This document shows, piece by piece, positions 1-64,000 of a stretch of DNA of 64,000 bases. The notes under the pieces are model-generated. The model was given only the letters and a program-made list of their open reading frames with translations. It had not been told where the DNA came from and searched no databases. Both the position numbers and the translations under genes were made by a program. This DNA is from Opitutales bacterium (GTDB lineage Bacteria > Verrucomicrobiota > Verrucomicrobiia > Opitutales > JABSRG01), in contig JANQKZ010000035.1 in NCBI GenBank assembly GCA_028280845.1, positions 124,001 to 188,000 on the forward strand, read 5' to 3'. How positions within the stretch are numbered: the first letter of the stretch is position 1; each line of letters starts with the position of its first letter.

Positions 1-1
1 C

Positions 2-553
2 GATTGCCATCAGGGCCTGCAGTTGCTCTGTCCCAGCCGGGAATATTTAGATATGGCTTACGCTGATTTCCTGCGCGGCCGCCCCCCCGAGCACCCGGTT
101 CCTCTAGTCATGACGTTTTCTGCCCTAGATGAATCCCTCGCTCCTGAAGGGAAACATGTAATGTTTGTCTGGGGGCAGTATCACCCCTACGAGCTGAAGA
201 ACGGGGAACGCTGGGAAGACATCGAAGAGCGGGAGGCTGAAAAGCTAATTTCTGTCGTCGATCAATATGCTCCCGGAACCCGGGATATGGTGGAAGACTG
301 GTATATCCAGACCCCGCTCGGCATTGAGCAGCTCCACGGGATGTATCGGGGTAACGTCATGCACCTGGAAATGAGCTTCGACCAGATGTTCCTTTTCAGG
401 CCGATGCCGGAGCTGTCGGGTTATAAGATACCTTCTCTAAAAGGTTTATATTTAACAGGTTCCAGCACTCACCCCGGGGGAGGTGTGTGGGGTGCTAGTG
501 GATACAATACCGCTCACCTGATGGTCAAAGAACGCAGGGTCTGGGCAAAGTAG
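2..553 (+). CDS. NAD(P)/FAD-dependent oxidoreductase (phytoene desaturase/CrtI-like), C-terminal fragment cut by window start
   Basis: Frame open from base 2; C-terminal motif LKGLYLTGSSTHPGGGVWGASGYNTA typical of CrtI-like FAD oxidoreductases. Confidence 0.8.
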   Translation, partial: DCHQGLQLLCPSREYLDMAYADFLRGRPPEHPVPLVMTFSALDESLAPEGKHVMFVWGQYHPYELKNGERWEDIEEREAEKLISVVDQYAPGTRDMVEDWYIQTPLGIEQLHGMYRGNVMHLEMSFDQMFLFRPMPELSGYKIPSLKGLYLTGSSTHPGGGVWGASGYNTAHLMVKERRVWAK

Positions 554-590
554 GGTCACAACAACAACTAATTCAGTGCCCTGAAGTTAT

Positions 591-638
591 TAGGGTATTT
601 ACCCTATTTATGACTGTTAAAATAAGGTAAACACCCTA
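591..638. promoter_or_regulatory. Dyad-symmetric operator-like element upstream of the 649 ORF
   Basis: TAGGGTATTTACCCTAT (591-607) and ATAAGGTAAACACCCTA (622-638) form a near-perfect inverted repeat; the left arm is itself AGGGTA-TT-TACCCT. Confidence 0.4.
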
Positions 639-648
639 TATTCATGAA

Positions 649-1260
649 ATGGGCATTGGTATCAGTCTCTCTCTCGCCCCCTTCGAAGACCCTCTCCTCG
701 CCGTGAGCATCGAAGGGTATTTGTGGGAAGATATGATGGAGGAACTGGACCGGGTAGCCTTTGAACTGGGGTATACGGACTATTCGATGGTTCGGGATCG
801 TCTGGAGGATCGGTGCCTTGTCCAATCCATGGCCATTGAACAGGAGGTGGTTGGCATGGTCCGTCTCTATATGGAGGCGGGCAACGGTCAGATCTCCGAA
901 TTTGATGCGCTGGAGCTGGTCAATCACATCGTGATGGCCCGGGATTATTTCCAGCTTACTCCGCAGGAGTTTAAGGATGGTTCCCCTAAAAAGATAATTG
1001 GCGATCATGGAGCGGAGTATGGAACGCTGACGGAAATGTTGGGAGAATGGAAAGCTCAGGCCCTGCGCAGCACGATTTCTAAGATGACCCGGGACTGTTA
1101 CATTGGGGACATCCGCATGCATGTCGAAAGTCCAGGCTCCGAAGCATCCGAGGACGTGAAGGATAGCAAAACCGCCTTCGAGACGAAGGTGGTCAAAGCC
1201 ACGCGGTCCAATTTCCGCCAAAGTATCTCTGCCTTATTCAAAACGGCAAAGACAGGGTAG
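649..1260 (+). CDS. hypothetical protein
   Basis: 203 aa ORF with ordinary protein-like composition; no recognised domain. Confidence 0.6.
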   Translation: MGIGISLSLAPFEDPLLAVSIEGYLWEDMMEELDRVAFELGYTDYSMVRDRLEDRCLVQSMAIEQEVVGMVRLYMEAGNGQISEFDALELVNHIVMARDYFQLTPQEFKDGSPKKIIGDHGAEYGTLTEMLGEWKAQALRSTISKMTRDCYIGDIRMHVESPGSEASEDVKDSKTAFETKVVKATRSNFRQSISALFKTAKTG

Positions 1261-1356
1261 ATCCGGCGATCGGGCCAGGGAACTGTAAAAATTTAACAGG
1301 GTCCAAAGTGGAACGCAACTTGCGGCAAGGGCCAATAAAATGGGAATAAGAACCCA

Positions 1357-1959
1357 TTGCCAAAACCATCAGTGGAACTCAGGATAAGAATTATGCGAGA
1401 TATTCAACAGGCGGATACTCAAAATTTATCAGGACAACTGCTCATTGCACATCCCTCTCTTCACGATCCAAACTTCAATAAGACTGTTGTGCTTATTAGT
1501 GCCCATACCGAAGAAGAGGGCACCCTTGGAGTGATATTGAACCGGCCGATCGGGAAAACCCTGGGTGAATTAAACGCGGAGTATACCTACAGTCCACTTT
1601 CTGATGTCCCTATCTTTACCGGGGGCCCAGTCCGGGATGAGGAAATTATCCTCACGGCCTGGTTCTGGGAAGAAGACTCCCAGGTGTTTCGTCTGTATTT
1701 CGGGATCGATGAATCGAAAGCCTTGGAAATCAAGATGATGAACCCAGAGGCGGAATTTCGCGCCTTTCTCGGCTATGCCGGATGGGATGGTGGACAACTG
1801 GAGGATGAGCTCTCCCAGGATGCCTGGGTGATGGCTCATATCGGGCATTCCGTGATGGATTCTTCGGAAGGGGAGTGGTTTTGGAAAAAGGTCATTAGCG
1901 GCGTGAGTCCCGAGCTTGGATTCCTGGCGGATCTCCCGGAAGACCCTTCCCTGAACTGA
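1357..1959 (+). CDS. YqgE/AlgH family protein (UPF0301)
   Basis: SGQLLIAHPSLHDPNFNKTVVLI...GTLGVILNRPIGKTL...PIFTGGPV family signature. Confidence 0.93.
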   Translation: MPKPSVELRIRIMRDIQQADTQNLSGQLLIAHPSLHDPNFNKTVVLISAHTEEEGTLGVILNRPIGKTLGELNAEYTYSPLSDVPIFTGGPVRDEEIILTAWFWEEDSQVFRLYFGIDESKALEIKMMNPEAEFRAFLGYAGWDGGQLEDELSQDAWVMAHIGHSVMDSSEGEWFWKKVISGVSPELGFLADLPEDPSLN

Positions 1960-1971
1960 AGTGGCCTGATC

Positions 1972-2427
1972 ATGAGGAGCCATCTCCAGGAGGCTCGGCC
2001 CGGAGAAGCCAAAGCGATTTCCAAATTCATCACGCGGTCCAAAGCACATTGGGATTATCCGGAATCGTGGATGAAGCTGTGGAAGGATGATCTGACTGTG
2101 ACAGAATCCGAGCTACAGACCATCCATGCCTACTGGTTTTGCCAGAACGGCGAAGTGGTTGGTTTCTTTGCCCTCAAACCCGACGAACCCCAGTGGGAGC
2201 TGGAGCATTTCTGGCTGTCCCCAAGCCGCATTGGTCAGGGCTTAGGGGCTGGGATGTGGGAGGCCATGGCGGGCCGCCTGAAATCATTCAACCGGACTCA
2301 ACTCAGGGTCGTGTCAGATCCCAACGCACAGGGCTTCTACGAACGCATGGGCGGAACCCATGTATGGTGGGTCCCGGGAGTCCCGGCGGGCCGCCGCCTA
2401 CCTCTGCTGACGTTTCAGTTTGAGTAG
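1972..2427 (+). CDS. GNAT family N-acetyltransferase
   Basis: HFWLSPSRIGQGLGAGMWEAM...LRVVSDPNAQGFYERMG matches GNAT motif A/B. Confidence 0.88.
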   Translation: MRSHLQEARPGEAKAISKFITRSKAHWDYPESWMKLWKDDLTVTESELQTIHAYWFCQNGEVVGFFALKPDEPQWELEHFWLSPSRIGQGLGAGMWEAMAGRLKSFNRTQLRVVSDPNAQGFYERMGGTHVWWVPGVPAGRRLPLLTFQFE

Positions 2428-2551
2428 GATCGCGTGAAAACGGTTCCCGTCCTTGTAAAATATGTTGAGGAGGAGGCAAAATCCGTCGGAAACCCATTGA
2501 CAAGGATCGAAATCCTTACTTTTCTGTCCGTTTTCCCAAATTTCTAGACCG

Positions 2552-2677
2552 ATGAAAGTCGTATCGTCCATTAAAACTCTCAAAAATCGTCATCCCGACT
2601 GCCAGGTGGTTCGCCGGAAGGGACGTATTTATGTGATTAACAAAACCAACCCGCGCTTCAAGGCTCGGCAAGGTTAA
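2552..2677 (+). CDS. rpmJ: 50S ribosomal protein bL36, zinc-free (C-) form
   Basis: 41 aa [41 protein letters not shown]; not in the supplied ORF track because it is short. Confidence 0.95.
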
Positions 2678-2696
2678 TTCAAATTTCGTTTCATCC

Positions 2697-2942
2697 ATGA
2701 AAGCCGCCATCCATCCGCAGTTGAACAACGTCTGCTTCGTAGACGTGTCTTCCGGAAAGAAATTCCTGACCAAGTCCACCATGAAGTCGCAACGCACCGA
2801 AAATATCGACGGTGAAGACTACTTCGTGATCGTGCGCGACATCACGTCTGACTCCCACCCGGCCTTCACCGGTGAAAAGCGCTTCGTGGACACCGCAGGT
2901 CGCGTGGAGAAGTTTCAAAACAAATTCCGTCGCCGCCGCTAA
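2697..2942 (+). CDS. rpmE2: 50S ribosomal protein bL31 type B (zinc-free)
   Basis: MKAAIHPQLNNVCFVDVSSGKKFLTKSTM...HPAFTGEKRFVDTAGRVEKFQNKF; lacks the CxxC zinc motif. Confidence 0.95.
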   Translation: MKAAIHPQLNNVCFVDVSSGKKFLTKSTMKSQRTENIDGEDYFVIVRDITSDSHPAFTGEKRFVDTAGRVEKFQNKFRRRR

Positions 2943-2960
2943 CTGCGCCAGACTTTCCAG

Positions 2961-2989
2961 CCCTTCCGGTCCCCCGGAAGGGTTTTTTT
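2961..2989 (+). terminator. Rho-independent terminator after rpmE2
   Basis: CCCTTCCGG-TCCC-CCGGAAGGG followed by TTTTTTT. Confidence 0.92.
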
Positions 2990-3425
2990 ATGCCCGGACC
3001 CCAAGGGGTGTCAATACGCTGTGTATATACACCTGGAGTGGGGAAGACGGCGGGATTGTGGAGGGGCGTGGAATATGGTAGCGGACTTCTGGATCTAAAT
3101 AGGAATCATACATGACGATGGAGCCGGAATCCTATGTAACGGTAGTGAAAACTGGATGGCCAGCGCTCGCGCCATGTCCTGGCGAATCGATTCCCCGATG
3201 ACCAAGTTGCTGGTCTCCCAGTGACGCAGGAAATGCCGGGTTGTCATCTGGTAGGTCCGGAAGCCTCGACATTGCCGCACCAGGTGATGACGGTGATGCA
3301 CTTGAAGGATGATGTCCGGGTCATCCCGGAAAGGGTTCATATTCATCCCGGGCTCAACGAGGCGATTCTAGCCGCGACCGTTCGGGTAATCGGGGAGGTT
3401 CGGGCCTGGCAGGCGAGACGAAAGA

Positions 3426-3707
3426 TTAGCCCTTCCTTACTTTTTCTTTGGCAGCTTCCAGTTCGTCCTGGAGGCGGGTGCGTTCATCGCGGAGCTGGCG
3501 CTCCAGCTGTTCGATATCCTGTGAGTTTCCTTCCTGGCGGGCCTTGATCAGTTTATCAGACAGGAAGACCTCCCGCTCGGCAATTTTGGCCTTATATTTT
3601 TGGTCGATGTCGGCCAGGGTTTGTTTCTGTTCTGGAGACAGAGGGGTGCCAGCATCCGGGTCTTCTTTGGTCAGACGCTCCATGGCGAGTTCATATGCGG
3701 ATTTCAT
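3426..3707 (-). CDS. hypothetical coiled-coil protein
   Basis: 93 aa charged helical ORF; 4 bp overlap with the upstream comEC-like gene suggests translational coupling. Confidence 0.7.
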   Translation of the reverse strand: MKSAYELAMERLTKEDPDAGTPLSPEQKQTLADIDQKYKAKIAEREVFLSDKLIKARQEGNSQDIEQLERQLRDERTRLQDELEAAKEKVRKG

Positions 3708-5416
3708 AGGGAATGGATAAACACATTGAAGAGAAAGACAGCAACTCCGAAGGGGAGAAAAAGTTCCTGTAACCAGGGAGCCAAATTAGGCGGGCTTTTC
3801 GAGCGGGGCAGAAAGAGGAATGCCCCGATACCGAGGCCGAGGGCGAGCCAGGCAGGAAAGGGAATGCCTGGCGTGGGAATCCAGGATCCGGGAAGGCGAT
3901 AAACGGTCTCGGTGAGCATGACCATCATTTGAATGTTTGTGAGGGCGACGGTGTTGAGGAGCGGCACCAGAGGGGCCAGGCCAATGAAGCCGAAGGCGAG
4001 GCTGACTGCGCCTGACCCGATGATGACCATGGCAAGGAAGACGAGGGGAATGTTGAGCAAGAAGCTAAAGGGGGAGACGAGGCCAAAAGTGGAGGCGGTA
4101 ATTGGCTGGCTACCGACAAAGGCGGCAAAGCTGATGGCGGCGCTCTCCACGATGCCCAACTTTCCCCGGTAAACGGAGCGGGTCACGATATCCGGGGGTT
4201 GACCCGGGATATGGGCAGGTGGAGACAGCGCACGTCTCCAACGTTGGGCCAGGGGAATACCAATCAGGAGGATGGCCAGGACAACCACGTAACTGAGCTG
4301 AAAACCGGTATCAAAGAGCAGTCGCGGGTTGATTAACAGATGGATGAAGGCGGACGCGATGAGGATGGAGAGTCCCTGGGGTTTGCGTTGGAGCCAGCGG
4401 GCGAGGATGTAGAGGAAGATCATGGTGAAGGCACGGAGAGCGGATTGGCTGAAACCCGTGGCGCCGATAAAACTGCCCAGAAGGATGAGCAGAAGGAGGG
4501 ATTTTGCGGAGAAGGGAAGGGGCATGAGCCGCATGAAGAGATGGAGCCACAAGGCAATGATGCCAATATGAAGCCCGCTGATAGCAAAGAGGTGCATGGT
4601 CCCCGAGCGACGGAACATATCGGCGTACTGGTCCTGGATATTCCCGGCTTCTCCGAGCATCATTGCCTTAAAAATCTGGACTTGGAGCTGGTTGGGGCGC
4701 GGCCCCCATGGAGTGGTTTCGAGAATCATTTTAGCCCGTTGATTTTGTTGGTGAAAGGCCTGTTGGAAAAGGGAAGGAGGATGGGTTTCTTTAATAATCC
4801 AGGCGCGATCGAGGTAGAACTGACACCCCTTTTGCCGAAGGAAGTTGAGGAAGGACGGAGATAGCTGGCTGTATTCGAGATAGTCGGGATTGTGAAGCGG
4901 AATGAGGATTCCAGTCACTTCGAGCCGGGAGCCCCGAATCCACGGGTGTTGTTCCGAAGGGAAGGCCTGAACCAGCACCCGGGACTCAGGAAAGCGGGCG
5001 GGTTCTCCGGGTTTGGGCGTTAGCCAGGCCAGGCCGAGAGCAAGGGAGGTGTCGGCCGGATCTCCGATCTGTTTTTCGAGGGTCAACAGCGCGGTGACTT
5101 CACGCGGCGGTAGTCGGTCCCAGGGATGTGGATTGGTTTCGAGGGGGTGCCGATGCCCCTGAGTGTAGAGGGTAAAGAGTGCGATCATGCCTGCTGAAAA
5201 GACAAATGCCCATACCCATGGTCTGAAGGGGCTGCGTTTCCAGGCTAGCCAAGTGGCTCCAGCGAGGCTGAACAGACCACATGCCCAGAGTAGTGTGGGG
5301 CTCAGGGATAGGTTGCCAAATCCCAACCAGATCCCCAGGACGAGGGGTAAGCATAACCAGGCTGAGGGGACCCGGTGGGCCTTTTCCTGCTGATCAGAAT
5401 TCTCCCTGAACTCCAT
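3704..5416 (-). CDS. comEC: ComEC/Rec2 family competence protein lacking the C-terminal MBL domain
   Basis: LFAISGLHIGIIALWLH...GFSQSALRAFTM...LFDTGFQLSYVVVLAIL core; N-terminal DUF4131-like region; protein ends after the TM helices. Confidence 0.9.
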   Translation of the reverse strand: MEFRENSDQQEKAHRVPSAWLCLPLVLGIWLGFGNLSLSPTLLWACGLFSLAGATWLAWKRSPFRPWVWAFVFSAGMIALFTLYTQGHRHPLETNPHPWDRLPPREVTALLTLEKQIGDPADTSLALGLAWLTPKPGEPARFPESRVLVQAFPSEQHPWIRGSRLEVTGILIPLHNPDYLEYSQLSPSFLNFLRQKGCQFYLDRAWIIKETHPPSLFQQAFHQQNQRAKMILETTPWGPRPNQLQVQIFKAMMLGEAGNIQDQYADMFRRSGTMHLFAISGLHIGIIALWLHLFMRLMPLPFSAKSLLLLILLGSFIGATGFSQSALRAFTMIFLYILARWLQRKPQGLSILIASAFIHLLINPRLLFDTGFQLSYVVVLAILLIGIPLAQRWRRALSPPAHIPGQPPDIVTRSVYRGKLGIVESAAISFAAFVGSQPITASTFGLVSPFSFLLNIPLVFLAMVIIGSGAVSLAFGFIGLAPLVPLLNTVALTNIQMMVMLTETVYRLPGSWIPTPGIPFPAWLALGLGIGAFLFLPRSKSPPNLAPWLQELFLPFGVAVFLFNVFIHSL

Positions 5417-6212
5417 GACTGATGAACCGCTTCCCCGATACTTGAAGCGGGTTTGTCATGGCATCCTGCAAATAGCTGTGACCCGTTGTTACCGCTTCCT
5501 CCATTGGTTTTCCCTTTGCTAACTCTGCCGCAATAGCTGAGGATAAGGTACATCCACTGCCGTGGGTGTCGACCTCCTTTTTACAATCGGTTTCCAGGAT
5601 CATGGGTTGCCCTCCGGGCCAGAGGAAAACATCCTGGATCTGCTCCTTTTTAAGGTGGCCTCCCTTGATGAGAAAGGCGGTCTGGTAGGTATCGGTCAAT
5701 GTTCTGGCGGCTTTCATCATCTCCTCCAGATTCGTCGGCATGGTGCCCAGGAGGACTTGCACTTCATCCAGATTTGGAGTGACGAGGGCGGCCACGGGCA
5801 AGAGGTCCTGTTTGAGGGCAACGATGGCTTCGGGTTGGAGGAGAACAGCCCCGCTGGTTGCGACCATGACGGGGTCGACCACGGCCGGAGCCGGGCTATC
5901 CCTGAGGATTTGGGCGACCAGCTTGATGATGGGGGATGAAAAGAGCATGCCAGTCTTGATGGCCCCGACCTGAAAGTAGGCTTGCGTCTGGTTCCATTGG
6001 TCCTGAATGAAGTCGAGGGGTAGTTGTTCTATACCGGTGACGCCATCTGGGTTTTGCGCCGTGAGGCAGCAGAAAACGGTGTTCCCGAAGACCCCTCGGG
6101 CGGCGAAGGTGAGGAGGTCGGCCTGGATACCGGCTCCACAGCCGGAGTCGGAGGTTGCAATGGATACGGCGACGGGAAGGTCTTGGCTGGAAGGATGCAA
6201 GGATTTGGACAT
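5394..6212 (-). CDS. thiD: bifunctional hydroxymethylpyrimidine kinase/phosphomethylpyrimidine kinase
   Basis: [38 protein letters not shown]...[21 protein letters not shown]. Confidence 0.93.
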
Positions 6213-6270
6213 ATAAAAATTAAATCGTTGAATAGGGGTGGGGAGGAATCAACGCTGAAAGATTCTCGAA

Positions 6271-7626
6271 ATGGCGAAGGGTCACCAGGATGAATTATTT
6301 CGAGCCGCGAGTGCTCAGGAAACGGATGCTCTCCCGTCGGGGGACCGAAGCCGTAAGCCCCTCGCGGTCCGGATGCGCCCGAAGACCCTGGCCGACATTG
6401 TGGGCCAGGACCACTTGACTGATTCCGATGCTTTGCTTCCGCGTCTCATCGAAGCGGATACTTTTGGTAGTTTACTCTTTTATGGACCTCCGGGGTGCGG
6501 AAAGACCAGCATGGCCCAGGTCATCGCCGGGGAGACAGGCAGTCATTTTGTTCAGGTGAATGCAGTGCTATCCAATGTGGCAGAGCTTCGAGACATTCTG
6601 CGGCTGGCGCGCTATGAGCCTGAGCGCCGAACGATTTTATTCATTGATGAAATTCACCGTTTCAACAAGGCACAGCAGGACCTGCTTCTCCCGGATGTGG
6701 AAGCGGGTAATGTCCGGTTGATCGGTGCGACGACCCACAATCCCGGGTTCTACGTCATCCCTCCGCTGGTCAGCCGGAGTCATCTCTTTCGCCTGGAGCC
6801 TCTCACTGAAGAGGCGGTGGTCACGGTTTTGCGGCGTGCCCTGGAGGATGATACGGTAGGCTTGAAAAGCCATGATGCGCAGGTTCCGGAATCTGTCCTG
6901 GCTGGCTTGGCCCGGCTGTGCGATGGGGACTTGCGGCGCGCGCTCAATGCGCTGGAGACCCTGGTCCTCAGTCATGGGGTAGGGGCTGCAGTGTCAGAAG
7001 AGAGCCTGGAGGCTTTTGCGCGCGAGCGCCGAATTCGCTACGATGCGAATGAAGATGAACACTATGATACAGCGAGTGCGTTTATCAAAAGCATGCGCGG
7101 GGGCGACCCTGACGCAGCCCTCTACTGGATGGTGAAAATGCTGGCGGGCGGGGAGGACCCCCGTTTCATTGCCCGCCGAATGGTCATCCTGGCAAGCGAA
7201 GATATCGGGTTGGCCGATTCTCGAGCTCTCCTGGTAGCCAATGCGGCCTTTGATGCGTGTGAGCGAATCGGGTTGCCGGAGTGTGAACTCAACCTTGCGC
7301 ATGCCTGCATTTTCCTGGCCACTTCCCCGAAGAGTAATTCGTCGACGGAGGCGCTCAGTCGAGCCAAGCGTGAACTGAAGCAGAATCCCCTTCAATCTGT
7401 CCCGTTGTGGATTCGAGATGGACATGGGGCGGCCAATCGCCAGGCAGGTCACGCCAAGGATTATCAGTATAGCCATGAGTTTCCCGAAGCGATCAGCGGT
7501 CAAGAATACATGCTGACCCCGAAGATCTTTTACCAGCCGAAATCCGCGGGTTCGGAGGCGGCTATTCGTGAGCGGCTGGAACGATGGAAACAACTAAAAG
7601 TAGAGCGCAACCGGGAGGATTCCTGA
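6271..7626 (+). CDS. rarA: replication-associated recombination protein A (AAA+ ATPase)
   Basis: RMRPKTLADIVGQDHL, Walker A FYGPPGCGKTS, IDEIHRFNKAQQD, C-terminal MgsA/RarA domain. Confidence 0.95.
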   Translation: MAKGHQDELFRAASAQETDALPSGDRSRKPLAVRMRPKTLADIVGQDHLTDSDALLPRLIEADTFGSLLFYGPPGCGKTSMAQVIAGETGSHFVQVNAVLSNVAELRDILRLARYEPERRTILFIDEIHRFNKAQQDLLLPDVEAGNVRLIGATTHNPGFYVIPPLVSRSHLFRLEPLTEEAVVTVLRRALEDDTVGLKSHDAQVPESVLAGLARLCDGDLRRALNALETLVLSHGVGAAVSEESLEAFARERRIRYDANEDEHYDTASAFIKSMRGGDPDAALYWMVKMLAGGEDPRFIARRMVILASEDIGLADSRALLVANAAFDACERIGLPECELNLAHACIFLATSPKSNSSTEALSRAKRELKQNPLQSVPLWIRDGHGAANRQAGHAKDYQYSHEFPEAISGQEYMLTPKIFYQPKSAGSEAAIRERLERWKQLKVERNREDS

Positions 7627-7682
7627 GGAATACAAACTATTGCCTCCTGCATGGGCTTCCCCTAAGCTCAGGCCCTCCTTTT

Positions 7683-8168
7683 ATGAAAACCATATTCTCT
7701 CTTTTTTTCCTGTTGAGCTTAGTCGGGGTTGCCTCGGTGCAGGCCCAGGAGGCGGAAGCCCCCACGGCGGCGACCGTTCCCGTTGAAGAATGGAACGGCT
7801 CGGTAGACGAGTTTGGCTTTATTCCTGAGCTGGGGCATTATGCTGCATATAATGAGGGCTATCTCAATTTTCGGGTATGGAACAACCGGATACGCCTCTA
7901 TTTTATGGACAAAGACCGCAGGGTCATCGAGAGCCCGGTTGATTTGGCCACAGCGCGGCTCACGATTCGGGGGGACCGTAACCAGTTCATCCGGATGCAA
8001 CCCCAGGGAAAGTATTTGGGATCTCCTCAATTTTTGCGCCCCCCCTTCCTGTTTCGGGTAAACCTGGTTGTTCGGGACGGTGGGGAGAGCGAGGAAGAAC
8101 CAAACTCTGCTTTCTCCTTCATGTTTCGACAGGATCGGATCACTCCGGGAGAGGAACCGGAGTCCTGA
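7683..8168 (+). CDS. hypothetical exported protein
   Basis: Signal peptide MKTIFSLFFLLSLVGVASVQAQ from internal ATG; no recognised domain. Confidence 0.7.
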   Translation: MKTIFSLFFLLSLVGVASVQAQEAEAPTAATVPVEEWNGSVDEFGFIPELGHYAAYNEGYLNFRVWNNRIRLYFMDKDRRVIESPVDLATARLTIRGDRNQFIRMQPQGKYLGSPQFLRPPFLFRVNLVVRDGGESEEEPNSAFSFMFRQDRITPGEEPES

Positions 8169-8215
8169 CCGGATATGTGTGATGACTGGTATCCCTGCCT
8201 TACCTGCTACGTGAT

Positions 8216-8740
8216 TTGCGACATCCAGCCCTAGTATTTTTAGTTAACATGGTAGCCATCGGGCTTGGCGTGGCGGCAGCCGCGGCCACCAGCTCGGGAA
8301 TCTCCTATGACACGAAGGGAACCTTGTTCTGGGTTTGTTTCTTTATGGGTATCTTTAATGCCATCCTGCGGCCGCTGATGATCCTGATGGCACTGCCCTT
8401 TGTCATATTCACCCTGGGTTTGGGAATTTTTGTCATTAATGCTCTGTTGGTTTTGTTGGTCAGCAGCATGGTGCCGGGTTTTGAGGTGACTTCCTTTTGG
8501 AGTGCACTCTGGGCGGCGGTTCTCGTCAGCATTGTGAATATGTTGTTGAACCCGCTACTGGGGACCAAACCGCGTCCGAAGGGGAAGAACTTTCGTTGGT
8601 CAGCCACTGTTCGGGGGCCAGATGGGCGTGTTCGCTCCTACGGGAATCAAAGCGAGTCGTCGGGCGAAGGCGGATCGCGACGCATCGGCCGTGGGCCGCG
8701 TCGAGAGGTGAAGGCCGATGATGATGTAATTGATGTGTGA
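8216..8740 (+). CDS. phage holin family (YvlD/phage_holin_4-like) membrane protein
   Basis: FFMGIFNAILRPLMILMALPFVIFTLGLGIFVINALLVLLVSSMVPGFEV. Confidence 0.82.
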   Translation: MRHPALVFLVNMVAIGLGVAAAAATSSGISYDTKGTLFWVCFFMGIFNAILRPLMILMALPFVIFTLGLGIFVINALLVLLVSSMVPGFEVTSFWSALWAAVLVSIVNMLLNPLLGTKPRPKGKNFRWSATVRGPDGRVRSYGNQSESSGEGGSRRIGRGPRREVKADDDVIDV

Positions 8741-8907
8741 CCGACAGGCATTCATCTTACCGGAGTGAGAGTGAGTGGAATGGCGTTAGGACTTATGTCT
8801 TACCGTTACGCGGTTCCACTTCCTTCATTCTCCCCATTGACGCGGCGCAGAAAACCTGTTGATTTTGCTCTCTTTGACGACACGGAAACCCCTCAACATT
8901 TTTGGAT

Positions 8908-10308
8908 ATGGCTGAGAATACAAAATATGATTTAGTCGTAATTGGCGGTGGCCCAGCGGGCTACGCCGGTGCGATACGAGCAGGTCAGCTTGGAAAGAAA
9001 GTGGCCTGTATCGAGATGGAACGCCCTGGCGGGACTTGCTTAAACTGGGGGTGTATTCCGACTAAGGCCCTCTTGAAAAGTGCTGAGTTGTTTAAGACCC
9101 TTGCGGATACCGATGCGTTTGGTTTTTCTGTGGGCGAGCCGACTGTCGATTGGGAAAAGGTGATCCAGCGGTCACGGGGCGTGGCCGACCGGATGGCGAG
9201 TGGGGTAGAGTTTCTCTTTAAGAAAAACAAGGTCGACCACTTTGAGGGGAAGGCTCAGGTCACGGTGCCGGGAATGGTGGAAGTGATTGAGGGCAAAGAT
9301 AAAGGCAAGGTGTTGATGACGGAGAATATTCTCATCGCCACAGGTTGCCGCGCGCGGACGCTTCCGGATCTGAAAGTGGATGGGGAGCGGGTCATGACCT
9401 CCCGAGAGGCCCTGGTGATGAAGAAGAAACCGAAGTCAGTCCTGATTGTAGGGGCTGGTGCGATCGGAGTGGAATTTGCCTATTTCCTGCAAAGTTTCGG
9501 GTCCGAAGTGACCCTGGTAGAAATGCTCGATGACATTGTCCCGGTCGAAGACACGGATGTGTCCAAGGTTTTAGCCCGCTCCTTCAAGAAGGGCGGCATG
9601 AAAGTGCATACGGGAACCCGAGTCGAAAACATCGAAGTTCAGAAAACCCAGGTGAAGGCAGAGTTGGTGGCCGGGGATAAGCGCGAGAAGATTACAACGG
9701 ACAGCCTGTTGCTTTCCATCGGCGTGGTGCCCAACACAGATGGCCTATTCAGCAACAAGGTTAAAGTTAATTTGGACAAGCGCGGTTACCTGGAGGTCAA
9801 TGATCGCTATGAAACCTCGGCCAAAGGCGTTTATGCGGCTGGGGATATCATCGGCCCGCCCTGGTTGGCCCACGTGGCGACTTGGGAATCCCTCCAGGCG
9901 GTGAATGGCATGTTTGGTCATGGCGTACCGCGCCGGGTGAAAGAATTCCCGGGATGCACCTACTGCGTTCCGCAAATTGCCAGTGTGGGCATGACCGAGC
10001 GCGAAGCAAAAGAAAAGGGCCTGAACTACAAGGTCGGTAAGTTTCCCTTCACGGCTTCGGGTAAGGCGGTGGCCTCGGGGCATTCCGAAGGTTTTGTCAA
10101 AATTCTGACCGAGGAACCTTATGGCGAAATTCTGGGGGCTCACATCATCGGCCATGATGCGACCGAGCTTATCGCGGAGTATGCACTCGCCATGCGGAAT
10201 GAAATTACGGCCGACGACATCCACGCCACGATCCACGCGCACCCGACTTTGTCGGAGGCCCTCATGGAAGCAGCAGCCGATTCGGTGGGAGAAGCGATCC
10301 ATATCTAG
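8908..10308 (+). CDS. lpdA: dihydrolipoyl dehydrogenase
   Basis: VIGGGPAGYAGAIRAGQLGKKVACIE...GGTCLNWGCIPTKALL disulfide motif; C-terminal HAHPTLSEALMEAA. Confidence 0.96.
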   Translation: MAENTKYDLVVIGGGPAGYAGAIRAGQLGKKVACIEMERPGGTCLNWGCIPTKALLKSAELFKTLADTDAFGFSVGEPTVDWEKVIQRSRGVADRMASGVEFLFKKNKVDHFEGKAQVTVPGMVEVIEGKDKGKVLMTENILIATGCRARTLPDLKVDGERVMTSREALVMKKKPKSVLIVGAGAIGVEFAYFLQSFGSEVTLVEMLDDIVPVEDTDVSKVLARSFKKGGMKVHTGTRVENIEVQKTQVKAELVAGDKREKITTDSLLLSIGVVPNTDGLFSNKVKVNLDKRGYLEVNDRYETSAKGVYAAGDIIGPPWLAHVATWESLQAVNGMFGHGVPRRVKEFPGCTYCVPQIASVGMTEREAKEKGLNYKVGKFPFTASGKAVASGHSEGFVKILTEEPYGEILGAHIIGHDATELIAEYALAMRNEITADDIHATIHAHPTLSEALMEAAADSVGEAIHI

Positions 10309-10367
10309 CCACCGGCTCATCAGTCTTCATACAAAAACCATCGCACGGAAATTGCGGTGAGTGGACA

Positions 10368-11192
10368 TTGGTAGGGAAATCACCAGATTCAAGAATCATT
10401 GAAGCCATCGGGCTGACTATTCGCCGCGACGGGATCACCTTGCTTGACGAGCTGGATTGGTGTGTGCATGCGGGAGAGCATTGGTTTATTCTCGGTCCCA
10501 ACGGTTCAGGGAAAACCACTTTATTGAATGCCCTGCTGGGGAATCTGGTGCCCACCTCCGGACAGGTCTCGATGCTGGGGAAAACCTATGGTGAATCCAA
10601 TTGGGACAAAATTCGAGGGCAGGTTGGATTGGTCAGCAACAGTTTGGGGCGCCGGGTAGAACCCTACCAACTGACCGAGGAAGTCCTTCTCAGTGGGTTG
10701 CGTGGTATGGTTAATTTCTGGGGTCGAGTTCAAGCCAGGGAGGCAAGCGCTGTCACCGCGATGATGGAGCGTCTCGGGGTGGCTGCCTTGAAGGGCAGGC
10801 CCTGGGCGGTGCTATCCCAGGGGGAACGGCAACGGCTCCTGATCGGGCGGGCCCTGATTGCCGATCCGAAATTACTCTTTCTGGATGAACCGTGCGCTGG
10901 CCTGGATCCGGTGGCCCGTGAGTCGTTCCTCAAATTCCTGCAGAAAACCCTGGGAGCCCCGGGAGAGTTGTCAGCCGTCCTGGTAACTCACCACGTAGAA
11001 GAGATTCTGCCTCGCTTTAAATATGGTTTGTTATTGCGGCAGGGGCAGTGTGTGGCGACCGGTCCGAAGGCAGACTTGATGACGCCTCAAATTATGCGAG
11101 AGGCCTTTGGGCCAAAAGTAATTCTAAATTCAGTCGGACAGGGGTGGGAGTTGAAGGTAAGGGGACGACCGGGTATGTTGGGGGAAAGTTGA
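10368..11192 (+). CDS. ABC transporter ATP-binding protein
   Basis: LGPNGSGKTTLLNAL Walker A, LSQGERQRLLIGRALIADPKLLFLDEPCAGLD signature and Walker B. Confidence 0.93.
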   Translation: MVGKSPDSRIIEAIGLTIRRDGITLLDELDWCVHAGEHWFILGPNGSGKTTLLNALLGNLVPTSGQVSMLGKTYGESNWDKIRGQVGLVSNSLGRRVEPYQLTEEVLLSGLRGMVNFWGRVQAREASAVTAMMERLGVAALKGRPWAVLSQGERQRLLIGRALIADPKLLFLDEPCAGLDPVARESFLKFLQKTLGAPGELSAVLVTHHVEEILPRFKYGLLLRQGQCVATGPKADLMTPQIMREAFGPKVILNSVGQGWELKVRGRPGMLGES

Positions 11193-11229
11193 TGACATTA
11201 CAGGATGAATGTGGAAAACCACGAGGCCC

Positions 11230-12393
11230 CTAGTCCACTTTCCTGAAGACCATGACAGTTTCTCCCTCTGCGTTCATCAGGTTGAGTCGGAGGTTTGCAA
11301 TGGTGAATGAAGTCGTTTCTCTGAGGGCCCTCAGGAAATTGGTTTCGAGATCACCGGGGCACATCCGGCGTGTCATGGCCCCGGGATCAATTTTGAGCTG
11401 ATTCTCACTGGTTAGAAAGGAAGCGCTGAACTGGTTGCAGCCCGTATTTCCCATTGCCCGCATATCGCGCAGGTGAAATTCGATCATGGGGTGTTGGTGG
11501 TTTTCCCGGGAGGGCTCGAACGGATTTCCAAAGACAGCAACTAAGGCCCATATATCGTTGAGACGGAGATCGGCATCTTCCGGGTAGGGCATGTTGGCTG
11601 GACGGGGACTATCGCCACCGACCTGGGCGGATTCATCCCGGAAGTCAAGGGTGCCACCACCCTGTAGGAAAAGTGTCAGCGTGTTGCCGTTGATGGAAAA
11701 ACTACGCGCCTTTTCGATGGCATCAAACAGATCGACTTCCCTGGTGTCCGGACAGGCTTTCCGGGTCAACGCAAGCGGTCGCTCAAGATCTATGGAAAAG
11801 GCGGAGATCTTGTTGATGGTGGCCTCAAACGTGTTGCATCCCGAAAAACCGGTGAGAGTCTGAGTGTCTAACTCAAATCTTATGAAAGGAGTGTTGGCCC
11901 GATCGCTTTCCCAGGATTCGCCCATTGCGGATTGAAGAATCCAATAGCCATGGGGTCGAGCCAGGGTGCTGGCGAGGAAGCTGGCCTCCCGAGTAAAGCG
12001 CATCGACCCCTCCCTGGTTTTTACAATAAGGTGTTCCCCTTCAATCCGGTAACTCATCACGGCCCCTAGAGCTTTGGCGAACCGATCGGGAAACTCACTC
12101 TGGCACGCCATCATAGTTGAGGCTAGCAAACCGATTTCGATGGTATCCTCGTTGACTTCAACTGCCCCATTGAAGTTGTTGCACCCATCATTGCCGGCAA
12201 TCCGGCCTGTAGTCGTGTCTACCATAAGGATGGGATGTTTCGGGGCCGTTTCTCCCTGGGTGAACCGTTCGCCATTAAAGGTGTAGAGGACCCAAGTTCC
12301 ATCAATAGGTGGGGTAGCCAGGAGGGATGTGGTTTGGCCAAAGCCAATTAACGTAAAAAGGAGGAGTTTAATAAAAAGGTAATCAGTTTTCAT
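11230..12393 (-). CDS. exported protein with three tandem META (HslJ-like) domains
   Basis: Signal peptide; three repeats around GNDGCNNFNG / GFSGCNTFEA / GNTGCNQFSA each followed by a second Cys (MMACQ, RKACP, RRMCP). Confidence 0.9.
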   Translation of the reverse strand: MKTDYLFIKLLLFTLIGFGQTTSLLATPPIDGTWVLYTFNGERFTQGETAPKHPILMVDTTTGRIAGNDGCNNFNGAVEVNEDTIEIGLLASTMMACQSEFPDRFAKALGAVMSYRIEGEHLIVKTREGSMRFTREASFLASTLARPHGYWILQSAMGESWESDRANTPFIRFELDTQTLTGFSGCNTFEATINKISAFSIDLERPLALTRKACPDTREVDLFDAIEKARSFSINGNTLTLFLQGGGTLDFRDESAQVGGDSPRPANMPYPEDADLRLNDIWALVAVFGNPFEPSRENHQHPMIEFHLRDMRAMGNTGCNQFSASFLTSENQLKIDPGAMTRRMCPGDLETNFLRALRETTSFTIANLRLNLMNAEGETVMVFRKVD

Positions 12394-12449
12394 AGATGAC
12401 CTATCGGTCTTATTTGGTTGGGTTAAGCTATTCAGGTAAGCTGTGACGA

Positions 12450-12482
12450 CATCCTAACAGCGCCATGACAGCTCCATGACAT
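12450..12482 (-). promoter_or_regulatory. Pho-box-like 11 bp direct repeats upstream of the triple-META gene
   Basis: Minus strand reads ATGTCAT-GGAG-CTGTCAT-GGCG-CTGTTAG. Confidence 0.45.
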
Positions 12483-12911
12483 TTGAGTTAACCTATTTGG
12501 TTCAATGTTAGAATAGGGCGTGTCGTTTGCAGCTCCTTTTGACGTCCTTTGTCCTGTAGTCCCTGCGCCCTTTGCCAACGACCGACTTCCCTCTCCTTCG
12601 ATCTTTCTCCACCATCGTGGCGGCTACCAGTGTCTACGCCTCCTGGGCTTTTTTGATTTTCGTCGAGGGGATGACCCCTTTGAAGCGGAATTCCAGTCGG
12701 TCCCTGTCTCTTGGGGGATCCACCACGAGCGGAAACTTGGATTTTCCGAGCTTCTGAAGAAAGAAACGGGTGAGTAATTTACCGTAACGCTAACCAATCT
12801 AAGAAAATTCCAATAAAATTTGGACAATTCCCGAACTGTGCATGGCTTTAGCTGTATATAGTTGTTATGGGACTGATCAAAAATTCTGCGCGAGGGGGTT
12901 GCGGAGAGATT

Positions 12912-13625
12912 ATGCGTTGGGGGGTGTTGGTGCCGTTTGCCTTATTTGGTATGGGCTGTGTTCATGATGACGTTGCGGTGCAGCCACAGCTCGCGTTAAA
13001 TCAGGAATTTACCGTCATGGGTGAGTATGAGGGGGTAAAATCCTTTGGGCCGTCCAAGAATGTATCCATCTACCCCACCCGTCAGCAGGATGGGGCCATG
13101 GATCTGCTGGTAGTTGCCGAAAACCACCACGGAGCCCCCGTTTACTTTGGCCGGAAAGACATCCAGATCCTCAATCGCAAGGGAGAGCCCCTGGAAATGC
13201 CGGAACTCGTTTTGCTACAAACAGAGTTGCGAGCCGAAGCGGAGGCCGAAGCTGAGCGGCTGGTTCGGGCCGACCGGATATCGAGCGGGGCCTGGGTGCC
13301 CCTCAATGGGGCGAATGTCAGTCCAAGTGAGCGCATGCGGAAGCAAGCAACCGGCAACCATTCCCTGAGTTCAAACGATATCCATACCTGGAGCGGGGGA
13401 AAGACGGAAAATCGCCTGAAATCCAAGCTGGAGCATTTACAGGCCGTGTATACAGAGCGGATGAAAGCTTTGGAGGAATCCTGGCTCGAAGAGGGATATA
13501 TCGGCCCTGGAGAGTTTTATCAGGGGGTTGTGCGAGCCCGGCTCCCGGAAGATCCTGTTGACGGGATCGTTCTCGAGATCAAGACGGGTGAAGAGTTTCA
13601 CCGGATCGAGCTGGCGATGCGATAG
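12912..13625 (+). CDS. hypothetical exported protein (possible lipoprotein)
   Basis: MRWGVLVPFALFGMGCVHDD from internal ATG; remaining sequence has no recognised domain. Confidence 0.65.
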   Translation: MRWGVLVPFALFGMGCVHDDVAVQPQLALNQEFTVMGEYEGVKSFGPSKNVSIYPTRQQDGAMDLLVVAENHHGAPVYFGRKDIQILNRKGEPLEMPELVLLQTELRAEAEAEAERLVRADRISSGAWVPLNGANVSPSERMRKQATGNHSLSSNDIHTWSGGKTENRLKSKLEHLQAVYTERMKALEESWLEEGYIGPGEFYQGVVRARLPEDPVDGIVLEIKTGEEFHRIELAMR

Positions 13626-13650
13626 AGTCGCTGATTCGGGAAATTGCCGG

Positions 13651-14514
13651 CTACTTTAATACCTGGGTGATATCAGCCAGACCTTCAAGATTCGCCTGAA
13701 GGATGACTCTGGCGTCCGCGTCATCACGATGTGACAGGATTCCAATGGTCCCCTCGAAACCGGATTCTTTCAAGAGTTGCAACATCCATTGCTCGGATTC
13801 GCCCTGACCGATGGTGAGGATTTTGGGGCCGTCCGCATGCATGCCATTCAAATTCACGGTGTATAAGTGGGGTAACATGATTTCCAGCAACAAGGGAAAT
13901 TCATCCAGCTGGGGATGGGCATGGTGGAAGTTGTAGACGATTCCGACATTGTCCATTTGCAGGGCTTCAATAATTCGGACCTGATTTCTTGGGTCACCAA
14001 ACCAGCTCCCATGGTTGTAAAGGGACACTCGGCAGCCTTGTTCAGCCGCGACGTTGGCCAACCTGCCAATCGATTCGACCGCAAACGCTAACCGTTCATC
14101 TTCTGGCAGGGAGTCGAGGTAGCGTCCAGGGAAGCTGACCCAATAGTCGGTCTGGAGACCGGTTTTTCCGACGGTTTGAATGATGGTATCGTTGGCGTTG
14201 CCAAAGGATGAGGAAAAGTCATCGCCATCCAACCAGATCCATACGGCGTCCATGGAGATTCCATGGGCTCGCATCACCTCAATTTCATGGGGGAGTTGAG
14301 GAACATGTTCGGCACGCCAGTCCCAGGCAAACCGGGAGAGGCCGAGCTCCTTTAACATGGCCGCGCGCTCTTCCGAATTTCGTTTTTCCGAATCGAAGGG
14401 GACGATGCACCAGGCAACCAGATTCTCTTTATCAAACAGGTGCTCTCCTTTTGCATATAGGTGAGATGAGGCGAAACCGGTCAGGAGGATGAGGAGGAAA
14501 AAACGAAGGATCAT
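13651..14514 (-). CDS. exported sugar phosphate isomerase/epimerase-like (xylose isomerase-like TIM barrel)
   Basis: Signal peptide; SLYNHGSWFGDPRNQVRIIEALQMDNVGIVYNFHHAHPQLDEFP. Confidence 0.82.
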   Translation of the reverse strand: MILRFFLLILLTGFASSHLYAKGEHLFDKENLVAWCIVPFDSEKRNSEERAAMLKELGLSRFAWDWRAEHVPQLPHEIEVMRAHGISMDAVWIWLDGDDFSSSFGNANDTIIQTVGKTGLQTDYWVSFPGRYLDSLPEDERLAFAVESIGRLANVAAEQGCRVSLYNHGSWFGDPRNQVRIIEALQMDNVGIVYNFHHAHPQLDEFPLLLEIMLPHLYTVNLNGMHADGPKILTIGQGESEQWMLQLLKESGFEGTIGILSHRDDADARVILQANLEGLADITQVLK

Positions 14515-14540
14515 GAAGCATCCGTAGTCTAATTGTGTAG

Positions 14541-14870
14541 CTACCTCAACATCGTTCGGATCTTAGGATTGCGATAAATGATCTCCGCATGCTCGAGTTG
14601 AAAGCCGATAAAGCCATTGGTTCAGAGTAGTCCACCAAATCGGGCATTTGAAATCGCATTAACCTGGACGCCATTGACATCATATCGTGCAGCGTCTCCA
14701 CGTACCTCCAGGCGAACCGTATTCCATCCGGGGCGTTCTTCATCGGACCAGTGACCCCACCAGGTAAATTCATTGTCCGGCATTTCATGGGCCTGTCCCT
14801 CGGCATCGATGCCAAGCGCGGTAGGGCATCGGATGGGGTATCGGATAGACATGGACTCACTTTCATGAAT
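14541..14870 (-). pseudogene. 5'-truncated remnant of a DUF1080 / 3-keto-disaccharide hydrolase-like gene
   Basis: One minus frame reads DNEFTWWGHWSDEERPGWNTVRLEVRGDAARYDVNGVQVNAISNARFGGLL*TNGFIGFQLEHAEIIYRNPKIRTMLR* with an in-frame TGA at 14622-14624 and no convincing 5' half. Confidence 0.72.
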
Positions 14871-14918
14871 AAGCTTCCCCCCTATACAACGTCTAACCAT
14901 CTCACCGTTGTCTGCTCC

Positions 14919-15824
14919 ATGAATCGTCGAACCTTTGTCACGACCACTGCCCTGGCCGCCGGGGCATATCCCCTGACTGCTGCTATGAAAAAAAGCATCC
15001 CCCATATCGCAACCAACGTATATCCCTGGTTTACTTTTTACCAAAGAAGGAATCGGGATTGGAATGCAGACGTCTCCGCTGGTTTGAAGGAAGTGGCCCA
15101 GACCGGCGTGGATGGCTTTGAGGCGATGGGAAACTCGCCCGAACAGGTTCGGTCTCTCGGGCCCCTGCTGGAACTGAATCAGCTGGAGATGCGATCCATC
15201 TACGTGAATAGTGTGCTGCATGATGCCGGGCGAGCCGCGCAATCCATAGATGAAGCGTTGGCCATTGCTGAGGCCGCTAAACCGCTCGGAGTCCAGGTCG
15301 TCGTGACGAACCCCAGCCCAATCCGGTGGGGTGGCCCAGAAAATAAAAATGATGATGAATTGATGGAGCAGGCCAGCAATCTGGATCAGCTGGGAAAAAG
15401 TTTGAAGCGTATGGGACTTACATTGGCCTATCACAATCATGATGCTGAGCTTCGGGAAGGAGGGCGCGAGTTTCATCATATGTTAACGGCGACTGATCCA
15501 GAGGTGGTTAAATTCTGCCTGGACTCGCATTGGGTCTTTCGAGGCTGCGGGGATTCCGAGGTTGCCCTATTCGATGCGGTTCAGCATTACCGCGAGCGAA
15601 TCGTTGAACTGCACTTACGGCAGTCCAAGGCCGGGGTTTGGACAGAGGTGTTTGAGATGGAAGGCGATATCGCCTACCATCGGTTGTTTCACATGCTGGA
15701 TGAATGGAAGATCAAACCGCTCCTGGTGCTGGAGCAAGCTGTGGAAGCCGGGTCACCTGATACCCTTGATGCCGTAACTGCCCACCGACATGGGCGGCGG
15801 AATTTAGAGCAGGCGCTCGTCTGA
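14919..15824 (+). CDS. sugar phosphate isomerase/epimerase family protein with Tat-like signal
   Basis: MNRRTFVTTTALAAGA leader from internal ATG; LAYHNHDAELREGGREFHHML...KFCLDSHWVFRGC xylose-isomerase-like motifs. Confidence 0.88.
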   Translation: MNRRTFVTTTALAAGAYPLTAAMKKSIPHIATNVYPWFTFYQRRNRDWNADVSAGLKEVAQTGVDGFEAMGNSPEQVRSLGPLLELNQLEMRSIYVNSVLHDAGRAAQSIDEALAIAEAAKPLGVQVVVTNPSPIRWGGPENKNDDELMEQASNLDQLGKSLKRMGLTLAYHNHDAELREGGREFHHMLTATDPEVVKFCLDSHWVFRGCGDSEVALFDAVQHYRERIVELHLRQSKAGVWTEVFEMEGDIAYHRLFHMLDEWKIKPLLVLEQAVEAGSPDTLDAVTAHRHGRRNLEQALV

Positions 15825-15881
15825 GGCCCCTGTATCTCTTGGAACTGTCCCCTCCCGGAAGGAGAATGTCCCCCCTTATTC

Positions 15882-16922
15882 ATGGCTTCGTCCATCACCC
15901 GAGAATTTCTCCAGTCCCTCGCTGAAGCTGAGGGATTAGCCTTGTTTGGTGTGGTGGAATTGGGAAGGGAGCCCGACTTTGAACGCTATACCGAATGGCT
16001 GGATGCCAGCATGCATGCAGGAATGGAATACATGGCCCATAATCAGGATAAGCGAGAGCATCCAACCCGACTCCTTCCCGGGGCGACGCGGGCCCTGATT
16101 TTTGGGATGCCGTACTACCTGGGGGATACCCCGGACGATCGCGAGGCGGGGCCGCTGATTGCGCAATATGCCCGGCTGCCCGATTACCATAAGCATCTCA
16201 AACGTAAGTTGAAGGCGATTCAACACGCACTGGAGGACCGGAATCCGGAGATTGCTTGCCGTGTGGCGGTGGATACGCTGCCCCTGCTTGAACGAGCTCT
16301 GGCCGCAAGGGGAACGCTCGGATTTATCGGAAAGAACACGCTGTTTATTCATCCTACCCTGGGGAGTTTTTACTTGTTGGGTGAAATCCTTTCGAACTTG
16401 GATATCCCGCCTGACACGAAAGAAACGGTCACTCCGTCGCGCCGATCGAAGACGCTGGGTGGATGCGGATCCTGCAAACTTTGCCAGGAGGCCTGTCCAA
16501 CCGGGGCCCTGGATACCGCCTACCGACTGGATGCCCGAAAATGCCTGTCTTATTGGACGATTGAGCATCGTGGACCTATCCCAAAATCGTTCTGGCATGG
16601 GGTAGGGAAGTATATCTTCGGGTGCGATATTTGTCAGTTGGTCTGCCCTTACAACGAGGCGATTCCGGCAGTGTCCACCGAGCAGGTTCGGCTGGGCAAA
16701 ACGGTAGACCTTTACCAGGTCGCCACAATGGACCAGGAGACTTACGTGACCCTGTTTGGAGGAACCCCGATGACGCGCGCAAAGAAAGTGGGGCTCCAAC
16801 GCAATGCGTTGATTGCCATGTTTGTCCATAACGACAGCAGGCTGGCCCAGGCCCTTGAGCAGCTGCAGGGGACCGAGGATCCAGGGATCCGGGAGACGAT
16901 CCAGGAGATCGAGCGGTCCTGA
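15882..16922 (+). CDS. queG: epoxyqueuosine reductase
   Basis: GGCGSCKLCQEACPTGALDTAYRLDARKCLSYWTIEHRGPIP...FGCDICQLVCPYN double 4Fe-4S motifs. Confidence 0.95.
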   Translation: MASSITREFLQSLAEAEGLALFGVVELGREPDFERYTEWLDASMHAGMEYMAHNQDKREHPTRLLPGATRALIFGMPYYLGDTPDDREAGPLIAQYARLPDYHKHLKRKLKAIQHALEDRNPEIACRVAVDTLPLLERALAARGTLGFIGKNTLFIHPTLGSFYLLGEILSNLDIPPDTKETVTPSRRSKTLGGCGSCKLCQEACPTGALDTAYRLDARKCLSYWTIEHRGPIPKSFWHGVGKYIFGCDICQLVCPYNEAIPAVSTEQVRLGKTVDLYQVATMDQETYVTLFGGTPMTRAKKVGLQRNALIAMFVHNDSRLAQALEQLQGTEDPGIRETIQEIERS

Positions 16923-16949
16923 TAAACGACGTATTTCGCCATCTGCTTC

Positions 16950-17093
16950 ATTACTGTAATCTAACAGGGGTTTAGACAGCGGATGCCGGGCGGCCTAGGA
17001 ATTAACCCTGAAAAATATACCCTTCTGTTAAATCCCTAAATTCGAAACCTACCCACCCTCGATTCCTACCCATCGACCTTACATTACTGTAAT
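16950..17093. promoter_or_regulatory. Two identical dyad sites ATTACTGTAAT upstream of the TonB-dependent receptor
   Basis: ATTAC-T-GTAAT at 16950-16960 and 17083-17093. Confidence 0.45.
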
Positions 17094-17182
17094 AGGCCCT
17101 AGGTGGACTGTGCCTGAATTCAGGGAATGATCAACAAACTGAGCTATTCTGCTTAACTAGAACCCACAACCACACAAGAAAC

Positions 17183-20100
17183 GTGAAAAGTCTACAAGAT
17201 CTCATCCCTAGCTGGCCGCTGCTTCGTCATTGGGCCGGTCTGGGACTTGCCGTGGCCCTCATTGGTACAAGCACGGCATTCTCGCAGGAAGAACCTGCAA
17301 CTGAGGAAGAAGAAAGTGATATCGCGACGCTGAATCCGTTTGTCATTGAAGAAGAGGAAGGCACCTGGAGTGCGACTCAGACCTTGGCTGGAAGTCGTCT
17401 CAAAACCGACCTGACGGATGTAGCCTCGCAAGTGGAGGTGATGACCATGGATTTCATGGAAGCCTTCCAACTGAACTCCATCGAAGAAGCCGCTATCTAC
17501 TCGCTGAATGTGGAAAGCCCGCAGGAAAACACGGGTGATGGCATTTCCGGAGCAGGAAACGAACAACTCCGGGTGCGTGGTATCAGTAATGCTACACGTT
17601 CCCGTGAGTTTTTTGCGACGAGCATCCCGACGGATAATTATAATCTGTCTCGGGTGAGTATTTCATCAGGGCCGAACGCAATTCTGTTTGGCACGGGAAG
17701 CCCGGCAGGCGCAATTGACTCTACCCTGCTTCGTGCTTTGACCAATGACACCTTTGGGGAAGCCCGGCTGCAGATCGATGACTGGGGGGGATACCGTGCC
17801 CAGATTGATTACAACCTGGCGATCAATGACCAGTTTGCGGTGCGGGCGGCTGCGCTGACGCATAAGCGTGCTTTTGATGAAGACGAGGCTTTCATTCAGA
17901 ATGATCGCTTTTATGTGACCGGAACGTGGAAACCGTTCAAACGGACTACGATTTCGGCTCACGCTGAGCTGATTGATATTGAGAACCGGCGTCCCACCCG
18001 GACGGCCCCGTATGATCACATTTCTTCCTGGTTCTTGTCCGATGACATCCTGACGGCATCTGGAAGTGTGGATGCGGACAATCCCACGATACCTAATGGG
18101 TCAATTTTTGATAACAGCCTGGCGTGGCAGGACAATGGCCGCTCCTTACCCGGCAATCAGAATGCCATCTGGGATACGGGAGGAAACAACGTAACCATCC
18201 TCGGCGGTAACCAGGGCGGGCGTTTAAACACACCCCGCAGCTGGTGGGGCTCGGTCCATTCCCCGGTCCTGGCACCGAATGGGGACTTCACCTTGTTTGA
18301 AGGCGTGAACCGGGATTCCAACGGAACGACCCTGTTAAATGATGATTACCTGGATCGGGATTTTCACACGATCAATAACCTGGTAGCTCAAAACGATGAT
18401 GCCACCCTGTTGAATTTATTTATCAATCAGGAAATCGTAGACAACTTATTCTTCGATTTCGGGTATTACTACGAGAAGAACGACGACTTCAACCCGGCAT
18501 CCCTGCAGTTTACTCAAGGTTATATCGTCGAGGTAGACAGCAATCGCTATCTCCCTGGCGGGGTAGGTGGAACGGAGTTGAATCCGCTCGCCGGTCAGCT
18601 CTATGTGGACGGGTCCCCAGAGTTCTTGCGCGGTTACTCAGAGAACAGCGAATGGCGGGCTGCCCTGTCCTACGAGTTTGATGTCCGCGATTGGACGGAT
18701 AACCGAATGATCGGCTGGTTGGGACGTCACCGCTTAGCCGGGATGTACTTGGATCGCCGCCAGGAAACCATGAGTCAGTTATTCAAGTATCACATGCAGC
18801 CCCAAATGATTAATGGGGAGTTTCGTGACGGCAACTGGGAGGGGTATCCCTACAATGACCTCGACACCCGATTTGCCGTAGGTGGCCTGGGTGTCCCCGG
18901 AGTTCAGGGAGACACGCAGAGCGAAGCCTATCGGGCGGACGGACGTTCCTTGACTATCCGGTCTTACCTCGGGGCACCGGGCAGTATCACCTACCCTGAA
19001 CTTCCGCTCAATTTTGTTCCCGGCGAGGCATTCTCGATGACCGACCGGGATGGAAATGTGTTCGTCCTCGACCCTGAAAATGCCTACTTGGGCACGAACG
19101 GGGAACAACTCAGCATTGGTAATGCGGCTAATGGGACAAAGAACTTCCTCAAGACCCTGCAATTCTCCTGGCAAGGCTTCTGGTGGAACGACCGGATCGT
19201 GACGACCTTTGGTTGGCGTGAAGATACGCTGAATAGTGCCGAAGAAGATACCGGGTTTTTGACCACTGAGTGGATGCATCCGGAAACCGGTGTGGTTTCC
19301 GCGGCCAGTGACGTTCGCCTGCGCGACCACTATGACAATGTTCCGTTTGAAGCCTACGACGATAGCCTTGAAGCGACCGGACGCACCAAACTGACCGGGT
19401 TTGTCGTTCACCCCTTCCGCAACTGGGATGGCTTCAGCCTCCCGTTCAACTCGGACATTTCTTTCAGCTATAACAAGTCGGATACCTTCCAGCCGAACAC
19501 GAATGAGCGCTCAGCAGACGGAAATCTGATCCCCGGGGAAGAAGGGGAAGGGGAAGACTATGGTGTTCGGATTTCCATGTTCGACCGCCGGTTTAACCTG
19601 CGATATAATTACTATGAAACGATTGCCGGTCCGACCAAGTTGTTCCTGCCCTTCCGTCGCTGGCGTTTCCGCTGGCGGGAAGGAGGCTCCATGCGCGATA
19701 CCATCGTGATGTTAGCTGGGGCAGACAAACAGATCTTCGACAGCATCTTCCCGAATCCGGAAGACTGGCCTCTTCGGGGGACCTGGCCGGGTGTGGATGC
19801 GACCAACATGTATCCCTTCGACGCACGGGATGGTGGATTCGAAACGGGAGATTTCGACAACTATGGCGATCCCTATACCTTCACCGCGACCAGTGAGGCC
19901 GAGGGCCACGAAGTCTCGATTTCCTGGGAACCGACTCGCAATTTGAGCCTGCGGGCGACCTGGAACGATCAGCAGGTTACCCAATCGGACCTGGGTGCGG
20001 ATTGGTTCCAGTTTACGGAAGAGTATCAAGCCATCATGGACCGGACTCAGTTTGTTGAGGGGTATGTTCCTGGAATCACTGGCCTGAGCGGTTTTGATGA

Positions 20101-20764
20101 TCCAAACGGAACCGACCTGGACGGCCTCGATCTCGATCCCAATGACGGTTTGGCCCCTGGTATCGACTACTTCACCTGGGACCAGATCCCCTATGGCGGA
20201 AATAACAATGGTCGGCAAATGGTCAGCCAGCCCTGGGGTCAAAATGACGACGCCGTGGCTGGTGGCTGGACCCGTTCCACGATGAAAGAACGCCACTTTG
20301 AGCGGGTGGTGAACTCTAATAATGGAACCACGATCCTTAAGGCCTTCGATGGGCAACCGAATGACTTCCTGCGGAATAACCGGATGAATATCAATGCCCA
20401 GTATCGGTTCACCGAAGGGCGCCTGAACGGTCTCCGCCTCGGTGGTGCTCTTCGTTGGCGCAAAGGAGCCGGCATTGGCGTGGGTACCCAGATCATCAAT
20501 GGTGAAGAAGTGCCCGATACGGACGTCATCATCAAAGGCCCCGATTCCACCTTTGTCGACCTGTCCTTTGATTACCGCAGCCGGGGCGACCTCTTCGGAT
20601 TCTTGCCTGATGGGTATCGCTACAATATCGGCTTGACCGTCCGGAATATCTTCGGTGAAGGACCCTACGAGCCTGAGCTGGTAGATGCCAACACCGGGGA
20701 GACGACCAACTACCTGCGTGTGGACGGTCGCCAGTTCCTCCTGTCTGCCGGACTGGAATTCTAA
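17183..20764 (+). CDS. TonB-dependent receptor
   Basis: 1193 aa; signal peptide, plug motifs (EQLRVRGISNATRSREFF...ISSGPNAILFGTGSPAGAID), C-terminal NIFGEGPYEPE...FLLSAGLEF ending in F. Confidence 0.95.
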   Translation: MKSLQDLIPSWPLLRHWAGLGLAVALIGTSTAFSQEEPATEEEESDIATLNPFVIEEEEGTWSATQTLAGSRLKTDLTDVASQVEVMTMDFMEAFQLNSIEEAAIYSLNVESPQENTGDGISGAGNEQLRVRGISNATRSREFFATSIPTDNYNLSRVSISSGPNAILFGTGSPAGAIDSTLLRALTNDTFGEARLQIDDWGGYRAQIDYNLAINDQFAVRAAALTHKRAFDEDEAFIQNDRFYVTGTWKPFKRTTISAHAELIDIENRRPTRTAPYDHISSWFLSDDILTASGSVDADNPTIPNGSIFDNSLAWQDNGRSLPGNQNAIWDTGGNNVTILGGNQGGRLNTPRSWWGSVHSPVLAPNGDFTLFEGVNRDSNGTTLLNDDYLDRDFHTINNLVAQNDDATLLNLFINQEIVDNLFFDFGYYYEKNDDFNPASLQFTQGYIVEVDSNRYLPGGVGGTELNPLAGQLYVDGSPEFLRGYSENSEWRAALSYEFDVRDWTDNRMIGWLGRHRLAGMYLDRRQETMSQLFKYHMQPQMINGEFRDGNWEGYPYNDLDTRFAVGGLGVPGVQGDTQSEAYRADGRSLTIRSYLGAPGSITYPELPLNFVPGEAFSMTDRDGNVFVLDPENAYLGTNGEQLSIGNAANGTKNFLKTLQFSWQGFWWNDRIVTTFGWREDTLNSAEEDTGFLTTEWMHPETGVVSAASDVRLRDHYDNVPFEAYDDSLEATGRTKLTGFVVHPFRNWDGFSLPFNSDISFSYNKSDTFQPNTNERSADGNLIPGEEGEGEDYGVRISMFDRRFNLRYNYYETIAGPTKLFLPFRRWRFRWREGGSMRDTIVMLAGADKQIFDSIFPNPEDWPLRGTWPGVDATNMYPFDARDGGFETGDFDNYGDPYTFTATSEAEGHEVSISWEPTRNLSLRATWNDQQVTQSDLGADWFQFTEEYQAIMDRTQFVEGYVPGITGLSGFDDPNGTDLDGLDLDPNDGLAPGIDYFTWDQIPYGGNNNGRQMVSQPWGQNDDAVAGGWTRSTMKERHFERVVNSNNGTTILKAFDGQPNDFLRNNRMNINAQYRFTEGRLNGLRLGGALRWRKGAGIGVGTQIINGEEVPDTDVIIKGPDSTFVDLSFDYRSRGDLFGFLPDGYRYNIGLTVRNIFGEGPYEPELVDANTGETTNYLRVDGRQFLLSAGLEF

Positions 20765-20792
20765 CCGTTTCAAAAAAATAAATCTACCCAAC

Positions 20793-20824
20793 ACGGCGTC
20801 CTTTCGGGGGCGCCGTTTTTTTTT
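20793..20824 (+). terminator. Rho-independent terminator after TonB-dependent receptor
   Basis: ACGGCGTCC-TTTC-GGGGGCGCCGT followed by T-tract. Confidence 0.88.
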
Positions 20825-21207
20825 GGGGGTGAACCGGTGTGAGGTTTCCCTTCCGCCGACTCGATTTCTCCGTGCGGGGTAGTTTTGAACTCTATGGCGA
20901 CCACGTGACCCCGACCCCAAGACCGGAAGGGTCTAACTCCGATCAGCATTCATCATTGGCCGTACCGGAGTCTGGTCCCCTTGAGGATTTCATTTTTTGA
21001 GGACGGCGGTCCACGGCGGGGGCGCAGGCTTTAAGTAACGAGTCGATACAAGATCTACGGGGACGGTTTTAAGGATTCTGGCATAGCAGCCATTGAAGGA
21101 AGGCTAACATTTCCGGCGCTAGCGCCGTTCCAACGGAGGAAATTTCTCCGGAGTGGAGTGCCCCGCCTTCCAACAGCATGCCGATCAGGATGGGGCCCTT
21201 TTGTTTC

Positions 21208-22638
21208 CTATTTGTTTTTCGATACTTCGGCGACGGGTTTGAAGAAGTCTTTTCCGCGTTCCCGGATCAGGATATTGGACAAGTTTTCCACGAGTTCGGC
21301 GTTGGCCGGGTCCCTGGCGAGGTTGTTCAGTTCCCCCGGGTCAACAGAGTGATCATAGAGCATGCGGGCCTCCAGTTTGTCGTCTCGATCCCGCCATTCG
21401 GTGTAAAAATAGTCCCCTTTAATGAGTGTCGTCCCCTTGAACCATCGACTTACGGCAATGCCATCTCCGAGATTGGTGGGGTCCTTCATCATGGGGACCA
21501 GACTCTGGCCATCCAGCTGGTTGGGGGGCGGGGTTAAACCCGTAAGTTCGCATAGGGTAGGGTAGATATCGACAAACTCGGTGATGCCGGGAACGTGATT
21601 GGGCTGCTGACCGGGCACTTTGATGATGAGCGGGACCTGGAGCGAGGAATTGAAGAGGCAATGCTTGCACCACAATCCATGGTCGCGAAGATTCCATCCG
21701 TGATCTCCCCAGAGGACTACGATGGTATTGTCGGCCAGACCGTTGCCTTTCAGGGCGTCCAGGACTCGGCCGATTTGAGCGTCGGTGTAACTCACGCAGG
21801 CGTAATAGCCTTGGATTAAGGTTTTGGCCATCGCATCGGAGACCGGGCCGGTGGGCGGGATATCACCGTAACCTCGGAGTTCTCCAGAATGATGGAAGGC
21901 GGCCCTGGGCGCATTTTCCGGACGATGGCCAGCAGGAGGAATATCGAAGGACACATCATCGTAGAGAGCCCAATACTTTTCAGGAGCATTGAAGGGGAGG
22001 TGGGGTTTAAGGAAACCGACGGCGAGGAAGAAGGGCTGGTCTGAGTCTGCTAACGTTTCGAGTTCCTCAATGGCCAGGTCGGCTATCCGTCCATCCCGGT
22101 AAGCGTTATCCCTTACATCGGTCCGTTCTACGGGTGGACCCTTGTCATCGCTGGCCATCTCCCGGGCAATGTTTGCTTCGACTACATAGTCTCTCCACCC
22201 GCTGGGAGAAAGGATCTCATTGTCGAAGCGATCCCATCCGTCGAGGTGATCTCGGTCGTGGTGAAAGATCTTGCCGTAGGCTGCGGTCCGGTAGCCGTTT
22301 TGCTGATAAAATTTGTTGAGCGGAATGGCGTCCGGGACCTCCCGCTCGAGCCAGGTGTAGTAGTGCAGGAAGCGGTCAAACCCGCCCCGAATTCCACTCA
22401 ACAAGCTGGCCCGGGATGCACCGCAAACCGGAATGTTGCAATAGGCTCGTGTAAACAGACTCCCCTCTGCCGCCAGCTGATCGATATTGGGGGAAACCAC
22501 CTTTTCCTTACCGTAGCAATTCAGCTCAGGGCGAAGGTCATCGATGGCGATGAAGAGGACATTTGGCTTGGGAGTCTCCGCTGACATGCACAAGGCGAGC
22601 AAACTACCCAAAATGAGAAAGATAACCGGACAACGCAT
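21208..22638 (-). CDS. sulfatase (iduronate-2-sulfatase-like, exported)
   Basis: KPNVLFIAIDDLRPELNCYG; FGly motif NIPVCGASRASLLSG; GDHGWNLRDHGLWCKH. Confidence 0.94.
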   Translation of the reverse strand: MRCPVIFLILGSLLALCMSAETPKPNVLFIAIDDLRPELNCYGKEKVVSPNIDQLAAEGSLFTRAYCNIPVCGASRASLLSGIRGGFDRFLHYYTWLEREVPDAIPLNKFYQQNGYRTAAYGKIFHHDRDHLDGWDRFDNEILSPSGWRDYVVEANIAREMASDDKGPPVERTDVRDNAYRDGRIADLAIEELETLADSDQPFFLAVGFLKPHLPFNAPEKYWALYDDVSFDIPPAGHRPENAPRAAFHHSGELRGYGDIPPTGPVSDAMAKTLIQGYYACVSYTDAQIGRVLDALKGNGLADNTIVVLWGDHGWNLRDHGLWCKHCLFNSSLQVPLIIKVPGQQPNHVPGITEFVDIYPTLCELTGLTPPPNQLDGQSLVPMMKDPTNLGDGIAVSRWFKGTTLIKGDYFYTEWRDRDDKLEARMLYDHSVDPGELNNLARDPANAELVENLSNILIRERGKDFFKPVAEVSKNK

Positions 22639-22880
22639 GAAACCATCGTAGGAGGTTATGGTGGCCTCTGGAAACCAAATTTAATTAAATGTTTAAGTTG
22701 GCCGTTTTGGTGGGTTTTCCACGCCTGCCTTCACCCTTTGATGCCTTTGGTAAAAGAGCTCCGCTACTTGGAGAATCAATAGACCGCCGCCGTAGCGGTA
22801 GAGGAATCAGCGGAATTGCTCTCAAGGCAGGGGTGCTTAAAATCATTCTAGAAACGCGGGGGGTGTGTTATATCTCCCTC

Positions 22881-24224
22881 ATGAAGACTCTGAGCCCCTT
22901 CCGGATTATTTTGGTTTATTCCCTGTTTCTTGGTTGGACCGCTTCCCTGTTCGCTATGGAGCAAGTCATCCTCGATACGGACCCGAGTTATGATCCCGAT
23001 GATATGGGCTGCATGGCCATGCTTCATGGGATGGCCAATGCGGGGGAGCTGGAGATCCTTGCCGTGATGAATGTCTTTCACCATGAAGAGTCGCCTCTGG
23101 CGATCAGTGCGACGAATGCATTCTACAATCGCGCGGCCATTCCCGTGGGGGATTACAAAGTGTTGCCGAAGGAGCCGGCTCCGGAAACGAATTATGATTG
23201 GTTTCTGGCGCATCACTATCCCAGGACGCTGGCGACCAGCGATGATGCCCCTGATGCGACCTCCCTTTATCGGGAGATTCTGGCTTCCGCCGAGCCGAAA
23301 AGCGTGACCATTCTGGTAGTGGGCACGATGCACAACCTGGAACAGCTGCTGAAGTCCGGACCCGACGCGCACAGCCCGTTGTCAGGCATCGACCTCGTGG
23401 AACGCTCCGTCAAGCTGGTCGCCTCCATGGGGGGCAATTTCATTGATGGAAAGGGGTATGACAGGACGAACTGGGGTGGGGCCGATGCCCTTTGCCGGGA
23501 TGACCGCACCTGGGCCTGCCTGGTGGAAGAACAGAATGCCGTCAGCCGCTATGTCCTCGAGCACTGTCCGGCCCCTTTCGTGGCCTCGGGTTGGGAGAAT
23601 GGAAACGGGCAGTTCAACGGAGCGGAGCAGGGGGACGTGCGCACCGGACAGGGACTCAAGAAACTCTCTGAGGGCCACATTGTACGCGTCGCTTATGAAA
23701 AGCATTTCGCCACCCGCGGGGGGTCTCACAAGATTGACCGCCATAGCAACGATCAGTGTGCGCTGCTCTATGGGGCGCGGGGGGCGCGGTATTATTACCA
23801 TGCTTTTGTGGACGGGAAAATCACGCTGTCGCCGACCGGTGAGGTGTGCTGGAAACCGACGCCGGGGGGCATCCAGGGTTATGTCGCTAAAAAAGCATCG
23901 GATGCCGCACTGGCCGAAGTTATCGAAACCTTGATGATGTCCCCGGTGATGGACCGCGATTTGACCGCTCCGACTGCGCCGGGAGACCTCAGGCTAGGCT
24001 CCGGCCACGCCGGCAAAGAACTGACCTGGACCCCCGCCCTCGAGGATACCCCTGGAAATTGGATCGCCTACTATAACGTCTACCAGGGTGATGATTTTCT
24101 TGGCCGGGCCCACGGGTTGCGCTTTGGTCTGAACGATCCGGTAGACAGCGGGGATGCCCCATACCGGGTAACCGCGGTCAACGTCGCCGGGATCGAAGGA
24201 CCGGCGGGAATCTTGGGAGGGTAA
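22881..24224 (+). CDS. exported nucleoside hydrolase-like protein with C-terminal Fn3-like domain
   Basis: Signal peptide from internal ATG; VILDTDPSYDPDDMGCMAML; C-terminal TAPTAPGDLRLGSGHAGKELTWTPA...AYYNVYQGDDFLG. Confidence 0.86.
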   Translation: MKTLSPFRIILVYSLFLGWTASLFAMEQVILDTDPSYDPDDMGCMAMLHGMANAGELEILAVMNVFHHEESPLAISATNAFYNRAAIPVGDYKVLPKEPAPETNYDWFLAHHYPRTLATSDDAPDATSLYREILASAEPKSVTILVVGTMHNLEQLLKSGPDAHSPLSGIDLVERSVKLVASMGGNFIDGKGYDRTNWGGADALCRDDRTWACLVEEQNAVSRYVLEHCPAPFVASGWENGNGQFNGAEQGDVRTGQGLKKLSEGHIVRVAYEKHFATRGGSHKIDRHSNDQCALLYGARGARYYYHAFVDGKITLSPTGEVCWKPTPGGIQGYVAKKASDAALAEVIETLMMSPVMDRDLTAPTAPGDLRLGSGHAGKELTWTPALEDTPGNWIAYYNVYQGDDFLGRAHGLRFGLNDPVDSGDAPYRVTAVNVAGIEGPAGILGG

Positions 24225-24279
24225 TTCGTTTTTGCCAATTACTCAATTAGCAGGGGGTCGAGAAGGGCATGCCTTGAGT

Positions 24280-26568
24280 TCAGCTTTCATGGTTTAGCGC
24301 ATAGAGGTATCCATAGAGGACAATTTTCTGCCTGAAAGTCTGTTGAGGGGTTGCCTCTCCACTCGGGACGTTGTAGCGCGTGTTCCAGAATTGTTCGCCC
24401 CAAGCCCAGGCCTCTTTGTCCCTTGGATAAGCCCTGCTGGTGTACCAGCCACATTTCACGATGTGGTCACCGTCCATCCAACCATCGCGACACATATAGG
24501 GGGTCCAGCCGGGTGTCAGGCCGGGTGCACCGTCGCGCCGACCCGGGGCAAAGGTCTGGGTGAAAGAACGCTCCGTCAGTCCGGTCATTTGAACCAGCCC
24601 CAGGGGATTGCGCCCCAGGGTCCATTCGGCCTCGGTGTAGAGGGCCTTCGCGAAGGTCCGCGCTTCCACCGGATTATCGGTAAGTCTATGCGCAATTGCG
24701 ACCACGGACATTTCATTGGAAGTCTGCAGCATGCCTTCCCATTTTCCCGTGTGCCGAACGGCTTTAGTCGGACTGTGCGGCGTTTTCGCGAGATAATCCG
24801 TTTTCGCCTGATGAATAAAAGAGGCTTTCATCCGTTCATGGAGCTCGCCGTAGTTTATTTTCCGCTCAGACAGCAGGTAGCCCACGCTGGCGAATCGTTG
24901 ATCCTTCTCATCCAGTTGAAGAAGGGAAGACGTGTTCGTAGTGGCGATGCTTTCCTGGGCAAGGATCTCTTCATAGGCGTAGTCTCCGGTCAGATTGAAC
25001 AGGAAGGCGGCAGCTGTCATTTTCAGATCGCGTCCCCGCAGACCCTGTACGGCGGTATCCAACATGTGGTCTTCCTGGCTTTCTGCCCATCCCCAGGCTT
25101 CCAGAGATTCGGCCAAATACTGTTGTTGCATCTCAAAATTTCCCGCGATGCGGAAACAGTCGGCGACCATGGCGGTGGCGGCTGCGACGCACCAACCCTG
25201 CCAGGCTACGGGAGCTCCGGCATAATTCTCCTTGTGGTCCGTAATGTTGGTCAGTCCAGTCAGATAGCCTCCAGCCGCATCTCGCATCCGAAGCCACCAG
25301 TCGATTTGCCAGAGGGCTTCATCGATAATGTCCGGTATGCCGTTGTCGGTTTCCGGTACATAAAGCTGATTATCGGTAAAGGCTTCAGGGTTGAGGTAGT
25401 AGGTGAGGAGCAAGTCAAACACACAAATAAAATTAACCGGACGTTGGTCATTGTCATAAGCATCGCTCCACCCTCCCCAGGTCTGTTGGGCAATTTCACC
25501 AGTCAGGGCCGAGCTGTAGTGCCCGCGGTTATCCGGGTTTGGCCCGGTGACCATGTCGTGTTCGGAAATATAAACGACGAAGTTTTCAGGCTCCACGCCT
25601 TGTTTGAACAGAGGCCTGCGAGCCATGGGAAACCCTCCGGCCGGGGCTTCATCACAACCCATACGCTGGTAGAACATCCCTTGCATGGATGTTTTAAAGG
25701 CTTCCTGAAACCGGTTGTGTCCAATGATGAATGGATGGCTGCTACCGATTCCCTCGATCACCAGTCGATAGGTTCCGGGCTCAGAAAAATCGGAAAAATC
25801 GCAGTCCCAGACATCTGCCCCGGTAAGATCTACTTCATAGTAGGGCTCGGGCTTGTTCTCCATGTGAAACTTGAGTTCGCCCGTGTATGCGATCGCCCCG
25901 GAGTCGGTATCAACCAGATGAAAAGGAGCGCCGGTCAGTCGGCTGAAATCGTGTTCTCCGCCGTCGCCTTTCCAGGCATAGACGTCTGCACATTTATGCG
26001 GTGCGCTGGCTTCATAGCCGATGTTGGAGATTTTTATAGCCGGCGAAATGAGTTGTTTCTCTTCAAAGGTGAAGACGACCTGCTGCCGGTCGGATTGGAG
26101 CGCGTCATCTATTTCAAGCATGTAGGTGGCCCCGCGCACCATCGGACTTTTCAGCTCGAGGTAGATCCAATGGTGCATAACCGGCATCATCTCGTCGAAG
26201 GCGGCCTCCCACACTTTGGATTTGCGCGATATGCTTCGGGTAAAAGTGCCATCTCCGTTGTATTGACGATCTCGATACGAACGCAGCCGATAACGGCTTT
26301 CCTGTTGTGCGGCCTCCGTGTCGAGGGGGTTCCCGAAAGGAATGTATTGGTCCTTGTCCTCGCAGAGGCTCCATTTTTCTGTGTGATATGGATCCCATCC
26401 ATTGCAGGAACCTTCCGTTTTATCCCAGTTATATTCTACCATCCCATCCTGGAAGTGCAGGACCAGATTCTGGTTGTCCAGAGGCTGCAGGCTCACCAGG
26501 CGCGTTGCATGGAGCCAGATTGGGCAGAGGAACAAGATGCAAAGGGTAATGGGATGACTGGGGTTCAT
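24280..26568 (-). CDS. glycoside hydrolase family 9 with N-terminal Ig-like domain
   Basis: Signal peptide; GGWSDAYDNDQRPVNF...VPETDNGIPDIIDEALWQIDWWLRMRD; C-terminal GRNPLG motif. Confidence 0.88.
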   Translation of the reverse strand: MNPSHPITLCILFLCPIWLHATRLVSLQPLDNQNLVLHFQDGMVEYNWDKTEGSCNGWDPYHTEKWSLCEDKDQYIPFGNPLDTEAAQQESRYRLRSYRDRQYNGDGTFTRSISRKSKVWEAAFDEMMPVMHHWIYLELKSPMVRGATYMLEIDDALQSDRQQVVFTFEEKQLISPAIKISNIGYEASAPHKCADVYAWKGDGGEHDFSRLTGAPFHLVDTDSGAIAYTGELKFHMENKPEPYYEVDLTGADVWDCDFSDFSEPGTYRLVIEGIGSSHPFIIGHNRFQEAFKTSMQGMFYQRMGCDEAPAGGFPMARRPLFKQGVEPENFVVYISEHDMVTGPNPDNRGHYSSALTGEIAQQTWGGWSDAYDNDQRPVNFICVFDLLLTYYLNPEAFTDNQLYVPETDNGIPDIIDEALWQIDWWLRMRDAAGGYLTGLTNITDHKENYAGAPVAWQGWCVAAATAMVADCFRIAGNFEMQQQYLAESLEAWGWAESQEDHMLDTAVQGLRGRDLKMTAAAFLFNLTGDYAYEEILAQESIATTNTSSLLQLDEKDQRFASVGYLLSERKINYGELHERMKASFIHQAKTDYLAKTPHSPTKAVRHTGKWEGMLQTSNEMSVVAIAHRLTDNPVEARTFAKALYTEAEWTLGRNPLGLVQMTGLTERSFTQTFAPGRRDGAPGLTPGWTPYMCRDGWMDGDHIVKCGWYTSRAYPRDKEAWAWGEQFWNTRYNVPSGEATPQQTFRQKIVLYGYLYALNHES

Positions 26569-26944
26569 GGCTACTAGTCCTTCGGGTGCAGGGACCGAAA
26601 AAGGAAATCAGAGGTTTGGGTTCTGGGGGCGACCAAAGCAGGTGGGGTTCGGGTGGTTATAAAAAACGGATCTTATTGGAACCGCGCCGTTCGGGGTTCT
26701 CGATTGTAATTCTGCTCACCGTTCACTTCCCGGGGTAATGGGTACGATTCTCGATGTGCGGATAGCCAATAACCGGAGGACGAAAGGCTTTGTTCTCTGG
26801 TCATCTCGTGAGGGCCCGAACTGTTGAAGACGGAAAGATCAGAGGGGGGCCTTTAGTAGAGGAGCAACATCAACCTCGTGCGGGTGCAGGCTGACATGCG
26901 TAAGGTTAAGCTTTAAATAGAGCCAGTCCCTTTACCTTGCTTTC

Positions 26945-27011
26945 ATGAATAAATATCTTGTTTGTGTTCGTTTGATATGTCGATTCATCCCCTTCTTCAT
27001 TCCCCTTGCCA
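26945..27011 (+). pseudogene. 5' remnant (start codon and signal peptide) homologous to the 29034 gene
   Basis: MNKYLVCVRLICRFIPFFIPLA resembles MKKYSVCVYWIHWLILFLIPLS at 29043; the upstream ~45 bp also match. Confidence 0.6.
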
Positions 27012-27497
27012 GATCGATGCGGTCCCCAAGCAAGTCGATCACCAGCGCAACGGCGACGGTGGAATGGGAAGCCCGCTGCACCGCAATCGATTCGCCATCG
27101 TCCATGTAAAAATCCCACCGCTCGAACTTCATGATCTCCCACACAGCGCGCTTAGCCATTTCCTCTGCCTTCGAGTCCTGGGTCATCAGGGCCATGAAGG
27201 CCAGCTCCTCTGCCAGGACACGCAGCGGGCGCAGTACCATCACCTGATCGTTGTAGCGGATTCCGTCCATCCACGCGGCCTTAGTGGCATAATCAAACTC
27301 GCCATGCGCCTGCCGCAGTTCCGCGAATTCGGGGTGATTCAGGTAGTTTTCCCGAATACGTTCCAGGTGGGCTGGATCGAAAAACAGCCCTGGTCCCATA
27401 GCAGGCTCTGCGGTACTTTGCCGCGCAGGGCGCGGGGCGTCAACAAGGTGGAAGAGGTGGAGGCCAGAATTAAGGATAGCCACAGACGCCGATTCAT
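27005..27497 (-). pseudogene. 3'-truncated, frameshifted heparinase II/III (alginate lyase)-like gene
   Basis: Signal peptide MNRRLWLSLILASTSSTLLTPRA lies in one frame (ATG at 27497), mature domain GPGLFFDPAHLERIRENYLNHPEFAELR...STVAVALVIDLLGDRI in another; homology stops near 27010. Confidence 0.65.
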
Positions 27498-27722
27498 GGC
27501 TCGAGCTTGGGCCAGCTCCTCCCATCAACTCAATCCGGAACCGAGTTTACCGAAAGCTTCACCGGTCCTCCGCAAGCGGAGACCCTACAGTGGGATTAAG
27601 GTAAGGCCAGCGTTGGTCGCCGACCCTGGGGTCCTACCTCTTCCGTCTCCTCTTTTTCCTTTTCTTTATCTATTTCTTTTTCAAGTTCGATCCCGATTCG
27701 GATTTAGATCGGGGAGCGGGGA

Positions 27723-28718
27723 TTAACCCCAGGACCAGGGGGCGGTGTAGTAACGGAAGGCGTCGCCGTCGCGGCCGATGTGGCCGATGCCGGGAAAGGA
27801 CCAGTGATAGCCGAGGCAGGGGATGTTCTGGTCGGCGGCTTTTTCGAAAATCTTACGCCGGGTCTTGGCCGTCTGGACGGGGTCGTTGTCAAAGCCAAAG
27901 GGCCAATCGGGTTCCACCGTCATGAGGATTTCGTGATTGGCGGCGTCGGCCAGGATGAGGAGACGCTCGCTCTCGGATTCCACTTTCAGGCCGATGTGAC
28001 CGGGGGTGTGACCATGGAGGTCGATGGTGTCGACTCCGGGGGTGAGGGAGGTCTCGGGATCGATTTTCGTGAGGCGATCGGCGACGCCGGTAAAGATGCC
28101 GTTGATGCCTTCGAGCATGCCGACCATAGGATTTTCTTCGGCTTTCATTTTGGCCAGTTCGTCCTTAGTCTTGCTCCAGAAGGCATGTTCCTCGCTAGCG
28201 ATCAGGACCTCGGCATTGGGATACATGGGAGCGCCGTCGGCGGTGGTCAGGCCAAAAAGGTGATCCGGGTGGGCATGGGTGATCACGATTTTGTCGATGT
28301 CCTTGGGCTGGTAGCCCGCCGCGGCCAGGCTCTTGGGCAGCCAGCCGGCGGTCTCGCCGGCGCGCACGCCATAGCCGGTGTCGATCAGGATGCGTTCCTT
28401 GCCGGTATCGATGAGGCTCAGGTTGAGTTGGGCATTGATGAATTCCGGATCCAGGTGGTGAGCGGTGAGCACAGCCTGCACAGCCTCGGCAGAGACGTCC
28501 GTCTTCCCGAAGGTTGGATGCGCCCGGAAGCGTAGATACCCATCGGTCAGCACCACGATTTCGAGCTTGCCCACGGGATAGCGATAAAAATACCCGCCCT
28601 GTAGGCCGGTGGCCGCAGGTGCTGCTTCGTCTTCATACGCCCCGGCATACAACCCACCTGATAGTCCACCCAGGAGCGAGGCCGCCCCCACCGATTTAAA
28701 AAGATCACGTCGATGCAT
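27723..28718 (-). CDS. Tat-exported MBL-fold metallo-hydrolase
   Basis: MHRRDLFKSVGAASLLGG leader; KIVITHAHPDHLFG metal motif. Confidence 0.93.
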   Translation of the reverse strand: MHRRDLFKSVGAASLLGGLSGGLYAGAYEDEAAPAATGLQGGYFYRYPVGKLEIVVLTDGYLRFRAHPTFGKTDVSAEAVQAVLTAHHLDPEFINAQLNLSLIDTGKERILIDTGYGVRAGETAGWLPKSLAAAGYQPKDIDKIVITHAHPDHLFGLTTADGAPMYPNAEVLIASEEHAFWSKTKDELAKMKAEENPMVGMLEGINGIFTGVADRLTKIDPETSLTPGVDTIDLHGHTPGHIGLKVESESERLLILADAANHEILMTVEPDWPFGFDNDPVQTAKTRRKIFEKAADQNIPCLGYHWSFPGIGHIGRDGDAFRYYTAPWSWG

Positions 28719-29033
28719 AACGCTACTATGTGTACCCGCTTTGCCCGGAGTGCAACTGCTGGCGGCGGTTCATGGGGTGGGCAGCTAAATCATGAGGTCC
28801 ATTGGTAACCGCATAGCGGAGGAACTTATTGAGCACTCCAAGAACTGATGATTTCCCAAGGGAGGTGCTTTGCCGCGGACGATCCCAAATTCATCCATGG
28901 CGGGGAGGATTTCTTTAAAGGGGTTCAAGGCGACTACCCTTGAGCGAGGTGTCGATTGGTCAGCTATCAACGTCGTGCGGGTGCGGGCTGACATGTGTGA
29001 GGTGGAGCTTAAAATGAAGTCACCCCTTTTGAG

Positions 29034-30410
29034 ATGAACTCCATGAAAAAGTACTCTGTATGTGTTTATTGGATACACTGGTTAATCCTCTTCCTTATTC
29101 CCCTTTCCGGATTGGTTGCCCAGGGGCCCCTGGAGGTGCGTATTGTCGAAGCAGGTGATAGCTACGCGTTACATGTAAACGGAGCACCCTATTTTATCAA
29201 AGGTGCGGTCGGTCGGACACGGATGGCCGAGCTGAAAGCCCACGGCGCCAATTCTGTACGGCTCTGGAGCAATCACCAGGCCGGATTGGATGAAGCGCAT
29301 CGCCATGGTATGACGGCGCTGGTGAGTCTACCCATCAGAGCAGAGCGACGCGGGATGGACTACGATGATCCGATAGCCGTCGAGGCTCAGTTTCATGAAA
29401 TCATGGCCCTGGTGGAGTCCCTGAAGCAGCATCCGGCCCTGCTGATGTGGGCAGTAGGGAATGAGCTGGATTTCGTTCCGGGATCAGAGACCTATAAAAA
29501 ATCCATGTGGGATGCGGTGAATGATCTGGTCGAGGCCATTCAGGCGACAGACCCAAACCACCCGGTGATGACGGTCGTGGGCTCGGGACGCTTTCATAAG
29601 ATCCTGGATGTTCGGGAACGGGTTCCCGCCCTCGACCTCCTGGGGGTCAACACCTACGCCGATATGGAGGCGATACCGGCAAGGCTGTCCCAATACGGTT
29701 GGACCAAGCCTTTCGTTTTTACCGAGTGGGGCGTCAGTGGATATTGGCAAGTGCCCAAAACCGCCTGGGGGGCACCTTACGAAGAGAACACCTCGAAAAA
29801 GGCTGCAGCATACCGCCGGAAGTATGAAACCGTCGTCCTGGGTCATGCTCAGAACTGTCTGGGCGAATATGTGTTCTTATGGGGGTGGAAGCAGGAGACC
29901 ACGCATACCTGGTTCGGGCTGTTTGATGATCAGGGAAGAGAGACGGAAGGCGTGGATGTCATGCATGAGCTGTGGACCGGACACCCTCCGGAAAACCGCG
30001 CCCCTTCCATCGAGGATATTGTTCTGGAAGGGAAAGTTTACCTTGAAGATATCACCACGGAACCGGAAGCCCTCCTGGAGGCCTCCGTTCAGGGACGCGA
30101 TCCCGATGGTGACCCGCTGACATTCCATTGGGAAATCCGCCCGGAGGCGATTTATGCCGATTACGCCGGACAAGGTGAAAAGCAGCCTCCGGCTCTCCCA
30201 GGTTTAATCCAACAAACCCGGCCGCGTGCGGTAGCCGAAGGCGAGGCCGAGTCCCTCACCTTCAGGGCTCCTCACAAACCGGGAGCCTATCGCCTCTTTG
30301 TCTACATCTCTGACAACCACCACCATGTCGCGACAGCCAACAAACCTTTTCTGGTGACCGGGTCCGCAAGGGATAAGCATCAAGCGGTAACCGATTACGG
30401 AAAACTCTAG
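29034..30410 (+). CDS. exported clan GH-A (GH2-TIM-barrel-like) glycoside hydrolase with C-terminal Ig/PKD-like domain
   Basis: MWAVGNELDF acid/base motif; VFTEWGVSGYW nucleophile motif; DPDGDPLTFHWEI C-terminal domain. Confidence 0.82.
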   Translation: MNSMKKYSVCVYWIHWLILFLIPLSGLVAQGPLEVRIVEAGDSYALHVNGAPYFIKGAVGRTRMAELKAHGANSVRLWSNHQAGLDEAHRHGMTALVSLPIRAERRGMDYDDPIAVEAQFHEIMALVESLKQHPALLMWAVGNELDFVPGSETYKKSMWDAVNDLVEAIQATDPNHPVMTVVGSGRFHKILDVRERVPALDLLGVNTYADMEAIPARLSQYGWTKPFVFTEWGVSGYWQVPKTAWGAPYEENTSKKAAAYRRKYETVVLGHAQNCLGEYVFLWGWKQETTHTWFGLFDDQGRETEGVDVMHELWTGHPPENRAPSIEDIVLEGKVYLEDITTEPEALLEASVQGRDPDGDPLTFHWEIRPEAIYADYAGQGEKQPPALPGLIQQTRPRAVAEGEAESLTFRAPHKPGAYRLFVYISDNHHHVATANKPFLVTGSARDKHQAVTDYGKL

Positions 30411-30454
30411 GCGAGGCATCAAATCAGGAGAATTGCAGACGACGCCCCACCGGT

Positions 30455-31543
30455 TCATGAACGAATCGGAGCAAACGCATCGCTTCGCAGTTCAAGCCAG
30501 TCGTGGAGCATTTGGATAGAGGCGGGTGGCTGATGCTGCTTCTCCGGGGCATTGGATTGCTGACTGCTTTTCGCGCGTTCACGGGATAACCACGTGCCTG
30601 GAGTTTCTCCGAATGCTTTCCGAAATGCCCGGGCGAAATGCGCGGGCTCCTTAAACCCACACCTTTCCGCCACAACGGCGAAGGTCGGTGCGTCGATTTC
30701 ACCTTTCGTCTCGCGTAACATGACGCGGCTGGCCAAGAGGCGCTCATATTGGACAAACGCCCGCACGCCACCCACATCCGCAAAGCAGCGGTAGACGGTC
30801 GAGCGGGAGCATTGAAAGGCCCGTTCGAGAGAGGTGACCCCCAAATCCTCGTCGCGCAAGTGAGAGCGGAGATAGTCCCTCATCAAACCGGCCACTGGGG
30901 GCAAGTCATCGCGCTCCACTTCCTCCTCGTTCTCGACTGGCGGCACCACAGCTGCAACTAAACCACGCACGGCAGATAAATACTGCTCCTGTGTTTCAGC
31001 GTCGGCCGTCCTGGCGGTTTCGGCTGCTTGCAACGCGGCAGCAAGGAGATGGCCCGTCGGTGATTGAACGGGCCATGCCCACCGGCCCGGTTGCCCACGC
31101 GCAAACAAATGGATCGGTAAGGTGTGTGCTGGGAGCCATAAGCTGCGACAGGACGTGGTGCCGGGCCGCACCCATTCACCATGGCGCGACCAATCCCGCA
31201 ATACGACGTCATGGGATTCCCCATCATAGGGTATCCCGGTGGTTTGTCCGTGTTCTACGCCAGTCGTGAGTTGTTCCAGGGCCAGCCAACGGGAATGGGT
31301 TCCGCCACGGCGTGTAAGGGGGGCAGAAAAACGCAGCGCGCCGTGCCCCAGGGAGAGGAAGACGGCAGATTGCATCCGGGTGGCCTCGAGTTTTGCCGTC
31401 CAATCCCCGTTCCCATCGATGGGGCTTATCGTGCCCCATGGTTTCCACCACGCCTTGAGCGTCGCGATGGCGTCTGCCCGATTTAGGGCCTCCCAATGCA
31501 TGTGGGGGGATTTTTTGTAGAGGCCTGGTGGCTCTTCAATCAT
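30455..31543 (-). CDS. AraC family transcriptional regulator
   Basis: C-terminal HTH: TSLERAFQCSRSTVYRCFADVGGVRAFVQYERL...VAERCGFKEPAHFARAFRKAFGETPGTW. Confidence 0.92.
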   Translation of the reverse strand: MIEEPPGLYKKSPHMHWEALNRADAIATLKAWWKPWGTISPIDGNGDWTAKLEATRMQSAVFLSLGHGALRFSAPLTRRGGTHSRWLALEQLTTGVEHGQTTGIPYDGESHDVVLRDWSRHGEWVRPGTTSCRSLWLPAHTLPIHLFARGQPGRWAWPVQSPTGHLLAAALQAAETARTADAETQEQYLSAVRGLVAAVVPPVENEEEVERDDLPPVAGLMRDYLRSHLRDEDLGVTSLERAFQCSRSTVYRCFADVGGVRAFVQYERLLASRVMLRETKGEIDAPTFAVVAERCGFKEPAHFARAFRKAFGETPGTWLSRERAKSSQQSNAPEKQHQPPASIQMLHDWLELRSDAFAPIRS

Positions 31544-31712
31544 ATTTTTACAAACTATCTCACGCCCTTAAAAAACCCTGAAAAGTTGTACTGAAATGAA
31601 ACAAATCTGAGCCAGATTTGGAACAGGGGGGCAATGACAATCCGGCACGCCTTCAATATAATCAGGTTTTTTACAAAATAGCGTTCGATTCTCACAAATC
31701 GTTCCGATTGTC

Positions 31713-32027
31713 ATGATAAATGTCTTGCTTCTCTGCCTTGCCGGGCTGTGCCTGGCACGGACGGCCCATGGCATGGGCCCCGTTTTTCAAACGGGGTTCG
31801 AAGCTTCTGGGTCCCCGGTGGGCGATCGCTTTGGGCAACCCCCTGTGGATCAGCCTGACTTCGGGATTCATGCGGTAGACTCCGCCCCCCGGAATGCAAT
31901 GGCCGCTACCACCGCTCCGGAGCCCGGATGCATGGCCTTTCTGCCAGGCGTCCGCATCGCCGGTCTTGTGGGCCTGCGCCACCGTTGTGGTCTGAGGCTT
32001 GGCCTGACAGGCGGGTGGGCGATTTGA
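31713..32027 (+). CDS. small PEP-CTERM protein (probably internally deleted)
   Basis: Signal peptide MINVLLLCLAGLCLARTAHG; start of LamG-like domain FQTGFEASGSPVGDRFGQ; C-terminal APEPGCMAFLPGVRIAGLVGLRHR. Confidence 0.6.
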   Translation: MINVLLLCLAGLCLARTAHGMGPVFQTGFEASGSPVGDRFGQPPVDQPDFGIHAVDSAPRNAMAATTAPEPGCMAFLPGVRIAGLVGLRHRCGLRLGLTGGWAI

Positions 32028-32107
32028 ATCAGTTCATGAGCAAACCCTGATAATCGCTTACATCACGCACAGCCCCACCGACTGCAAATTTCTTCCTTTT
32101 TTGTCCT

Positions 32108-32824
32108 ATGCCACACACATTCACTTTATGGTTCACCGGATGCCTCCTGGTGCTGACCAGCTCCCTTGCGCAGGCGCAGCTCAACCTTTCGATAACGTTT
32201 AGCCCTACTTTTGTAAGCGGGGCAGATCCCCACGGCCTTGCCGCCTCGACCTGGACGATGTCCTTCGAAGTTCCGGATACATATGATGGTCGCATAACTC
32301 CCGGCGTATCGGCATCGCAAGGCACCCTTGAGGTGGCGGGTTCCAGTGGTGTGGATGGCACGTATAGCATTACCAGTAATGATACGGGTTTTCCCGCTTT
32401 CAGTTTCCAACCTTACTTCGCTGGCTTCGTCTTGTTTGGTCTCGCAAATACCGGACCGAATACCTTCTCATTTGCCGGGATCACAATCACCGATTTCGCT
32501 CCGCTCGGCTCGGAACCCAACCTGAGTTCCACGCCCGCAAACGATTCTGCGGTGAGACCAAGTGACTTTGATGGCGTGCGGGTCAGCACTGCGGTTTTGC
32601 GCGATAGTTTCCTGGCAAGCAGTAGTTCGGGAAACGGTCGCTTCAGCTTCAGCAACGTTCCGATCACCGCCACTGCCATCCCTGAGCCCGGGTTTGCCCC
32701 CCTGGCACTGGGGATTGTGATGGGGTTGATCATCGCGTGTCGCCGTCTGTTTCGCCCGGCGTCGAAATGCCTTCATCGGTCATCAGACAGAATGGGGGGT
32801 CAAGCCCGTGGCTCGCGTGGCTGA
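32108..32824 (+). CDS. PEP-CTERM sorting domain-containing protein
   Basis: Signal peptide; C-terminal AIPEPGFAPLALGIVMGLIIACRRLFR. Confidence 0.85.
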   Translation: MPHTFTLWFTGCLLVLTSSLAQAQLNLSITFSPTFVSGADPHGLAASTWTMSFEVPDTYDGRITPGVSASQGTLEVAGSSGVDGTYSITSNDTGFPAFSFQPYFAGFVLFGLANTGPNTFSFAGITITDFAPLGSEPNLSSTPANDSAVRPSDFDGVRVSTAVLRDSFLASSSSGNGRFSFSNVPITATAIPEPGFAPLALGIVMGLIIACRRLFRPASKCLHRSSDRMGGQARGSRG

Positions 32825-32861
32825 TCCTGCTTTCACCCCTGCTCCGTTCCTTTTCATCCTG

Positions 32862-32950
32862 CCTTCTCCAACATTTTACTCCGTAGAGTAGACATAGCGC
32901 GAGAGTAAGCGAGAGAACCGACCGGTCCACGAGGGCCGGTCGGCCTTTTA
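32862..32950. repeat. Intergenic repeat with hairpin, copy 1
   Basis: CCAACATTTT...TAAGCGAGAGAACCGACCGGTCCACGAGGGCCGGTCGG; stem at 32918-32943. Confidence 0.75.
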
Positions 32951-33580
32951 GACTTCTTTTCCGCACGAAGTTACCTCTCCTCGCGTCCCCGTTCTCTTGA
33001 TTTGAACGGGCGGATTCGAAACGATTCGGGCGTCGATGGAAAATCGTTCGGCAAAACGCGCTTATCATCGGGCCCGCCGTGGGGGACAATGCCCTCGTAT
33101 CGTCAGCAAAGTCGGCGAGATAGAGAGACTGTTGCACGACGGCTGTAAAGTCCCCACGCCCCTCCCATTGCCGTGACGAAGGCTATCAAGCCGGGCAAAT
33201 CGCATGGATGCCATGCCTTACGCCGGGAGAGGCTGTAGCCAATCGCGATAAATACTTCAGGGTTTTTGTCCGAATTGCGCAGCGTATTGCGCTTTGAATA
33301 TCAAGAGCACCAATTGGTTTCGCTCAACCAGATCAAAATTTCGCAATTTCCCGGCAATAACTCCACGACCTGCCCTTTAGGGTCTCTGGCTAAACTACCT
33401 CAACAGCACCTGCTACTTCCTTCACCATGAGATTACTGATGCGGTGCACCGCGTTAAGCGATCACCCGCATCAACCCTTCGACAGGTCCATCCCTTTATC
33501 GGGTTTTTAACGCCCTTGAAGTCTCCTCTCCCAGCTGATGAACCGCCTTAAAGAACCTTGAAGAGCTCGACTCCAGGATC

Positions 33581-33662
33581 CTTTCCCCAACATTTTTTCT
33601 CTAGAGAATAGAGAGAGAATAAGCGAGACAACCGACCTGTCCGCGGGCAGGTCGGTCTCGCG
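33581..33662. repeat. Intergenic repeat with hairpin, copy 2
   Basis: CCAACATTTT...TAAGCGAGACAACCGACCTGTCCGCGGGCAGGTCGG; stem at 33632-33655. Confidence 0.75.
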
Positions 33663-33859
33663 GAGGAGGGAGCCGCTTCCACAAAGCGCTTTGATAGCGC
33701 AATGCCTTTATGGAAACAACAACTGGCGTGTTCCGATTTACCTATCGCCTGGCAGGTGATCCCGATGCTTATCAAGGTGGGGATGCCTTGCCCGGCTGAC
33801 CCGCTTGGCATTGGTTTGGGGTCGGTGCGTGAAATCACTTCCCGGCGACCGGATTGTAG

Positions 33860-34510
33860 TTATCGGATAAGGTAGCCCTGGCCATGCACGGTTGCGATCA
33901 GTTCCCTGCCCAGCTTTTTGCGCAGATGCGAAATATAGACGTGAATGAGATTGGTGGTCGCATCGCGGTGTTCATCGAGGAGGGATTCCAGCAAAACGGT
34001 CAGGGGCACCACCTGGCCTCGCCGCAGGACCAAGAGCCGTAAAATAGCGAATTGACGATGCGTGAGATGAACCTCTTTGTCGTCCCGGAAAACGCGGCGA
34101 GCCCCCAGATCGATTGCCACCGTCTGAATCTGGATCCGCGTCAAGGTTGCCTCCCGCCTTCTTCTCAGGATGGCCCGTAAGCGTGCGAGTAACTCCTCAC
34201 CTTCAAAGGGCTTGGTGAGATAATCATCCGCCCCACCATCGAGACCCCGGACGCGCGCGGAGAGCGCTTTACGTCCCGTGACGATCAAAACCGGGCCGCG
34301 GTAAGTCGCGCGGAGTTCCACTAGGGTCTCAAAGTCCTGGCGGTCCGGCAACCCGATATCGAGAATGATAGCGTCGTAATCGTGGATCTGGGCCTTAGCG
34401 ATGCCATCCTCGGCGTTTTTCGCGAGGTCGACGACATAGCTATCCCGGCGCAGCAGCAATTCCAATTGCTCCCGCATCCAACGATTGTCTTCGATGACCA
34501 GGACTTTCAT
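33860..34510 (-). CDS. OmpR/PhoB family response regulator (orphan in this window)
   Basis: Receiver MKVLVIEDNRWMREQL...DAIILDIGLPD...KPFEGEELLARLRAILRR; winged-helix LTHRQFAILRLL...HVYISHLRKKLG. Confidence 0.94.
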   Translation of the reverse strand: MKVLVIEDNRWMREQLELLLRRDSYVVDLAKNAEDGIAKAQIHDYDAIILDIGLPDRQDFETLVELRATYRGPVLIVTGRKALSARVRGLDGGADDYLTKPFEGEELLARLRAILRRRREATLTRIQIQTVAIDLGARRVFRDDKEVHLTHRQFAILRLLVLRRGQVVPLTVLLESLLDEHRDATTNLIHVYISHLRKKLGRELIATVHGQGYLIR

Positions 34511-34519
34511 GTGGTGGCA

Positions 34520-34569
34520 TTATACCAGACAAAGCTGAAGAAAGCCTGAAGAATTAAGGTTTTCTTCAG
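34520..34569 (-). promoter_or_regulatory. Promoter of the orphan response regulator: TATAAT plus 11 bp direct-repeat activator site
   Basis: Minus strand: TTCTTCAG-GCT-TTCTTCAG, 10 nt, then TATAAT (34525-34520); ATG at 34510. Confidence 0.65.
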
Positions 34570-34962
34570 TTCTCGCCGCCAGGGGCAGATAATCCGGTAA
34601 AGGCAACAAACAGGGGATGTTGTGGCAAACGCAGCTGACTTCCTCAATTAAAACAGAGTAAAGCAAACGAGCGGTTCGAATAGAACGCGGCAATTCAAGC
34701 CCCTGCTATAAAATCTGCTGGTGAACTTTACCAAGTCAGCAGTCAGCCCAGCGGCTTCCGGTGTATCAGTGAGCATACTGGTCGGAATTTGCTTTTCAGC
34801 AGATTTTGGAATTATAGATTCTTGCCCTGGGAACCGCATTTTTCCGCAAGATTGTATAAGGCGGCAGACTTGATGTTTGAGGGGAAGCTGTTTGGTCTAG
34901 GGAAGCCCCAACCCCAAGGAAGCCGGGCTCGAATCAGGACCGGATGTTGAAATCAGACCTGA

Positions 34963-36366
34963 GTGGTTATGAGATTTAGAAAAGTACCCCTTTCAGCGAA
35001 GGTGCCAGTTCACCGGAAGTTTTCTTATGGTATTGGAGGCTTGGGTGATACCTTCATGAGCGATATTCTGGAAGGGTATCTATCCTACTTCTTTATCGCG
35101 AATCTCGGGATCAATCCCGTCCTGGTGGGGATCGGGGTCATGATTCCCAGGCTGTGGGATATGGTTACCGACCCATTTATGGGGAATTTCTCAGACAATT
35201 TCCGATCCAAATATGGTCGTCGCCGACCTTTCATTTTGATTGGGGGGATTCTTGCCTGCGTGCCGTTTGTCCTGGTCTGGATGGTGCCCGAATCCTGGGG
35301 CGAGATGGGCCAGTTCGCCTGGTTGGTGGTCAGCATGCTGATCTACAGCACCTTTTACACGGTCTACTACATCCCCTATAATTCATTGGGGGCGGAACTC
35401 TCGACGGACTATAACGAGCGGACGAATGTCTCGACCATCCGCTTGTTGGTGGCCCGCATTGGTGGCCTCCTGATGGCGCCCCTGTTTGAGGTCGTTTACA
35501 ACAAGGAGTTATTTGCCAGCGAGCAAACGGGATACACGGTGGTTGCCCTGGTCTTTGCCGCGTTATCGACTCTCGGCTATATCTGGCTCTTTCTAGATAC
35601 GAAAGAAGAGACCCAGGTTCAGACGCAGGAAAAAATCAACCTGGTTGAATCGGTCAAGTATACCTTCAAGAATCCGGCTTTTGTGATGCTGCTTGTCATC
35701 ACGGTGTTGGGTGGGTTTGCTTTCTGGTCCGTGGTCCGTCTGGGGCGGTTCGTGGCGGTCTATTATGTCCATGGAGGCAGCGAAGAAAGCCTGGGGCGGA
35801 TCAATACGATTTCAGAGTATATCGGAATCGCTGTATCCTTTGTTTCAATCGTTGTCATCAACTGGATGTCCCGGCATTGGGGTAAGTTGACTACCCGGAT
35901 CATCATTTCAGTCAGTACGATGCTCATCCAGTGTTCGTCGTGGTTCCTCTTTGATCCCGAGCGCCCTTATCTGTTTATTGTGTTTCAGGGCGGGTTAGGT
36001 GTCTTTTATGCCAGCTACATCGTGGCGCTCTCGATGATGGCGGATGTAGCCGACTACGATGAGCTCCAGACGGGTTGCCGCCGCGAAGGTATGTTTTTCG
36101 GTGTCTGGGGTCTGGTGCAAAAGACTTCCTTCTCGGTGGGCCCCTTGATCAGTGGGTTGGTGCTGACCTGGATTGGGTTCGAGGAAGGGGTGAAGATCCA
36201 GTCGGAACACACCCTGTGGTGGATGCGCTTCATTTTCGCTTTTGGGGGAATGCCCATATACCTGATCATGCTTGGCATTTTGTTTAAATATCCCCTGACT
36301 GAGAAGCGGGTTCGTGAAATGCGTACGGAGCTGGACAAGCGGCGAGGGGAGAATTCGCCTGACTAG
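34963..36366 (+). CDS. GPH-type MFS sugar symporter (copy 1)
   Basis: IPRLWDMVTDPFMGNFSDNFRSKYGRRRPFIL; DVADYDELQTGCRREGMFFGVW typical of GPH/MelB-like symporters. Confidence 0.92.
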   Translation: MVMRFRKVPLSAKVPVHRKFSYGIGGLGDTFMSDILEGYLSYFFIANLGINPVLVGIGVMIPRLWDMVTDPFMGNFSDNFRSKYGRRRPFILIGGILACVPFVLVWMVPESWGEMGQFAWLVVSMLIYSTFYTVYYIPYNSLGAELSTDYNERTNVSTIRLLVARIGGLLMAPLFEVVYNKELFASEQTGYTVVALVFAALSTLGYIWLFLDTKEETQVQTQEKINLVESVKYTFKNPAFVMLLVITVLGGFAFWSVVRLGRFVAVYYVHGGSEESLGRINTISEYIGIAVSFVSIVVINWMSRHWGKLTTRIIISVSTMLIQCSSWFLFDPERPYLFIVFQGGLGVFYASYIVALSMMADVADYDELQTGCRREGMFFGVWGLVQKTSFSVGPLISGLVLTWIGFEEGVKIQSEHTLWWMRFIFAFGGMPIYLIMLGILFKYPLTEKRVREMRTELDKRRGENSPD

Positions 36367-36474
36367 AGCGTTTTAAATAATTATTGAAAGGCTCTAAGTC
36401 CCAGGCATCCACCGTTGGGATATTCCTTTATTTCCCGAGTGGGCTTCCGGGCAAGGTGTTCCGGAAGCAATCCC

Positions 36475-37959
36475 TTATTGGTAACCGGGCAGCCATTGGG
36501 CCTCTGCTTTAAACAACTCGAGGGTCATTTTTTTTATTTCCCCTGGTGAACATACCGCACTGGTCAGCGGGTCGAGGGTGAGGGCATAGATGGCCATTTC
36601 TTTGCTCTTTTCAATGGCGGCCTGGGCCCCCAGGTCGAATACGTTCATGTTGCTTCGGCAGAGGGCGGCCATCTGCCGGGGGAGGGCCCCGTAGCGGGTG
36701 GGGTTGTAGCCATTGCGATCAATCATGGTGGCCACCTCGACGCAGCCGTCTGAGGGCAGGTTGCTGATGAGAGAGCCGCCGTCGCCCTGTTTGTTGTAAA
36801 CATTACCATGGATGCGGAAGGGGTGGTCCTTCTCTCGGGCCTCGATGATCCAGGAAGCATATTCCCAGCTGCGGTCCCAGCGGATGGGGGTCCTGCCCTT
36901 GATCATGTCCTCACGCTCCTTGTCCATTTGGGTTCTCCAGTTGGGCCAGTGATCGGCGTAGAAGCTGGAGGTGCCGTCATAGGCAGGGCGCATGTATTTC
37001 TGGAGCAGGTCCCGGCGTTTGCGATAATAGGGCAGGTATTCGGAAAGGTGGCCACTGGATTCGGTAATAAAAGCCCCGAAATGTAGCATCATATCTTTGC
37101 GCACGAGGTCACGGTGGTGCTCGGGTCGCTCGATACTGAGGGGGTCAATATTGCCCTCGGGGTCCTGCCAGCCTTCTTTGAAGGCCTTGCGTAAGTCTTC
37201 GCGGGTCCGCTTTTTCAGTTGGGGATAGAGATCCTTTCCCTGGTGCTGAAATTTGGTAAACCATGCAAGGTGATTGATGCCCGCGCACTCCCATTCGATT
37301 TCTGAAAGCGGGATTCCCACCCGGTTGGCGAGGAGTTGGCTCGTGCCCTGGACCGAGTGGCAGAGGCCGACGACGGGGATATCTGAGGTGCGGAAGGCGG
37401 CCAGGCACAACATGTTCATCGGGTTGGTATAGTTGAGGACCAAGGCCCGTGGGCAGTAACGCTCCACATCCTTTAAGATTTCGAGCCAGACAGGAATGGT
37501 TCGCAAGGCCTTGAACAAGCCGCCGGGGCCGATGGTATCTCCGATGCATTGATCCACCCCGTATTTGGCGGGAATGTCATTGTCGAACCGGACGCATTCC
37601 AGGCCACTGACTTCGATGCAGTTGACAATGTAATCCGTGCCCCTGAGGACCTGTTTGCGGTTTGTACTGGCCAGTACTTTCCAGCTTTTCTTTCCCAGCT
37701 GGCGCAGGCGTTTCTTAATGAGCATGGTCATGCGCTCCAGGCGATCTTCCGCGATATCGACCAAGGCGATCTCCCCTCCCAGGTTTCCGGGGATGGAAAT
37801 CACATCGTTGACCAGTCTCGGGGTGAACATGCTGCCGGCCCCCAACATAGTGATTTTAATTGGCCGGTCCATGGCGCCGGGAAGCCCCGGTTCAGCCGCC
37901 GCCTTCACGTGTGCTGCGTGACCTTTTTCAGTGTCCAAAACCGCTTTTACTTTAGCCAT
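36475..37959 (-). CDS. glycoside hydrolase family 4 (alpha-galactosidase-type)
   Basis: KITMLGAGSMFTPRLVND NAD site; GLCHSVQGTS motif; WECAGINHLAWF. Confidence 0.93.
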   Translation of the reverse strand: MAKVKAVLDTEKGHAAHVKAAAEPGLPGAMDRPIKITMLGAGSMFTPRLVNDVISIPGNLGGEIALVDIAEDRLERMTMLIKKRLRQLGKKSWKVLASTNRKQVLRGTDYIVNCIEVSGLECVRFDNDIPAKYGVDQCIGDTIGPGGLFKALRTIPVWLEILKDVERYCPRALVLNYTNPMNMLCLAAFRTSDIPVVGLCHSVQGTSQLLANRVGIPLSEIEWECAGINHLAWFTKFQHQGKDLYPQLKKRTREDLRKAFKEGWQDPEGNIDPLSIERPEHHRDLVRKDMMLHFGAFITESSGHLSEYLPYYRKRRDLLQKYMRPAYDGTSSFYADHWPNWRTQMDKEREDMIKGRTPIRWDRSWEYASWIIEAREKDHPFRIHGNVYNKQGDGGSLISNLPSDGCVEVATMIDRNGYNPTRYGALPRQMAALCRSNMNVFDLGAQAAIEKSKEMAIYALTLDPLTSAVCSPGEIKKMTLELFKAEAQWLPGYQ

Positions 37960-38133
37960 GCGGCATCCCTTAGACAGCTGCTAATTGTTGGCGAGAACAT
38001 TTTTCAAAATCGGGCTGATCTAGCATGAATTTACAGAATAAAGGCACGTTTGTTAAGTTTACAGCAAGAGGGGTTGGGGATATCCTAGGAGCCACTCTGA
38101 TCCCCAGAAAATTACCTCCTTGTTGTATTACTT

Positions 38134-39132
38134 ATGAAAGTACTGTTTATCGGTGGAACCGGCAATATCAGCGCGTCCTGCAGCCGACTGGCCCTTCAAC
38201 GCGGGATCGATCTCTATATCTTAAACAGGGGGAAACGTCCGCTGGAATTGGATGGCGCGCAGTCGATTGTTTGTGACATATCGGATGAGGCCGAGGCAGA
38301 GGAAAGACTGAAGGGGATGGCGTTTGATGTGGTGGCCAACTTCATCGCGTTTACTCCGGCTGATGTGGAGCGGGATATTCGTTTGTTCAAGGGAAAGACC
38401 AGGCAGTACATCTTTATCAGTTCAGCCAGCGTATACCAGAAACCCCTGTTGCACCCCTTTGTGACGGAATCCACACCCCTGAAAAATCCTTACTGGGCGT
38501 ATAGCCGGGATAAAATTGCCTGCGAGGAATTGCTGGTGGAAGCTTATCGTAAAGGAGATTTTCCTGCCGTCATTGTGCGCCCGTCACTGACTTATGATAC
38601 GGTGTGGCCGGTGGCGATCGGGGCCTGGGAGGATTACACCTTAATCGACCGATTGAGAAAGGGGCAAAAAATCATCGTGCATGGGGATGGAACCTCGCTT
38701 TGGACGGTGACCCATTCCATCGATTTTGCAAAAGGGTTCGTGGGCTTGCTCGGGAATTATACGACCTTGGGGGATTCCTTTCACATCACCTCAGATGAGG
38801 TGCTAAGCTGGAATCAGATCTATGAGATCATCGCCGACGCTGTGGGAGTGGAGGCAGATATGGTTCACATTCCCTCGGCCTTTATTGCGAAAATGGTGGA
38901 TTGGATGGAGGGCAATCTGTTGGGAGATAAAGCCCAAAGTACCATATTTGATAACAGTAAAATCAAGCGCTTTGTGCCCGATTTCAAAGCTACCATACCG
39001 TTCCATGTAGGAGTCCGGAAGACCCTGGCCTGGTTTGAATCCAAACCGGAGCGCATGCGGGTCGATGACTACACCAATGAGATGATGGATGGCATCATCG
39101 CGAAATATGAATCGGTTTATAACACGTTATAG
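38134..39132 (+). CDS. NAD-dependent epimerase/dehydratase (SDR)
   Basis: MKVLFIGGTGNISASCSRLAL; SSASVYQ...YSRDKIACEELL. Confidence 0.92.
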   Translation: MKVLFIGGTGNISASCSRLALQRGIDLYILNRGKRPLELDGAQSIVCDISDEAEAEERLKGMAFDVVANFIAFTPADVERDIRLFKGKTRQYIFISSASVYQKPLLHPFVTESTPLKNPYWAYSRDKIACEELLVEAYRKGDFPAVIVRPSLTYDTVWPVAIGAWEDYTLIDRLRKGQKIIVHGDGTSLWTVTHSIDFAKGFVGLLGNYTTLGDSFHITSDEVLSWNQIYEIIADAVGVEADMVHIPSAFIAKMVDWMEGNLLGDKAQSTIFDNSKIKRFVPDFKATIPFHVGVRKTLAWFESKPERMRVDDYTNEMMDGIIAKYESVYNTL

Positions 39133-39161
39133 GAAGCGGTAACATTGTGGTAGATGGTAAA

Positions 39162-40145
39162 ATGAATCTGGGTGTTGTGGGATGCGGGGATTTTCTCCGT
39201 TGGCAGCTCCCGGGAATCCGGGCTTCGGCCCACCTGAACGTGACCGGGGTGTACGATCCGGTGGAGGAAAAGGCCGGGAGAGCGGCCACGCAACTTGGCG
39301 CTCGGAGGTTTAGCAGTTATGAGTCGCTCCTCTCGGATGCAGCTATCGATATGGTGGCCCTGTTCGTTCCCCCGATGGTACGCCTGGAATCGGTAGAAAA
39401 AGCGGTTTCCGCCGGAAAACATATCATCACCACTAAACCTCTGGCCTCGAATGTGCCCGAGGCCAGGAAGATCTGCGAGGTGGTAGGGTCTCGGGTCAGG
39501 GTCGGTGTCATTTACCGTCGGACAGGAGATCGCCTAATGGATACCTTGAAGTCGATCTTTGAGGCGGAGACTTATGGCAAGCTAGCTCTGCTGAAGATGG
39601 ACTGGTTGCATCACTATCCCCAGTGGAATAACTGGGCTCTGGACCCCGAAAAAAATGGGGGGCCCTTTATGGATGCCATGATCCATAACCTGAATATATC
39701 CCGCTACCTGATGGGGCGACCGATCGAAGAGAGTTCCTTGTTGTCGCTCAATCTGGCCCACCCCGACCTCGCTTGTTGTGATACGGAGCGGATGACGGTG
39801 AGGTTTGTCGAGAACGGGGTGGCAGACCTGTTTATTACCTGGGCGGCGGACCTCGCGGTTTATGGTCTGGAGGGCAATGATCGCGAGCACATGGAGCAGT
39901 TCTTCATGGTCACGGACAAGGGGTGGTTGCTGAAACCGGATGTGGTGGATGACCGGCCGGTGATCCGGGTCTCCCGTGCGGGAGAAAGGCAAGCGCTTCC
40001 CCTGCTGGAAGAAAGTGCCACTTTTTACGACCTGTATGTTGAAGCGGTGTTAAGGGACACACCCAACCCGGCAACTCTGCCCACTCTGGAGGAAGCCCGG
40101 GAAGATATTGAACGGATCACCCTGCCCGGCCCGGGAGGAAACTAA
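39162..40145 (+). CDS. Gfo/Idh/MocA family oxidoreductase
   Basis: NLGVVGCGDFLRWQLPGIRASAHLNVTGVYDP; KHIITTKPLASN; alternative GTG start at 39147. Confidence 0.92.
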   Translation: MNLGVVGCGDFLRWQLPGIRASAHLNVTGVYDPVEEKAGRAATQLGARRFSSYESLLSDAAIDMVALFVPPMVRLESVEKAVSAGKHIITTKPLASNVPEARKICEVVGSRVRVGVIYRRTGDRLMDTLKSIFEAETYGKLALLKMDWLHHYPQWNNWALDPEKNGGPFMDAMIHNLNISRYLMGRPIEESSLLSLNLAHPDLACCDTERMTVRFVENGVADLFITWAADLAVYGLEGNDREHMEQFFMVTDKGWLLKPDVVDDRPVIRVSRAGERQALPLLEESATFYDLYVEAVLRDTPNPATLPTLEEAREDIERITLPGPGGN

Positions 40146-40160
40146 GGAGCGAGTGACTCT

Positions 40161-41180
40161 ATGAAATTGAAAGTCGGAATCATTGGATCGGGACTGATTG
40201 CCTCCAAACACGCCGCTATTCTTAAGAACAGGGATGACGTCGAAGTCGCGGCGGTGGTTGATATTTTACCGGGAAAGGCAGCTGAATTCATCAAGAAACG
40301 AGATCTGAATGGAGCGAACGGTTATGAGGTCTTTTCCCTTATGCTGGAATCGGAAGACCTGGACGCACTCTATTTCTGCATCCCTCCCTTCTCCCATGGG
40401 AGGGAGGTGGAGGAGGCTGCAGCGAAGGGAATCCATGTATTTCTGGAAAAACCGATTGCCCTGGATTCAGCCAAGGCCGAACGAATGGTGTCTGCGATCG
40501 AGGATAATAGCGTGATTTCCCAGGTGGGATTTCATATGCGCTTCTTCAGGGGGGTTAAGCTTTTGCGGGAGAAGATGGCGGAAGGATTGGTGGGTCGGCC
40601 ACTCCTGATGTCATCGCGCTACTGGGCGAATTTCCAGGGACCTGATTGGTGGAAAGATGTATCCCGCTCCGGAGGGCAGGTGTTTGAGCAGGTGTGCCAT
40701 TTATATGATTTGTCCCGATTTTTCCTGGGGGAACCCCGGCGGGTTCATGGTGCCCTGGCCAACCTGACCCGGGGAGCTGAGCCGGATTATACGGTGGAAG
40801 ATACGTCCTGTGCTATTGTCGTATTTGAAAATGGGGGAATGGCTTCTTTTACGGGTTGTAACAATGCCTTGCCCGACCGGTTTATCGGCGATTTCCGAAT
40901 CGTCTGTGAGAGGGCGGTCCTGGAGTTGCATTCCACGGGGGATTGGAGGGACAAAGAAGTATCCAAACTTTACCTACATGACGGATCGAAGATCCAGGAT
41001 TGCATAGAACTGGTTGAGGATGGGGATCCCTACGGTGAAGAGACGGAGGATTTTATCAGGGCCATTAAATCCAAAGAGCAATCAACTACGCCCGCGCGGG
41101 AGGGCTTAAAGACGATCCAGCTCATCGAGCGTGTACTCGCGGATGCCAAGGCGGTGAACCAGCCGGTGGCGGCCGAATAG
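40161..41180 (+). CDS. Gfo/Idh/MocA family oxidoreductase
   Basis: KVGIIGSGLIASKHAAILKN; GIHVFLEKPIALDS. Confidence 0.95.
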   Translation: MKLKVGIIGSGLIASKHAAILKNRDDVEVAAVVDILPGKAAEFIKKRDLNGANGYEVFSLMLESEDLDALYFCIPPFSHGREVEEAAAKGIHVFLEKPIALDSAKAERMVSAIEDNSVISQVGFHMRFFRGVKLLREKMAEGLVGRPLLMSSRYWANFQGPDWWKDVSRSGGQVFEQVCHLYDLSRFFLGEPRRVHGALANLTRGAEPDYTVEDTSCAIVVFENGGMASFTGCNNALPDRFIGDFRIVCERAVLELHSTGDWRDKEVSKLYLHDGSKIQDCIELVEDGDPYGEETEDFIRAIKSKEQSTTPAREGLKTIQLIERVLADAKAVNQPVAAE

Positions 41181-41187
41181 CTATTTT

Positions 41188-42195
41188 ATGAATCAACAAC
41201 CTAAACTGTTAGTAAATTTACCGCCGACCTTTTTTACCCACCCCAGTTTAAAGGATGAATATATCCGGCTCAATGAGCTGGCGGATGTGCGTTATCGGTC
41301 GCATAACTCGCCGGAGGAGATTGAGGAGGACCTTACCTGGGCCGATTCTGTAATCATGTGGTCGTGGCCCCTGTTCTCCGGGGAGTTGCTCGACAAGGTG
41401 GGTGGTCTGGAATTTGTCGGCCAGATCAACTCCGGACGTCAAACCGTGGAGAATTGTTTGAGTCGGGGCATTCCGCTTTCGGAAGCCCGCCATGCCTGGT
41501 CTCCGGCGGTGGCGGAGATGGCGTTGGGCCTGGTTTTGAATGGGCTCCGCCGGATCAGTGATTTTCATGCGGCGATGCGAGAGTCCCGGGAGGAGTGGGT
41601 GGTGCAGTTTCCGGAGGATATCGACGTTCAGGAACGGGAATTGGCCGGGGCCCAGGTGGGCATAATCGGCTTTGGAGGAATTGGAACCCGCTTTGCAGAA
41701 CTCCTGGCCCCCTTTCGAACCACCCTGCGGGTGTATGACCCATTCGTGAGCGAGTCGGCGATGGAAGAATTTGGGGCGAAAAAAACCGGTTTGAGTGAGG
41801 TGTTGAGCCAGTCGGAGGTGATTGTGACTTGTGCGGCCAATTCCAGGGAAAATGAGGGGATGATCGGGGCCGTTGAGCTCAACCTGATCCAAAGCGGGGC
41901 AGTCGTGGTGAACGTGAGTCGGTCGATGTTGTTCGAAACCGAAGCTCTACTTGCCCGTGCCCGGAAGGGCGATATTGCGCTCCTGCTGGACGTATTCGAC
42001 CAGGAACCGCTGGAAAAGGATAGCCCATTCAGAAAGCTCAAAAATGTATACTGCACCCCTCACCGGGCGGGAGGAATCATTCCCTCTGTGCAACGGGCCA
42101 TTCATGCATTGATTGCCGACTACGAGGCCTGCCTGAAGGGGAAGGATATGGAGATGAAGGTGACCGAAGACATGCTGGTTTGTTTTTCTGAATAG
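41188..42195 (+). CDS. D-isomer-specific 2-hydroxyacid dehydrogenase
   Basis: AGAQVGIIGFGGIGTRFAELLAPF; VVNVSRSMLFETEALL; DVFDQEPLEKDSPFRKLKNVYCTPHRAG. Confidence 0.93.
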   Translation: MNQQPKLLVNLPPTFFTHPSLKDEYIRLNELADVRYRSHNSPEEIEEDLTWADSVIMWSWPLFSGELLDKVGGLEFVGQINSGRQTVENCLSRGIPLSEARHAWSPAVAEMALGLVLNGLRRISDFHAAMRESREEWVVQFPEDIDVQERELAGAQVGIIGFGGIGTRFAELLAPFRTTLRVYDPFVSESAMEEFGAKKTGLSEVLSQSEVIVTCAANSRENEGMIGAVELNLIQSGAVVVNVSRSMLFETEALLARARKGDIALLLDVFDQEPLEKDSPFRKLKNVYCTPHRAGGIIPSVQRAIHALIADYEACLKGKDMEMKVTEDMLVCFSE

Positions 42196-42228
42196 GGCTT
42201 CGGGCGCTGAATTAAAAACCGTGAGGAT

Positions 42229-43797
42229 ATGATTATGTGGCAAATACCTATATTTCGGATTGGATGGTTGGTTGTATGGATGAGTGCGGGCTTGGTGGCC
42301 GGGCAGGAGAAGCGTTTTCCCGTCGCGGGAATCAATGCCGGGTGGCAGGATTTCTCGCCCGAGACGACGGCCCTGGCCTTCCCCAATGTTATCAAAAACG
42401 CGTCCCGGTGGACGGGGGGTCCCTTTGAGGCCGATGCCTTTGGATACCCGCTCCGGTTAGAAGAGATGAATGAAGCGGTCATCAGTGTGTTTCGAGACAA
42501 CGCGCGGCATTACCCTCTGGGCGATTACACGCTGGCCTGGGAGGGCAAAGGGCATATCGAAGTGAGGACGGCCGGGAAGCGTTTCAAATTTACTCCCGAG
42601 GACCAGAACCGGCAGATCATCCCGATCGAAGCGCACTCGGATTACGGTATTCAGATCTCCATTCGCTGGGTGCCAATGGGGAACCACATCCGAAACCTGC
42701 GGCTTTTTCTTCCCGGGCACGATGAGTCGTCCGGGTTCTGGACGGAGCACTATGTGGAGGATCTCAAACCCTTCGGCTTGTTACGGTTCATGTGGGGGAG
42801 TGGAGCGTGGAGCTTTTATGAGGTGGAACATTGGGAACAGCGCAGGTCGGTAAAAGACTATCACTGGATGGGTGGAGACGAAGCCATGGGCATCCCCTAC
42901 GAAGCCATGGTGGACCTGGCCAACCGGACAGGGAATGATCTTTGGGTGTGCGCCCCGCATCGGGCGAATGAGGAATACATGCGGAAAATGGCTGAGTTTT
43001 TCCGTGATCACCTGGATCCCGAGCTGACCTTCTGGATCGAGTACAGCAATGAGTATTGGCTGGATATCGATTTTTTCAAAATTGCCCCGAATGACTATCT
43101 GCAGGAGGAGGTGGCTGCGATGCCGGAATCGGCCGGCATGACGGTCGATCGCCTGTATGCGCAGAAGGCGATCCGGTTGTTTGAAATCTTTACCGAAGTT
43201 TTCGCCGAAAAGGGACAGGAGGACCGGCTCATCCGGGTGGTCTGCGGCTGCGCGGCGGAGGCGTCTTTCCTCGAGGAACTGGCTAAGGAAATCGATCGTC
43301 TCGGTAAGATGGATCTGGTGGATGCCATGGGGATCGGACCGTATTTCCGGCCCAACGAGGAGGAGACGCATTTCGAGGAAGCCCTGGATAAAGGATGGGA
43401 TGCCATCTTTAAATCGGTGCACCGCACCCTCGATGACATGTTCGACCCCCAAGGCATCGTGGGTGAGCACATGTATCGCAACGCGGCAGTTGCAGAAAAG
43501 TATGGCAAGAAGCTGGTGGCCTATGAATCTGGCCAGCACTACACGACGTGGACCAATACTCCGGGTCATATCATTGCGCCTATGAACCGCCGACCGGAGA
43601 TGTACGAAGTGTATCAACACTTTTTCCGGGGATGGGAGAGCCTGCCTGGGGCTTCGACCCTGGTACTCTTCCAGGCCTGTTCGCTCTACAACGACCACGA
43701 AGCGTTTGGATTGCGCGAATACTACGACCAGCCTGAGGAAGAATTACATAAGCGCCGGTCGACCCTGGATTGGATGGCTTTAAGGGGTGAGAGGTGA
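42229..43797 (+). CDS. exported putative clan GH-A-like protein (uncharacterised family, paralog A)
   Basis: Signal peptide; TFWIEYSNEYW and KLVAYESGQHYTTW; homologous along its length to the 50253 ORF. Confidence 0.75.
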   Translation: MIMWQIPIFRIGWLVVWMSAGLVAGQEKRFPVAGINAGWQDFSPETTALAFPNVIKNASRWTGGPFEADAFGYPLRLEEMNEAVISVFRDNARHYPLGDYTLAWEGKGHIEVRTAGKRFKFTPEDQNRQIIPIEAHSDYGIQISIRWVPMGNHIRNLRLFLPGHDESSGFWTEHYVEDLKPFGLLRFMWGSGAWSFYEVEHWEQRRSVKDYHWMGGDEAMGIPYEAMVDLANRTGNDLWVCAPHRANEEYMRKMAEFFRDHLDPELTFWIEYSNEYWLDIDFFKIAPNDYLQEEVAAMPESAGMTVDRLYAQKAIRLFEIFTEVFAEKGQEDRLIRVVCGCAAEASFLEELAKEIDRLGKMDLVDAMGIGPYFRPNEEETHFEEALDKGWDAIFKSVHRTLDDMFDPQGIVGEHMYRNAAVAEKYGKKLVAYESGQHYTTWTNTPGHIIAPMNRRPEMYEVYQHFFRGWESLPGASTLVLFQACSLYNDHEAFGLREYYDQPEEELHKRRSTLDWMALRGER

Positions 43798-43919
43798 TTC
43801 CCCCATTCCGCCGTCCGCCAGGACGACGGAAGTGCTGGGTAGCGAGAAGACGGAGTCTAGGGGACAGAGGTCGGAGAATTTTGAAAAGGTAACATATCAA
43901 AGGAAGCAAAGGTGAATTC

Positions 43920-46130
43920 ATGAGCAAAATTTTCTATATCCTCATCCCGCTTGGCATCGTTTTTGGTGGCATCGCAGCCATCGCCGGAGATATTCAGCCG
44001 AAGAATGTGGATGCCCTTTATGCCGGGGAATCCATTGTCTTGCAGAACGAGGAGATCAAGATCGTGTTCTTCAAACGGGAGGTCGGGGTTCACCCGGCCC
44101 AGAAAGACGGATTCAGCTGGGCGGAGATTTATGGCCCGGATGATTCCGGGACCCTAAACCGTTACCTCGGGGTCATTGAACACTTCGGTGAGGTGGATAT
44201 TGAGGGGCAGAACCATCCGCTGAGGATGGATGCCCTTGATCACAAAATTGAGAAAATGCGGGAGGGTACCCGGATTACCTTTACCACGGAAATTCAGATC
44301 CCTGAAGAAGGGGTCATGACCTGGGGCAATGTCATTTCCGTTCGGGGAGAGGCTATGTTTTTTGTGCCCAAAGAGGGAAACTGGGTAGAGTACGACTTGC
44401 ATATGGAACCGGAATTCCGGGTTAATTTTCGCAGCGTGAGGGGTCCCTGGGTGAGGGTGGGAGCCTATGATTTCGGGGCGGAAAAACGAGATGCGATTTT
44501 CAGCGGGCTGGAGTGGTTGCAGGGCAAGGAATGGTCCAGCAGCGTGGATTACTTGGCGCCTGAGGAAGCGCTGCGGGTAACCCCTCACCCGAGAAAAGTG
44601 ACGGCCCCCGTCATGGCCGTTGGTCTGGACGGTCTGGCCCTTTCCCTGAGCTGGGATCCCCACCTGAATTCCTTGAGTGTGTTGAGCCGGGACCGGCATC
44701 CCCAACCTGTTTTCGCCTGCCCGAACTTTATTGATAAACGGGACGATAACCTGATGGGTCTGATGTTTCCCTCATCCGGGTATGGTATGGAGGAAAATGA
44801 CCTGAGGATCTATAAACCTCTGATGTTTCCGGAGCAGGGGATCCGGTTTCATTCACGCATTACGGTGTCTCCCGGGACCAGCCTGGATGCAATTTCCAAT
44901 TGGGTGAAAACAAACGGGTTTCCCGACCCGGGTGAGGAGCGGTTTTCCAGGGAAGATTTACTGGACCGGGTGGCGGCGGCCTATAATGCCCAGTTCTGGG
45001 AGAAAGGCGTGGGCTGGACCTACCACAAGGAATACCCGGATGAATTCTTCCACGGGGTGGCCTGGTATCTGGCATTGACCGTAGGAGAAGTGATCAAAAA
45101 GAAACCATCCTATTATGTGCCGGAGGTCGTGGATTATTATATAAAGCACGGAAAGGATCCCTCTCTGGTGGCGGGCTTGAAAGAAAAAGCCGAATGGTGC
45201 CTGTCCCAAGGGTATTATTCCAAGCGCAAACCGTCGGGAAAGAGCAGATTGAAGGCTTATCCTGAGCTTTTCGACTGGTATCCCGATGAGACCTTGAGGG
45301 CCTACGGGGAGGCCATCCTGGATTGGCAAACCCCGGAAGGATACTTCCCCTACGAGCCGGATGGGCGCCACTTAACGGAACACAACACCATGGCACGGAA
45401 TTACCGGCCTATCGGGCAACCCGGGGATGTGGAGATTCTGGATTTTTATATGACTTCCTCCATCCTGTTACTCACGCTGGGAGACGCCCTGGATGAGCCA
45501 CGGTTCATCGAAGCGGGTCGAAAGGCACTGGAGGTAGCCATGCCCCTGGAGCGGCCCGAAGGTGGCGACTGGTGGGAAATTCCCGTGCATGCGCCGAACT
45601 ATTACACGGCGGGGTGGGGCGCCATCGCCTACTATCTGGGCTACGAGATGTTTGGAGACCCCAAATACAAGAAGCGGTCCATTCATTTCCTCCGGGCTCA
45701 ACTCCCCTTTACCTACATCTGGGAGTCCCCTGTATTCCCTCTCAGCTACCATACCAAGCCGACCTTTGGCGGAACCGGGTGGCGCTATATGGCCTGGCAC
45801 AACCGATGTGTGCACTGGGAGGGGGTTTCCATTATCCATATGTCGAGGCAACTGAAGTTCGACTGGAATCTGGTCGATCCGGAAATGGATTGGGATCAAT
45901 ACCAGGCGGGCATTTTGACTGCTGGTTTGCGGCTCCTGGCCGACAGCAAAGACCCGGACTGGGTGAAACTCAGTGAAGATGTCGACGAGAAGTTTAAGGC
46001 GGGAAAGATGGATATGTTCATCGCCGACACCTTCGACCCGGTCGCCAAGCTGTATGGGGGCCTCATCGTCCGGATTGCCCCTGATCCCCTTGTGATGTGT
46101 TCCCTCGACCGGCTCTGGGAGAACCAGTAG
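43920..46130 (+). CDS. exported (alpha/alpha)-barrel-like protein, putative glycoside hydrolase/lyase
   Basis: 736 aa; signal peptide; beta-rich N-terminal half, helical C-terminal half (GWTYHKEYPDEFFHGVAWYLALTVGE...DWWEIPVHAPNYYTAGWGAIAYYLG). Confidence 0.7.
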   Translation: MSKIFYILIPLGIVFGGIAAIAGDIQPKNVDALYAGESIVLQNEEIKIVFFKREVGVHPAQKDGFSWAEIYGPDDSGTLNRYLGVIEHFGEVDIEGQNHPLRMDALDHKIEKMREGTRITFTTEIQIPEEGVMTWGNVISVRGEAMFFVPKEGNWVEYDLHMEPEFRVNFRSVRGPWVRVGAYDFGAEKRDAIFSGLEWLQGKEWSSSVDYLAPEEALRVTPHPRKVTAPVMAVGLDGLALSLSWDPHLNSLSVLSRDRHPQPVFACPNFIDKRDDNLMGLMFPSSGYGMEENDLRIYKPLMFPEQGIRFHSRITVSPGTSLDAISNWVKTNGFPDPGEERFSREDLLDRVAAAYNAQFWEKGVGWTYHKEYPDEFFHGVAWYLALTVGEVIKKKPSYYVPEVVDYYIKHGKDPSLVAGLKEKAEWCLSQGYYSKRKPSGKSRLKAYPELFDWYPDETLRAYGEAILDWQTPEGYFPYEPDGRHLTEHNTMARNYRPIGQPGDVEILDFYMTSSILLLTLGDALDEPRFIEAGRKALEVAMPLERPEGGDWWEIPVHAPNYYTAGWGAIAYYLGYEMFGDPKYKKRSIHFLRAQLPFTYIWESPVFPLSYHTKPTFGGTGWRYMAWHNRCVHWEGVSIIHMSRQLKFDWNLVDPEMDWDQYQAGILTAGLRLLADSKDPDWVKLSEDVDEKFKAGKMDMFIADTFDPVAKLYGGLIVRIAPDPLVMCSLDRLWENQ

Positions 46131-46193
46131 GCGAGCTGGGTGAAGCCATCCGGAATGGCAAATCCTTTTAACCTCTTAAGACCTCAATCGACA

Positions 46194-47618
46194 ATGTATG
46201 CAAACCGGATCCTGGAACGCACTCTGGATTTTTCCAGGGGCTTATGCCTTTTAATCTTCATCAGCCTCCTGCCGGCTTTTGGAGAGCTCCCTGTGCTCCA
46301 CGAAGGGATTCCTGAAACCCGAGTGGGCACCCCGCTCTACTATAAATCGGGAACCACGTATTTTTATGTTTCCCGTGGTTACACCGACCCGTCTGATGAA
46401 AATTTCTGGGATGGGCAGGACAGCTTCCTTATCCGCATTCCCGATTCGCTTCAGAAAGTGCGGGGGATCATCATCCAGCCTGATGGGATGGGCTCCCCTC
46501 AGGAGGATGATCCGGATTATATCCGTTATGCCGCGGCACTCGGGTTCGCCACGGCAGTTTCTCCCTCCAATAAAATGGATTACGATCTGGCCCTGCGGGT
46601 GTTTGCCTCGGACGGGAAGCACCCCGAGCTGCCCAATGTCCCTTTTATTGTGGCGGGTAATTCCGCGGGCGGATGGGGGACCCTGCGCATCGCCTCCTGG
46701 ATGCCTGACCGCACCATTGCGTTTTTCCCCAATGTGACCGCTCCGGCCCGGGTACTTGACCAGGTAAACCTGGATCACCCTATCTACACCTTGCCGGCCA
46801 TTTATGCTGTGGGAGAGTTTGACGGGTTAGTTCCCTATGGCCCCCCGGAATACGATCGGGTGATATCGAAGGGCCGCCGGTTGGGATCCCCCTGGGCCTG
46901 GTTTATGCACCAGGACCGCGGGCATGAAACGGCCCTGGTCAGTTTCATCTTCTTCCCCTTCATGGAAAAAATGATAGCGACGCGTTATCCGGAGACGGAG
47001 GACCCCTCCACCGGCCGGGTGAGTCTGCACCCCGTTGATCTGAAATCGGGTTTCCTCGTAGAAAAACGTGAATACCCGGATCCTTACACATGGAGGCAGT
47101 CGGACTTGGAGGCGGAGTTCTTCCCCTCCATCAAACCGGACCAGGTCGGGACGGTGTATGAGGATCATTATTCGGTTCGCCCGGGGCCTGCCCGGATCTG
47201 GGCTTTTGTGGACTACACCGGAGACCCGGCGGATGTTCATTGGCTGCCGGACCTGGATCTCGCCTACCTTTTCCGCGGGGTGGCCGCCTGGAACCGGAAA
47301 CTGGACCTCACCCTTTCCGATTTTGACTTTCCGGCTCACAATATGAGCGCCCCGATCCGTCCTCCCGGATCCTCCATCGACTTTCTATGCAAGGTGGCCG
47401 AGGGGTTTGAATGGTCCCGGATCGACCTGTTCCGGGGAGCTGAATTAATAGATTCTGTCCGCCCTGAGCAGGTCGTTGACCCGAAGCAGTTCACCCTATC
47501 CCATATCGTAGAGGCGGATGGAATTGCACAGGGCTTTGTCCTGCTGGGATATGACCTAAAAGGGCAACTGGCTCAAGTATCCCAACCCACCTGTTTGTTG
47601 GCTATCCCGGAATCATGA
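46194..47618 (+). CDS. exported alpha/beta hydrolase (esterase-like)
   Basis: Signal peptide MYANRILERTLDFSRGLCLLIFISLLPAFG; nucleophile elbow IVAGNSAGGWGTL; late HQDRGHE; alternative GTG start at 46140. Confidence 0.78.
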   Translation: MYANRILERTLDFSRGLCLLIFISLLPAFGELPVLHEGIPETRVGTPLYYKSGTTYFYVSRGYTDPSDENFWDGQDSFLIRIPDSLQKVRGIIIQPDGMGSPQEDDPDYIRYAAALGFATAVSPSNKMDYDLALRVFASDGKHPELPNVPFIVAGNSAGGWGTLRIASWMPDRTIAFFPNVTAPARVLDQVNLDHPIYTLPAIYAVGEFDGLVPYGPPEYDRVISKGRRLGSPWAWFMHQDRGHETALVSFIFFPFMEKMIATRYPETEDPSTGRVSLHPVDLKSGFLVEKREYPDPYTWRQSDLEAEFFPSIKPDQVGTVYEDHYSVRPGPARIWAFVDYTGDPADVHWLPDLDLAYLFRGVAAWNRKLDLTLSDFDFPAHNMSAPIRPPGSSIDFLCKVAEGFEWSRIDLFRGAELIDSVRPEQVVDPKQFTLSHIVEADGIAQGFVLLGYDLKGQLAQVSQPTCLLAIPES

Positions 47619-47876
47619 ATGCTGGCCCTGTTATCCATCGGGGAAGGGATTCACCTGATCCCTGCTCTCAAATGAGCCCAGAAAAGAGTATTACCCATAC
47701 AAGAGTGGTTGGTTTTATCCATGCTTTTCAGGAGTTCGAGTGGCCTGGCGAAATAAAGGGAGACATTCGTCGACTTTCCCCTGAAGCAGCCAGCGCGGTT
47801 CAAGACCGGGTGGAAATCGAGCGAGCCGGGCAAGTCACCACGCAATTTAAAATGGGAGGAAAGGGGCTCTTCTAAG

Positions 47877-48803
47877 ATGAAGCGGACTCCAGAAATTGAC
47901 TTCAGCCAACCCCATGGGTTAAAGGTGGCGCTCTGCCAGGTGGCGACCGAGGAATGGAATGTATCGCAAAACGTAGAGCGGACCCTGGAGTCCCTGATCC
48001 TGGCCGGGGAGAAAGGAGCTCATGTCGCGGTCACGCCGGAATGCGTGTTCACCGGGTACCCCTGGATTGATTCGTGTGAGAAACAGGAGCAATTGATCCG
48101 GGTTTCGGACGAGATCCCATCTCCGCAAATTGACCGGGTAGTTGCACTGGCGGAGCACTACCAAATGGCTGTAGTCCTTGGGGTCTCGGTCCGATCAGGT
48201 TGTCGGCTTTACAACTCGGCCCTCTACATCAGCCCGGCGGGAAGATTGGAGCGGGTCTATGAAAAAGTCCACTGCCGGGCATTTGAGGATGCCGCTTATG
48301 GGAAACACTACAGTGCGGGAGAGGAGTTCTTTGTGGTGGATTTCAGACATGATTCCATCCATGCGAAATTGGGGATCATGATCTGTTTTGACCGGGAGGT
48401 GCCCGAGAGTGCCCGGTGTTTGCGTGCCCTGGAGGCTGAGGTCATCCTATGCCCCCTGGCTTGCGATACCTCGGTCATGGCTGACCAATATTACGATTAC
48501 GCGGACAACGAAATCATTACCCGAGTGCGGGCAGCGGAAAACGAGGTCTATTTCGTGGTGGTGAACCACGCGGAACCACGGTTCAACGGGGGCAGTTTCG
48601 TGGTGGGCCCGGGAGGAGAGTTAGTTCAGCAACTTGGCCCGGTGGCTGACGTGCAGGTCGTCGGCCTGCCCCTGGAACCGTTGCGAGTCATGCACGAGGA
48701 TCCCTTCGGTCAGAATGGATGGGGTTACCGCAAGGAGGCGCTTTATGGCAGGTATTTGAGTCCTGAGGGCCGCTCATCCTTAACCCACTCCCACGATTCA
48801 TGA
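47877..48803 (+). CDS. carbon-nitrogen hydrolase (nitrilase superfamily)
   Basis: Glu-Lys-Cys triad: VTPECVFTGY, VYEKVHCRAFE, GIMICFDREVPE. Confidence 0.93.
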   Translation: MKRTPEIDFSQPHGLKVALCQVATEEWNVSQNVERTLESLILAGEKGAHVAVTPECVFTGYPWIDSCEKQEQLIRVSDEIPSPQIDRVVALAEHYQMAVVLGVSVRSGCRLYNSALYISPAGRLERVYEKVHCRAFEDAAYGKHYSAGEEFFVVDFRHDSIHAKLGIMICFDREVPESARCLRALEAEVILCPLACDTSVMADQYYDYADNEIITRVRAAENEVYFVVVNHAEPRFNGGSFVVGPGGELVQQLGPVADVQVVGLPLEPLRVMHEDPFGQNGWGYRKEALYGRYLSPEGRSSLTHSHDS

Positions 48804-50221
48804 ATTCCGTGTCATCCGCCTCTGGAGCCTCGGTTCCAACCAAGGTCCCGATGTACAATAAAATCTCCTACGGGGCGGGGAGCATGGCGGATATCGTAAT
48901 GCAGGAAACGATCGAACTGTATGTGGTGTATTTCTACATCACCACCATGGGGATCAGTCCGATGATGGTTGGCCTGGCCGTCATGATCCCTCGTTTGTGG
49001 GATACGGTAACTGACCCGGTGATGGGGAATATTTCGGACAATTTCCGGTCCCGTTGGGGACGTCGGCGGCCGTTTATTGTTCTTGGAGGAGTTCTCATCT
49101 GCATTCCCTTCACGATGGTTTGGATGGTACCGTCGTCCCTTGGGGAAGTGGGGATCCTCCTCTGGTTTGTGGTCTGCATGCTGGGGTATAGTACGTTTTA
49201 TACCGTTTACTTTGTCCCCTATTTTTCACTGGGGGCAGAAATGTCGACGGACTACAACGAGCGCACCCATATCGCTTCCGTCCGTATGTTTATTGGTCGC
49301 ATTGCAGGGTTGGGCATGGCTCCGGTTTTTGAGCTGGTTTATAACAAAGACCTGTTCAGTAACGAGCAGGTGGGTTTTACCGCGGTGGCCCTCGTTTTCT
49401 CAGCGCTGACGATTGCTGGGGCACTGTGGGCCGTATCCACGACGCGTGAAGCGACCTACGTCCAGACCCAGGAGAAGATCAATTTCATCGAGGCGATTCG
49501 ATATACGCTGAGAAACGGACCGTTTGTGATCCTGCTAATCGTCACTGTGGTGAGTGGCGTCGCTTTTTGGTCCGTGCTCCGCCTGGGCCGTTTCGTCAAT
49601 GTTTATTATGTGCATGGCGGGTCTGAATCGAGCCTGGGACGAATCAACACGATCGCCGAGCTGATCAGCGTTTTTGTGGCCTTTGCCTCCATTATCCTGG
49701 TCGACCGGATGTGCAAATATTTTGGGAAGCTGGCAGCCCGCATTGTGCTGACCACCATTGTCATGTTTTTGCAGATGTCCTCGTGGTTTCTGTTTAACCC
49801 GGATCACCCCTATCTCTACCTGTTCTACGCCGCTGGTACGGGACTCCTGTATGCGAGTACCCTCATTTATACCGCCATGATCCCGGATGTGGCCGATGAC
49901 GATGAACTGAAAACGGGTTTACGGCGGGAAGGCATGTTCTTCGGGGTATGGGGCTTGTTTGGAAAACTCACCTTTTCGATCGGGCCCCTCTTAAGCGGGA
50001 TCATTCTGGAGTTGATCGGATTCAAGGAGGGGCAGGAAATGCAGACTGAACACACCCTCTGGTGGATGCGGTTTATCTTTGCCTTCGGGGCCGTGCCCCT
50101 GTCAATCGCCACCATCCTTGTCCTATTCAAATACCCGTTGACCGAAAAACGTGTTCGGGCCATGCGGGCTGAGCTGGATAAACGACATCTGGATTCGGAT
50201 GAGGAGGGACCCTGCGAATAA
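48800..50221 (+). CDS. GPH-type MFS sugar symporter (copy 2, paralog of 34963 ORF)
   Basis: Shared IPRLWDTVTDPVMGNISDNFRSRWGRRRPF, FWSVLRLGRFVNVYYVHGGSESSLGRINTIAE, HTLWWMRFIFAFG. Confidence 0.93.
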   Translation: MNSVSSASGASVPTKVPMYNKISYGAGSMADIVMQETIELYVVYFYITTMGISPMMVGLAVMIPRLWDTVTDPVMGNISDNFRSRWGRRRPFIVLGGVLICIPFTMVWMVPSSLGEVGILLWFVVCMLGYSTFYTVYFVPYFSLGAEMSTDYNERTHIASVRMFIGRIAGLGMAPVFELVYNKDLFSNEQVGFTAVALVFSALTIAGALWAVSTTREATYVQTQEKINFIEAIRYTLRNGPFVILLIVTVVSGVAFWSVLRLGRFVNVYYVHGGSESSLGRINTIAELISVFVAFASIILVDRMCKYFGKLAARIVLTTIVMFLQMSSWFLFNPDHPYLYLFYAAGTGLLYASTLIYTAMIPDVADDDELKTGLRREGMFFGVWGLFGKLTFSIGPLLSGIILELIGFKEGQEMQTEHTLWWMRFIFAFGAVPLSIATILVLFKYPLTEKRVRAMRAELDKRHLDSDEEGPCE

Positions 50222-50252
50222 GTGCTATCTGCCGCTCGGCTGGCCGACAAAC

Positions 50253-51923
50253 ATGAATCTAAGTTGTAAACCAATGATCGCTATCAAACTATTCCCCATT
50301 GTAGCTATACTAAACCTGCTCTTGAGCGCCCCCGGTGTTTTTGCGGGTAAACTCAATCCGGAGACGCTTCCCCGCACGGGATGTAATATGAATTGGGCCT
50401 CGTTTCATCCCACTTCTCCATCCCTGCCCCTGACAAATGTCCTGCGCATTGCTGACAACTGGTCCAGCGCGGCCTCATTTGAGCGCGACGCGCGGGGTTA
50501 TCCGACCCGATTGAATCCTGGTGAGGCGGCCACGACCCGATTCTTTGGACAGAATCCATATCCCACCGGCCCTGAGGCAGTCTACACCTTGCGATGGGAA
50601 GGACGGGGCACGCTGGAAATCGCCTATAGAGGGGGCCTTTACCGGATAGATGAAAAAGCGAAGAGTCCGATCAAGTTGACCTTTCCGGAGGGAACCAAAG
50701 GGCCGGTAGAACTGACCATTTTGAGCACTGATCCCACGGATCGCCTGCGAGATCTGCGTTTCTATCTGCCGGGTTATGATGATGGTTCCAACACCTGGAC
50801 GGATCATTTTCTGGAGTTCTATTCAAACTTTGACATTGCCCGTTTTTCCTGGGGCGCGGCCGTCAACCATGAAAACGCCAGCCATATCGTGGAGTGGGAA
50901 GATCGCCGCCCGCCCACTCATTTCACTTATGGGATGAGCCCTGAGCTGGGTGAGGACTATGGTGTACCCTACGAGGTGATGATCGAGCTTGTGAATACAC
51001 TGGACATCGACCTGTGGGTAAACATCCCGCACCTCGTTTCGGATGATTACCTGCGAACGGCTGCCCGCCTGTTTCGGGATCAACTGGAGCCTGGGCGCCG
51101 GGTCTGGATCGAATTGGGCAACGAGGTGTGGAATAACTGGTTCCCGGCATACCATGACTTGACTGAGGAAGCCAGGCAGGCCACGGCAGTGGAGCAGCGC
51201 CAAGTGTATCTCGGCCACATATATGGACGGCGTGCGCTGAACATGTTTCGCATTTTCGGGGAAGTATTCAGCATAACCGGGGACCGCCACCGACTGGTTA
51301 CTGTCCTGGCGGGCCAATCTGGCTGGTTCCAGCCCATGGAACAGGCTTTCGGTGAAATTGAACGCGAGGGTGGGGTGGATGCAATCGATGTGCTGGCCAT
51401 CGCTCCCTACTTCGGCCCCAACAAGTATGAGGGGGAGCAGCGACTCAAGGGATTGATTGAGGGGAAATCTCCGACGGATTATGAACTGGACGATCCCTTT
51501 TGGAATGAGATTGAGGATGTCCTGCGGTGGGCTATCGATAATCGATTTGATCCCGTCCACGAAGGCGGGGCGGAAAATATGAAGTACCGGGCCCTCAGCC
51601 TGCGAACGGGCATACCGCTCGTGGCTTACGAGGGTGGTCAGCATGTAGAGTCGTTCAGCGGGGGTGAAGAATGGATCGGGCCCTGGGTTGCCCCGATCAA
51701 CCGGCACCCGCTGATGGTCCGTCTCTACGAATATTACCTGGATGCCTGGCAGCAGTTTAGCGGCCACACCTTCCTCTTTCATGTGGATATTGAGCCTGCC
51801 ACTTCCGATTCCGCCTTCGGTTTTAAAGAGACTTATCTCCAGCCTGACGAAGAGGCGGTGAAATTTGCCTGGTACCTCGACTGGCGCGCACGTCAACTGG
51901 CTAAACAAAAGGAAACCCCATGA
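50253..51923 (+). CDS. exported putative clan GH-A-like protein (uncharacterised family, paralog B)
   Basis: Signal peptide; RVWIELGNEVWNNW and PLVAYEGGQHVES; paralog of 42229 ORF. Confidence 0.75.
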   Translation: MNLSCKPMIAIKLFPIVAILNLLLSAPGVFAGKLNPETLPRTGCNMNWASFHPTSPSLPLTNVLRIADNWSSAASFERDARGYPTRLNPGEAATTRFFGQNPYPTGPEAVYTLRWEGRGTLEIAYRGGLYRIDEKAKSPIKLTFPEGTKGPVELTILSTDPTDRLRDLRFYLPGYDDGSNTWTDHFLEFYSNFDIARFSWGAAVNHENASHIVEWEDRRPPTHFTYGMSPELGEDYGVPYEVMIELVNTLDIDLWVNIPHLVSDDYLRTAARLFRDQLEPGRRVWIELGNEVWNNWFPAYHDLTEEARQATAVEQRQVYLGHIYGRRALNMFRIFGEVFSITGDRHRLVTVLAGQSGWFQPMEQAFGEIEREGGVDAIDVLAIAPYFGPNKYEGEQRLKGLIEGKSPTDYELDDPFWNEIEDVLRWAIDNRFDPVHEGGAENMKYRALSLRTGIPLVAYEGGQHVESFSGGEEWIGPWVAPINRHPLMVRLYEYYLDAWQQFSGHTFLFHVDIEPATSDSAFGFKETYLQPDEEAVKFAWYLDWRARQLAKQKETP

Positions 51924-54346
51924 AATCCTGCTCCATCCCCATCGTACCCCTGCAATGGCTAAAGATCACACTCCCTGTCAGCATGGTCTGTGGTTTACTA
52001 TCGATTGCCATTAACCTGGCCGCACAACCCAATGTCCCCATCGACCCTAAGTATCAGAACGAGCAATGGGATGCCTGGTGGATTACTCATCCCGAAGCCA
52101 GTCTGTACAATTACGAAGTCTTGAATTTCCGGAAGACCTTCGATCTGGAACAGCTGCCCACTTCCTTCTGGGTCCATGCCTCCGCGGATAACCGCTACGA
52201 GCTGTTTGTGAATGGAAAGCGGGTCTGCCGTGGTCCGGCTCGGGGAGATTTCCTGAACTGGTTCTATGAAACCGTCGACCTGGCGCCCTACCTGAAAACC
52301 GGGACAAACTGTATCGCGGCCCTGGTATGGAACGGGGGAGAGTACAAACCGATGGCTCAGATCTCTGATAAGACCGCATTCATTTTACAGGGAAATGCAG
52401 ATCATGCCCAGGTGGTCAATACGGATGAATCCTGGCGGGTCCTGCTCAACCCTGCCTACAGTCCGATCATATACCTGGACAATGACATCAGGCTTCACTG
52501 GGAGTATTATGTTGCGGGGGTCCTGGATGCCATTGATGCCCGCGAATACCCATGGAATTGGGAAACCCCGGGCTATGATGACAGAGATTGGGATACTCCC
52601 CGGCAACTGGATAGACCTTACCCGGCAGGCCGAAGTTACCATCACAAATGGGGGATGACTCCACGGGTGGTCCCCCTGTTGCAAGAGCAGTCCCACAAAG
52701 TGGACCAGATCGTCCGGATTCGCCCCGCGCTGCCCGGGATCAAATCGCGAGCACCGAAACTTCCGCTTCACATCCCGGCAAACACCCAAGTGGAAGTCCT
52801 CTTTGATTACGGTGAGGTGGCCCACGGATACCCTGAGGTCCTGGTTTCCGGGGGTAAGGGAAGCCAGATGAAAATCCGCTATGCGGAAAAATTCATCCTG
52901 CCTGGGCGGGAATCCGGCCATCGTGACGTCATCCAGGATAAACTGATCGGGATTCATGATGAGTACACGAGTGACGGGGGGAGTGAGCGCCAGTTTCGTC
53001 CTCTCTGGACCCGCACCTTCAGGTGGCTGCAGCTGGAGATTCAGACAGAAGACGAAGGCCTCACCATAAATGATGTCGCCTACGCATCGGTGAACTACCC
53101 GACCCGCATCACGGCATCATTCAGCAGCGACGACCCGGTTCTCGAGAAAATATGGGATGCCTCTATCAGAACTCAGGTCCTGTCCGCCCAGGAGACATTC
53201 GTCAGTGACCTCTACTGGGAGCAGATTCAGTACGTGGGAGATACCAATGTGCAGGGCTTGTGTTACCTGTTCCTGACTGGTGACGATACGTTATACAAAC
53301 TCGCTCTTAAGCAGATCGATGATTCGCGGTTGCCCTCCGGGCTGACTCAGTCCCGCTACCCGTGCAACCTGGTGCAGTTGGGCCCCTCCTATTCGCTTTC
53401 CTGGGTCACTATGCTATACGACTACTGGATGTATGGGGAGGATCCAGAATATATATTTCAGTTTCTACCGGGCGCGGAACAGGTTCTGGAATGGCATGCC
53501 CGGAACCTGACCGAAAATGGGCTGTTGCCCAGTCTGGGTTTCATCGACTGGGCGTTTATCCCGCGGGTGGAACAAATCCGGGAGCTTGGCGAGAACACGG
53601 AATCCACCGTGCATTCCCTGTTCCTGGCCTTCACCTTGAAGCAGGCGTCCGAACTGTTCAGGGCTGCGGGAATGCAGTATCAAGCGGACCGATACATGGA
53701 TTGGTATCGGCAGCTCATCCAGACTATTCGATCCCGCTGTTTTGACCCTGAAAAAGCACTGTATGTGGATGTCCCCGGAACGGATCTTGTCAGCCAACAC
53801 ACGAATGTAATGGCGGTTCTGGCCGATGCCAGCACCGGACGGGAAGCCACGGCCCTTTTGGATAGGGTGCTGAACGATGAAACCCTTCTGTGGGCAGACA
53901 TGTATTTTAAATATTACCTTGGAAGGGCGCTACGGAAATCCGGCATGGGTGGACATTACCTCGATACCATTGAACCCTGGCGTCAGGCCATAGATATGGG
54001 GATGACCAGTTTTGGTGAAGCGATGACCGAGCCGCGCTCTGAGTGCCATGCCTGGAGCACGAGCCCGGCTTTTGAATTCCTTTCCACCATCTGTGGAATA
54101 GAGTCCCTTGCCCCCGGTTTTGCTTCCATTCAGATCAAGCCGGAATTGAATGGCCTTGAGCATGTTGAGGGCAAGATGAAGCACCCTGATGGCATGATTA
54201 GCGTGGAGCTCTGGCGGGAGGATCAGCGGCTGAAGGGTCAGGTGTCCACTCCCCCAGGGGTGCCGGCGGAATTCATCCATGGAGCTCAATCCATTCCCTT
54301 GAAGGGTGGAGTTCAGGAGATCGACCTGCCCTGGGAAGGGTCCTAA
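51920..54346 (+). CDS. GH78 alpha-L-rhamnosidase (exported)
   Basis: N-terminal WVHASADNRYELFVNGKRVCRGPARGD; catalytic region DLYWEQIQYVGDTNVQGL; C-terminal FGEAMTEPRSECHAWSTSPAFEFLSTI. Confidence 0.92.
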   Translation: MKSCSIPIVPLQWLKITLPVSMVCGLLSIAINLAAQPNVPIDPKYQNEQWDAWWITHPEASLYNYEVLNFRKTFDLEQLPTSFWVHASADNRYELFVNGKRVCRGPARGDFLNWFYETVDLAPYLKTGTNCIAALVWNGGEYKPMAQISDKTAFILQGNADHAQVVNTDESWRVLLNPAYSPIIYLDNDIRLHWEYYVAGVLDAIDAREYPWNWETPGYDDRDWDTPRQLDRPYPAGRSYHHKWGMTPRVVPLLQEQSHKVDQIVRIRPALPGIKSRAPKLPLHIPANTQVEVLFDYGEVAHGYPEVLVSGGKGSQMKIRYAEKFILPGRESGHRDVIQDKLIGIHDEYTSDGGSERQFRPLWTRTFRWLQLEIQTEDEGLTINDVAYASVNYPTRITASFSSDDPVLEKIWDASIRTQVLSAQETFVSDLYWEQIQYVGDTNVQGLCYLFLTGDDTLYKLALKQIDDSRLPSGLTQSRYPCNLVQLGPSYSLSWVTMLYDYWMYGEDPEYIFQFLPGAEQVLEWHARNLTENGLLPSLGFIDWAFIPRVEQIRELGENTESTVHSLFLAFTLKQASELFRAAGMQYQADRYMDWYRQLIQTIRSRCFDPEKALYVDVPGTDLVSQHTNVMAVLADASTGREATALLDRVLNDETLLWADMYFKYYLGRALRKSGMGGHYLDTIEPWRQAIDMGMTSFGEAMTEPRSECHAWSTSPAFEFLSTICGIESLAPGFASIQIKPELNGLEHVEGKMKHPDGMISVELWREDQRLKGQVSTPPGVPAEFIHGAQSIPLKGGVQEIDLPWEGS

Positions 54347-54413
54347 GATGAATCCCGGGTTCAACGAGTCATTAGTGAAGTCTTATGCATCCGATTTATT
54401 CTCTCCCCTAGCC

Positions 54414-54854
54414 ATGAAAATTCTGCAATTACCCTGCCTTTTGTCTTTCACCCTGGTGTTCACTGCGTGCCAAACGACCGAACAAGGAATGGAAGAGCCT
54501 TTTGCCGAAGCGTCTCCGGGTTATGTCAAAGATATGCTCTTACTGGCAGGTCTCCAGCAGGAGGCCGTGCTCGAACAGATCGGGAGTCCTGAACAACGTG
54601 TTTCCACCCGCTACCTCGAGCAAGCTGCTGAAGTCTGGATTTACAGCGAGCTGATCCGGAGTCATTCCACCTCTGAGATTGTAGACTTCAATGAGTTAAC
54701 ATACGTGGACCAGAATACCGGTGCCAGCCGAACGGTGAAGACCGGGGTAACGGAAAGTGTGGTCGTAAAGACCTACTGGGTGACGGAGTTGATATTTGTG
54801 GACGGAACGCTGAGAAAATGGAACGAGGGTGAATTGGATAAAAAGGCCTACTAA
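54414..54854 (+). CDS. small lipoprotein
   Basis: MKILQLPCLLSFTLVFTAC lipobox from internal ATG. Confidence 0.72.
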   Translation: MKILQLPCLLSFTLVFTACQTTEQGMEEPFAEASPGYVKDMLLLAGLQQEAVLEQIGSPEQRVSTRYLEQAAEVWIYSELIRSHSTSEIVDFNELTYVDQNTGASRTVKTGVTESVVVKTYWVTELIFVDGTLRKWNEGELDKKAY

Positions 54855-55175
54855 GCCATTCCCCAACCAGCTTCGTTTCCCCAACTAAAATCACATTTTG
54901 TCATACTGGCCGACTCAGGGATTATGGTAGTTTTCTCTATAATTCCTGAAAGCAGCGTTGTCCGCGAAGCCGGTCATATTATGAGGCCCGAACCCTGCTC
55001 CGTGCCATCGTTAGTCCGTATGCTGCTGATCCTTTATTTAGGATTGGTTTTAATCCCGATAGAGGAAGTCGAGAGATAGGCGTGCTTTCCATCCACTGGA
55101 TCGTATCCTTCTAAGAGAGATTTTGCCGAACGCCTGGCAGCTTTTGCGGAGGCATAAGCTCAACGGGTTAATCCG

Positions 55176-57392
55176 TTACTCCTCTAACAAGACATACAAC
55201 GCATCCGGCGGGAACTGGAGGGAGATCCAATCGCCGACGCGCTGGAAGTCCAATGCTTCCCTAGCGTAACCATTAGCATCGAGCACGGTGGCTTTGGAAA
55301 TTGAGGCATTGTTCAAGTCAATCCGGGTCTGGTTTTGCCTGGGGCTCCAGGGAGGGGTTCCCACGTGATCAATTTGATAACCTTCGATTGGTCCGGTGTC
55401 TTCCGTCTCTAAGGTTGCCGGGCTTTCTTTCCAACCTTTGGGCCGGGTTACAGTACCTGTTTGGAGCAGGATTCTTTTCGAATCGACCAGAGGTTGCTCG
55501 TCCATTGAAACCGCCATGACCGTGCCATATTCATTTTTGGAGTGTATTCTTAAATCACGGGTATTGACGATCCCTCCGACATCGTGGAAAAAAGCCGCGG
55601 TCCCCTGGAAACAGGGTGTATCGACGATGCAGACCCCCTGTTTAAAATTGAGCAGGACCTCGTCGGTTAAGCTGCGAATCGTGCCGGACTCCCGATTGAT
55701 ATAACGGCTCAGGTCCACGGTTTCGGTTTGGGATCGGGTTGCGTCCAACTCCACCTTGACCGGTCCAACGAGGAAGGCCAGCGGGTCGATCTCTCCTCCT
55801 TTTTCCATGTCAGATTGGGTGTAACTGGAATCCCGATTAGGATCGAATCCCTGTTCCTCTGAGGGCTGGGCGGGAACACGGTCCAGCAAGTCGGCCTTTG
55901 TTCGCCTTTCCAAGACCGCCGGTGTGGCCGCCTCGGTGATATACCCCAGCCGATGGGCAAGAGCCGGGGCGGGAAACTGTCCGGCAAATTGCGGAACATT
56001 GGCATGCCATTTGTGGATGCTGCCGGGGTAGCTGCTTATCGAGGCATCCCGTTTCCATTCCACGCTGTCCGAGCTGAAAAAGAAGGCGCTATCAAAACCG
56101 GTGAGTCCCATGTAGGCAGCAGCGACAAAGGGGCCCTCGACCTGCCACGGGTTGGGGGCCACCCATGTGGTTTCCGTCAACAGGAAGGGAAACCCCCTGG
56201 GTGCTCTTACTGATACCGGTAATGCGAGCGGATTCTTTAACGTGGACAGGGGAACATAGCGATCCCCTGCCTCAATCCTCCAGCCAGGTGCGGCCCCTAC
56301 ATGGGGGCCGGTGACAAAACGATTCACGGCCATGACTTCCAGGCCGGCATAGGTATACCGTTCCAGGTCATCGAGTGTAGGGGAGTGGGCGGTTCTCCAA
56401 TTACAGGCATTGAGCAGCTGTTGGCAGCCGACCTCATCCCTGAGGAATCCGGCCATTTCATCATAAAACCGGCGCTGGATTTCGACCATGTATTCCATTT
56501 GATCGCGCAAGCGTAGACCATCCGGCCCCTCTTTGGCATTCATCAGTACATGCAGTCCCTGCATGGCCAGTACACCCTCATCGATGGAGTCTCCCTCGAT
56601 TGCCCCGCCCCATTTGGAAAGGGCCTTTGGGAGGGAGCCATAGCGCTGCGTGACCCAATCGGAAAACTGGGCGCCGACCACTTTGAGCTGCCGGGGGGTT
56701 AGGGCATTAAAGGTCCAAAACAGAATGCTGTCCTCGTTGTGCACCTGGATGACAGCCACCGACGGGTCATCCTTGATCGCCATCCCGGTGTAGGGGTTAA
56801 CCGTTCCATAGATTTTCCGGAACCAATCCTTGTAGGCCTGCTGCAGGTGCTCTTCCCAGAAGACCATACTGTATGGCATGTCGCCTTCTCTCTGTCCCCA
56901 ATCCGATTGAAATTCGACCTCATGCCCCCAGTAAGGGGTGAGGAAGAGGTAAATACCGTGCTGCTTCGCCACAGCCACATGCCGGTGCATAACATCCAGT
57001 TGTTTCGGGTTAATGGTGGACAGGGGTTTGTCGGGATCCAGCAATGGCAACTGCCCAAAGACTCGAACCAGGTTGACCCCGCGTTTGGCCAGAAACCGAT
57101 AGAAGGACTCAATTTCCTCCAGGGTCCAAGCCGGTACCGGATGCAGGTCGATGCGGGTGCAGGCGGACCAGAATCGCAGGGGTCGGCCATCGCCCCGGAC
57201 AAAAGACTCTCCATCCTCGGACAAAGCGACAAATCCGTGCTGGCCAGCCTCTGCTTCATTGAGGTAACGCAGATCCAACATAGCCTCATCGAGGAATCTA
57301 TCCTCACCCGGGTTGAAGGACCACTCCCGGGCGGTTACAAAGTGGACTGCGCCGGCCACACAAAGAGAAAGAATGAGGGTAATTTTCATCAT
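55176..57392 (-). CDS. exported TIM-barrel glycoside hydrolase (GH5/clan GH-A-like)
   Basis: Signal peptide; FYRFLAKRGVNLVRVFGQLPL, AVIQVHNEDSILFW, FLLTETTWVAPN. Confidence 0.78.
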   Translation of the reverse strand: MMKITLILSLCVAGAVHFVTAREWSFNPGEDRFLDEAMLDLRYLNEAEAGQHGFVALSEDGESFVRGDGRPLRFWSACTRIDLHPVPAWTLEEIESFYRFLAKRGVNLVRVFGQLPLLDPDKPLSTINPKQLDVMHRHVAVAKQHGIYLFLTPYWGHEVEFQSDWGQREGDMPYSMVFWEEHLQQAYKDWFRKIYGTVNPYTGMAIKDDPSVAVIQVHNEDSILFWTFNALTPRQLKVVGAQFSDWVTQRYGSLPKALSKWGGAIEGDSIDEGVLAMQGLHVLMNAKEGPDGLRLRDQMEYMVEIQRRFYDEMAGFLRDEVGCQQLLNACNWRTAHSPTLDDLERYTYAGLEVMAVNRFVTGPHVGAAPGWRIEAGDRYVPLSTLKNPLALPVSVRAPRGFPFLLTETTWVAPNPWQVEGPFVAAAYMGLTGFDSAFFFSSDSVEWKRDASISSYPGSIHKWHANVPQFAGQFPAPALAHRLGYITEAATPAVLERRTKADLLDRVPAQPSEEQGFDPNRDSSYTQSDMEKGGEIDPLAFLVGPVKVELDATRSQTETVDLSRYINRESGTIRSLTDEVLLNFKQGVCIVDTPCFQGTAAFFHDVGGIVNTRDLRIHSKNEYGTVMAVSMDEQPLVDSKRILLQTGTVTRPKGWKESPATLETEDTGPIEGYQIDHVGTPPWSPRQNQTRIDLNNASISKATVLDANGYAREALDFQRVGDWISLQFPPDALYVLLEE

Positions 57393-57552
57393 GGGGTGAT
57401 CCCTAGTTCAGCGATGGAAGCTAACGGAGGCAAAATCCTATCTGTATAAGTAATTGCCGGGCTTTATAAAAAATTGCCCACCGGAACCCGCTTCACTCCA
57501 TCAGGGGTGACCTTTTGGCAACGACGATACCGGAAGAATCTCTGCATAACTC

Positions 57553-58332
57553 TTATTTTTTTCCCTTTAGCTCGAGTGAGTCCTGCTGTCCTGCGGCCCA
57601 GGCGATGCCGCCGTAGATGTGTTGGAGGAAGAGCTCGTTTCGGTAGGCCTCGGGGATGTGGCCGATGGCGGTGTAGAATACACGGGCGCCTTCGAATTCA
57701 TGGTGCCAGGCGATGGGATGCCAGTCGCCCATGTTGTTGTCAGCGTCGGGGACATAAGTGCTCTCGTCTACGGTGAGGACGACGTTCAGGTGGTCGGGGA
57801 AGGGCGGTTTAAAGACATACCATTCATCGGTCCACAGCCACTTGGCGGGCAAGTGCAGGCAGGCGGGGAAGCCGGGCTCCTCCGTGGTCAGTACGCCGGT
57901 CTGTTTGGGGGGATGGCCGTTGAAGGGGCTGCCGATCAGTTTCTCAAACCAGGGCCAGGGGGTAGGCATGTTCCGGGTGGCGCTGGCGGCATGCACACCG
58001 ACAATGCCCCCGCCGTTGTGGACGAACTCCTTAAACTCGGCACGCTTGTTTTCATCGAGCCAAGTGGCGTTGGCGCTGATGAAAACAATCACGTCGTAGT
58101 CGGCAAAGGTCAGTTTGGCGAAATCCTTGGCCCGGTCCACGAAGGTGAGCTCGAAAAAGTGGAGTTCGGCCAGCTTCTCGAAAGACTCTTTGGCCACCGG
58201 CACATTCCGGTAGTGCCATTCATCATAGGCATCGGCAAACACCAGAACCTTGAACTGGTTGGCTTGGAGGCAGAGGACCGGGAAGAGGAATAGAAGGCCA
58301 AGTAAGCAGGATCGGGTGGGGTAGCGGTTCAT
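57553..58332 (-). CDS. ThuA domain-containing protein
   Basis: NQFKVLVFADAYDEWHYR...FVHNGGGIVGVHAASAT...ADNNMGDWHPIAWHHEFEGARVFYTAIGH. Confidence 0.93.
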   Translation of the reverse strand: MNRYPTRSCLLGLLFLFPVLCLQANQFKVLVFADAYDEWHYRNVPVAKESFEKLAELHFFELTFVDRAKDFAKLTFADYDVIVFISANATWLDENKRAEFKEFVHNGGGIVGVHAASATRNMPTPWPWFEKLIGSPFNGHPPKQTGVLTTEEPGFPACLHLPAKWLWTDEWYVFKPPFPDHLNVVLTVDESTYVPDADNNMGDWHPIAWHHEFEGARVFYTAIGHIPEAYRNELFLQHIYGGIAWAAGQQDSLELKGKK

Positions 58333-58505
58333 GCACTCTTACTAGTGGTATTCAATAAGGAAGGCAATGCGTTTGCATCAACATAACGGGAGGTATGCTC
58401 AATCGCTTCCTGTGGCCCAGTTCAATCCATGGGTATATCGGGATCGCCCAAGGGAGACCCCTGCCGGATCGATGGACTTTGAACAGTTAGGGAGTGAGCC
58501 GTCGG

Positions 58506-59435
58506 TTATTGCCTTGGTGTGTCGTCGGCTTCGAGATCACCGAGGGCGTATTGGATGCCGGCCAGGGTAAATTCCAATAAGGCGGGGTCCCAGAAGACAT
58601 GAGCGTTGTGGCCGAAACCGTTGTAGAAGACACGGCCCTGGCCGTAACTGCGGATCCAGCCTATGGGGAAATCCATGTCATCCTGGCGGACGGGCAGGAC
58701 CCGGCTTGGGGAAACTGTATTCGCTACATCGATACTGAGGAGAATGCGCAGCTTGTCGCGAAAGACCGGCTCCTGAAGCTGGAAGGCCTGGTCGGCGATT
58801 TGGAAGGATTTTCCGCCGAAGGCGGCGGTAATGGGGCTGTCCTTGTCCTCCACCTGAATCATCATGGGTTCGCCGTTCCAGGGGTGTCCTCCGTTTTCGG
58901 TGCCGCCCAGCATCTGGCCAAAGGCGGGCCACTGGTCGTAGACGGGGTATTGGACGAAAGTGGCAATGGCATCGTGGATGCCGATGAGCCCTTTCCCGCT
59001 GGCGACAAACTCCAGTAGGGATTGTTTGAGCTCTTCGTCCTCCCACAGCACGCCGACAGAGTTGAGAAAGCACACCGCGTCAAATTGCCGGAGTGTATCC
59101 GGGCGAAACATCTCCACATCGTTGCTGAAGACGGCCTCGTAGGCTCCGGTTTGCTTCCCCATCTGGTCAAAGGCGTAGTTATGCACCGGGATGATCGCAT
59201 GGGAGGAGCCTTGCCAGGGCATCCCGTCGCGCATCGCGAGGTTGGTCACGAGGATGCGGCGTGGTTTCCCCGGTTCGGCGGGGGCTTCTTTCGGCAAGGC
59301 TGCATCAATCAGGGCTTTGTGTTCCGGTTTGAGGTCATCCGCGGAGAGGGCAGGTCCCATTACGAGCAAACCGGCAAGAACGAGCCTGAAGGAGATTTTT
59401 TGCCAGCGTTGGAGTAGTGAGTGGTTTCGGGGCAT
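58506..59435 (-). CDS. ThuA domain-containing protein (second, divergent copy)
   Basis: VASGKGLIGIHDAIATF...FPIGWIRSYGQGRVFYNGFGHNAHVFWDPALLEFTLAGIQYALGDL; start chosen at an internal ATG, 59453 also possible. Confidence 0.88.
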   Translation of the reverse strand: MPRNHSLLQRWQKISFRLVLAGLLVMGPALSADDLKPEHKALIDAALPKEAPAEPGKPRRILVTNLAMRDGMPWQGSSHAIIPVHNYAFDQMGKQTGAYEAVFSNDVEMFRPDTLRQFDAVCFLNSVGVLWEDEELKQSLLEFVASGKGLIGIHDAIATFVQYPVYDQWPAFGQMLGGTENGGHPWNGEPMMIQVEDKDSPITAAFGGKSFQIADQAFQLQEPVFRDKLRILLSIDVANTVSPSRVLPVRQDDMDFPIGWIRSYGQGRVFYNGFGHNAHVFWDPALLEFTLAGIQYALGDLEADDTPRQ

Positions 59436-59869
59436 TTGATTAAATATATTCATCCTGTTTCTGATGTGCCACATAAACCTTTTGAGGGCCAAAGGAATCG
59501 TTTCCAATTTCTCAAAAAAGAATACAGAGGGATAGCTAGACAGATTTCTCATAGGGGGGTTGCCCCGGAGGTGACAGCCTGTTGCCTTCCCTTGACTAGG
59601 TTTACCGTTTTTTTGACTGCCAACGCATTTTATTCATCGCCTTGGTTCGGTGGAGCATTAGCCTTTGCAGGGGAAAGCGATTGCGTAGAAAAGGTGTTTG
59701 AGAATTATTGACCCCTATGAGCCCCATCAAGCCGACTCCTCAGGTTCGCATGGGTTTATACTCCATTAGGCATTCCTATTGTTGAGCCAAAAACATTAAG
59801 TATTCCGGAAGCTGGACACGCCCATAGACGATCTTTCCTGAGACAGTAACCCGTTAATCCGCATATATC

Positions 59870-61039
59870 ATTACAGCATTAATTGGAGTCTTCTTTCACT
59901 GGCTGGGGGGTCTTGCCTCCGGTTCATTTTATGTCCCTTACCGAAGGGTGCGCAACTGGTCCTGGGAGACCTATTGGCTGGTGGGTGGAATTGCTGCCTG
60001 GTTATTGTCGCCCTGGGTGTTCGCCCTCAGTTTGACTACGGGGCCCGTCGAGATCTTACAGCAAATCGCTTTCTCGGATATTATGAAGACCTACTTCTGT
60101 GGGGTATGCTGGGGCTTGGGGGGGCTGACCTTTGGCTTGAGCATGCGCTATCTGGGTATGTCGCTCGGCATGGCGATTGCCCTGGGGTATTGTGCGGCCT
60201 TTGGGACCTTGATTCCCCCGATTGTTGACGGATCTTTTGTGCCCTCGGTCTGGGTTCCTTTTCATGGGAAAATTGTGCTCCTGGGAATCCTGGTTTGTTT
60301 GTTGGGAATCGCCATTGCGGGTAAAGCGGGCATTGAAAAGGAGAAGGGCATGACAGAAGCTGCCAAAAAGGCGGCGATCCAGGAGTTTAACTTCCCCAAG
60401 GGGCTTTTGGTTGCCACGTTTTCCGGAATCATGAGCGCCTTTTTTGCGTTTGGGTTTAAGGCCGGAACGCCCATTGTGGAAAAATCCATGGAATTGGGTA
60501 CTCCGTCACACTGGAGTGGGCTGGTTACCCTCATCGTCATCCTGGCAGGCGGTTTGACCACCAATTTTATCTGGTGCCTCGTGCTCAACTTGAAGAACCG
60601 AACGGGGTATGAGTATTTTGCCCGTTACCAGCGTCATGCTGCCCACGGGAAGCCCCTATCCGCCATCGAAACCCCCACGATTGCCCAGGGTAAAGAAACC
60701 GCTTCGGGGTTGGAGCCACAGGCGGATGTGTCCGCCTCGAAGATCCCGGTGCTGAATAACTATTTCTTCAGTATGCTCGCCGGGCTTGTCTGGTATTTGC
60801 AGTTTTTCTTTTACCAGATCGGAGAGTCCAAGATGGGGGCATTCAAGTTCTCCAGTTGGACCCTGCATATGGCATCGATCATCATCTTCAGCTCGCTGTG
60901 GGGGCTGTTCCTGGGAGAGTGGAAAGGATCCAGCAGAAAGGCACGGGCCTTATTGTTCATGGGCCTGGGCACATTGATTGGTTCCACCCTTATAGTTGGT
61001 ATTGGGAATTGGATCGGGGCGGTCAGCCTATCGCATTGA
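59870..61039 (+). CDS. rhaT: L-rhamnose/proton symporter RhaT family; conserved N-terminus lies upstream of the first canonical start
   Basis: LGGLASGSFYVPYRRVRNWSWETYWLVGG N-terminus in frame from 59858; VWYLQFFFYQIGESKMG; IIFSSLWGLFLGEWKG; ORF track starts at GTG 59948. Confidence 0.85.
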   Translation: MTALIGVFFHWLGGLASGSFYVPYRRVRNWSWETYWLVGGIAAWLLSPWVFALSLTTGPVEILQQIAFSDIMKTYFCGVCWGLGGLTFGLSMRYLGMSLGMAIALGYCAAFGTLIPPIVDGSFVPSVWVPFHGKIVLLGILVCLLGIAIAGKAGIEKEKGMTEAAKKAAIQEFNFPKGLLVATFSGIMSAFFAFGFKAGTPIVEKSMELGTPSHWSGLVTLIVILAGGLTTNFIWCLVLNLKNRTGYEYFARYQRHAAHGKPLSAIETPTIAQGKETASGLEPQADVSASKIPVLNNYFFSMLAGLVWYLQFFFYQIGESKMGAFKFSSWTLHMASIIIFSSLWGLFLGEWKGSSRKARALLFMGLGTLIGSTLIVGIGNWIGAVSLSH

Positions 61040-61118
61040 GTCGTTTTTCCCCATCCGCTCCAGCTTGGGGAAACGTATTTCGATGCGCGGGTATGCCAGG
61101 ATCGCCCGGGGGCGATCC

Positions 61119-62219
61119 CTAACTTTCCGATTTCTCTTTTGGGATGTGGAGTTTTGGAGTGTAGTGGGGTGGTTTCGGACCAACTGAGGTGCCGCCGGCT
61201 ATGGTCTGTTGGAGTTTGTTTTGGAAAAAGGTGTACGGGAAGGGCACGGGGGGGGCGCTGACGGTGTTGAGCTTTTTGAGTAGCTCGGACGGGATCTCAA
61301 AACTGAGGGCGGCGAGGTTGTCCTCGAGTTGTTTCATTTTGGTGGCGCCGATGAGGATGGAGGCGACGCCCGGGCGGTTGGCTACCCAGTTGAGGGCGAC
61401 CTGGGCCATGGATTTTCCCAGCTCGTTGGCTACGCCTTCGAGGGTGGAAAGAATCTCCAGGTTCTTTGGGGAAAAGCGATTGGCGACCGGTTCGCCGTGG
61501 TTCTGGATGGTCACCTGCCGTCCCTCCCCTTTGACCCCGCTGTGCGTGGTTCTGTATTTACCGGAGAGGATACCGCCCGCGAGAGGGGACCATGCAGTGA
61601 TACCTGTTCCTGTTTCCTGCCCCATGGGGACAAACTCGTGCTCGATGTTGCGTTCGAGCAGGGAGTATTCGAGTTGGATGGAGGAAACCCTTTCGTATCC
61701 TCGCAGTTCGGCTATGGATTGGGCCCGGGCGGCATACCACGCGGGGACATCGGACAAACCAACATAGCGGATTTTTCCTGAGCTGATAAGGTCATCAAAG
61801 GCGCGCATGACTTCCTCCGCAGGCGTCAGCTGATCCCATGCATGCATGATATAGAGATCGATGTATTCGGTGCGGAGGCGTTTCAAGGATCCCTCTACAG
61901 CCCGCATCATATTTTTGCGGCCGTTTCCTCCGGCATTCGGGTTTCCCGGTTCCGCGTTGAAGGTGAACTTGGTGGCAAGCACAACCTTGTCGCGGACTTT
62001 ACGATCTTTCATCAGCTTGCCGAGGATGCGTTCACTGCTGCCGTTGGTGTAGAGGTCCGCGGTGTCGAGGAAATTGCCCCCGGCTTCCAGGTAGTGATCG
62101 AAGATTTCACCGGACGCGGATTCCTCGGTGCCCCAGCCCCAGTCTTTCCCAAAAGTCATGGTACCGAGGCAGAGTCGGGTGACGCGCAGACCTGTTTTGC
62201 CAAGTGTGTAATAATTCAT
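61119..62219 (-). CDS. aldo/keto reductase
   Basis: LGKTGLRVTRLCLGTMTFG; TKFTFNAEPGNPNAGGNGRKNMMRAVEGSLKRLRTEYIDLYIMHAWD. Confidence 0.95.
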   Translation of the reverse strand: MNYYTLGKTGLRVTRLCLGTMTFGKDWGWGTEESASGEIFDHYLEAGGNFLDTADLYTNGSSERILGKLMKDRKVRDKVVLATKFTFNAEPGNPNAGGNGRKNMMRAVEGSLKRLRTEYIDLYIMHAWDQLTPAEEVMRAFDDLISSGKIRYVGLSDVPAWYAARAQSIAELRGYERVSSIQLEYSLLERNIEHEFVPMGQETGTGITAWSPLAGGILSGKYRTTHSGVKGEGRQVTIQNHGEPVANRFSPKNLEILSTLEGVANELGKSMAQVALNWVANRPGVASILIGATKMKQLEDNLAALSFEIPSELLKKLNTVSAPPVPFPYTFFQNKLQQTIAGGTSVGPKPPHYTPKLHIPKEKSES

Positions 62220-62221
62220 GT

Positions 62222-63337
62222 TTACAATTTTGATTGTTCTAAAAGTCGGGCGTAGCGTTCATCTCCTAAAACAGCCTCCAGCATGGCCAGAATATTTGCG
62301 GGTGGGGTGCCGGCCTGGATGGCGTGACTGGGTGCGGCGATGTAACCGCCATGTTCGCCCAGGGTGTAAATAAGTTTGGTGATCTCTGTTTTTATGGTCT
62401 CCGGGGTTGCGGTGGGCAGGAGCTGCTGAACACTGATTGCGCCCTGGAAGCGCAGGTGGGTTCCATAGGTGGAGCTGAGACGCTGCGGGTCCATGCCATC
62501 GCATTCGGTCTGGACGGCCTCCAGAAGGTCGATCCCGGCATCGATTAGGTCCGGGATGATGTCAAAGACGGTCCCGTCGGTATGGTAGGCGATTTTGGCA
62601 TGTGGGAGGATTTCGCGGATATGGGAGGTCAGCTGGTGGTGAAAGGGCTGTATGCGCTTCCGGTAGATTTCAGGCGAGATGAGCAAACTGGTTTGGCAGC
62701 CCAGGTCATCTCCGATCTGCACGATGTCGATATTGCCCTCAAACGCTTCGGCCATGCATCGGGTCCTCTCCTGGAAAAAGTGGGTGATGATGGCCATGGT
62801 CGCCTCCAACCGTTCTGGTTCGGTGTAGAGGTGGATAAGGGCTTCTTCCATGCCGTTCATCCAGCAATAGATTTCGAAGGGATTCCCCCCATCGATACGG
62901 ACCGCATGGTCCAGGTGCGGATCAATATGTGTGTAGATAGAGGGGAGGGACTTGTAAGCAAAATCCGAAGCCCTGGGCCAGGGGTAAGCCTCAATTTCGG
63001 AAAGGGATTCCATTTCCGCCAGGGGGGACCCGCAGATCTCATCTTCATAATGGGCTTCGCCTGAATGAACGCTTCGGGTTTTTATGCCCCAGATAGCCAT
63101 GTAATCCGGTTGCCCCTCACGGACCTTGTCTCCGGTGTAGGGGGCGCGAACCCAATTGATGTCCTCGCTATTTCTCTGGAGTAAATCCCAATCCAGTCCG
63201 AGGGAGATAAACTGTTCCCTAAGGATCTGCCTGCAACGGTAGTTAGGACCGAAGCCCCAGGAAAACGGAGTATCCCCCGTTTTTTCAAAGTGCAGCGCAG
63301 AGAGGACGCGCTCCTTGGATGTTAGTGGAGTTTTCAT
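62222..63337 (-). CDS. uroporphyrinogen decarboxylase (URO-D) family protein
   Basis: TSKERVLSALHFEKTGDTPFSWG; DIVQIGDDLGCQTSLLISPEIYRKRIQPFH; FQGAISVQQLLP. Confidence 0.88.
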   Translation of the reverse strand: MKTPLTSKERVLSALHFEKTGDTPFSWGFGPNYRCRQILREQFISLGLDWDLLQRNSEDINWVRAPYTGDKVREGQPDYMAIWGIKTRSVHSGEAHYEDEICGSPLAEMESLSEIEAYPWPRASDFAYKSLPSIYTHIDPHLDHAVRIDGGNPFEIYCWMNGMEEALIHLYTEPERLEATMAIITHFFQERTRCMAEAFEGNIDIVQIGDDLGCQTSLLISPEIYRKRIQPFHHQLTSHIREILPHAKIAYHTDGTVFDIIPDLIDAGIDLLEAVQTECDGMDPQRLSSTYGTHLRFQGAISVQQLLPTATPETIKTEITKLIYTLGEHGGYIAAPSHAIQAGTPPANILAMLEAVLGDERYARLLEQSKL

Positions 63338-63349
63338 TCAACACTCAGA

Positions 63350-64000
63350 TTAGACTTGAGTGGATCGCAAGGGATTGCCCGGAGAGAAGTCGGCCATGGG
63401 AATGTTGTTCATGGGCAGCCAGGAAGAGTAGGGGGTGCCCACTTCACCGGCACTGCCGAAGTCGCACAGGTTTATGGATTGGCCATCCGCTGCGGTGACT
63501 TGAAAGAGTTGTTGTGGGGGTAACCAGTCCTCCCATGGAATAGGGTTCAAATCGATGGATTTGGCATCGAGGACAGGGGGTTGGAGGAGGTCGGGTCCGG
63601 TGGTTTCCCACTTGTTGTTGCCCCGGGAGACCGGTTCACCCGGAACGGCATGTTCCAGATTATACCGCAGGTCGAAGGTTAGCAGGATGGGGCCCCGGAA
63701 CAGGGAACCGTAACCTTCGCATTTATCTTCGCCCTTCCATACATGGGGGGACAGGTCCAACTCAATGTCGATTCGGTCATGGGTGTGCCACACGCGTGTG
63801 AGCGACAGGTATGATCCGGAATGGACGGCCTCGATTTCCTTCCCTTTGAGGGATACGCGAGTATTCCTCGACCAGTAGGGGATGCGGAGTTTGAGGGTGA
63901 ATTCCTGTGGCCGGGTGGGGGCGAAATGAATGGCAATTTTTCCATCCCGTGGGTAATCCGTCTCCTGGATAATATCCAGAGACTCTCCCGAATCCAGGGG
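63350..64000 (-). CDS. GH127 (beta-L-arabinofuranosidase/DUF1680)-like protein, C-terminal part, cut by window end
   Basis: Frame open to 64000: IAIHFAPTRPQEFTLKLRIPYWSRNTRVSLKGK...GSYLSLTRVWHTHDRIDIELDLSPHVW...GYGSLFRGPILLTFDLRYN. Confidence 0.75.
   Translation of the reverse strand, partial: PLDSGESLDIIQETDYPRDGKIAIHFAPTRPQEFTLKLRIPYWSRNTRVSLKGKEIEAVHSGSYLSLTRVWHTHDRIDIELDLSPHVWKGEDKCEGYGSLFRGPILLTFDLRYNLEHAVPGEPVSRGNNKWETTGPDLLQPPVLDAKSIDLNPIPWEDWLPPQQLFQVTAADGQSINLCDFGSAGEVGTPYSSWLPMNNIPMADFSPGNPLRSTQV

Follow-up and report, generated by a model that had tools for sequence, protein, structure and literature searches.

The question raised by positions 38134-54346 of the window (the whole 64,000-nucleotide stretch analysed here, part of contig C6 of a 4.79-Mb draft Opitutales genome) is whether the closely packed genes found there act together and, if so, on what. 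The preliminary description proposed an undescribed glycoside degradation pathway. Our results indicate that the cluster is probably a single glycan-utilisation operon of the export-digest-import-oxidise type, acting on a rhamnose-containing glycan or oligosaccharide.

Gene order and spacing

Re-reading of the gene calls reproduces the order given previously, i.e. eleven genes running in one direction on the forward strand. The intergenic distances, in gene order, are 14, 15, 7, 33, 122, 9, 258, -4, 31 and -4 nt (with the start of GH-A-like B set at 50253); the 4-bp overlaps at 48800/48803 and 51920/51923 are as described previously, but the largest gap is 258 nt rather than approximately 120 nt. 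This gap (47619-47876) lies between the end of the alpha/beta hydrolase gene at 47618 and the start of the nitrilase gene at 47877, and is filled by an 86-codon ORF of uncertain gene status (47615-47875, forward strand), which overlaps the hydrolase stop codon by 4 bp and ends 1 nt 5' of the nitrilase ATG; when it is counted, the operon has three 4-bp overlaps. Within the operon, in-frame segments have a codon score of 0.31 +/- 0.09 and out-of-frame segments one of -0.50 +/- 0.18; the score of the ORF (0.02) falls approximately 3 SD under the former and approximately 3 SD over the latter. It matches no family and, in the loci compared, has no homologue except itself; both a genuine small gene and a decayed gene are conceivable. 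Terminator-like sites are mildly above expectation (26 found, 19.4 +/- 5.0 from shuffles), promoter-like sites in the region are not in excess (9 found, 12.6 expected from shuffles), and no regulator gene is present within the operon.

With respect to the family assignments, Pfam supports those of seven proteins, i.e. the SDR, both Gfo/Idh proteins, the 2-hydroxyacid dehydrogenase, the nitrilase (CN_hydrolase), the symporter (MFS_2) and GH78, while predicted structures back the GH-A-like and (alpha/alpha)-barrel assignments and a motif alone that of the alpha/beta hydrolase. These last three enzyme types, all apparently exported, match no Pfam or NCBIfam family, and phmmer searches of the PDB with the unclassified proteins gave nothing significant. 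By inspection, signal-peptide-like hydrophobic N termini are present on the five hydrolase-type proteins, and the N termini of the SDR, Gfo1, Gfo2, the 2-hydroxyacid dehydrogenase and the nitrilase are without such a segment; the oxidoreductases, the amidase and the GPH symporter thus look cytosolic or inner-membrane.

Enzymes with signal-peptide-like N termini

The last gene of the operon (51920-54346) encodes a GH78 alpha-L-rhamnosidase, apparently exported, with a PF17389 score of 57 bits against a cut-off of 24.5 and the three companion domains PF08531, PF17390 and PF05592, although it scores lowest among the genome's four PF17389 matches. Among solved structures it is closest to RhaB (2OKX, E=8.2e-45), with which it shares the full four-domain Pfam architecture; it differs in that one aspartate of the active-site segment is offset by one residue in the alignment (S/D at 429-430). 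In the alignment, E434, D441 and E700 each stand opposite an acidic residue of RhaB, and the catalytic residues are presumably among them. Directly 3' of the GH78 gene lies an ORF of up to 182 aa with a lipoprotein-like start and no significant Pfam match (54306-54854, forward strand).

Elsewhere in the genome, on contig C42 (8000-26000), RhaA and three BMC-domain matches are encoded with PTAC, EutN/CcmL, aldehyde dehydrogenase and class II aldolase-like genes, a RhaA/microcompartment locus of a type that published work on these bacteria associates with rhamnose and fucose (PMC5615132, PMC8857213). Given this sink, rhamnose released by GH78 probably has no need of the operon dehydrogenases, which presumably act on another product. 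The window also encodes a RhaT-like symporter (59948-61039, forward strand) that, at 424 bits, falls short of its equivalog cut-off (468); two ThuA-family genes (57553-59552, reverse strand) lie near it. The proposal that the substrate is rhamnosylated is therefore plausible to the extent that rhamnose is one product, given the GH78 acidic residues and the RhaA/microcompartment genes, but the actual substrate is a guess.

GH-A-like A (42229-43797) and B (50253-51923) are putative glycosidases, apparently exported, of one family. In a tree of 73 aligned sequences they are sisters (support 0.997), and being each other's closest relatives they appear to derive from an old duplication. Of the 378 genomes sampled from the phylum, 16 besides this one contain relatives; in one genome collection, scanning the contigs by pattern identified at least 585, the best 80 of which come from Planctomycetota, Verrucomicrobia, Lentisphaerae, Armatimonadetes, Thiotrichaceae, cyanobacteria, actinobacteria and others. 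None of the 17 members in our first alignment (A1) matches a Pfam catalytic family, and a profile of the family found no relative among solved structures in the PDB.

The AlphaFold model of B (mean pLDDT 85.8, pTM 0.86) has its best Foldseek matches in clan GH-A, mainly with GH2 beta-glucuronidases (E down to 9.8e-7), at TM-scores of approximately 0.2-0.35 by query length. A pair of catalytic-type glutamates is present in A as well as in B, where E290 and E459 are invariant in 73 of 73 aligned sequences. Since the scan pattern included E286, N289 and E290, the invariance of these residues in the scanned set is partly by construction; E459, R196 and Y385, however, lay outside the pattern, and E286, N289 and E290 are also invariant in 17 of 17 sequences of alignment A1, 15 of which came from a whole-protein search. 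The predicted barrel, the acid/base-type glutamate following an asparagine, and the second glutamate following a tyrosine are features shared with clan GH-A (GH2 beta-glucuronidases, GH50, GH53, GH39), and we consider A and B to be putative members of this clan on the basis of the model. They differ from its known members in their low identity (approximately 10-13%), low TM-score (approximately 0.3), lack of a sequence match to any solved family and lack of a Pfam model; searches of Pfam, NCBIfam and PDB sequences gave no named GH family for either protein. Our search of the literature turned up no published account of such a clan GH-A family; as evidence of absence, this is weak.

In approximately 9 of 83 loci (L062, L101, L105, L113, L135 and others), the neighbours of GH-A-like relatives include glycosyltransferases, a putative polymerase or a Wzx-like flippase; relatives are also encoded near sulfatases. 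Part of the family may thus function in exopolysaccharide assembly, and, because such neighbourhoods occur in several bacteria, family membership alone is no proof of catabolism.

The second unclassified type is a 736-residue protein (43920-46130), apparently exported, that in our model comprises a beta-sandwich and an (alpha/alpha)-barrel. Among 388 genomes sampled, 10 others encode relatives, with approximately 23-28% identity over long stretches; a scan of the wider contig collection with this protein alone found nothing. The model is of low confidence (mean pLDDT 58.9, pTM 0.70), with a beta-rich half followed by helices, and its closest fold is that of the PL27 enzyme BACCELL_00875 (5NOK/5NO8, E=1.2e-7, TM 0.26), followed by GH129, cellobiose phosphorylase, GH116 and others; PL26 also matches. 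The PL27 enzymes are L-rhamnose-alpha-1,4-D-glucuronate lyases with the same architecture (PMC8377490), and the occurrence of a PL27-like predicted fold beside GH78 is suggestive. The likeness is, however, that of a top fold match obtained with a low-confidence model, at 8-9% identity, and a profile search of the PDB retrieved no PL27 chain; in view of this missing link by sequence profile, we have not filed the protein as PL27. Membership of GH127 was likewise rejected: 3 of 15 relatives match it weakly (best E=0.0014), and the protein of the window gives no match. In our alignment (A2), 60 columns are shared by 13 or all 14 of the other sequences; the barrel protein deviates at 25 of these columns (D560N, Q550D and R547E are examples), whereas each relative, counted in the same way, deviates at 0-12. 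This number of deviations implies an outlying subfamily of an unclassified family, and the activity of the protein may differ from that of its relatives.

The alpha/beta-hydrolase-like protein (46140-47618), apparently exported, is a putative esterase with a GNSAGG elbow (S175) and candidate D228 and H262 residues. Its relatives, in 7 sampled genomes, are 23-28% identical.

Proposed import and the probable intracellular enzymes

The operon symporter (48800-50221) belongs to the GPH family of cation symporters (PF13347, E=4e-80), scoring far above the PF13347 cut-off and just below that of TIGR00792 (220 bits against 231). A catabolic glycan operon with GPH-type import, as proposed previously, is well supported by the gene content. 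The accompanying observation that SusCD is missing is correct but uninformative: PF07980 (SusD) has no match anywhere in the genome, a Bacteroides control being positive, so the locus is not a PUL of the Bacteroidota type, and North Sea Verrucomicrobiota MAGs are reported to have no SusCD genes and to carry PUL-like units with other putative sugar transporters (PMC8857213). The co-localisation of GH78, two GH-A-like proteins and a GPH symporter is as expected for such a SusCD-less cluster. The published clusters (PMC8857213) likewise combine glycosidases (GH78 in some) with carboxylesterases and symporters, whereas the operon described here is without a sulfatase or fucosidase and has two unclassified GH-A-like proteins, an unclassified barrel enzyme and four oxidoreductases. 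A TonB-dependent-receptor-like gene is present at 17183-20764 of the window (Plug domain, E=7e-4, below cut-off).

Divergent from the operon, and 174 nt from its start, lies a gene for a GH4 protein (36475-37959, reverse strand; PF02056 and PF11975), alpha-galactosidase-like with a PRK15076 score of 474 bits against a cut-off of 486. It adjoins a gene for a second GPH symporter (34963-36366, forward strand) that is 59% identical to the operon symporter; both probably belong to the regulon of the operon.

The first four genes encode an SDR of the NAD-dependent epimerase/dehydratase family (38134-39132; PF01370, E=1.7e-16), two Gfo/Idh/MocA oxidoreductases (39147-40145; PF01408, E=1.2e-17, and PF22725; and 40161-41180; PF01408, E=6.6e-23, aligning with the dehydrogenase 3EZY) and a D-2-hydroxyacid dehydrogenase (41188-42195; PF02826, E=2.9e-42) with R245, E273 and H292 present. 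A literature search on Gfo/Idh enzymes returned nothing relevant.

It is conceivable, and compatible with the single-operon reading, that these enzymes serve a 3-keto (oxidative) glycoside cleavage, with the Gfo/Idh proteins oxidising C3 of the glycoside and a hydrolase or lyase encoded elsewhere carrying out the cleavage, as in the Bacteroides pathway (BT_2158/BT_2159 models), with which the operon shares the Gfo/Idh superfamily. The 25 matches in the genome to PF06439 (3-keto-disaccharide hydrolase) make such a link possible, and the BT_2159 disaccharide 3-dehydrogenase model gives weak scores with both Gfo/Idh proteins (44.5 and 27.2 bits). These scores are, however, far under the model cut-off of 650 bits and are exceeded by those of general inositol-dehydrogenase models; moreover, a Pfam search of the operon proteins found no PF06439 gene, and the operon is without the partner enzymes of the Bacteroides pathway, so we regard this role as doubtful. 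A partial PF06439 match with an in-frame TGA, likely a gene remnant, is present at 14556-14729 (reverse strand).

The remaining enzyme is an amidase of the nitrilase (carbon-nitrogen hydrolase) superfamily (47877-48803; PF00795, E=7.7e-36) with E55, K130 and C170 present. Homologues, 44-48% identical, occur in 3 other genomes of the 378 sampled, and that at locus L210 has a Gfo/Idh gene and a KDPG-aldolase-family gene (PF01081) in its neighbourhood. The substrate had been proposed to carry an ester- or amide-linked substituent. This we consider unsupported speculation: the protein falls under every equivalog cut-off (the best of the N-carbamoylputrescine amidase/nitrilase equivalogs gives 79 bits, its cut-off being 410), the amide idea derives solely from a nitrilase-superfamily fold with an intact E-K-C triad, and the esterase role comes from motifs.

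Alternative readings and implications

Comparison with other genomes gives no support from synteny. Conservation of the gene set had been named in the preliminary description as a check, with its absence counting against the proposal; the combination occurs in 0 of approximately 378 sampled genomes of the phylum, a sample that includes one other genome of the same family and in which close relatives are hardly represented. Consistent with this, tblastn of the operon proteins against the loci of GH-A-like, barrel, SDR and nitrilase homologues revealed no shared cassette. Full-length homologues of the SDR, 49-65% identical, occur in 18 genomes of the phylum sample apart from other operon genes (at E<=1e-30, the SDR is found in 58 of 378 genomes, its own counted), with a weak 2-hydroxyacid dehydrogenase neighbour in three.

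That independent distribution of the SDR fits a reading in which the locus comprises two or more modules acting on different substrates, one with the oxidoreductases and GH-A-like A (38134-47618) and the other with the nitrilase, the GPH symporter, GH-A-like B and GH78 (47877-54346), joined by the GH-A-like duplication. The only large gap divides these two halves, each of which has one of the sister paralogues; nevertheless, the 86-codon ORF, if counted, closes that gap, promoter-like sites are not in excess, and we consider such a composite origin unlikely. That the cluster remodels or recycles the bacterium's own exopolysaccharide rather than a food glycan, as the biosynthetic neighbourhoods of some GH-A-like relatives might suggest, is very improbable, because glycosyltransferase, flippase and export genes are absent in and beside the operon, which has instead a symporter and predicted cytosolic dehydrogenases, and because other relatives are near sulfatases.

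The single glycan-utilisation operon that we favour is consistent with the packed co-directional genes, the signal-like N termini, the catalytic-type residues, the GPH symporters, and the RhaA/BMC and RhaT-like genes; the lack of conserved synteny in the sampled genomes, the lack of an operon regulator and the biosynthetic neighbourhoods of GH-A-like relatives argue against it. Gene order, the families of seven proteins, the catalytic-type residues and the genomic RhaA and microcompartment genes can be read from the sequence itself; export and co-transcription, as well as the substrate, the order of reactions and what the amidase and each oxidoreductase do, are inferred in the following scheme. 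The exported GH-A pair, the barrel hydrolase/lyase, the probable esterase and GH78 would cut the glycan outside the inner membrane, and the GPH cation symporter would take up the products. Inside the cell, a sugar or sugar acid other than rhamnose would be oxidised or reduced by the SDR, both Gfo/Idh proteins and the 2-hydroxyacid dehydrogenase, the nitrilase-superfamily amidase may take off an amide or ureido group, and rhamnose would pass to the RhaA/microcompartment pathway encoded elsewhere.

With respect to an undescribed pathway, the claim survives at the level of enzyme families, i.e. a large, widespread and uncharacterised GH-A-like family and an unclassified barrel family, whereas an operon-like cluster is ordinary in kind for the phylum and the nitrilase role is a guess. 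In a stronger version, a rhamnosylated glycan beyond the reach of any characterised enzyme set would be opened by a new barrel hydrolase/lyase together with the two paralogues, these representing a new GH-A-clan family, and the amidase would remove an amide or carbamoyl group from the imported sugar acid; this version is in our view improbable.

Characterisation of the SusCD-less glycan clusters of Verrucomicrobiota is still poor. In the operon described here, a large GH-A family without a Pfam model (at least 585 loci) is found together with a symporter and GH78 in a catabolic context, which provides a concrete starting point for the assignment of its activity.
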